From: Candidatus Schekmanbacteria bacterium RIFCSPLOWO2_02_FULL_38_14
GTDB lineage: Bacteria; Schekmanbacteria; GWA2-38-11
Direction: 5' to 3'
Length of the DNA: 30,049 bases
Assembly: GCA_001790855.1 (NCBI GenBank)
Contig: MGDH01000024.1
Span: 1 to 30,049, forward strand
Shown: one piece after another, positions 1 through 30,049 of the stretch
Layout of the letters: each line of letters opens with the position of its first letter
Numbering within the stretch: the first letter of the stretch is position 1
Notes under the pieces: model-generated
Database searches by the model: none
What the model saw: only the letters and a program-made list of their open reading frames with translations
What the model was told of the DNA's origin: nothing
Translations under genes and position numbers: made by a program

Positions 1-212
1 AGAAAAAAGTTGACAAAAAAAAATGGGGGATTTAGTTTAAAACACAGTAAAAAAAAGAAGTAGATGTGTCAAAAATTCAAACTGCTTTTGCTTTAAAGAG
101 TATGAATTATCGAGTGCATAAGACTACACAAATTGCTGAACCTCCAACCCGGATACTCTCCATATCAAAAGCGAAAGTAAGTAGAGACACATCAGGTAAG
201 TATGAGTGTTTT
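1..212. repeat. Long direct repeat, copy 1
   Basis: This stretch recurs at 1326-1531 in the same orientation with only a few substitutions and one 6-base length difference, so the two copies flank the sulfotransferase-like gene. It may begin before the window. It holds TTGACA (10-15), a 17-base spacer and TAGTTT (33-38), which is a possible sigma-70 promoter, followed by a short open frame. GATGTGTC (63-70) and GACACATC (186-193) form an 8-bp inverted repeat inside it. Whether it is a mobile-element remnant or a duplicated small gene cannot be settled from one window. Confidence 0.9.
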
Positions 213-236
213 AGCATAACTTATTGGAACTTTTAG
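66..236 (+). CDS. Possible small protein in direct repeat, copy 1
   Basis: A GTG-initiated frame of 56 codons lies inside the repeat, with a purine-rich AAAAGAAG just upstream and a possible promoter at 10-38. An internal ATG at 102 is an alternative start. The frame is also open in the second repeat copy. The 6-base difference between copies is in frame, which mildly favours coding. However, the few substitutions I can place all change the amino acid, which argues against strong protein-level selection. I recognise no family. The copies share 47 residues up to the end of the repeat; here the frame then runs nine residues into unique DNA. It could be a small gene, the N-terminal relic of a larger gene, or chance. 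Confidence 0.25.
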   Translation: MSKIQTAFALKSMNYRVHKTTQIAEPPTRILSISKAKVSRDTSGKYECFSITYWNF

Positions 237-314
237 ATTTACTAATTTAACAACATGAAATATACGGATGACTGATACTGCAGAAATTGCAATATTTGTC
301 AGATTATTTAGGCC

Positions 315-332
315 GTATAATACATGTTATAC
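315..332 (+). promoter_or_regulatory. GTATAA/TTATAC inverted repeat with -10-like TATAAT upstream of the sulfotransferase gene
   Basis: GTATAA and TTATAC are perfect 6-bp arms around TACATG. The left arm contains TATAAT (316-321), an ideal -10 box. The nearest -35-like element, TTGTCA at 296-301, is only 14 bases away, which is too close for a standard promoter. The site may be a promoter overlapped by an operator. A good ribosome-binding site, GGAGGA at 341-346, follows. Confidence 0.3.
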
Positions 333-356
333 AGCCCTCGGGAGGAGTAACCAGTC

Positions 357-1217
357 ATGTTGCATCGAGCCATGAACAAGTTGAAAATGGCGCTGCCATC
401 CACGCCCTTATTTCGTTTGATGAACCCCCACAAAGCGCATCTCTACTGCGTGGGAACTGCTAAGTCAGGGACTCACTCGATCGAGGCAATTTTTCGCGGT
501 CAACTGCGATCCGCTCATGAAGCTGAAAGCAACAAGGTCATAGACACAATCCTAGATGTTTCAGCGGGTCGCATTGACGACGAAGAGCTTCGGCACTATG
601 TGTTAAAGCGAGATCGAAGATTGTGGCTCGACGTAGACTCCTCCCAGTTAAACTTCTTTCTGCTTGATAAACTAGTTGAATTATTTTCTGATGCGAAATT
701 CATTCTAACCATCCGCAATCCATACGCATGGCTCGATTCATTCATCAACCATCAACTTGCTTACAAATCCTCAGATAAATGGATTCAACTGCGTGATTTG
801 AGATTTCGACCTGACATATATACTCATTCGCAAGGGGAACTGGCTTTAAAGGAAAAAGGCCTATACACGCTTGACGGTTACTTTTCATATTGGGCACATC
901 ATAACCGCACGGTAATCGAAACTGTCCCAGAAGATCGATTGTTGATTGTTCGAACCGACAAAATAAGCGAATGTATCGAGGAAATTGCTGCGTTTGCAGG
1001 TGTATCAAAAAGCAACCTCAATCAAGAACAATCGCACACTTTCAAGGCTAGAGCAAAGTTCCATTTGCTTGATAAAGTAGACCAAGAATACCTCGAGTAC
1101 AAAGCAAAAGAACACTGTGGTGACCTCAGTGACCGATTTTTTCCAGAGATTCAATCCAAAAAAGACGCTTTGTCTTCAGCATGTAATGTAATTAAAGGGG
1201 ACGGTTCTCTTTATTAA
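357..1217 (+). CDS. Sulfotransferase family protein
   Basis: The 286-residue protein has the two PAPS-binding signatures of P-loop sulfotransferases. The 5'-phosphosulfate loop GTAKSGTHSIEAI is at about 33-45, and the 3'-phosphate motif FILTIRNPYAWLDSF is at about 115-129 with Arg120 and Ser128. It should move sulfate from PAPS to a hydroxyl or amino acceptor, probably a glycan or lipid; the acceptor cannot be read from sequence. The ATG at 357 has GGAGGA ten bases upstream; ATG 372 is an alternative. Base composition is visibly richer in G+C than in neighbouring genes, suggesting recent acquisition. Long direct repeats flank it. Its last eight residues, IKGDGSLY, are encoded by the left arm and loop of a REP-like palindrome, so the native C-terminus was probably replaced. 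No partner genes adjoin. Confidence 0.85.
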   Translation: MLHRAMNKLKMALPSTPLFRLMNPHKAHLYCVGTAKSGTHSIEAIFRGQLRSAHEAESNKVIDTILDVSAGRIDDEELRHYVLKRDRRLWLDVDSSQLNFFLLDKLVELFSDAKFILTIRNPYAWLDSFINHQLAYKSSDKWIQLRDLRFRPDIYTHSQGELALKEKGLYTLDGYFSYWAHHNRTVIETVPEDRLLIVRTDKISECIEEIAAFAGVSKSNLNQEQSHTFKARAKFHLLDKVDQEYLEYKAKEHCGDLSDRFFPEIQSKKDALSSACNVIKGDGSLY

Positions 1218-1243
1218 GAAAAAGAGAACCGTCCCCTTTAATT
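1190..1243. repeat. REP-like palindrome, copy 1
   Basis: A perfect 23-bp inverted repeat, with arms at 1190-1212 and 1221-1243 and an 8-base loop. The core is GGGGACGGTTCTCTTT and its complement. The same core forms the hairpin at 27819-27893. The left arm supplies the last codons of the sulfotransferase gene and the loop supplies its stop codon. The structure could fold in RNA and protect or terminate the transcript, but there is no clean U-run after it. It resembles REP elements mobilised by REP-associated (RAYT) transposases; none is encoded here. Confidence 0.9.
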
Positions 1244-1325
1244 CTTAACACTTTTCTTGCGATAATAACAGCGACATTTTAAATGCTAAAAAACTACGAC
1301 AATTGAAACGTTAAATAACAAATAC

Positions 1326-1531
1326 AGAAAAAAGTTGACAAAAAAAAATGGGGGATTTAGTTTAAAACACAGTAAAAAAAAGAAGTAGATGTGTCAGAAA
1401 TTCAAACTGCTTTAAATAGTATGAATTATCGAGTGCATAAGACTACACAAATTGCTGAACCTCCAACCCAGATACTCTCCATATCAAAAGTGAAAGTAAG
1501 TAGAGACACATCAGGTAAGTATGAGTGTTTT
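1326..1531. repeat. Long direct repeat, copy 2
   Basis: Second copy of the repeat at 1-212, with a 6-base deletion near 1412. It ends abruptly at GTGTTTT, after which both flanks diverge. It again has TTGACA with a TAGTTT 17 bases downstream and the GATGTGTC/GACACATC inverted repeat. The copies would allow homologous excision of the intervening sulfotransferase gene. Confidence 0.9.
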
Positions 1532-1534
1532 TGA
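1391..1534 (+). CDS. Possible small protein in direct repeat, copy 2
   Basis: A 47-codon GTG-initiated frame, the counterpart of 66-236, with a 6-base in-frame deletion. Differences I can place are Lys to Glu, Arg to Gln and Ala to Val. It stops at TGA directly after the repeat ends, so the stop may have been acquired by chance. No family is recognised, and coding status is uncertain. Confidence 0.22.
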   Translation: MSEIQTALNSMNYRVHKTTQIAEPPTQILSISKVKVSRDTSGKYECF

Positions 1535-1595
1535 ATTTTGAATTAACCAAAACCTTATCCCTAACCACTTGAACCCTCATTTTTTATGATTTATT

Positions 1596-1961
1596 ATGGA
1601 AAAAAGAAAAATTCTTATTATTGATGACGATTTTGAATTCTGCTGTCTTCTAGAAGATGTTTTGACAAACTGCGGATATTCAATTGAAAAGGTTCTTAAT
1701 GGGATAGAGGCGTTGAAAAAACTCGAAGAGAGTAATTTCGCCCTTGTCATTACAGATAAGAATATGCCGGGCATAGGAGGGATTGAACTAATATCAGCGA
1801 TTTTTAAAAAACATCCTTCAACCCCTGTAATTATGACAACGGCCTTTGGAGATTTTATTAGTTTAACTTCAGCCATGAACCATGGCGCATTTGAATATAT
1901 AACAAAACCCCTAAAAATGTCTGCTCTGATTGAATCTATCCATAAAGCACTCGGAGAATAA
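1596..1961 (+). CDS. Single-domain response regulator (CheY-like receiver)
   Basis: The 121 residues form one receiver domain and nothing else. The acidic triad Asp10-Asp12 follows the first strand (KILIIDDD). The likely phospho-acceptor is Asp54 in VITDKNMPG, the switch Thr is Thr82 in IMTTAFGD, and the conserved Lys is Lys104 in ITKPLK. Without an output domain it must act by protein-protein contact, for example in a phosphorelay or on a kinase. The IMTTAFGD/ITKPL style resembles receivers of NtrC-type regulators. No histidine kinase is adjacent, so its partner is unknown. The ATG lies 65 bases after the repeat end, with only a weak purine stretch upstream. It may be cotranscribed with nothing else, since mnmG starts 135 bases downstream. 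Confidence 0.9.
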   Translation: MEKRKILIIDDDFEFCCLLEDVLTNCGYSIEKVLNGIEALKKLEESNFALVITDKNMPGIGGIELISAIFKKHPSTPVIMTTAFGDFISLTSAMNHGAFEYITKPLKMSALIESIHKALGE

Positions 1962-2031
1962 GCTCTATCTTGATTTTTCCTTTCTCTTTGACAAAACTGT
2001 TTTTATGATTACACTAATTGAAGTTTTTAAT

Positions 2032-2090
2032 AAATCTGTGCAATTCTTTTATAATCTCTGTAATTTTTTTAAAAATCTGTACAATCTTTA
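2032..2090. repeat. Degenerate ~20-bp tandem repeat before mnmG
   Basis: Three imperfect units of about 20 bases follow the pattern AATCTGTgcAATcttTTTA (around 2032, 2051 and 2071). They fill the gap between the response regulator and mnmG. A related AATCT-rich stretch lies before parA near 5765. This looks like drifting simple repeat; no function is evident. Confidence 0.5.
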
Positions 2091-2096
2091 ATATTT

Positions 2097-3995
2097 ATGA
2101 ACCACGAACCTTTTGATGTAATCGTAGTCGGTGCAGGGCATGCAGGGTGTGAGGCAGCTCTTGCCGCTGCACGCATGGGTTGTAAAACCATAGTTTTCAC
2201 TATCAACCTTAACCACATTGCCCTTATGTCGTGCAATCCTGCCATAGGCGGTCTTGCAAAGGGGCATATTGTAAAAGAAATAGATGCTCTTGGTGGTGAA
2301 ATGGGAAAAAACATTGATAAGACAGGCATCCAGTTCCGAATGCTAAACACCAAAAAAGGGCCTGCCGTATGGGGACCTAGGGCGCAGGCTGATAAGATTG
2401 CTTATAAAAATAGTATACGCGAGGTTCTTGAAAGATGTAAAAATTTAACTCTAAGAGAAGCAGAAATAAGCGAAATTATAACTTTTAAAGGTAAAGTATA
2501 TGGTGCAAAAACTATTAATGGAGAATTTTTTGAAGGAAAAACAGTAGTTTTGACTACAGGCACATTCCTGAGAGGCTTGCTACACATAGGGCTTGAGCAA
2601 TTTCCGGCAGGTAGAATGGAAGACCCGCCTGCAATGCATCTTTCAAAAAACCTTGAAGCTCTTGAATTCAAGATAGGAAGACTTAAAACCGGAACACCTC
2701 CGAGATTAAGAGGGAGTTCTATTGATTTTTCTTCTATGAAAATCCAGGAAGGAGATGAAAATCCAGAACCATTTTCCCACTTAACAAGAGTAAAACTAGA
2801 AAATAAAGCCTCTTGCTATATTGGTTATACTAATAACGAGGTTCATGAATATATTAAATCAAACTTAAACAAATCACCCCTTTATTCTGGAGTAATAGTG
2901 GGAATTGGACCAAGATATTGTCCATCAATTGAAGATAAAGTGGTAAAATTTTCTGAAAAAGACAGACATCAAATATTTTTTGAACCAGAAGGGCTTAACT
3001 GCGACCAAATTTATCCAAATGGAATCTCAACGAGTCTTCCACAAGAAGTTCAAATTAATATGCTTTATAAAATAAAAGGATTAGAGAACGTTGAAATAAT
3101 AAGACCCGGTTATGCAATTGAATATGATTTTGTTTTCCCAACCCAGCTTAAACCAAGCCTTGAAACAAAACTGATTTCAGGACTTTTACACGCAGGGCAG
3201 ATAAACGGAACATCAGGTTATGAAGAAGCTGCTGCACAGGGACTTATAGCAGGAATCAATGCAGCTTTAAAAGTTTTCAAAAAAGAACCATTCGTCCTAA
3301 AAAGGTCTGAATCCTATATTGGTGTGTTAATTGATGACCTTGTAACTTTGGGCACAAAAGAACCTTACAGGATGTTCACTTCACGCGCAGAATACCGGCT
3401 TTTTTTAAGGCAGGATAATGCTGATATGAGGCTTATGAAATACGGAAGAGAACTAGGGTTAATTACTGAAGAAGCATATAACTATACTGAAGAGAAAAGA
3501 AAAATAATTAATGAAAAAATTTTCTATTTAAAAAACACATCACTAAATCCATCTAAAGAAACAAACAAAGCTCTTGAAATGATTGGTGAAATTGAGATTT
3601 CTATACCACAGAGCCTTGACCAGATACTCAAAAGACCAGAGATAAGCTTTGAGCATATAAAAAAAATAAGCGATGGTTTGGATAAAATTCCTCAAGATAT
3701 TGCAAGGCAGATTGAAATCCAGGTAAAATATGAGGGGTATATAAAAAGGCAGGAACATATGATTGAGAAATTCAAAAAACTTGAAAACATAAAAATTCCA
3801 CAGGAAATAAAATATAGTGAAATAAAGGGGCTTTCCAGAGAAGCTATTGAAAAATTTGAAAATATAAAACCAATAAGCCTTGGCCAGGCATCAAGGATAT
3901 CTGGAATAACCCCAGCTGCTATTTCAGCGCTAATGGTTTATATTAAAGTAAAATATGAAAACAGTAAACTTAAAGCAGGGCAACAGATTCTTTGA
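2097..3995 (+). CDS. mnmG: tRNA uridine-5-carboxymethylaminomethyl modification enzyme MnmG (GidA)
   Basis: MnmG binds FAD and, with MnmE, installs the carboxymethylaminomethyl (or aminomethyl) group on U34 of tRNAs that read split codon boxes. The 632-residue length is normal. The Rossmann FAD loop VVGAGHAGCEAA is at about 10-21. Family signatures follow: CNPAIGGLAKGH at about 46-57, RMLNTKKGPAVWGPRAQADK, TGTFLRGLLHIG, GLEQFPAGRMEDPPA, and TSRAEYRLFLRQDNAD. The C-terminal helical MnmE/tRNA-binding domain contains KYEGYIKRQ and a terminal LGQASRISGITPAAISAL motif. It sits directly before rsmG, a very conserved pairing near the chromosome origin. The mnmE gene that often precedes it is not in this position. 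The start has no strong ribosome-binding site, but the N-terminus aligns with the family. Confidence 0.97.
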   Translation: MNHEPFDVIVVGAGHAGCEAALAAARMGCKTIVFTINLNHIALMSCNPAIGGLAKGHIVKEIDALGGEMGKNIDKTGIQFRMLNTKKGPAVWGPRAQADKIAYKNSIREVLERCKNLTLREAEISEIITFKGKVYGAKTINGEFFEGKTVVLTTGTFLRGLLHIGLEQFPAGRMEDPPAMHLSKNLEALEFKIGRLKTGTPPRLRGSSIDFSSMKIQEGDENPEPFSHLTRVKLENKASCYIGYTNNEVHEYIKSNLNKSPLYSGVIVGIGPRYCPSIEDKVVKFSEKDRHQIFFEPEGLNCDQIYPNGISTSLPQEVQINMLYKIKGLENVEIIRPGYAIEYDFVFPTQLKPSLETKLISGLLHAGQINGTSGYEEAAAQGLIAGINAALKVFKKEPFVLKRSESYIGVLIDDLVTLGTKEPYRMFTSRAEYRLFLRQDNADMRLMKYGRELGLITEEAYNYTEEKRKIINEKIFYLKNTSLNPSKETNKALEMIGEIEISIPQSLDQILKRPEISFEHIKKISDGLDKIPQDIARQIEIQVKYEGYIKRQEHMIEKFKKLENIKIPQEIKYSEIKGLSREAIEKFENIKPISLGQASRISGITPAAISALMVYIKVKYENSKLKAGQQIL

Positions 3996-4033
3996 GTATT
4001 ATTTTAAACTATTATTTCATCTTTAATTAACCC

Positions 4034-4678
4034 ATGCCTTACCATTTCTTAAAAGAAATTTTTGATAGAGCGAAATTCCCTTTTATCCTTGATAAAGAGA
4101 AAGAGGAGAAATTTTGTATTTACCTTGAGGAACTTCAAAAATGGAACAAAAAAATAAACCTTACTTCAATAAAAGATAATGATGAAATAATAGAAAAACT
4201 TTTTCTTGACTCAGTTTTTTTTCTTAAATTTTTTAATATAGAGCCTGGTTCTTATTGTCTTGATATTGGTTCCGGAGCAGGATTTCCAGGAATACCTATT
4301 AAAATAATGTCTCAGGAGATAAATCTTTTTCTTCTTGAGGCTACAAAGAAGAAAGTCTCTTTTTTGAAACATATTTCAAGAATCCTTTCATTAGAAAAAA
4401 TTCATATAGTTAATAAAAGGCTTGAAGAGATATCAAATGATAAGAATTTTTTTGGAAAGTTTGAATTAATAATTACTCGCGCTGTATCTCCATCTCTAAA
4501 ACTCATTACAGATTCTTATAAACTCTTAAGCAAAAAGGGCGTTTTAATATATTTCGGGGGCGAGAATCCCAAAAGGAATTTCATTGTTGAAAAAAACTTT
4601 TTTGCAACTTCGGATCTGAAAACCTATCAGCTTCCGCTCAGCAAACTGAATCGAACTCTTATAATTTTTAGGAAATAA
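4034..4678 (+). CDS. rsmG: 16S rRNA (guanine-N7)-methyltransferase RsmG (GidB)
   Basis: RsmG uses S-adenosylmethionine to methylate N7 of G527 in 16S rRNA; in other bacteria its loss gives low-level streptomycin resistance. The 214-residue protein has the N-terminal LQKWNKKINLTSI helix and the SAM-binding loop CLDIGSGAGFPGIPIKI at about 75-91. It also has the acidic strand LFLLEATKKKVSFL and the ITRAVSPS catalytic-site segment with Arg149. It follows mnmG by 38 bases, so cotranscription is likely. The start codon lacks an obvious Shine-Dalgarno. In many genomes parA follows directly; here an RRM gene with its own promoter lies between them. Confidence 0.95.
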   Translation: MPYHFLKEIFDRAKFPFILDKEKEEKFCIYLEELQKWNKKINLTSIKDNDEIIEKLFLDSVFFLKFFNIEPGSYCLDIGSGAGFPGIPIKIMSQEINLFLLEATKKKVSFLKHISRILSLEKIHIVNKRLEEISNDKNFFGKFELIITRAVSPSLKLITDSYKLLSKKGVLIYFGGENPKRNFIVEKNFFATSDLKTYQLPLSKLNRTLIIFRK

Positions 4679-4766
4679 AATCTTTTTGGAGTCTTTTCCA
4701 ACTAGTACTGAAAAGCATGACTGTTGTGTATCTTATAGCAAGTTTTTATAATTTTAAAAAATCCTC

Positions 4767-4795
4767 TTGACAAAAATAGACGGCTAGGGTATTGA
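4767..4795 (+). promoter_or_regulatory. Probable sigma-70 promoter of RRM gene 1
   Basis: TTGACA (4767-4772), a 17-base spacer and TATTGA (4790-4795). The -10 box is weak alone. However, the inverted paralogous locus has TTGACA, 17 bases and TATAAG at the matching distance from the conserved leader, which supports both calls. Transcription should start near 4802. Confidence 0.6.
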
Positions 4796-4801
4796 AGAAA
4801 G

Positions 4802-4985
4802 AACTTATCACCTGTGGGTCTGGTGGCAAGTAACAATACATCTAAAAGACCCGGATTTGAATTACTTGTGAATCGGATTTTAAGCGGAGAGTCTGGAAAG
4901 AATTAACCTCGTCAGAGTATCTTCCCGTTCTACACCCCATTTAATTATCTGAGTCTCAAGAAAACCCTAACTTATTGGAGGTTAT
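4802..4985 (+). ncRNA. Conserved ~185-nt mRNA leader of RRM gene 1 (candidate cis-regulatory RNA)
   Basis: The block from GGGTCT (4816) to the start codon is nearly the same as the leader of the second RRM gene at 15257-15426, and both are 170 nt long. Conserved pieces include GGGTCTGGTGGCAAGTAA, AAAAGACCCGGATTTGAATT, CTTGTGAATCGGATTTTAA, CAGAGTATCTTC and CTGAGTCTCAAG. GGGTCT (4816-4821) can pair with AGACCC (4847-4852), and CCGGATT can pair with AATCGG with one bulge. It ends in GGAGG (4977-4981), only four bases from the ATG. A leader this long and conserved suggests post-transcriptional control. Cold-induced RRM genes of cyanobacteria also have long leaders, so autoregulation or temperature response are reasonable guesses. 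I do not recognise it as a named RNA family. Confidence 0.65.
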
Positions 4986-5327
4986 ATGGGTAAAAAATTG
5001 TATGTGGGTAGTCTCCCTTATTCTTTTAGCGAGGGACAATTGGTAGAACTTTTTTCTCAGTACGGCGCTGTAGAATCAGGAAAAGTAATTTCTGATAAAT
5101 ATACAGGCCAGTCAAAAGGGTTTGGCTTTGTGGAAATGAAGTCTGATGAAGATGCTCAGAAAGCCATAGATGCCCTTAACGAAACTCAGATTGAAGGAAG
5201 GAAAATAGTAGTTAATGAAGCACGTCCCATGGAGAGTAAGCCCCGTAGCGATCGCGGTGGAGGCGGAGGAGGAAGAAGAGGCGGAGGAGGAGGCGGCGGC
5301 GGAGGCAACCGCAGTAGCAGATGGTAA
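4986..5327 (+). CDS. RRM-domain RNA-binding protein with glycine-rich tail (1)
   Basis: This is a single RNA recognition motif with RNP2 (KLYVGSLPY, about 4-12) and RNP1 (KGFGFVEM, 44-51), both carrying the aromatic residues that stack on RNA bases. A Gly/Arg-rich disordered tail follows (about 90-113), ending NRSSRW. Length (113 residues) and layout match small bacterial and cyanobacterial Rbp proteins, which act as RNA chaperones in cold and other stress. It has a close paralogue at 14954-15256: the RRM parts differ at only a few positions, while the tails differ in length. It has its own promoter, a long leader and an intrinsic terminator, so it is a monocistronic unit inserted between rsmG and parA. 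Target RNAs are unknown. Confidence 0.95.
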   Translation: MGKKLYVGSLPYSFSEGQLVELFSQYGAVESGKVISDKYTGQSKGFGFVEMKSDEDAQKAIDALNETQIEGRKIVVNEARPMESKPRSDRGGGGGGRRGGGGGGGGGNRSSRW

Positions 5328-5356
5328 GCTAAACTAACAAAGCACCAATTCTATAG

Positions 5357-5385
5357 GGGTGGAGAAAAAACTCCACCCTTTTTTT
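5357..5385 (+). terminator. Intrinsic terminator after RRM gene 1
   Basis: The stem GGGTGGAG/CTCCACCC encloses an A6 loop and is followed by seven T. It lies 30 bases after the RRM stop codon and closes that unit. Confidence 0.9.
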
Positions 5386-5548
5386 GCAAATATCAAAACT
5401 CAAAGTAATTCCCAAATAACAAATTCCAAACTTTAAATAAATTCCTATGACAGAAATATCAACCAAGCTTATTTAATTTTAGTCATTAAGTAATCTAAGG
5501 TTGCATTTTACTTGGAATCTGGTGCTTGAAATTTGTTTTTTTTATTAT

Positions 5549-5564
5549 TGTTCCACGTGAAACA
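5549..5564. promoter_or_regulatory. parS: parS site 1
   Basis: TGTTCCACGTGAAACA differs by one base from the ideal 16-bp parS palindrome TGTTTCACGTGAAACA and has the central CACGTG. ParB from the adjacent gene should load here and slide as a CTP clamp. The gap around it (5386-5818) otherwise holds AT-rich, AAATTC-type low-complexity sequence and no gene. Confidence 0.93.
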
Positions 5565-5630
5565 TTTTTAGCAAATCTGACAATCCATTAAATTATAAAA
5601 AACCTACAGTAGAAATTCTATTCCTTGTTT

Positions 5631-5660
5631 TTGATGAACGAAAGACAAGCAGTCTATAAG
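5631..5660 (+). promoter_or_regulatory. Possible parAB promoter between the two parS sites
   Basis: TTGATG (5631-5636), an 18-base spacer and TATAAG (5655-5660) give a plausible sigma-70 promoter. It lies 30 bases before the second parS site, so bound ParB could repress it. This is a pattern match only. Confidence 0.35.
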
Positions 5661-5689
5661 CTATTAGTAATTAATAGCATTAACCATCT

Positions 5690-5705
5690 TGTTCCACGTG
5701 AAACA
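5690..5705. promoter_or_regulatory. parS: parS site 2
   Basis: The same 16 bases as site 1, 141 bp further on and 114 bp before parA. Paired parS sites beside parAB are typical of chromosomal partition loci near the replication origin. Confidence 0.93.
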
Positions 5706-5818
5706 TTTGCAATTTTTCCTTGCCTTAAAATCCTTAAATATGATAATTTATATATAATTTCATGATTACGCAGATTAATAATTTGTAATCTTTTTAATTC
5801 AATAATTAAGAGATACCT

Positions 5819-6604
5819 TTGAGTAAAATTATCGCTGTTGCAAATCAAAAGGGCGGGGTAGGGAAAACTACAACGTCAATAAATCTCTCTGCCTCCCTTG
5901 CAGTTTTAGGGAAACGGACTCTTGTTATTGATATGGACCCCCAGGGAAACTCTTCAAGCGGCTTAGGGATAAATAGCATACCTGATGGCATGAGTCTCTA
6001 TAGGGCAATTCTTGGAGAAATCCCTTTAAGCAAAACTATTAAAAACTGTGAAATAGGAGAGTTAAAGATTATACCCTCAACTCAAGACCTTTATGGTGCT
6101 GAAATAGAGCTTATAGATACAACATCAAGAGAACTTCTTCTTAAAAACGCCATGCAAAATATTAAAGATGATTTCCACTATACCATAATTGACTGCCCTC
6201 CATCTTTGGGTCTTCTGACTATTAATGCCCTGTGTGCTGCAACATCAGTTTTAGTTCCGCTACAGTGTGAATATTATGCCCTTGAGGGTATCGCGCAATT
6301 GCTAGAAACAGTAAAAAGAATCAGAAGAAATTTTAATCCGGATTTAGAAATAGAAGGAATCCTGCTTACAATGTTTGATTCAAGGACAAATCTTTCAAAT
6401 GAAGTCACTGAAAATGTTATTGAAAGATTCAGCGCAAAAGTTTTCAAAACCATAATTCCAAGAAACGTCCGTCTTTCTGAGGCTCCGAGTTTTGGCAAAC
6501 CAATTATTTTATATGACAGACATTCCAAGGGAGCTTTAACATATCAACAATTAGCAGAGGAGATTATAGAAAATGAAAAGAAAATCTCTTGGCAGGGGGC
6601 TTGA
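5819..6604 (+). CDS. parA: Chromosome partitioning ATPase ParA (Soj)
   Basis: ParA is a deviant Walker-type ATPase that binds DNA as an ATP dimer and is released by ParB, moving origins apart. The 261-residue protein has the deviant P-loop KGGVGKTTTS at 11-20, the Walker A' segment VIDMDPQGNSSSGLG with Asp40, and Walker B YTIIDCPPSLGLLT with Asp125. The C-terminal IPRNVRLSEAPSFGKPI motif is typical of chromosomal Soj proteins. It begins with TTG, chosen because the protein then starts MSKIIAVANQKGG, exactly as in the family; no ATG is available nearby. There is no plasmid-type N-terminal helix-turn-helix. It overlaps parB by 32 bases, so the pair is translationally coupled. Confidence 0.96.
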   Translation: MSKIIAVANQKGGVGKTTTSINLSASLAVLGKRTLVIDMDPQGNSSSGLGINSIPDGMSLYRAILGEIPLSKTIKNCEIGELKIIPSTQDLYGAEIELIDTTSRELLLKNAMQNIKDDFHYTIIDCPPSLGLLTINALCAATSVLVPLQCEYYALEGIAQLLETVKRIRRNFNPDLEIEGILLTMFDSRTNLSNEVTENVIERFSAKVFKTIIPRNVRLSEAPSFGKPIILYDRHSKGALTYQQLAEEIIENEKKISWQGA

Positions 6605-7415
6605 GGCTTTAATACCTGAACAGAAACTCTTAAACGAAATACCGCTAATAAACGTAGATGTTGAAAAAATTTTTCCTGGAGAACACCAGCCAAGAAAAAC
6701 TTTTGATGATATAAAGCTTAGCCATCTTGTAAACTCCATAAAAAGCAGAGGAATCATTCAGCCAATAATTCTTAAAGAAGAAAACGGAGGCTATAAAATA
6801 ATAGCAGGTGAAAGGCGCTGGAGAGCAGCAAAAATAGCAGGAATAAAAACTGTTCCTGCAATTATTAAAGATGTATCTCAAAGAGACGCAATGGAGCTTG
6901 CTCTGATTGAAAACATTCAGAGAGAGGATTTAAATCCAATCGAAGAAGCGCAAGCATATAAAAGACTTATTGAAGAATATCAGTTAACCCACGAAGAACT
7001 CTCAGAAAAAGTAGGGAAAAACAGGGCAACCATTTCAAATTATTTAAGGCTTCTGAACCTGCCGAAAGAAGTTAAAAATTATCTCTTTGAAGAAAAGATA
7101 ACAATGGGGCACGCCAAAGTAGTTGCAGGGCTTCAAAACCAAAAAGACCAGATATCTATCAGCAAAAAGGTTTATGAAACAGGATTGTCTGTAAGAACCC
7201 TTGAGAATCTTGTCCAGAACTGGGGAAAAACAAAGAAGAAAAAACTAATTCCTTCAAAAGCATCTCCTGAAGTTTTTGAAATTGAAGAAAAACTTAAAAG
7301 AACCCTTGCTACAAAAGTTAAGCTTTTTCACAACGAGAAAAAAAATTGCGGCAGAATTCAAATAGAGTATTATTCCATTGATGACTTGGAAAGAATATTA
7401 AATTTTATTAAATAA
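6573..7415 (+). CDS. parB: Chromosome partitioning protein ParB (Spo0J)
   Basis: ParB is a CTP-dependent DNA clamp that loads at parS. The 280-residue protein starts with the ParA-stimulating motif KRKSLGRGLEALIP. The CTP-binding core has GERRWRAAKIAG (79-90) and ENIQREDLNPIEEA (about 113-126). A helix-turn-helix that reads parS follows (about 138-160: ELSEKVGKNRATISNYLRLL). The C-terminal dimerisation segment ends IEYYSIDDLERILNFI. It overlaps the end of parA, and its likely binding sites lie before parA at 5549 and 5690. Confidence 0.96.
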   Translation: MKRKSLGRGLEALIPEQKLLNEIPLINVDVEKIFPGEHQPRKTFDDIKLSHLVNSIKSRGIIQPIILKEENGGYKIIAGERRWRAAKIAGIKTVPAIIKDVSQRDAMELALIENIQREDLNPIEEAQAYKRLIEEYQLTHEELSEKVGKNRATISNYLRLLNLPKEVKNYLFEEKITMGHAKVVAGLQNQKDQISISKKVYETGLSVRTLENLVQNWGKTKKKKLIPSKASPEVFEIEEKLKRTLATKVKLFHNEKKNCGRIQIEYYSIDDLERILNFIK

Positions 7416-7437
7416 AATCAATTAGTTAATGTAAGAA

Positions 7438-8083
7438 ATGAGTTATTTTGTGAAAAGTTTTATTCTTATTTTTTTCTTAATCCTTCTTCCTTTTTTTGCA
7501 AACGCACTGGAGGTTCAGTCCATTGAAAAGAAAATTGATGAACTCTCCCTATCAGGTAATATTGAACAGATGAGAAGCTTCGAGGCAAGCCTTAATAGCT
7601 TTATTATTAAAGAACCTACAAACTATATGGAAAATTTTTTGCTTGGAAAACTATATTTTTTAATGGCAGAGCCTTTTGAGCTAAAATTAGAAAATGAAGA
7701 AGGAAAAAAATGGAATCTTTCTGAGAATTATACTGATAAGTCTTTGATTGCATTTAATAATTCTATTAAATACAATGAAAAATATTTTGATAGCCATTTT
7801 TATAAAGCCTTGGCTCTTGTAAATAAAATCTGCCATTTTAGCGTTTGGAGCTTGCCAAAACTAATTTCTACAGGAAAGGAAAATGTAAAAGAAAAAGAAA
7901 TTCTTGCTGCCTTGGATAAAGAAAATCCAAAGAAGGTATCTTGCAGAAGGAATTAGTGTGCTTTTCGTACCTGCCTCTCGGGGTGGAGGTCCTGAAAAAG
8001 CAATCCCTTTGATAGAAAAAGCAGTAAAAAATAGCACTGCTATGGATAAATTTTTTAGGATGCCTTGCTTTTGCAAGGTGTAG
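7438..8083 (+). pseudogene. Frameshifted secreted protein, helical-repeat (TPR-like) type
   Basis: The first frame (7438-7956) encodes 172 residues. It begins with a clear signal peptide (SYFVKSFILIFFLILLPFFANA), followed by a helical region. After ...LDKENPK the sense appears to pass to the next frame, which from about 7931 reads RRYLAEGISVLFVPASRGGG and then PEKAIPLIEKAVK before stopping at 8083. That second part is typical of TPR/TatT-like periplasmic proteins, where a GG-PEKA loop precedes the next helix. One extra base near 7925-7935, close to short A-runs, would explain the break. It could be genuine decay or an assembly error. The rejoined gene would be about 215 residues and still looks short at the C-terminus. 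It starts 22 bases after parB. Confidence 0.6.
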
Positions 8084-8120
8084 TTCTTTAAACTTTTTTA
8101 AAAAAGAAAAGGAGAGTAAA

Positions 8121-8600
8121 ATGACAATTGAAGAACTTGCAAAAAGAGTCCAGGCTCTGGAAGACATAGAAGCGATAAAACAGCTTAAAGCAACTTACTC
8201 TGAAGTCTGCGATGATAACTACAATCCAAAAAGAATGCTTGAGATTTTTACAGAAGATGCTGTGTGGGATGGAGGAGAAAGATTCGGAAAACATACTGGA
8301 CACAAGGAGTTGAAGGAATTTTTTACCAATGTTGGCAAGGGCTTAGTTTTTGGAGCGCATTTCTTTCTTCAGCCTCGTGTAACCCTAACAGGTCCAACAA
8401 CTGCAAAGGCAAACTGGTATCTATGGCAAACATCTACAATGGCAAATGGCAAAGGTGTCTGGATTTGCGGGCTTGAAGATGATGAATACAGAAAGGGCAA
8501 GGATGGAAAATGGCGTATAAGCCATATGAAACTTACTCTCTTTTATGCCTCATCTTATGAGGATGGATGGCACAAGAGCAAGTGGAGCGGACTTGAGTAG
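8121..8600 (+). CDS. NTF2-like/SnoaL-like domain protein
   Basis: The 159 residues form one alpha+beta cone of the NTF2/SnoaL superfamily. An N-terminal helical segment (IEELAKRVQALEDIEAIKQLKATYSEVCDD) is followed by MLEIFTEDAVWDGG and a strand-rich half (VTLTGPTTAKANWYLWQTS... GKWRISHMKLTLFYASSYEDGW). Members include small isomerases, hydratases and many proteins of unknown role; the Asp/His pattern seen here is not enough to name a substrate. The start has a good AGGAG (about 8109-8113) eight bases away. It stands alone between a broken gene and a repeat region. Confidence 0.8.
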   Translation: MTIEELAKRVQALEDIEAIKQLKATYSEVCDDNYNPKRMLEIFTEDAVWDGGERFGKHTGHKELKEFFTNVGKGLVFGAHFFLQPRVTLTGPTTAKANWYLWQTSTMANGKGVWICGLEDDEYRKGKDGKWRISHMKLTLFYASSYEDGWHKSKWSGLE

Positions 8601-8674
8601 GAGTTAATAACAGGACAGAAATATCTACATTAGCTTGGTTACTGTGAGTATATAGATAAGAATACCCACTGATT

Positions 8675-8829
8675 GTAATGGCGAGGAACGAACACAGAGA
8701 GTGACGAAGCAATCTCAGCATAAAGGTGATAACTAACTGATTAAACAGAGAAATTGCTTCAGGGTTACCTGTCTGCCGACAGGCAGGAAGCCCTTTGCAA
8801 TGACGAGCGGGTAACCTGCTCGCAGTGAC
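8675..8829. repeat. Decayed CGTCATTGCGAG-type repeat with nested palindrome
   Basis: The left part (GTAATGGCGAGGAACG... GTGACGAAGCAATCTC) and right part (AAATTGCTTCAGG... TTTGCAATGACGAG) are diverged versions of the repeat seen cleanly at 22792-22876. Within the right part sits CCTGTCTGCCGACAGGCAGG (8768-8787), related to the perfect palindrome at 24722-24747. One repeat type thus appears inserted in another. The whole 8601-8853 gap between convergent genes holds no other feature. Confidence 0.6.
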
Positions 8830-8853
8830 AGAAAAAAAGATTTTATAAAATTC

Positions 8854-10251
8854 TCAAACTGTTTTGAGTTTCTGAAGTAATTTTTTATGTATTCCGCCAA
8901 AACCACCGTTTGACATGATGAGAACAATATCATTTTTTTTTAAATTCCCTGCCAAATGGCTTACTATATCTTCAACCTTCTCAATATAAAAGGCTTCTTT
9001 GCCTTTATTCACTAAATTATCAACAACCCTCTGAGGGGAAAAGCGGATTTTATCGTCCAGCAATCCGGGGTTGTAGACTCCGGCAATTATAATTTTTTCA
9101 GCATCAAGAAAAGCCTCGCTGTATTCTTTTTCAAAAACAGATCTCCTGCTGGTGTTTGACCTTGGCTCAAAAACCGCCCATAATCTTCTTTCAGGATAAC
9201 TTTCCTTAAATCCTCTTACAGTTTCCCTCACAGCAGTAGGATGGTGTGCAAAGTCATCAAAAACTGTAATTCCTTTTACTTCACCAACAATCTCCTGCCT
9301 TCTCCTTACTCCCTGAAAACTTTGGATTCCTGCAGTTATTTCTTCAGCCGACAGCCCTAAACTTCTCAACGCTGCAATTGCTCCCAGCAGATTCATTAAA
9401 TTATGTTTTCCTATAAGGCTTGTAATACACCTGCCAAGAATATTTTCTTTATGTCTTATTTCAAAAAAAGCATTCCCATTCCCTCTTTCAATCCCTTCAA
9501 TTCTCCAGTCAGACACTGAATTAATTCCGTAAGTTTCCACCTTGCAAGCACTTTCTTTTGAAATCCTTATTGCGTTCTCATCATCTTCGCAGGCTATAAG
9601 TTTACTTTGCAGTGGTATTTTATGAATAAATTTTTTAAATGCATTTTCAACCTGAGAAAAGTCCGCGTAAATATCAGCGTGGTCAAATTCAATGCTTGTC
9701 AGCACTGCCACATCCGGAATATAATGCAAAAACTTCGGACCCTTATCAAAAAAGGCAGTATCGTACTCATCTCCTTCAATTACAAAAAAATCTCCTTTGC
9801 CAAGTTTATAATTTTTCCCAAAATTTTTTGGAATACCTCCAATTAAAAAAGAAGGGTCTTTTCTGCTCGCTTCTAAAACCCAGGCTATAATTGATGATGT
9901 TGTTGTCTTGCCGTGAGTTCCGGCAACAACAACTATTTTTTTATCTTTAAGGAAAAATTCTGCCAGGGCCTGTGGCATTGAGAGATAAGAAATTTTCGAA
10001 TCAAGCAGTGCTTCAACCTCAGGATTATTTTTTGAAACAGCATTGCCAACTATTACTAAGTCGGGCTTGTCGGCAATGTTATCTTCTTTATAACCTACCC
10101 TGATTTCTATACCCTGTTTTTTGAGTATATCACTCATAGGAGGATAAACATTCTGGTCCGAGCCGGTAACCCTGTATCCCTTTTCCTTAAACATTCCTGC
10201 AAGGGCGCTCATTGCTGTTCCGCATACAGCTATCAGGTGAACATGTTTCAT
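8854..10251 (-). CDS. mpl: UDP-N-acetylmuramate:L-alanyl-gamma-D-glutamyl-meso-diaminopimelate ligase
   Basis: Mpl ligates the tripeptide L-Ala-D-Glu-mDAP, released during wall turnover, to UDP-MurNAc, so that it re-enters peptidoglycan synthesis. It is a three-domain Mur ligase of 465 residues. The N-terminal Rossmann domain starts HVHLIAVCGTAMSALAGMF, a form typical of Mpl rather than MurC. The ATP loop GTHGKTT is at about 111-117, and VIEGDEYDTAFFDKGPKFLHY is a strong Mpl signature. The C-terminal domain has DDFAHHPTAV and FEPRSNTSRR. I chose the ATG at 10251, which overlaps the stop of the upstream gene (ATGA-type coupling); a TTG two codons earlier is possible. It is the last gene of a three-gene murein-recycling unit. 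Confidence 0.95.
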   Translation of the reverse strand: MKHVHLIAVCGTAMSALAGMFKEKGYRVTGSDQNVYPPMSDILKKQGIEIRVGYKEDNIADKPDLVIVGNAVSKNNPEVEALLDSKISYLSMPQALAEFFLKDKKIVVVAGTHGKTTTSSIIAWVLEASRKDPSFLIGGIPKNFGKNYKLGKGDFFVIEGDEYDTAFFDKGPKFLHYIPDVAVLTSIEFDHADIYADFSQVENAFKKFIHKIPLQSKLIACEDDENAIRISKESACKVETYGINSVSDWRIEGIERGNGNAFFEIRHKENILGRCITSLIGKHNLMNLLGAIAALRSLGLSAEEITAGIQSFQGVRRRQEIVGEVKGITVFDDFAHHPTAVRETVRGFKESYPERRLWAVFEPRSNTSRRSVFEKEYSEAFLDAEKIIIAGVYNPGLLDDKIRFSPQRVVDNLVNKGKEAFYIEKVEDIVSHLAGNLKKNDIVLIMSNGGFGGIHKKLLQKLKTV

Positions 10252-11375
10252 CAGCAAATCCCTATCTCTTTCATTACAAGGTCATGAATTTCCGGCCTGA
10301 ATTTTGCAATACTCCTGTTTTCTCTTGTTGGGTGAACTCTGTTTGTAAGAAGGATAATTTCTATCTCTCTTTCAAGGTCTATCCAGATAGAAGTTCCTGT
10401 GTAACCGAGATGCCCTGCTGACTTTTTTGAAAAATAATGCCCGGAAGTTGAAATGTCAGGAGACGGTGTATCCCATCCAAGAGCCCATGATGAGCCCCTG
10501 ACAATATCTTGCCTCATTAAAAATTCCCTGACAATTCTCTGAGGGATAAAACCTCCCTCGCCACTGTAGCATTTAAGGATTTCTGTTGTGAATCTGTGAA
10601 GGTCAATCCCTGTTGAAAAGACTCCTGTATGTCCAGCAATTCCTCCCATTGCATATGCGTTATCATCATGAACCTCTCCCTCTAAAACCTTTTTTCTCCA
10701 CGGGCAATTTTCAGTAGAAGCAAAAAGCCGGTTTTTCTGTTTTAAAGCTGAAGATTGTTCAAAAAGATTATTGTAAAAAGTTGCAGAAAGAGAAAGCGGG
10801 TTAAATATCTTTTCCTCGCAATATTTATCAAGACCTTTCCCGCAAATAATCTCGATAATTTCACCAAGAATTATAAAACCCATGTCACTATATTTACAAT
10901 TTGTTTCCGGAACATATACCAGAGGTTCCTTATTTACTCTGCTATAAATATATTGTTTGCCGTCATATTTAGAAAATTCATTTGTGGATTTTTGCTTTTC
11001 AAGCAACCCCCTGTAAAGAGGCAACCAATCCGGCAAACCTGCACAATGGTTAAGGAGGTTACGAAAAGTGATATTTTCTTTTTCTTTACAGTTAAAGTCC
11101 GGAACAAACTCGCCTGCTTTGTTTTCAAGGCTTATTCTTTTTTCTTTTAATAAAATCATTATTGCCGTTGTTGTCGCAACAACTTTTGTCAGAGAAGCAA
11201 TGTCAAAAACTGTATCTTCTGTCATGGGTTTTTTTTCAGGCATTACAGAACGAAACCCAAAAGCCTTATGAAATGCTATTTCCTTGCCTATGGAAACTAA
11301 AAGGACAGCACCAGGGAAAACACCTTTTTCTACTCCTTCTTCCATCTTTTTTTTAACATTTAAAAATTCTTTCAT
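10251..11375 (-). CDS. Serine hydrolase of the class C beta-lactamase/EstB fold
   Basis: The 374-residue protein has the active-site signatures of this fold: Ser61-Leu-Thr-Lys64 (ASLTKVVATT), the Tyr162-Ser-Asp164 triad, and His322-Leu-Gly in GHLGYTG. The segment VHDDNAYAMGGIAGHTGVFST is typical of the EstB-like group. No signal peptide is visible, so it is likely cytoplasmic. Members hydrolyse esters, amides or D-amino-acid peptides. Lying between an LD-carboxypeptidase and Mpl, it probably acts on muropeptides or anhydro-muramyl compounds rather than on antibiotics; that is inference. It starts 7 bases after ldcA and its stop overlaps mpl, so the three genes form one operon. Confidence 0.88.
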   Translation of the reverse strand: MKEFLNVKKKMEEGVEKGVFPGAVLLVSIGKEIAFHKAFGFRSVMPEKKPMTEDTVFDIASLTKVVATTTAIMILLKEKRISLENKAGEFVPDFNCKEKENITFRNLLNHCAGLPDWLPLYRGLLEKQKSTNEFSKYDGKQYIYSRVNKEPLVYVPETNCKYSDMGFIILGEIIEIICGKGLDKYCEEKIFNPLSLSATFYNNLFEQSSALKQKNRLFASTENCPWRKKVLEGEVHDDNAYAMGGIAGHTGVFSTGIDLHRFTTEILKCYSGEGGFIPQRIVREFLMRQDIVRGSSWALGWDTPSPDISTSGHYFSKKSAGHLGYTGTSIWIDLEREIEIILLTNRVHPTRENRSIAKFRPEIHDLVMKEIGIC

Positions 11376-11382
11376 CTTCTTC

Positions 11383-12318
11383 TTACATCACTCCATTTTC
11401 TAATATTGAAATTTTTCCCTTATCTCCATCTACTTTAACATTTACTCCAAAAGGGATTGTAATGTTATCAAAGCTATGGCCTGAAGGGAAACCAAACAGA
11501 ATAGGCACTTTAATATCCGCAAATACATCCAGAATCACATCCTCAAGCAAAAAGCTTTTATCATCTTTTGGCTGGCATCCTTCCATATCTCCGAATATTA
11601 TTCCTTTTACCCTTTTCAGTTTTGCTGCCATTTTTAAATGCGTCAGCATTCTTTCAATTTTGTAGGGTTGTTCACCAATATCTTCAATGAATAAAATCTT
11701 ATTTTTAGTATCTATCTCATAAGGTGTTCCAAGGGTTGTCACTAAAAGAGACAAACATCCTCCCATCATTTGCCCCTCTCCTGTTCCTCCTTTTAAAACT
11801 CTGATTCCATCATGCCTGATTTCCCCAACCGCTTCTTTTGACATCAGTGCCTTCATGAAAAAGTTTTCAGTCATTGTGGTTGGACCTTTTGCAAAACGGG
11901 AGCTTGCAACCATTGGTCCGTGGAATGTTATCAGTCCTGTCTCAGAGGTTATGTGATTTAAAATCACTGTAACATCACTGCATCCAAGAAATATCTTTGG
12001 ATTTTTCTTGATATTTTCTAAATCTAAAAATGGCAATATCCCTATTGCACCATATCCTCCTCTTGCGCATACGATTGTTCTTATCCTTGAATCTGCAAAT
12101 GCTCTGTTTATCTCATCAGCACGATTCTTGTGACTGCCTGCAAGATATCTTGTTTTTTCAAATATCCTCTCATCATAGCTCACATCAAGACCCATTTTCT
12201 TTAACCATAAAACACCTTTCTCAAGATGTTCCCTTTCAAAAGGGCTTGAAGGAGCAATAATCCTGACAGTATCTCCTGGGGTAAGCGCTTTAGGTTTTAT
12301 CATATTAAGAGCTTTCAT
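11383..12318 (-). CDS. LD-carboxypeptidase (peptidase family S66, LdcA/MccF-like)
   Basis: This family cleaves the bond between mDAP and the terminal D-Ala of murein tetrapeptides in the cytoplasm, giving the tripeptide that Mpl re-uses. The 311 residues show the expected triad: nucleophile Ser114 in LGCSDVT, Glu212 in LFIEDIGEQPYKIERML, and His281 in PSGHSFDN. The N-terminal PKALTPGDTVRIIAPSSP and the CARGGYGAIGILP segment are also family features. MccF relatives, which give microcin C immunity, share the fold, but the recycling neighbours favour LdcA. The start could instead be the ATG at 12303 (MIKPKALTPGD); neither has a strong ribosome-binding site. It is the first gene of the ldcA-hydrolase-mpl operon. 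Confidence 0.92.
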   Translation of the reverse strand: MKALNMIKPKALTPGDTVRIIAPSSPFEREHLEKGVLWLKKMGLDVSYDERIFEKTRYLAGSHKNRADEINRAFADSRIRTIVCARGGYGAIGILPFLDLENIKKNPKIFLGCSDVTVILNHITSETGLITFHGPMVASSRFAKGPTTMTENFFMKALMSKEAVGEIRHDGIRVLKGGTGEGQMMGGCLSLLVTTLGTPYEIDTKNKILFIEDIGEQPYKIERMLTHLKMAAKLKRVKGIIFGDMEGCQPKDDKSFLLEDVILDVFADIKVPILFGFPSGHSFDNITIPFGVNVKVDGDKGKISILENGVM

Positions 12319-12444
12319 TCAGCTTTATAGAATAACATGTTATTTGTACATTTACAATACAGAAGTTTGGCGTGATTGTGGATTTTGGATTGCGGATGTA
12401 GCTGCAAAGCAATGAGTTGCTTCAAAAAAACTAGCAATGAGCGT

Positions 12445-13215
12445 CTAATTAGACTTCTTTTTTAAGTCTCCAGCAACCAGAAGCGCTGCAAGCCCGGCTA
12501 TCAAGAGAAGGAGAGTTCCTGGTTCTGGAACAGGCGCTGAACTTCCTCCCTCATTGCCACTTGGAGTGGGGTTGGAAACTGTTCCTGAATAGCTTGCATT
12601 GATCGTAAGCCCTGACCTTATTGCATAGTCAAGGGTTCCTGAATACTGCATTGTAACAGTTAATATATCCCCTTTGCTTGACCCTGCCAGCGCAGTAAGG
12701 ATAGCAGAATTAAGTGCAATGCCATCTGGAGATAGGACTACGTTAAGCAGATCTATCTTAAGCTCATTGGCATTTATATTACCTGTTCCTCCGCGGGTTC
12801 TCAGAGTAAGAGCTTTCAAATTTGCGGTTAGATAAGTTGTTGTACCTGTTGGATTCAGTATTTTAAATCCATCTGTGTAATAAGTTGGAGAAAACGGAAA
12901 CACTGTGTAGTCATCAAACGTTTCAGGAGTCCCTCCATTATCTAAAAAACTCGTTCCTCCCAGATGTAAATCAGCTATTTCAACCCTGTTCTTAGCAGTA
13001 TAAGGACCTGAAATTAAAAGAGGGTCAGCTGTAGGGTCTGAACTGAATATCCTTCCTGTTTTAAAGTCTAATAAATCAGAAAAGCCATCAGTTGGAAAAC
13101 TATCGCTTATTCTTATAGCTCCTCCAAAAGAGAAAGAAACAGGTGCTGCAAAGGAATTCTTTGTAAGCGAAAATGTTATTAGTACTGCTATAAATACTAT
13201 CAAATATTTTTTCAT
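12445..13215 (-). CDS. PEP-CTERM sorting domain-containing protein (2)
   Basis: A 256-residue exported protein. The signal peptide is KKYLIVFIAVLITFSLTKNSFAA. The C-terminus carries the exosortase sorting signal: VPEPGTLLLLIAGLAALLVAG, then a basic tail DLKKKSN. Exosortase should cleave near the PEP motif on the outer face of the inner membrane. The mature part is Ser/Thr/Gly-rich and predicted beta, with no known catalytic motif. It is clearly a paralogue of the next protein upstream: both share SFSFGGA-type starts, IFSSDP/IFNSDPE, FPFSPTYYTDGFKI/FDFNPTYYASGFRV, and a repeated KALTLRTRGGTG/EALTLTTNAGEG segment. It lies 49 bases downstream of that gene and probably shares its mRNA. No exosortase gene is in the window. 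Confidence 0.9.
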   Translation of the reverse strand: MKKYLIVFIAVLITFSLTKNSFAAPVSFSFGGAIRISDSFPTDGFSDLLDFKTGRIFSSDPTADPLLISGPYTAKNRVEIADLHLGGTSFLDNGGTPETFDDYTVFPFSPTYYTDGFKILNPTGTTTYLTANLKALTLRTRGGTGNINANELKIDLLNVVLSPDGIALNSAILTALAGSSKGDILTVTMQYSGTLDYAIRSGLTINASYSGTVSNPTPSGNEGGSSAPVPEPGTLLLLIAGLAALLVAGDLKKKSN

Positions 13216-13264
13216 ATACAGTGCTTTCTATCAACAACAACCCAAAAAGTTAACCCAGCAAAAA

Positions 13265-13981
13265 CTATCCTCTCTTTATTCTCTTAACACCTGCTAATAC
13301 AACCAGTCCAGCACCTAAAAGCAGAAGTGTGGCAGGTTCTGGAACTGGAACTGATGCTGTGGTTGTAGTGGCAGGTTCTGGAACTGAAACTGATGCTGTT
13401 CCTGATCCTATGGTTGTAACTGAAGTTCCAGCATTTATTGCTGTAGCTAAATTACCGTTATATTGGAGTGTGAGTGTAAGTATTCCACCTATAGAGCTTG
13501 AGTTAAACGCATCAAGCACATCAGAGCCCAATGCCAAACCTGCAGTGGTAACATTGATATTAAACAGGTTTATCAAAAGCTCGCTGTTTACAGTTCCCTC
13601 CCCTGCATTGGTAGTAAGGGTTAAAGCCTCCAAATCAGCTATAAGCAAATCCGTGCTGCTGCCATTCTGAACTCTGAAACCACTCGCATAATAGGTTGGA
13701 TTAAAATCAAATAATGTCATGTTGCCAATTGTAGACCATGTACCCGCAAGCGTAAGGTTGCTGATTTCAACATTATTATACAGAATATTATCATCCTCAG
13801 GGTCGGAGTTGAATATGGTCTGGGTATCAAATGAGATTAATTCTGAAAAGCCATTTAAGTTTGGATCTGTAATATATGTTGCCCCTGCAAAGGAAAAGGA
13901 AACTGCTTCAACCTGTTTTTCAAATAGGCAAAGTGCTAGTGTAAGGAATAAAAGAGTAAAAACTATTATATTTTTTTTCAT
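13265..13981 (-). CDS. PEP-CTERM sorting domain-containing protein (1), with duplicated PEP motif
   Basis: A 238-residue exported protein with signal peptide KKNIIVFTLLFLTLALCLFEKQVEA. It has a C-terminal sorting signal VPEPATLLLLGAGLVVLAGV followed by KRIKRG. A second VPEPAT lies 13 residues earlier (SVPEPATTTTASVPVPEPATL), made by a 39-bp DNA duplication. The body is beta-rich and Thr/Asn-rich, like its paralogue downstream. An excellent AAGGAGG sits before the ATG. The upstream gap has a sigma-54-type promoter and two matching inverted repeats, which fits control by the PrsK/PrsR two-component system known from PEP-CTERM organisms; those regulators are not encoded here. Confidence 0.92.
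   Translation of the reverse strand: MKKNIIVFTLLFLTLALCLFEKQVEAVSFSFAGATYITDPNLNGFSELISFDTQTIFNSDPEDDNILYNNVEISNLTLAGTWSTIGNMTLFDFNPTYYASGFRVQNGSSTDLLIADLEALTLTTNAGEGTVNSELLINLFNINVTTAGLALGSDVLDAFNSSSIGGILTLTLQYNGNLATAINAGTSVTTIGSGTASVSVPEPATTTTASVPVPEPATLLLLGAGLVVLAGVKRIKRG
13329..13399. repeat. 39-bp tandem duplication inside the PEP-CTERM gene
   Basis: A 32-base segment starting at 13329 recurs at 13368 with one mismatch, a period of 39 bp or 13 codons. It duplicates the coding segment for the VPEPAT motif without breaking the frame. Confidence 0.9.
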
Positions 13982-14078
13982 ACTATAAAAACCTCCTTAA
14001 GCAATCAACTCTTTGATTTATATTGATATTTTCTCCATTCACCTGTTTTAACAATCCATTCCTAATTCTGATATAATA

Positions 14079-14095
14079 ATGCAAGAACCATACCA
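14079..14095 (-). promoter_or_regulatory. Probable sigma-54 promoter of the PEP-CTERM operon
   Basis: On the minus strand TGGTATGGTTCTTGCAT matches TGGCAC-N5-TTGCA, with the invariant GG and GC ten bases apart. Transcription would start near 14069, about 88 bases before the PEP-CTERM start codon. Paired upstream sites lie at the distance expected for an activator. Confidence 0.6.
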
Positions 14096-14175
14096 AACAG
14101 TTTTTAACACAATAACTTATTGATTTTATTGTAATTTTATTTGTTGTGCTGTTTTTTTTTTAAACACTGAATATG

Positions 14176-14203
14176 AAAAGTGTTCAAAAACCCGACAGTT
14201 TTT
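14176..14203. promoter_or_regulatory. Putative upstream activator site A
   Basis: AAAAGTGT-N8-CCGAC followed by a T-run. Its core AAAAAC-CCGACA-GTTTTT is an inverted repeat. The same layout recurs 66 bp away at 14242. The centre lies about 120 bp upstream of the predicted sigma-54 start, a normal place for an enhancer-binding protein such as PrsR. Confidence 0.5.
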
Positions 14204-14241
14204 CCTGTTAAATCTATATTAAGCTTATTTTTCAAAAGGTT

Positions 14242-14269
14242 AAAAGTGTCAAAAAAACCGACGTTTTTT
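14242..14269. promoter_or_regulatory. Putative upstream activator site B
   Basis: Second copy: AAAAGTGT, eight bases, CCGAC, then a T-run, with the core AAAAAAC-CGAC-GTTTTTT again an inverted repeat. It shares spacing and most bases with site A. A further 7-bp inverted repeat (CTTTAGC/GCTAAAG, 14294-14323) lies beyond it, towards recX. Confidence 0.5.
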
Positions 14270-14366
14270 AGGCTTTTTTATCATCCTAGAAAACTTTAGC
14301 ACAAATTTGTTGCATTGCTAAAGAAAAAAATGGTAAAAAAATGAAAATTTTTGAGTCTCCAAAATA

Positions 14367-14846
14367 ATGACAAAAAAACTTAAAATAATTAAAGACCCTC
14401 AAAAGCTTTACAACTATGCCTGTTACTGGTTGAACCAATATCCCTGCTCGGCTATAAAACTGAAAGAAAGGTTGTTAAAAAAATGCTGCAGCGAGGAAAC
14501 TATTAACGAAGTGATTTTTCGTTTAAAAGAGCTTAATTATTTGAATGACAAAAAATTGGCTTTAAACATCATCTCCACATATCTTAAAAAAGGCTATGGC
14601 AAAAATCGAATTAACAGAAAACTTTATGAGAAGAAAATATTTGATAAGGAAATATTAGAATCAGCGTGGAAAGAATTCAACTCTGGGGAGGAAAAAGAGA
14701 AGATTTCAGAGGTTATTGAAAAGAGGGCAGGTCGTTATGATTTAAACGAAGCGAAAGGTAAAAAGGCATTAATTGGATACCTGCTTCAGAGGGGGTTTGA
14801 ATATGATGATATAATGGAAGCTTTAAGGGGAAAAAAGTTATTATAA
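14367..14846 (+). CDS. recX: Regulatory protein RecX
   Basis: RecX binds RecA filaments and usually limits their growth. The 159 residues contain the expected three-helix repeats: YNYACYWLNQYPCSAIKLKERLLKK, then VIFRLKELNYLNDKKLALNIISTYL.KKGYGKNRINRKL, then a diverged third repeat with KKALIGYLLQRGFEYDDIMEAL. Length is typical. The ATG has no strong Shine-Dalgarno. recA does not adjoin, whereas in many bacteria it does. The gene is divergent from the PEP-CTERM operon, so the 385-base gap between them serves both, and it is followed by a bidirectional terminator. Confidence 0.88.
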   Translation: MTKKLKIIKDPQKLYNYACYWLNQYPCSAIKLKERLLKKCCSEETINEVIFRLKELNYLNDKKLALNIISTYLKKGYGKNRINRKLYEKKIFDKEILESAWKEFNSGEEKEKISEVIEKRAGRYDLNEAKGKKALIGYLLQRGFEYDDIMEALRGKKLL

Positions 14847-14890
14847 CTAAAAATATAGAAAATTTCTATGTTTTTAGAAACAGAATAAAA

Positions 14891-14921
14891 AAAAAGAGCA
14901 GGTTTTTAACCTGCTCTTTTT
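14891..14921. terminator. Bidirectional intrinsic terminator between recX and RRM gene 2
   Basis: A 14-bp perfect stem (AAAAAGAGCAGGTT with its complement, arms 14891-14904 and 14908-14921) encloses TTT. A-run and T-run flanks mean it can end transcripts from both convergent genes. Confidence 0.9.
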
Positions 14922-14953
14922 GAATTTGCAGTTATACAGCTTAACTTATTAAC

Positions 14954-15256
14954 TTACCATCTGCTGTTTCTGTTATTTCTTCCGCCCCCGTCATTGCGTT
15001 CTCTGCTCTCCATAGGACGCGCCTCATTAACTACAATTTTTCTACCATTAAGCTCAGTTCCGTTAAGAGCTGCGGTAGCTTTCTGAGCATCTTCATCAGA
15101 CTTCATCTCCACAAAGCCAAATCCCTTTGACTGGCCTGTGTATTTGTCAGAAATTACCTTTCCTGACTCAACAGCACCATGCTGAGAAAAAAGTTCTACT
15201 AATTGTCCCTCACTCAATGAATAAGGAAGACTGCCCACATACAATTTTTTACCCAT
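14954..15256 (-). CDS. RRM-domain RNA-binding protein (2)
   Basis: A 100-residue paralogue of the protein at 4986-5327. RNP2 (KLYVGSLPY) and RNP1 (KGFGFVEM) are unchanged. RRM differences include Phe14 to Leu, Tyr26 to His, and NETQIEGRK to NGTELNGRK. The tail is shorter and more polar (RERNDGGGRNNRNSRW) than the long glycine run of protein 1. As an RNA chaperone it should bind single-stranded RNA. It keeps the same promoter layout and leader as its twin but in the opposite orientation, about 10 kb away. Two paralogues with one shared leader suggest common control, perhaps cross-regulation. Confidence 0.94.
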   Translation of the reverse strand: MGKKLYVGSLPYSLSEGQLVELFSQHGAVESGKVISDKYTGQSKGFGFVEMKSDEDAQKATAALNGTELNGRKIVVNEARPMESRERNDGGGRNNRNSRW

Positions 15257-15439
15257 ATAACCTCCAAAAGTTAGGGTTTTCTTGAGACTCAGATTAATTC
15301 AATGGGATTAAAGTGGTGAAGATACTCTGGTAAGGATAAATCTTTCCAAGCTTTCCGATTAAAATCCGATTCACAAGCAATTCAAATCCGGGTCTTTTAA
15401 TTAAATTCTTACTTGCCACCAGACCCAAAGGTAACAAGA
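15257..15439 (-). ncRNA. Conserved mRNA leader of RRM gene 2 (candidate cis-regulatory RNA)
   Basis: Counterpart of the leader at 4802-4985. The conserved block (15257-15426 on the minus strand) is again 170 nt and keeps the GGGTCT/AGACCC stem (15421-15426 with 15390-15395), the CCGGATT...AATCGG pairing, CAGAGTATCTTC and CTGAGTCTCAAG. Differences cluster between these blocks, which is what a structured RNA would show. It ends in TTGGAGGTTAT before the ATG. Confidence 0.65.
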
Positions 15440-15445
15440 TATTTA

Positions 15446-15474
15446 CTTATAGCCAAATCAATTAGTTTTGTCAA
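15446..15474 (-). promoter_or_regulatory. Sigma-70 promoter of RRM gene 2
   Basis: On the minus strand TTGACA (15474-15469), a 17-base spacer and TATAAG (15451-15446) give a near-consensus promoter. The layout relative to the leader matches that at 4767-4795. Confidence 0.75.
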
Positions 15475-15512
15475 GGAAATTAAAATAAATTTGTCTTTGA
15501 GAGATAATAAAT

Positions 15513-16388
15513 TTAAATTATTAATTTTTTATTCTTCAGAATTTCTAATGGTGAAACAAGGTGTTTTTTTAGGCCTAATTCTTTGACACCCGATCCAAAA
15601 GCCAATCCAAGAAGCTGGGAAAAATAAAAGACTGGCAGGTCATATCTTGCATTATATTTTTCAAAAATATCATTCTGCCTTGTATCAAGGTTTGCATGGC
15701 ACAGAGGGCAGGCAACTGATATTGCTTCTGCGCCTACATCTTTAGCATTTTGAAGAATGAGATTTGTAAGCCTTAGCACAGACTCAGTCCTTGCAAGGGC
15801 AAAGCTTGCGCCACAACAGTCAGTCTTGTAAGACCAGTCTAAAACATTTGCACCACAGGCTTTTAAAATCTCGTCCATGCTCTCAGGATATTCGCAATTA
15901 TCAAATGCCATAACCTTTGGAGGTCTTGTGACAAGGCAGCCATAATAACAAACAACCTTTAAACCATTTAATGATTTTCTGACCAGAGAGTTGATTTTTT
16001 CAAGCCCGACATCATTTATAAGTATATCAAGGGGATGCCTTACCCTTACTTTCCCTCCGTATGAGTAATCAATTACTTTTTTGACTTGTTCCTCCAAAAC
16101 CTTGTCATGCTCAATCTCATAGACAGCAGTCTTTAAGCTCTGAAAACAGGCAGCGCACGGCACAGCAACTTCTGAAAAATTTCCTTTCTCAACAAGAGAA
16201 AGATTTTTAATCGGGAGTGCTGCTGATAAAACCTTTGAAGTCGCATGTGCAGGCGTTGTTCCGCAACAGATCCAATCAGGAACTTCAAAAAGTTCCAAAT
16301 TTAACTTTTTAAAAACAACTTTTACTGACGCATCATATTCTGATGCTGTCGAATGAAGAGAACACCCCGGGTAGTATGCATAGGTCAT
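15513..16388 (-). CDS. Heterodisulfide reductase-like subunit B (HdrB1)
   Basis: HdrB carries the disulfide-reducing site: two CCG domains binding unusual non-cubane [4Fe-4S] clusters. Both motifs are complete in these 291 residues. The first is Cys9-X31-Cys41Cys42-X35-Cys78-X2-Cys81; the second is Cys151-X39-Cys191Cys192-X34-Cys227-X2-Cys230. It is the last gene of the operon and overlaps hdrC1 by four bases (ATGA), so the two are coupled. In a bacterium without coenzymes M and B the substrate is unknown; it may be another thiol or disulfide. Cytoplasmic, partner of HdrC1 and probably HdrA1. Confidence 0.93.
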   Translation of the reverse strand: MTYAYYPGCSLHSTASEYDASVKVVFKKLNLELFEVPDWICCGTTPAHATSKVLSAALPIKNLSLVEKGNFSEVAVPCAACFQSLKTAVYEIEHDKVLEEQVKKVIDYSYGGKVRVRHPLDILINDVGLEKINSLVRKSLNGLKVVCYYGCLVTRPPKVMAFDNCEYPESMDEILKACGANVLDWSYKTDCCGASFALARTESVLRLTNLILQNAKDVGAEAISVACPLCHANLDTRQNDIFEKYNARYDLPVFYFSQLLGLAFGSGVKELGLKKHLVSPLEILKNKKLII

Positions 16389-16945
16389 AGTTTTTTACCT
16401 TCAATCTCCAATGCCTTTTCAAAAATTTTTTTCACTTCCTTGGCGCTCCTTGTTCTCTCGGGCAGTATTTTAAATTTGCCTTTTAATCCCATCCTATAGC
16501 CAAGCCTTAAATCCTTAAAATACTCACCTGTTGCAAGTTTCAGCGATGTAATCATTCCGACCTCATACATTCTTCCAAATCTTCTTATGTTTTTTAATGC
16601 AATTCTGTAAAAAAGTGGTATCTCTTTAACTTCATCAGGCACTACTATTCCTTCTTTTATTGCAAGGTGCCGGACACTATCCATCAGTTTTGCTATATCA
16701 ACACCCTGAGGACATCGCGTTGTGCAGGTTTCACAGGAAGCGCATACCCATATAGTTTTGCTGTTTATGACCTTATCTTTCAGTCCAAGGCGAATTGCGT
16801 GGACAATCTGGGTCGGAGAATAATCCATCTCCTCAGCCATGGGGCATCCGGCAGTGCATTTTGTGCATTGATAGCAGAGATTTACATTCTGAACTGATTC
16901 TTTTTCTATCTCTTTTCTAAACACTGAATCCGGATTAATTTTCAT
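16385..16945 (-). CDS. Heterodisulfide reductase-like subunit C (HdrC1)
   Basis: HdrC is the electron wire between the HdrA flavoprotein and HdrB. The 186-residue protein has two CxxCxxCxxxCP ferredoxin motifs: Cys24/27/30/34 (CYQCTKCTAGCP) and Cys68/71/74/78 (CASCETCTTRCP). A C-terminal helical extension follows that is longer than in HdrC2. No membrane segment is present, so it is soluble and unlike DsrM/HdrE-coupled forms. It overlaps hdrB1 by four bases and lies 147 bases after mvhD1. Confidence 0.92.
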   Translation of the reverse strand: MKINPDSVFRKEIEKESVQNVNLCYQCTKCTAGCPMAEEMDYSPTQIVHAIRLGLKDKVINSKTIWVCASCETCTTRCPQGVDIAKLMDSVRHLAIKEGIVVPDEVKEIPLFYRIALKNIRRFGRMYEVGMITSLKLATGEYFKDLRLGYRMGLKGKFKILPERTRSAKEVKKIFEKALEIEGKKL

Positions 16946-16962
16946 ACAAAAATCTTAGTTTT

Positions 16963-16985
16963 GACAGGCGGGACGCCTATCCTGC
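16963..16985. repeat. GGCGGGAC-type short repeat between hdrC1 and mvhD1
   Basis: GACAGGCGGGACGCC followed by TATCCTGC is related to the hairpin repeat at 22206-22230 (GATAGGCGGGACATTCC). It lies in the 16946-17092 gap, which otherwise holds only a small GCAGACC hairpin near 17040. Confidence 0.45.
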
Positions 16986-17092
16986 TATTGAACAATTACA
17001 TTCTAAAAAGCCTTTATATGGCTGTCCGTTTTTTTTGGCAGACCAAGGGGTCTGCTGCTACAATTTGGGCAGAGCTATGCACTGTTTTCTGT

Positions 17093-17560
17093 CTATTGTA
17101 TCCTGTATTCTGCATTCTTTTTCCTGATTGGATTCATCCCTAACTTCCTTGCCCTTTCAGTCATCTCAGATGCAGCCTCGGCAAAAGCTGTACCCATTGA
17201 GGAAGACATATTGAACATCTCCAACCTTTCTCCACCAATTCCTATCTCATCAAGAAATTTTTTCAGGCTTAAAATTCTTTTTTTTGCCCTCATATTACCC
17301 TCAAGATAGTGGCAGTTTCCTTCAAGACATCCTGCCACAAAAACTGCATCAGCGCCTTTTTCAAAAGCCTTTAAAATATAGATTACATCAACCTTTCCTG
17401 TACACGGAATTCTTATTATTTTAACATTTGCTGGGTATTGCAGCCTCATTGAACCTGCTAAATCTGCAGCAGCAAAAGCACAGAAGTAACAGCAAAATGC
17501 CAAAACCTCAGGCTCGAAATACTCATTTGTTTCAACTTTTTCTTTATCTGCCTGTTCCAT
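17093..17560 (-). CDS. MvhD-like [2Fe-2S] electron-transfer subunit (MvhD1)
   Basis: MvhD passes electrons from a hydrogenase or other donor to HdrA through a [2Fe-2S] cluster. The usual cysteines are present: LAFCCYFCAFAAADLAG (Cys23, 24, 27 from the chosen start), IPCTGKVD (Cys53), and AGCLEGNCHYLEGN (Cys78, 83). I chose the ATG at 17560 (MEQADKEK), giving 155 residues. The longer frame from 17617 adds MKFELLIGFDNIDL, which is encoded by an AAATTCAAA-type repeat and is probably not native. No hydrogenase or formate dehydrogenase adjoins, so the donor is likely the GltD-like domain of HdrA1 just upstream. Confidence 0.9.
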   Translation of the reverse strand: MEQADKEKVETNEYFEPEVLAFCCYFCAFAAADLAGSMRLQYPANVKIIRIPCTGKVDVIYILKAFEKGADAVFVAGCLEGNCHYLEGNMRAKKRILSLKKFLDEIGIGGERLEMFNMSSSMGTAFAEAASEMTERARKLGMNPIRKKNAEYRIQ

Positions 17561-17589
17561 ATTATTTTCTTGCCGCAAATCGATATTGT

Positions 17590-17720
17590 CAAAACCAATC
17601 AAAAGTTCAAATTTCAAAATCCAAATGTCAAATGAATGTCAAAATCTAAATACCAAATTTTCTTATCCATTTGAACTTGGGATTTCATTTGAACTTTGAG
17701 CTTTGGCATTTGAAATTAAA
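17590..17720. repeat. AAATTCAAA-type inverted low-complexity repeat
   Basis: AAGTTCAAATTTCAAAATCC on one side and CATTTGAACTTTGAGCTTTG on the other form a loose inverted repeat. The same words recur at 26077-26187. It occupies the gap between mvhD1 and hdrA1 and runs into the 3' end of hdrA1, where it encodes the tail SNAKAQSSNEIPSSNG. Confidence 0.7.
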
Positions 17721-20700
17721 CCATTCTCCTCCTCAACCTCAAAACTCTCAACCTTTGCCACTACCTGTTCATCAGTATAATGGAGAAGCTGAATGGCTTT
17801 GTTCGGACACTCTGAAGCACATATACCACACCCCTGGCACTGAGCGACCTCAATGTGTGCTGCCCTGTCAAGAATTCTTGGAACGTGATAGGGGCAAGTT
17901 CTCACACATGTAAGACAAGTTGCACACAGGTCATCATTTACAACTGCAACTGAACCGCCAACGCTTAATTCATTCTTTGACAAGATAGTGTTTGCCCTTG
18001 ATGCAACAGCTTCAGCTTGTGCAATGCTTTCCTCAATAAACTTAGGATATTGTGAAATACCGCAAAGGAATATCCCTTCAGAAGCAAAATCAACAGGCCT
18101 GAGCTTCATATGCGCCTCAAGGAAAAAATTCTCTTTTGTCAAAGGAACTTTTAAAAGCGGTGCAAGTTTTTCGTTGTCAGGATGAGGAATTGTTGCCATG
18201 CTTAAAACCAAAATCTCAGAATTCAACTCAATCTCCTCCCTCATTACCGGATCAAACACCTTAACGCTAAACGCCGAATGCTTAACACTATCAACAACCG
18301 GTGGCTTCTCCTTCTCATACCTTATAAACAGAATTCCCTTTTCCCTTGCCTTGGTATAATAGCCCTCTTTAAACCCGTAAGTTCTTATATCGCGGTAAAG
18401 TATGGTAATTCTTGCATCAGGATTAATCTCTTTTATCTTTAAAGCATTCTTTATTGCTTCTGTGCAGCATACCCTGCTGCAATAGGGTCTCTCTTTATTC
18501 CTTGAACCAACGCACTGTATCATTACTATTTCTTTTGCATTCTTTATTTTATCATCACTGCTGTACAGTTTATTCTCAAGTTCTAACTGTGTAATTACTC
18601 TTTCATCTTTTCCGTATTCAAACTCGCTTCCCTTGTATTCCGCTCCTCCTGTTGCAACTACAACAACACCGCAATCAATATCTTTTTCTCCACCGTTGCC
18701 ATAGGAATTAATTTTCGCTTTAAAATTCCCAATAAAGCCTGAAAAGGATTCAACCTGAGAGTTCAGGAAAATGCTGATGTTTTTATTGCCCTCTGCTTTT
18801 TTAATCAATTCGCCCAGAAACTTTTCCGGGTTTTCTCCCTCTACCGTATATTTAATATTCTTTAGATTTCCTCCAAGCTCTCCTTCCTTTTCTACAAGGG
18901 TAACCTTAAACCCCTGGTTTGCCAGACTCATTGATGTAACCATTCCCGAAACTCCGCCTCCTATAACAAGCGCCTCCTTTTTCAACTCAAGAGATAATTT
19001 ATAGAGGGGATTTATAAACCTTGCACGGCTAACAGCCATTTTGGCAAGGGATTTAGCTTTTTTCAAAGCCTTATCAGTCTCATGCATATGGACCCATGCA
19101 CACTGGTCCCTTATATTAGCCATTTCAAAAAGGAATGGATTTAAGCCTGCCTCTTTTAAAACCTCCTGAAAAAGAGGCTCATGGGTTCTTGGTGTACAGG
19201 AGGTCACTACAACCCTATTCAGGTTCTCTTCTTTAATCTTTTGCTTTATCCTCTCAATCGTATCTGCACCGCAGGTATAAAGGTTTTCTTCGGCATAGAC
19301 TACAGACGGAAGTTTTTTAACATAGTCAACAACACTCGGAACATCTATTACTCCTCCAATATTTGTTCCGCAACGGCAGACAAAAACTCCTATCCTTGGC
19401 TCTTCTTTTGACACATCTGTTTCAGGAGGATATTCTTTTGCCTTTACTAAAGTATTTCTTTCTTCTGCTAAAAGCTCTATTGATTTGGATGCTGCACCTG
19501 AAGCCTGGATAACGGTTTCAGGAATATCCTTTGGTTCTAAAAAGGGTCCGCAGGCATAAATACCCTTGCGGTTCGTTTCAAGAGGCTGCCATTTGCTGCT
19601 GCCGCAAAAATTAAATTTATCAAGCTCAATCCCAAACTTATCAGACAGCTCCTTCACATCTTTTCTTGGAACAATTCCGCAGGAAAGGATTACCAAATCA
19701 AACTCTTTATTTAAAATCTTTCCTGTCTCCTCCTGGTACTGAACCCCAAGGTTTTTTGTTGCCGGAATCTCTTTGACTGATGAAGGCCTGCACCTTGTAT
19801 AGATTACGCCGTTTTTTTCAGCCCTTTCACAGTAATCATCAAATCCCTTTCCATGAGCCCTGAGGTCAATAAAAAATATCTGGCATTCTACATCAGGAAT
19901 ATGTTCCTTAACAAGAATTGCCTGCTTGGTCGCATACATACAGCATACTGAAGAGCAGTAGTCCCTTTCAGAATCTCTTGAGCCTACGCACTGTATCCAC
20001 GCAATCCTCTTTGGTTCCTGCTTATCAGAGGGTCTCACTATTTTACCCAGATAAGGACCGCTGGCACTCAAAATCCTCTCAAACTCAAGGCTTGATAAAA
20101 CATTTGGGAAACGGTTGTGACCAAACTCACCCTTGAGGTCAGGGTCAAAAAGATCAAAGCCCGGAGCAAGAATTACTGACCCTACCTGCAGGTCAATGAC
20201 CCTGTCAAAATCCTGCTCGTGGCTAATTGCCTTTGGCTCGCAGGCTGCTTCGCAAAGCCTGCAGTCAGAGCATATTGAGCAGTTTAAACACCTTAATGCC
20301 TCTTCAAGAGCCTGTTCTTCAGTGTAGGCTTTTTCAATTTCTTTGAAATTGCCTATCCTCTCATTCACAGAAAGCTGGAGTGGCTTGGCTCTTTCTTTTT
20401 TTGGAATCCTTTTTTCAAGGTCAGGCTCGCCTATAGTTTTCTCCATTGCCTGAGAAATCTCAATTCCTCTGAAAGTATTATGAATTGCCAGAGCTGCTTT
20501 TTTCCCATCAGCAATTGCTTCAATTGCTGATGCCGGACCGCGCACAGCATCACCACCGGCAAAAATTCCCTTAATGCCTGTTTCCTGTGTCAAAGGATTG
20601 ACCTCAATGGTCCCCCTTCTGGATACATTTATTGCGCTGTTGCTATCAATAAATGAAAGGTCTGAAGCCTGCCCGATTGAAACAATGACTGTATCCGCTT

Positions 20701-22147
20701 CAATCAAAGATTCAGTTTCTGCAAAGAATGAGGGATTAAACCTTCTTTCCACATCAAATACTTCCTTGACTCTTAGTGTAACAAGCCCTTTAACCTTATT
20801 ATTCTCAACCACAATTTCTTTTGGTCCAACTGAACAGAAAAATTTTATCCCCTCTTCCTCTCCCTCTTCTGTCTCCCACGGATGAGCCGGCATTTCATCT
20901 CTTGATTCAAGGCAGGCTAAAGAAACATCTTTTGCGCCAAGCCTCAATGCTGTCCTTGCAACATCCATTGCTACATTTCCACCGCCAATAACCAGTACCT
21001 TCCTGCCTATTCTGGCTTCTTTGCCAAGTCTCACATCTCTTAAAAAATCCACACCCCACAGGACACCCTCTGCATCATTGCCAGGAATATTCAGCCTTTG
21101 AGCCTTTTGCGTGCCAACTGCAAGAAATACAGCCTGGTAATCCTTCCGTAAGTCATCTAAAGTAAAATCTCTGCCAAGCATTGAGTTAAGTTTTATCTCA
21201 ACCCCTGTCTTTTCTATATTTCCTATCTCCTCATCCAAAGATTTCTTTGGGACTCTGTACTCAGGTATTCCAACTGCAAGCATTCCTCCTCTTACAGGAA
21301 GGGTTTCAAATATTGTAACCCTATATCCCATTCCTCTTAAATAATAGGCGCATGAAAGACCAGCAGGTCCTGCTCCTATAACAGCAACCTTTTCCTTATA
21401 TTTTATCTCTGATGCCTGGGAAGGGACAAAATCCTCTGAGCCGTAAACCTTATCAACTAAAAATCTCCTTAGGGATCTTATTGAGATAGGAGAGTCAACT
21501 TTGCTCCGCCTGCATTCTGATTCACATGGGTGGTGGCACATACGGCTGCAAACTCCTGGCAGGGGATTATCTCTCATTATCATCTCAAGGGCTTCCCTGT
21601 ATTTTTTTTGAGCAATAAGGGCAATGTAGCCCTGAACGCTTATCCCTGCCGGACATGTAACTTTGCAGGCAGAAAATCCTTTTTTATCTATTACATAACC
21701 ATTGGGCACTGCTTGGGGATAACTTTTGTACACTGCATTTCTGTTCCCTATCCCCATATCAAATTCACTTCCAACCTCAACAGGACAAACCTTTTTGCAG
21801 TCACCGCAAGCCGTACACTTGGCAAGGTCAACAAAACTCTGCCTTTGCCTCAAAGTTATTTTGAAGTTTCCGGCTTCTCCGTCTACTCTTACTATATCTG
21901 AACTTGGAAGTATTTCGATATTAAGATGCCTTCCTGCGCCTACGAGGCGAGGAGATATTGTGCACATGGCGCAGTCATTTGTAGGAAAGGTTTTGTCAAG
22001 CTGGGCCATTCTTCCGCCAATGAACGGGCTCTTTTCCACAAGGTAGACCTTAAATCCTGAATCTGCAAGGTCAATGGCTGCCTGCATTCCCCCAATGCCT
22101 CCGCCAAGCACCATTACAGCGCCGATTTTGTTATCTTTCTCAGCCAT
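17663..22147 (-). CDS. HdrA-type multi-flavin protein fused with a GltD-like NAD(P)H module (HdrA1)
   Basis: A 1494-residue electron-bifurcation-type flavoprotein. Order: HdrA FAD loop VLGGGIGGMQAA (13-24) and ferredoxin CTACGDCKKVCP (111-122). Next is an inserted GltD-like module (about 155-615) with Cys161/165 and Cys200/204/208/212, FAD loop VIGAGPAGLSCA (about 256-267), NAD(P) loop VIGGGNVAMD and GIFAGGDAVRGPASA. The first HdrA half then resumes with CLNCSICSDCRLCEAACEP (620-637) and a cluster motif Cys720-X10-Cys731-X3-CysCys. A second HdrA half follows from about 917: VFVCRCGTNIGG, FAD loop VIGGGVSGM (1061-1069), CVGSRN...YCSRVCC, and two C-terminal ferredoxins (CATCLTCVRTCP, CQGCGICASECP). 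It should split electrons from NAD(P)H between ferredoxin and an HdrB disulfide site; this is inference from HdrA and NfnB-type chemistry. The last ~16 residues are repeat-derived. Confidence 0.93.
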   Translation of the reverse strand: MAEKDNKIGAVMVLGGGIGGMQAAIDLADSGFKVYLVEKSPFIGGRMAQLDKTFPTNDCAMCTISPRLVGAGRHLNIEILPSSDIVRVDGEAGNFKITLRQRQSFVDLAKCTACGDCKKVCPVEVGSEFDMGIGNRNAVYKSYPQAVPNGYVIDKKGFSACKVTCPAGISVQGYIALIAQKKYREALEMIMRDNPLPGVCSRMCHHPCESECRRSKVDSPISIRSLRRFLVDKVYGSEDFVPSQASEIKYKEKVAVIGAGPAGLSCAYYLRGMGYRVTIFETLPVRGGMLAVGIPEYRVPKKSLDEEIGNIEKTGVEIKLNSMLGRDFTLDDLRKDYQAVFLAVGTQKAQRLNIPGNDAEGVLWGVDFLRDVRLGKEARIGRKVLVIGGGNVAMDVARTALRLGAKDVSLACLESRDEMPAHPWETEEGEEEGIKFFCSVGPKEIVVENNKVKGLVTLRVKEVFDVERRFNPSFFAETESLIEADTVIVSIGQASDLSFIDSNSAINVSRRGTIEVNPLTQETGIKGIFAGGDAVRGPASAIEAIADGKKAALAIHNTFRGIEISQAMEKTIGEPDLEKRIPKKERAKPLQLSVNERIGNFKEIEKAYTEEQALEEALRCLNCSICSDCRLCEAACEPKAISHEQDFDRVIDLQVGSVILAPGFDLFDPDLKGEFGHNRFPNVLSSLEFERILSASGPYLGKIVRPSDKQEPKRIAWIQCVGSRDSERDYCSSVCCMYATKQAILVKEHIPDVECQIFFIDLRAHGKGFDDYCERAEKNGVIYTRCRPSSVKEIPATKNLGVQYQEETGKILNKEFDLVILSCGIVPRKDVKELSDKFGIELDKFNFCGSSKWQPLETNRKGIYACGPFLEPKDIPETVIQASGAASKSIELLAEERNTLVKAKEYPPETDVSKEEPRIGVFVCRCGTNIGGVIDVPSVVDYVKKLPSVVYAEENLYTCGADTIERIKQKIKEENLNRVVVTSCTPRTHEPLFQEVLKEAGLNPFLFEMANIRDQCAWVHMHETDKALKKAKSLAKMAVSRARFINPLYKLSLELKKEALVIGGGVSGMVTSMSLANQGFKVTLVEKEGELGGNLKNIKYTVEGENPEKFLGELIKKAEGNKNISIFLNSQVESFSGFIGNFKAKINSYGNGGEKDIDCGVVVVATGGAEYKGSEFEYGKDERVITQLELENKLYSSDDKIKNAKEIVMIQCVGSRNKERPYCSRVCCTEAIKNALKIKEINPDARITILYRDIRTYGFKEGYYTKAREKGILFIRYEKEKPPVVDSVKHSAFSVKVFDPVMREEIELNSEILVLSMATIPHPDNEKLAPLLKVPLTKENFFLEAHMKLRPVDFASEGIFLCGISQYPKFIEESIAQAEAVASRANTILSKNELSVGGSVAVVNDDLCATCLTCVRTCPYHVPRILDRAAHIEVAQCQGCGICASECPNKAIQLLHYTDEQVVAKVESFEVEEENGLISNAKAQSSNEIPSSNG

Positions 22148-22205
22148 AGTCTTTCAATAGAGTATTGGATAAATTAAAATTTAAAAATCAAATATAAAAA
22201 TTACT

Positions 22206-22230
22206 GATAGGCGGGACATTCCTGTCCCGC
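22206..22230. repeat. GCGGGACA hairpin repeat between hdrA1 and mvhD2
   Basis: GCGGGACA-TTCC-TGTCCCGC (22211-22230) is a perfect 8-bp stem followed on the plus strand by AA and eight T. It mimics a terminator, but for the plus strand, antisense to the operon. A diverged relative lies at 16963. Confidence 0.75.
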
Positions 22231-22303
22231 AATTTTTTTTATTTGATAAGGATTAAGTTTTTTCTTAATTCTTACTTACTACTTAATTCTTAATCCTGAA
22301 TTC

Positions 22304-22744
22304 TCATTTTACATTTTGATTTTTGAATTTTGAACTTCCCCCAATGGGTCCAAGCTCAACAACCTTATCATTCATTCTCCTTACTAAATTAACAAATCTG
22401 TGTCCAGTATTTGAGGCTAAATTATAAATTTCCACCCGTTCCTTTTCAATTCCAATCTCTTCCAGAAGATTTTTTATGTAATCTATGCGCTTTTTTGCCC
22501 TGATGTTTCCGTGCAGATATTTGCAGTTGTCCTCATAGCAGGCAAGGACAAGCACACCATCAGCGCCTTTTTCAAATGCCTTCAGGATATGGTACACATC
22601 AACCTTCCCGCTGCAGGGCACCCTTATAATATTGATTCCTTCAGGATAAGGAATTTTCATCTTCCCTGCTAAATCCGCAGCTTCATAGGCTGAGTGATTA
22701 CAGCAAAATGTTATGATTTTTGGATTAAAACTTTTTTTATCCAT
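22304..22744 (-). CDS. MvhD-like electron-transfer subunit, cysteine-poor variant (MvhD2)
   Basis: A 146-residue paralogue of MvhD1 with matching AADLAGKM, IRVPCSGKVDVYHILKAFEKGADGVLVLAC and NCKYLHGNIRAKKR. The N-terminal motif reads FCCNHSAYEAADLAG, where MvhD1 has FCCYFCAFAAADLAG. The third cysteine of the CCxxC group is therefore Ser, which may weaken or change the [2Fe-2S] site. ATG 22744 is preferred over TTG 22747. The tail SSKFKNQNVK is encoded by AAATTC-type repeat sequence. It follows hdrA2 just as mvhD1 follows hdrA1, so it belongs to the second Hdr set. Confidence 0.88.
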   Translation of the reverse strand: MDKKSFNPKIITFCCNHSAYEAADLAGKMKIPYPEGINIIRVPCSGKVDVYHILKAFEKGADGVLVLACYEDNCKYLHGNIRAKKRIDYIKNLLEEIGIEKERVEIYNLASNTGHRFVNLVRRMNDKVVELGPIGGSSKFKNQNVK

Positions 22745-22791
22745 CAAAAAATCTTATCCATTATCAGTTTACTGAAAAAGTCTCTGTGACC

Positions 22792-22876
22792 GTCATTGCG
22801 AGGCAAAGCCGAAGCAATCTCCTTTTTAGCTATCAGACTTAATTGAGATTGCCACGCCCTTCGGGCTCGCAATGAC
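22792..22876. repeat. GTCATTGCGAG inverted repeat between mvhD2 and hdrA2
   Basis: GTCATTGCGAG (22792-22802) and CTCGCAATGAC (22866-22876) are perfect outer arms. GAAGCAATCTC and GAGATTGCCACG form inner arms, with CCCTTCGGG beside them. It can fold into a long cruciform or RNA hairpin. A decayed copy lies at 8675-8829. This kind of dispersed repeat is known from many bacterial genomes. Confidence 0.85.
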
Positions 22877-22911
22877 AATGGAAAAACGTCTTAAAGTATT
22901 GCATGATTTTT

Positions 22912-24597
22912 TCACAATACAAATCCCTCAATCTCAGCTATTATTCCTTCATCAGTATAAGTTCTCAATGTTATTGCGCTGTTCGGGCATTCGCTCGCGC
23001 ACACACCGCATGCCTGGCATGCAACTTCTGAAATTACTGCTGCCCGCGTATATGTTACTGCGCCGTGAGGGCAGACTCTCTGGCATGTCAGGCAGAGGGT
23101 GCATTTGTCTTTATCAATTGCCATTCTTTCCTTGTAACATTTTATTTTTCCCTTTAACAGTTCAAAAACCTTAATGCCTGCACTCTTTGCATCAGTTATT
23201 GCATCTGGAATTTCCTCTGTTCCGCGGCACGCGCCAGCAAAAAAGATTCCCTTTCTGTTTGATTCAACAGGGAAATAGTGAACATTGTTCCTCTGGAAAA
23301 ATTTTAAAGAATCAAAATCAACACCTAAGACTTCCCTCAAATTTTCGCAATCTCCAGACGGAATAATCTCTTCTTCAAGCACCAGAACATCACAGGGGAT
23401 TTTAATGATTGGGTTCAAAAACTCCTCAGATGCCTTCAAAGAAAGGTAGTAATCAAAAATAAGAGCAAAAAATTTATTATCTTTCAGCAAAAATTGCGGC
23501 GCTTTATTCTCAAATTTAAAAACAATAACCCCTTCATCTCTTACTCTTCTATAAAGATTCTCAAGCCCTTCTCCTGCAACAAAAGCATTTCTGCAGGCTA
23601 TAAAGACTCTGTTTTTATACTGCTCTTTTAAAAGCAATGAGTTTTTAAAAACCGTTCCTGTTGAAACCTTTGAAAATCTTCCAGTCATCCCTGTAATAAA
23701 AAGAACGTTAATATCTTCACCTCTTCCAAAGATTTTCCGGGCTTTTTCTTTATCTTTTAAAATCTCCTCAAGTTCAAGCTGTGTGATTATTCTTTCATCA
23801 GGATTTAAATTGTATGCCTCCTGCGGAAAGTATGTCTGGAACCCTGTTGCAACCACAACTGAACCAAACTGCTTTTCCAGAATTCTGCCACCGGCTTTTA
23901 TCCCTGCAATAAAATCCCCGCAGGAACCCTTTAAGCTTATGACTTCAGCGTTTGTTAAAATTTCAGCCTTTCCTTTAATTTCTTCTATCTTTTCTTCAAT
24001 AAACCTCTCAGGAGAAATTTCTGACTGATAAAACCTGTTAAGTCTTTTTACATTGCCTCCAAGCTCTTTCTCTTTCTCAACAACTGTAACCTTAAAGCCT
24101 GATTTGCTCAGCTCAATTGCCGTCTGAATTCCTCCAATCCCTCCTCCGATTATAAGAACCTCTTCCTGCGGCAAAACCTCTGATTCATATACAGGCACTG
24201 CTTTTCTGATTCTCTTCAAAGCCCCTCTTAATAAATTTAATGCTTTATTGGTTGCTTCATCAATGTCATTTATTATCCACGCACACTGCTCTCTGATGTT
24301 GCAGACAGCAACCAGATTTCCATCTATCCCTGCCTCCACCATAAGCCTTCCCCTGAACAGCTCCTCATACAATTTGGGCGAACAACCTCCAATCAGCACC
24401 CTGTTAGCTTTTTTCTCTTTAACCTTTACGATTAGACCGCTTAAACAATCTTCAGAACAAAGAAGTTCAGATTCCATAACAAAGGAAAGATCCTCTTCTT
24501 TTCCAAGGGCTTCCATTATTTTTGAAAAACTGAGACTCTTATTTAAACTCCCTGCACAGTTGCAAAGGAATACTGCTATTCTAACTTTTTCAGACAT
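22912..24597 (-). CDS. HdrA-like flavoprotein, C-terminal-half type, lacking one cluster motif (HdrA2)
   Basis: The 561 residues match the second half of HdrA1 from end to end. The N-terminal small domain is VRIAVFLCNCAGSLNKSL, followed by CNIREQCAWI and the FAD loop LIIGGGIGGIQTA (about 148-160). Two C-terminal ferredoxins are present (CTLCLTCQRVCP and CQACGVCASECP, from about 499). Where HdrA1 has IQCVGSRN...YCSRVCC, this protein reads ITGMTGRFSKVSTGTVFKNS (about 301-320). All four ligands of the cluster in the thioredoxin-reductase-like domain are therefore missing. ATG 24597 is preferred because GGGAG lies eight bases upstream; a TTG at 24612 is the longer option. It directly follows hdrA3, in the order of the fused protein. 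Confidence 0.9.
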   Translation of the reverse strand: MSEKVRIAVFLCNCAGSLNKSLSFSKIMEALGKEEDLSFVMESELLCSEDCLSGLIVKVKEKKANRVLIGGCSPKLYEELFRGRLMVEAGIDGNLVAVCNIREQCAWIINDIDEATNKALNLLRGALKRIRKAVPVYESEVLPQEEVLIIGGGIGGIQTAIELSKSGFKVTVVEKEKELGGNVKRLNRFYQSEISPERFIEEKIEEIKGKAEILTNAEVISLKGSCGDFIAGIKAGGRILEKQFGSVVVATGFQTYFPQEAYNLNPDERIITQLELEEILKDKEKARKIFGRGEDINVLFITGMTGRFSKVSTGTVFKNSLLLKEQYKNRVFIACRNAFVAGEGLENLYRRVRDEGVIVFKFENKAPQFLLKDNKFFALIFDYYLSLKASEEFLNPIIKIPCDVLVLEEEIIPSGDCENLREVLGVDFDSLKFFQRNNVHYFPVESNRKGIFFAGACRGTEEIPDAITDAKSAGIKVFELLKGKIKCYKERMAIDKDKCTLCLTCQRVCPHGAVTYTRAAVISEVACQACGVCASECPNSAITLRTYTDEGIIAEIEGFVL

Positions 24598-24614
24598 CAA
24601 CTCTGCTCCCAAAA

Positions 24615-24667
24615 GCAGGTCAGGAGACCTGCCTCTGCCCGGGTAGAATCGGGTCTCCTGACCCGAT
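24615..24667. repeat. Paired GGTCAGGAGACC hairpins
   Basis: GCAGGTC-AGGA-GACCTGC (24615-24632) and ATCGGGTC-TCCT-GACCCGAT (24648-24667) are two perfect stems whose loops are complementary. In effect they are inverted copies of one GGTCAGGAGACC element. They sit just upstream of the hdrA2 ribosome-binding site and could affect its translation. Confidence 0.8.
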
Positions 24668-24721
24668 ATATATAAAACCCCCGCTATTTGAAATTTAAAG
24701 CTCTAAATCCTAATATCTAAA

Positions 24722-24747
24722 TTACCTGCCTGCCGGCAGGCAGGTAA
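24722..24747. repeat. 26-bp perfect palindrome
   Basis: Each half is TTACCTGCCTGCC, with no spacer. A diverged relative (CCTGTCTGCCGACAGGCAGG) is at 8768-8787. It lies in the hdrA3-hdrA2 gap and could form a cruciform or RNA hairpin, possibly an mRNA processing or protection site. Confidence 0.9.
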
Positions 24748-24767
24748 ACAAATTCAAATGACATAAA

Positions 24768-26054
24768 TCAAAAACCGTTTTGAACATTTGGATTTTTGCA
24801 TTTTACATTTATTAAAACATTCTCCGCAGCTGCTATTCCCTGAGCTATTGATGCAGGGATATTTTTTGGTCCCTGACAGGCTCCGGCTATAAAAACATTA
24901 GGTTTATCTGTGAGTGTAAAATCACACGGGTCGGATGTTTGAAAAAATCCGCTTTCCCCTGTTTTAAGACCAAAAATCTTTCCAATCTTTTTTATGCTTT
25001 CTGCAGGGGTAATACCTATTGACAGCACAACCAAATCAAATTCCTCCTGCCTGTCTTCTCCTTTTTCTATGTCCTCATAATTTATAACTATGGATTTATC
25101 CTCTCTTTCCCCGACATCGCCCGGCATTGCCCTGACAAAATTTATTTCCTTTAAGCATTTTTCATAAAATAAAGAGGCTTCCTTTGAGAGGTTCTGCAAA
25201 TCCATGTAAAAAATTGAAACAGAAATTTCAGGACTCTCATTTTTTAAAACCTTTGCCATCCTCATTGCATAAAGGCAGCAGACCTGAGAGCAATAATCAT
25301 TTCCAATATTTATATCCCTGCTTCCAACACATTGAATGAAAGCAACTTTTTTTGGTATGGCATTGTCAGACGGTCTTCTTATTCCGTCCTTGAATCTTAG
25401 CTGTTCTTCAAGGTTAATCCCTGTTATCACATTTTGAAAAACCCCATATCTGTACTGAATACGCTTTTTTGCATCAAAAGGAGAAAACCCGCAGGCAACA
25501 ACAACAGAATCTGCGCCAACGCCGAATATTTCCTCCTTTTCACTATAATTAACTGCTTTTGCTGGACAGACCTTCTCGCACAAATTGCATTTTTCGCCTT
25601 TAAACCTGAGACATAAACCTTCATCTATGAAATAGGCTTTAGGAAGGGATTGCTGATGGACAATTCTTATAGCAGAACCATTAACAGGACAGACCTCCTT
25701 GCATAGTCCGCATGAAATACATTTCTCTAAGGAGACGTAGCGCGGAGTTTTTTTTATCTTTACATCAAATTTGCCCTCATTCTCAGAGGACTCAATTACT
25801 TCACATCCTGTTAAGATAATAATTCCATTCTGCATCTGCAAATCATTCATCTTAAGATTAACAATGCAGGCAGAACACTTGTTGCAGACCCCTGAAGCCT
25901 TGCAGCCATATCTTATTGCAAAGCCTCCGAGAGAATGTTCTTTCTCAACAAGATTTACCTCTGCGCCTGCTTTTGCAAGCTCGATTGCACATGCCACACC
26001 TGCAATTCCGCCACCGATTACTAAAACCTTTTTATCTATAGCTTTTATAACCAT
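24768..26054 (-). CDS. HdrA-like flavoprotein, N-terminal-half type (HdrA3)
   Basis: The 428 residues match the first half of HdrA1 without the GltD insert. FAD loop VIGGGIAGVACA is at 12-23. Ferredoxin motifs follow: CISCGLCKEVCP (112-123), then Cys148, CNLCEKVCP (156-164). The cluster motif Cys242-X12-Cys255-X3-Cys259Cys260 is intact, and a C-terminal FIAGACQGPKNIPASIAQG FAD-binding loop closes the fold. At 51-63 it has CKASGVCNKCSAC, four cysteines where HdrA1 has only DCAMC; this could hold an extra cluster. It resembles QmoA in size, but gene order points to a split HdrA. The last residues CKNPNVQNGF are encoded by AAATTC-type repeat. It lies between hdrB2 and hdrA2. Confidence 0.9.
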   Translation of the reverse strand: MVIKAIDKKVLVIGGGIAGVACAIELAKAGAEVNLVEKEHSLGGFAIRYGCKASGVCNKCSACIVNLKMNDLQMQNGIIILTGCEVIESSENEGKFDVKIKKTPRYVSLEKCISCGLCKEVCPVNGSAIRIVHQQSLPKAYFIDEGLCLRFKGEKCNLCEKVCPAKAVNYSEKEEIFGVGADSVVVACGFSPFDAKKRIQYRYGVFQNVITGINLEEQLRFKDGIRRPSDNAIPKKVAFIQCVGSRDINIGNDYCSQVCCLYAMRMAKVLKNESPEISVSIFYMDLQNLSKEASLFYEKCLKEINFVRAMPGDVGEREDKSIVINYEDIEKGEDRQEEFDLVVLSIGITPAESIKKIGKIFGLKTGESGFFQTSDPCDFTLTDKPNVFIAGACQGPKNIPASIAQGIAAAENVLINVKCKNPNVQNGF

Positions 26055-26074
26055 ATGATTTTTGCTCTAAGATT

Positions 26075-26188
26075 TAAAAGTTCAAATGCCAAAATCCAAA
26101 TATCAAATGAATGTCAAATTTCAAAACCAAAAACATTTAAATATTTGGACTTTGAATTTCATTTGAACTTTGAGCTTTGACATTCGAC
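26075..26188. repeat. AAATTCAAA-type inverted low-complexity repeat
   Basis: AAGTTCAAATGCCAAAATCC... and ...CATTTGAACTTTGAGCTTTG repeat the words seen at 17590-17720, and the two ends can pair. It fills the gap between hdrB2 and hdrA3. Confidence 0.75.
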
Positions 26189-26192
26189 AGTT

Positions 26193-27065
26193 TTATATCT
26201 TCTCCAGGAGTCCTTTGGTTTTGACAACATTGAGATGGAGCCCGAGTTCTTTGCTGTCAATTCCCATGGCAAGCCCTAAGAGTTGAGGATAAAAGAGAAC
26301 GGGTATTTCATATTTTGTCTGGAACTGCTCCTCTATTGACCGCTGGTTCCCATCATACATAACATTGCAGAAAGGACAGACAAGGCAAATTGCATCTGCC
26401 CCTGATTCCTTCATCCTATCCAGCTTTTCCTTTGAAAGAGAAAGAGATACCTTTTCCGCTATGGCAAGTATCCCGCCTCCACAGCACAGCATTCCATTCT
26501 GATGAGATACATAATTTGCCCCTGTAATCTTTATAAGCTCCTCAAGGGTCTGAGGGATTTCCGGGTCATCAAATTTATCATAAATTTTGGATGGCCTTAC
26601 ATAATGGCATCCATAATGGGCGGTAATTGATAGGTTTTTTAATTCCCTTGTTACTGTCCTTTTTATCTTCTCAATTCCTATGTCCTCATAGAGAATTCTC
26701 CCTAAATGCTTAACTTTAACTTTGCCATTATACTCTCTGTTTATCTCCTTAAGTTTTCTATTAACCTCCTCTCGTAACTCCTCGTTTTCATTAAGCTCCC
26801 TGCTCATTTCTGTAAGGTTCTCTGTACAGGCACTGCAGATTGAACATATTGTCTCAATGCCTCTCTCTTCTGCAAGGCTCAAATTTCTTGCGGCAAGAAG
26901 CAGTGCTGTCTCCTTGCTAACAGCCTTCAGGGGAAAACCGCAGCAGGAAAATTCTCCAATATCAATAAACTTAATCCCGAGTTTCTCTCCTATTTTTCTT
27001 GTTGATATCTCATACTGCCTTGCCCTTGCAGGAATCGTGCAGCCCAAAAATAAAGCTAACTCCAT
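26193..27065 (-). CDS. Heterodisulfide reductase-like subunit B (HdrB2)
   Basis: A second HdrB, 290 residues, with both CCG cluster motifs complete. They are Cys9-X31-Cys41Cys42-X34-Cys77-X2-Cys80 (with an extra Cys74) and Cys153-X40-Cys194Cys195-X34-Cys230-X2-Cys233. It is clearly homologous to HdrB1 (YPQLLGLAMGIDSKELGL versus FSQLLGLAFGSGVKELGL) but well diverged, so the two may differ in substrate. GGAGA lies seven bases before the ATG. It follows hdrC2 and precedes hdrA3. Two complete HdrB proteins imply two disulfide-reducing sites in one operon. Confidence 0.93.
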   Translation of the reverse strand: MELALFLGCTIPARARQYEISTRKIGEKLGIKFIDIGEFSCCGFPLKAVSKETALLLAARNLSLAEERGIETICSICSACTENLTEMSRELNENEELREEVNRKLKEINREYNGKVKVKHLGRILYEDIGIEKIKRTVTRELKNLSITAHYGCHYVRPSKIYDKFDDPEIPQTLEELIKITGANYVSHQNGMLCCGGGILAIAEKVSLSLSKEKLDRMKESGADAICLVCPFCNVMYDGNQRSIEEQFQTKYEIPVLFYPQLLGLAMGIDSKELGLHLNVVKTKGLLEKI

Positions 27066-27079
27066 AATACGTTCTCCAG

Positions 27080-27242
27080 TTTAAATCAAAATCCTAAATT
27101 CTAATATCTAAATCCTAAACAATATCAAAATTCGAAATTTCAATTTTCAAAATTGTTTTGAATTCTTGATTTTTGTCATTTGAATTTGTTTACCCCGCTT
27201 AGAAATTTTAATTTCTAACGGGGTTTAGAATTTAGGATTTAG
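27080..27242. repeat. AAATTC-type repeat with CCCCG hairpin
   Basis: Low-complexity words such as AAATCCTAAATTC run inwards from one side and GAATTTAGGATTTAGAA from the other, giving a long inverted repeat. At its centre ACCCCG...TTAGAAATT pairs with AATTTCTAA-CGGGGT (27192-27224). It fills the hdrC2-hdrB2 gap. Confidence 0.75.
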
Positions 27243-27247
27243 AATTT

Positions 27248-27742
27248 TCATTTTTTTATATACCTATCTAAACCTGACATCTCAAAAATCTTACTTACAT
27301 CCTCAAGCTTTGTTGGAAGAAAAGGTAATCCTGCTTTTTCTCTTTTCTTGTTATCAAAATCCTCAAGCACATACACCCTTCCGCTCGCTTTTACAAAATT
27401 TGCAATCTGAACATATGAAGGGTGGATATAGCCTGCCTCTGTGGCAAGATTCTTGATTACCGCCATTAAATCAGAAATAAGCACATCCTGTGGGCAGCGC
27501 TCCTGACAATTATAGCAGGCTGTGCACAGCCACACAAAATCGCTTTTAAAAACCCTCTCCTTCATTCCAAGAATTGCCATCCTGATAATCTGCCTCGGAT
27601 TAAACTTCTCGTCAATTTTTCTCACAGGACAGCTTGCAGTGCAGGTGCCGCAGGAAAAGCAGTTTTTTATCTTCTCCCCTCCATGCCTTTTTGCAATTTC
27701 ATATTTAAAATTACTGTCCAGTTCGTCAATATTTATTTCCAT
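27248..27742 (-). CDS. Heterodisulfide reductase-like subunit C (HdrC2)
   Basis: A 164-residue soluble protein with two [4Fe-4S] motifs, Cys28/31/34/38 (CFSCGTCTASCP) and Cys73/76/79/83 (CTACYNCQERCP), the HdrC pattern. It is the first gene of the Hdr array, with GAGGA about seven bases before the ATG. No clear promoter was found in the gap upstream, which also carries REP-like palindrome copy 2. It should connect an HdrA protein with HdrB2. HdrC1 lies at the other end of the operon. Confidence 0.92.
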   Translation of the reverse strand: MEINIDELDSNFKYEIAKRHGGEKIKNCFSCGTCTASCPVRKIDEKFNPRQIIRMAILGMKERVFKSDFVWLCTACYNCQERCPQDVLISDLMAVIKNLATEAGYIHPSYVQIANFVKASGRVYVLEDFDNKKREKAGLPFLPTKLEDVSKIFEMSGLDRYIKK

Positions 27743-27818
27743 ACTGTTTTCCTCGTAAAAATTGATTAATTTTGCACTTCTTATCCTTTATAAAATAATA
27801 AAAAAAACTGCAAGCAAG

Positions 27819-27893
27819 AAGAAAAAGGGGACGGTTCTCTTTTTTCCATCACAAAGATAATATATCAAAAAAGAGAACCGTCCCCTTTTTCTT
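27819..27893. repeat. REP-like palindrome, copy 2
   Basis: A perfect 27-bp inverted repeat (27819-27845 and 27867-27893) with a 21-base loop. It has the same GGGGACGGTTCTCTTT core as 1190-1243. It sits between the divergent hdrC2 and MATE genes. The loop differs from copy 1, so the arms are the conserved part. Confidence 0.9.
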
Positions 27894-27952
27894 GACATTT
27901 AATCCTTATTTGATATTGAGTCTTTTCAATTTAAATTTTTATTTGACTCACT

Positions 27953-29314
27953 ATGACACAAAAGAAAAGAACTGCTATTGACACAACTACGGGCAGCATC
28001 TCCCGCGTATTGCTGAGCCTTGCTGTTCCATTTATCCTTGCCATGCTCGTGGAAACCCTTTTCAACATTACCAACATGCTTTTTGTGAGCAGGCTCGGCT
28101 CAGAGGCAATTGCCGCTGTATCTTTTTGCGGCATAATGCTCATGCTCACAGCAGTTGCTGTTGAAGGGATGTCAGGTGCAGCCGTTGCGCTTATTGCAAG
28201 AAGAGTTGGCGAAAAGGACCTTACAGGTGCCGGAATAGTTTCAGTACAGATATATTTGGTCGGTATAATTTTTTCAATTGCCCTCGGGATTCTTGGATAC
28301 ATTTATGCAGAACCACTGATGAGGCTTATTGGTGCCAATGATTCAATTGTTAATAATGGAATCGGCTATGCCAAGGTCTACTTTCTTGGAATGACCTCAG
28401 TGTTTTTCCTTTTCATAACGCAGGCTATTCTAAGAGGTGCAGGAGAGCCTGTAATACCTGTTGTTATTCTGGCTATTTCTGCCCTATCTAATATCGCACT
28501 CGATTTCTTGCTGATATTCGGAATAGGCCCCTTCCCAAAGCTCGGAGTAACCGGTGCTGCTGTTGCAACAATAATTGCAAGAGCTATTGGTTCAATCATT
28601 GGACTGTTTTACCTTTTCTCAGGCTATTCTCTTATCAGAGTTCGCCTCTCTGATTTCCGCATAGATTTTCCAATAATTAAAAATGTTCTTAGGATTGCTT
28701 TCCCGTCAATGGGAAGAATGAGCCTACACAGCCTTTCAAGAATTGCACTTATGAAAATTGTCACTCTCTTTGGCACCTCGGCAGTAGCAGCTTACGGTAT
28801 CGGGCTTCGCCTTGATATGCTGGTATTCCTTCCCGGGTTAGGTTTTGCAAGCGCAGTTTCCACAATGGTCGGGCAGAATCTCGGAGCAAATAACCATGAA
28901 AGGGCTGAAAAAAGCGCAAGCATTGCCCTGTGGTACAATGTAATTATCATGTCTTTTCTTGGATTCATCTTCTTCTTTATGGCTAAGGAGATAATTGGAA
29001 TCTTTGATAAGAGCAATGAAGTGCTTCGCATGGGAGAAATCTATCTCAAGGTAGTGGCACCAACCTACTTTCTCCTTGGGGTAAGGCTTGTTATTGGGGG
29101 TGCGCTCAGGGGTGCCGGCGACAATTTTGGACCAATGATGATCTCGCTGATAACCCTATTTGTTATTCAGATACCCCTTGCCTATTATCTCTCAAAATGG
29201 GCTTTTTTAAATACCACCGGAATCTGGCTTTCAATTGCAGCTGTTAATTTTTTTGAAGCTGCCTTTCTGATTTTATGGTTTAAGAGGGGTGGCTGGAAGA
29301 AAAAAAGATTTTAA
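27953..29314 (+). CDS. MATE family efflux transporter
   Basis: The 453-residue inner-membrane protein has the two-fold repeat of six-helix MatE domains expected for drug or metabolite export driven by Na+ or H+. The first repeat opens with LLSLAVPFILAMLVETLFNITNMLFVSRLG. Loop motifs include RRVGEKDLTGAG and ILRGAGEPVIP; the second repeat shows FPSMGRMSLHSLSRIAL, VGQNLGANNHERAEKSA and GGALRGAGDNFGP. Length is normal and the C-terminus is short and basic. Substrate cannot be predicted. It is divergent from the Hdr operon and ends four bases before the convergent gene at 29319, with no terminator visible between them. Confidence 0.94.
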   Translation: MTQKKRTAIDTTTGSISRVLLSLAVPFILAMLVETLFNITNMLFVSRLGSEAIAAVSFCGIMLMLTAVAVEGMSGAAVALIARRVGEKDLTGAGIVSVQIYLVGIIFSIALGILGYIYAEPLMRLIGANDSIVNNGIGYAKVYFLGMTSVFFLFITQAILRGAGEPVIPVVILAISALSNIALDFLLIFGIGPFPKLGVTGAAVATIIARAIGSIIGLFYLFSGYSLIRVRLSDFRIDFPIIKNVLRIAFPSMGRMSLHSLSRIALMKIVTLFGTSAVAAYGIGLRLDMLVFLPGLGFASAVSTMVGQNLGANNHERAEKSASIALWYNVIIMSFLGFIFFFMAKEIIGIFDKSNEVLRMGEIYLKVVAPTYFLLGVRLVIGGALRGAGDNFGPMMISLITLFVIQIPLAYYLSKWAFLNTTGIWLSIAAVNFFEAAFLILWFKRGGWKKKRF

Positions 29315-29318
29315 TCAA

Positions 29319-30049
29319 TTAATGCATGCTAAATATAATAAGAGGGACATCGTTTACATATGAACGATAGACTTCTTTTTCTTTTACAAGATAAATAAAA
29401 CCTGAATTCTCACCAAATATTCTGTGTCCTGCACTAAACTTCAATTTTCCCGTAAGCTCATATTCTTTAATAGGTTCTTTTTTTTCAAAGTAACAACTTA
29501 CTATGTAAGATATATTATTCTTCGTAACGTACTCAGAAAATTTCCCTGAGCTTAAATATTCCTGATATTCATAATTATTTATTACACCATCAAGATTAAC
29601 AACCCTTCTCTGACTAAAAAAACTGAAGATTCCAGAATCTCTCATGCCAAAGATGGCATTTTTTTCCATATTATCTCTTGCCCATATAGCTGCTTTATAG
29701 CTATTTGCACCAAATTTCCAACCTTGTTTAAATTTTAAATTCTTATTCACAACAAATAAAACCATAAAGATGAGAATTACAAAAGATATCCCTCGTAAAA
29801 TTCTATTTTTTTCATTGTATGTGATGAATAAGTTAAACAAAAAAGGCAGTCCAAACAAGATTACTATAAAATGAATCGAGAAATGCCAGTAACCTTTTGT
29901 TTTATCAAAAAGCAAAGTATAAACTATATGGGAAATAGCTCCTGTCCCTAACCATACCATTACTTCAATAAAGCGAAAATACTTTGTAAATTTATTTGAT
30001 AACCTTACGTTTTCTTTCATATAAATATATAAAAATATATAAAATAAAG
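29319..30049 (-). CDS. Membrane protein, C-terminal part of a glycosyltransferase-like protein (runs off window)
   Basis: From the first ATG (30020) there are 233 residues, but the frame stays open to the window edge, and that ATG lacks a ribosome-binding site, so the true start is probably outside. About three hydrophobic helices (near 14-36, 44-64, 77-92) are followed by a soluble domain: YKAAIWARDNMEKNAIFGMRDSGIFSFFS, RRVVNLDGVINNYEYQEYL and YVTKNNISYIVSCYFE. This tail is typical of large multi-helix membrane glycosyltransferase-like (PMT/GT39-type) hypothetical proteins, in which it lies outside the membrane. The helices before it would carry the catalytic site, which is not visible here. 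Confidence 0.55.
   Translation of the reverse strand, partial: LFYIFLYIYMKENVRLSNKFTKYFRFIEVMVWLGTGAISHIVYTLLFDKTKGYWHFSIHFIVILFGLPFLFNLFITYNEKNRILRGISFVILIFMVLFVVNKNLKFKQGWKFGANSYKAAIWARDNMEKNAIFGMRDSGIFSFFSQRRVVNLDGVINNYEYQEYLSSGKFSEYVTKNNISYIVSCYFEKKEPIKEYELTGKLKFSAGHRIFGENSGFIYLVKEKEVYRSYVNDVPLIIFSMH

Follow-up and report, generated by a model that had tools for sequence, protein, structure and literature searches.

The window analysed here, a stretch of 30,049 nucleotides, comes from a bacterium of the poorly sampled lineage Candidatus Schekmanbacteria and holds a nine-gene Hdr operon (positions 15513-27742, all genes on the minus strand). Its two sets of Hdr genes raise the question of whether they encode one machine or two, and what the second set would do. 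The answer that we favour, with a confidence that is evenly balanced, is one soluble two-module electron-transfer complex, in which an NADH-oxidising bifurcating half would be joined to an asymmetric half that has an HdrCB of its own and is probably non-bifurcating.

The nine ORFs follow the order C2-B2-A3-A2-D2-A1-D1-C1-B1 on a single strand, just as an earlier note on this DNA had it, and were assigned by Pfam and NCBIfam to HdrB-type CCG (B1, B2), HdrC-type ferredoxin (C1, C2), MvhD/FlpD (D1, D2) and HdrA (A1, A2, A3) proteins. The first gene is C2 (27248-27742; 164 aa; TIGR03290, 121 bits), whose orthologues in G002 and G003, two genomes of another family in the same taxonomic order, are 73-74% identical. 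It is followed by B2 (26193-27065; 290 aa; TIGR03288, 296 bits), a short HdrA, A3 (24768-26054; 428 aa), a long HdrA, A2 (22912-24612; 566 aa, from a TTG start whose exact position is uncertain), the [2Fe-2S] protein D2 (22304-22747; 147 aa; PF02662, 1e-46), the 1494-aa A1 (17663-22147), a second [2Fe-2S] protein, D1 (17093-17617; at most 174 aa, with a TTG start and an ATG about 19 codons inward; PF02662, 2e-47), C1 (16385-16945; 186 aa) and, at the end, B1 (15513-16388; 291 aa). Both CCG cluster motifs are present in B1 (C9-CC41/42-C78xxC81 and C151-CC191/192-C227xxC230) and in B2 (C9-CC41/42-C77xxC80 and C153-CC194/195-C230xxC233), and C1 and C2 have two CxxCxxCxxxC motifs each, which bears out the claim of two intact disulfide-reducing HdrBC branches. 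The sets are, as proposed, non-identical (B1/B2 34%, C1/C2 37%, D1/D2 50%, A1-short/A3 34% and A1-long/A2 35% identity). The earlier parts list holds for all nine genes; what it missed is that A1 consists of two fused HdrA units with a GltD/NfnB-type insert and that A2 lacks one cluster motif. Within the window no hydrogenase, Fdh, Flox or MetF gene adjoins the operon, again in line with the note, and a promoter and terminator scan inside the operon gave matches near chance level.

Module 1 (A1-D1-C1-B1) has a clear precedent. A1 is an HdrA-GltD-HdrA fusion: its first HdrA unit bears, in the inserted ferredoxin domain, a GltD/NfnB-type insert (20258-21676, minus strand; about residues 158-630, borders approximate) that is predicted to bind NAD(P)H and FAD; against NCBIfam PRK12771 it reaches 554 bits, and among structures it matches NfnA/NfnI. 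Its nucleotide motif is CLES, and many relatives have YRR. The second, long HdrA unit (17666-19414, minus strand; about residues 912-1494) is without the inserted ferredoxin domain and has an N-domain, a TrxR domain with a 4-Cys cluster and E356/K409 equivalents, and a C-terminal ferredoxin. The E356 and K409 equivalents and the adjoining 4-Cys cluster, i.e., the residues looked for in flavin bifurcation, are present in both TrxR domains of A1. Judging by its architecture, A1 is the known Moorella-type HdrA, or HdrL (PMC9430772, PMC2702500). Since the HdrA of Moorella, a protein of 1487 aa whose two TrxR domains both have E/K, oxidises NADH (PMC9430772), NADH is by analogy the likely donor to the A1 module. 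This supports the earlier proposal of NAD(P)H as donor as a likely one; leaving the donor open, as the note also did, was too pessimistic given this architecture. The likeness to the Moorella thermoacetica HdrABC-MvhD-MetVF system extends to the size of A1, the adjoining MvhD, HdrC and HdrB and the E/K pairs, but here metVF lies on another contig, an HdrA pair, an MvhD and an HdrCB are added, and acetyl-CoA synthase is missing from the source genome. HdrL of Desulfobacterium autotrophicum HRM2 is likewise an Hdr/GltD fusion adjoining MvhD, and a tandem hdrL/hdrA with HdrB/HdrC is already on record in HRM2 locus VIII (PMC2702500); in the operon described here, by contrast, the second HdrA is divided between two proteins (A3 and A2) and has lost catalytic features, and HdrCB and MvhD are present once per module.

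Module 2 (C2-B2-A3-A2-D2) may be the novel part of the operon. A3 is without an N-domain and a C-terminal ferredoxin and retains Cys197, an inserted ferredoxin domain with eight Cys and the TrxR 4-Cys cluster, with Arg in place of Lys409. A2 is its counterpart: N-domain and C-terminal ferredoxin are kept, Cys197 and the inserted ferredoxin are absent, and the C-x-C-x3-CC cluster motif of the TrxR domain is lost with E and K (356/409) retained. Hence neither protein combines E356, K409 and the 4-Cys cluster, as A3 has R409 and A2 has lost the cluster. Both features are constant, Arg occupying the bifurcation Lys409 position in all eight A3 sequences and the flavin-side [4Fe-4S] motif being lost in all eight A2 sequences. 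In a tree, the A3 and A2 clades (support 100 each) stand apart from QmoA/QmoB as well as from either half of A1. The structure model of A2 is moderate (pLDDT 72, pTM 0.59), and its best structural match is HdrA. K409R might be compatible with bifurcation. We found no description of the A2 TrxR-cluster loss together with A3 K409R in the literature searched, and for a double cluster of HdrL plus HdrA pair with two HdrCB our search, in which subscription journals were thinly covered so that a prior description is possible, gave only HRM2 locus VIII and Chloroflexi metVF loci.

The earlier note had imagined a pseudo-symmetric dimer whose unlike halves would be the two sets. This is not supported, because each set already contains a complementary HdrA pair, one partner having the N-domain without Cys197 and the other Cys197 without the N-domain: A2 and A3 in one set, the second and first halves of A1 in the other. 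Such complementarity has been published as the mark of an HdrA heterodimer (PMC9012536), and by this mark each HdrA unit has its partner in its own set and not in the other. ANME archaea have tandem or fused HdrA heterodimers (PMC9012536) that resemble ours, as does type II/III HdrA (PMC12054007), in complementary N-domain/Cys197 loss and in an inserted ferredoxin domain that harbours GltD; unlike in those, two complementary pairs occur here in one operon. The methanogen HdrABC-MvhAGD has the HdrB CCG clusters, HdrC, MvhD and HdrA fold in common with our operon, which differs in having no hydrogenase, HdrA as complementary unlike halves and an NADH-type insert. A mixed dimer across sets, with one HdrA from each in place of the methanogen homodimer, would suit the presence of two unlike sets within one conserved gene unit. 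We nevertheless regard it as quite improbable, given that the complementarity is satisfied inside each set, that the A1 halves are physically fused, and that the fused HdrA pair of a homologue models with confident relative placement: this natural HdrA-HdrA fusion (L045; pLDDT 92, pTM 0.92) has halves that superpose on HdrA 149-575 (1.2 Å) and HdrA 2-651 (3.4 Å).

Are the two modules then separate enzymes? The nine-gene order, which the note had suggested looking for in other genomes, recurs identically in G002 and G003 and is therefore not due to chance, i.e., it represents one conserved gene unit. In G003 it is spread over two contigs, with the break inside A1, and all nine genes abut or overlap, the set boundary included (D2 and A1 overlap by 4 bp). 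Module 2 recurs next to A1 in unrelated bacteria, and the possibility that the sets always sit in separate loci, named by the note as fatal to its proposal, fails because A3-A2-D2 lies beside an A1 gene in nine of the nine genomes in which A3-A2-D2 was found. Within this co-occurrence count the share of loci L053-L132 is biased, as these were retrieved with A1 as query and only G267 and G219 came from the A2 search. That the modules are independent soluble enzymes, merely co-transcribed, appears doubtful to us, though it deserves serious consideration; module 1 would then pass NADH electrons to one disulfide-type acceptor and to ferredoxin, and module 2 would link another donor, via D2, to another acceptor, via B2. 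The B and C proteins of both modules are intact, their pairwise identity (B1/B2, C1/C2) being just 34-37%, and module 1 occurs without module 2 in most of 80 loci (A1 adjoining MetVF, [NiFe]-hydrogenase or Flox-like genes, also in other phyla), so that module 1 can work by itself. Against independence, module 2 was never found without an A1-type neighbour among the genomes searched, A2 is without the flavin-side cluster and A3 without the bifurcation Lys, and no gene for a D2 donor adjoins D2. A hydrogenase donor (MvhAG) was rejected, the PF00374 matches in the order being only NuoD-like.

By a first ligand table set 2 looked Qmo-like, and the domain layout of A3 and A2+D2 does match QmoA and QmoB. 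QmoABC and the recorded QmoAB-HdrBC systems (PMC10504309) share with it a short HdrA, a long HdrA, an MvhD domain and HdrC/HdrB, so that module 2 could be imagined as a Qmo in which HdrCB replaces QmoC and which, as in Gram-positive sulfate reducers, serves APS reductase. This is the least probable of the explanations considered, and very much so: the source genome and its order have no aprA over the cut-off and no qmoC, so the partner AprAB and the membrane subunit QmoC are missing here, and genuine proteins from sat-apr-qmo loci have other key residues (K409 in QmoA, K409 plus the 4-Cys cluster in QmoB) and form clades outside which A3 and A2 fall. Improbable, too, is a reading in which the target of the Hdr branches is not MetVF but either a tungsten aldehyde oxidoreductase (AOR) or a lipoyl-type carrier protein. 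In G003 an AOR-family gene is directly upstream of C2, and B1 is followed by genes for DUF3088, a GcvH/LbpA-like protein, lipoate ligase and two radical-SAM proteins; a similar LbpA-like set lies about 19 kb distant in G002, and on the operon's own contig GcvH-domain proteins with NrfD and ferredoxin lie about 8-11 kb beyond C2. However, AOR adjacency was seen in one genome only, and our family-by-family search of the source genome for an sHdr LbpA partner gave canonical GcvH and two weaker GcvH-domain proteins on that contig, canonical GcvH being the only match as good as the LbpA-like proteins of G002/G003. DsrC was rejected as disulfide substrate, none being found in the order.

For the two-module complex that we favour, gene order, architecture, ligand patterns, clade distinctness and co-occurrence are observed; what we infer is the specificity for NADH, the association of the modules in a complex, the direction of electron flow and the acceptor. 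In module 1, hydride from NADH would be taken up by the GltD-insert FAD, and electrons would pass via the inserted ferredoxin clusters of A1 to the TrxR-type FAD, to be split there. One branch would run through the TrxR cluster to C1 and B1, and the other, of low potential, could use ferredoxin as its exit, or else the C-terminal ferredoxin together with MvhD, with A1 supplying its own HdrA pseudo-dimer. Module 2 would contribute a second, asymmetric HdrA pair, A3 keeping FAD and clusters and A2 the MvhD-facing C-terminal ferredoxin. Given the Arg at the bifurcation Lys of A3 and the loss of the flavin-side cluster of A2, it would most likely be a one-way wire (D2 - A2 C-ferredoxin - A3 - C2 - B2), serving as second outlet or inlet of module 1 and not as a second independent bifurcating enzyme. 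More tentatively, we think it possible that A3/A2 represents an undescribed class of HdrA pair, asymmetric and non-bifurcating, docked on a bifurcating module of HdrL type, i.e., a double-Hdr supercomplex with two HdrBC outlets and one NADH site.

As to the acceptor, an Hdr-type methylene-THF reductase would have metV and metF in the same cluster; both are absent from the window, and a separate metVF pair is found on contig C15 of the source genome. This separate MetVF (methylene-THF) is the best candidate acceptor because other lineages have metVF next to both modules: metV-metF lies beside A1 and A3-A2 in L079, L192 and L193, and L107 reads A1-metV-metF-A3. MetF and MetV trees, meant to link the genome's own MetVF to the A3/A2-linked ones, were poorly resolved, its MetF being nearest to G002/G003, then L054 and L192. 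PMC8515935 and PMC8760232 indicate that other bacteria may have a MetVF that uses ferredoxin on its own. No acetyl-CoA synthase was found in the source genome, so acetogenesis was rejected, and it is not obvious what catabolic use a large dedicated MTHFR complex would have. One acceptor does not explain two complete HdrBC branches.

The operon looks like a variant of a known anaerobic energy-saving machine, one known NADH-oxidising module with a diverged partner. Ever since the 2014 proposal, the Moorella-type NADH-oxidising Hdr complex has been without a known second electron acceptor (PMC9430772, PMC7325909). Recurring by the HdrL module, having lost residues that bifurcation is believed to require and provided with a full HdrCB outlet, the A3/A2 pair is a concrete candidate for the destination of the other electrons, and it offers a natural setting in which to ask which HdrA flavin of the two is required.

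The Hdr operon of the window comprises nine minus-strand ORFs in the order C2-B2-A3-A2-D2-A1-D1-C1-B1, assigned with Pfam and NCBIfam as HdrC-type dicluster ferredoxins (C2, 27742-27248; C1, 16945-16385), CCG/HdrB proteins (B2, 27065-26193; B1, 16388-15513), HdrA (A3, 26054-24768; A2, 24612-22912; A1, 22147-17663) and FlpD/MvhD (D2, 22747-22304; D1, 17617-17093). The ORF map and these assignments confirm the gene order given in the earlier note, and its claim of two complete, unlike sets (A1-D1-C1-B1, set 1; C2-B2-A3-A2-D2, set 2) also holds: both CCG motifs are intact in B1 and in B2, both ferredoxin motifs in C1 and in C2, and each subunit shares 34-50% identity with its counterpart. Upstream of C2 lies a divergent gene (27953-29314) for what is, by sequence, a MATE-type transporter. 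Downstream of B1, an RRM protein gene (14954-15256) has a 5' leader repeating that of its paralogue at 4986, so that the unit ends at B1. The leaders of the two RRM RNA-binding protein genes (4810-5327, plus strand; 14954-15432, minus strand) are 86% identical over ca. 176 bp, possibly representing a conserved regulatory leader. Elsewhere in the window, two tandem secreted proteins with PEP-CTERM-like tails are predicted at 12445-13981 (minus strand).

The lineage is sparsely sampled, and only three of the 60 nearest genomes examined belong to the same taxonomic order. Two of these, both from another family, carry the identical nine-gene arrangement, either on one contig (G002) or over two contigs with the break inside A1 (G003); no A1 match was found in the third (70% complete). 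C2 and B2 are the most similar to their G002 and G003 counterparts within set 2 (70-74% identity), while A3, A2 and D2 reach only 33-49%. The G003 ORFs abut or overlap throughout (from an 8 bp overlap to a 20 bp gap), including a 4 bp D2/A1 overlap across the boundary between the sets, and this packing is the best evidence for a single predicted transcript. The proposal that both sets share an operon is supported. Apart from the overlapping C1/B1, the gaps in the window are wider (45-182 bp) and contain palindromes and A+T-rich repeats, which look like later insertions as the same genes abut in G003. Repeats occur in the spacers at 27819-27893, 26055-26192, 24613-24663, 22748-22911 and 17601-17713, and include a perfect 27-bp inverted repeat (AAGAAAAAGGGGACGGTTCTCTTTTTT, part of which recurs at 1219-1239), a palindrome with another copy near 39 kb of the same contig (GGTCAGGAGACC) and AAATTTGACATTTGGATTT-type repeats.

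Nine genomes were identified as carrying an A3-A2-D2 module, namely the window's, G002, G003, TA06 SM23_40 (L053), G267 (L192), G219 (L193), two Desulfarculaceae MAGs (L079, L080) and a Syntrophobacterales MAG (L107, in which A2 was not called). An A1-type gene adjoins the module in all nine, so the sets are not always in separate loci; as loci L053-L132 were retrieved with A1 as query, their share of this co-occurrence is biased, which leaves G267 and G219, retrieved with A2, as the only two free of this bias. Next to the pair, L079, L107, L192 and L193 have both MetV and MetF, and L080 has MetV; in the genome of the window and in G002 and G003 alike, metV-metF form a separate pair elsewhere. 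In TA06 SM23_40 (L053/L194), a single protein combines A2 and D2, and its gene is separated from A1 by a small gene of unassigned kind (132 aa).

A1 fuses two HdrA units, the first lacking the N-domain and having its ferredoxin domain interrupted by a GltD/NfnB-type NAD(P)H-FAD domain, the second with N-domain and C-terminal ferredoxin. The same layout is seen in Desulfobacterium autotrophicum HdrL (PMC2702500) and in the 1487-aa Moorella thermoacetica HdrA, which has NADH:viologen activity (PMC9430772), supporting the NAD(P)H link suggested earlier. The motif after the nucleotide-binding Rossmann strand, CLES in the window's A1 and YRR in many relatives, may point to NADH. From 438 candidate stretches among genome contigs, we kept 80 A1-type loci (Planctomycetota, Chloroflexota, deltaproteobacterial lineages, Spirochaetes, TA06 and others). 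Their contexts include A1-D1-C1-B1-MetV-MetF in Planctomycetota, MetVF with a fused CB in Proteobacteria and Chloroflexota, [NiFe]-hydrogenase in other Chloroflexota, and FrhB-like and Flox-like genes in deltaproteobacterial MAGs; as the partners vary, we consider A1 a plug-in NADH module. At five loci (L196, L198-L201) the HdrA units are split further, with the GltD-bearing piece and the remainder as separate genes, in operons of up to five or six consecutive HdrA pieces.

How the HdrA units pair was read from cluster ligands after aligning all units to a reference built from 5odc_A and 8rvu_a. The short units (A3 and the A1 first half) lack the N-domain and C-terminal ferredoxin and keep Cys197, 8/8 inserted-ferredoxin cysteines and the flavin-side 4-Cys TrxR cluster; in the long units (A2 and the A1 second half), Cys197 and the inserted domain are absent, while the N-domain cysteines and C-terminal ferredoxin are retained. 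Just such complementarity was interpreted by Chadwick et al. as heterodimer formation, one HdrA's Cys197 completing the partner's N-domain cluster (PMC9012536), and on this published signature the natural pairs are predicted to be A3:A2 and A1-first:A1-second. The dimer of unlike halves envisaged in the earlier note, with the two sets as halves, is therefore not supported, as each set already contains a complementary pair. A natural HdrA-HdrA fusion without GltD (L045; 50-61% identity to A1 by segment) was modelled at pLDDT 92 and pTM 0.92, its halves superposing on HdrA 149-575 at 1.2 Å (first) and on HdrA 2-651 at 3.4 Å (second), though a methanogen-type interface is not proven by the model alone.

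Set 2 could alternatively be a Qmo. QmoA and QmoB from sat-apr-qmo loci, however, keep K409, where all 8 A3-type sequences have Arg, and QmoB keeps the TrxR cluster motif lost in all 8 A2-type sequences. In a maximum-likelihood tree of 84 HdrA units, A3 and A2 form clades (support 100 each) apart from QmoA, QmoB and the A1 halves. As neither aprA over the cut-off nor qmoC was found in the window's genome, we reject this identity. K409 and E356 serve as the criterion separating bifurcating from non-bifurcating HdrA (PMC9430772, PMC12054007). It looks as if A2 is degenerating into a carrier of its C-terminal ferredoxin, given the further losses in G003 (E356, K409 and N-domain cysteines) and G002 (an ORF without the N-domain).

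Beside the observed gene order, domain layout, ligand patterns, clades and co-occurrence, an electron route can be proposed. NADH would enter at the GltD domain of A1 and electrons would bifurcate at the A1 flavins, one branch exiting via C1-B1 and the other to ferredoxin or via D1. Set 2, attached to module 1, would serve as an asymmetric wire that probably does not bifurcate (D2, A2 C-terminal ferredoxin, A3, C2, B2). In G003, the gene immediately before C2, on the same strand (L042:283-2235), codes for a tungsten oxidoreductase of the AOR family, and B1 is followed, also on the same strand (L043:3138-8626), by DUF3088, a membrane protein, LbpA/GcvH-like, lipoate ligase and two radical-SAM genes; the AOR, LbpA-like, lipoate ligase and radical-SAM neighbours are leads and do not amount to evidence for the window's organism. 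Its own contig, outside the window at ~35.1-39.0 kb (L051:5026-8972), encodes NrfD, a 4Fe-4S ferredoxin and two GcvH-domain proteins, the lipoyl-site lysine being kept in one and absent in the other; similar Cys-rich GcvH-domain proteins occur near A1-type genes in Desulfacinum (L096, L114) and L106. Of the known partners, MetVF is the strongest candidate for the acceptor, but acetyl-CoA synthase, DsrC and, apart from NuoD, [NiFe]-hydrogenase were not found in the window's genome, and the presence of two complete HdrBC branches points to a further acceptor. Overall, the system is a variant of a known Hdr type, its A1 NADH module being an already known architecture and the A3/A2 pair one possibly new element.
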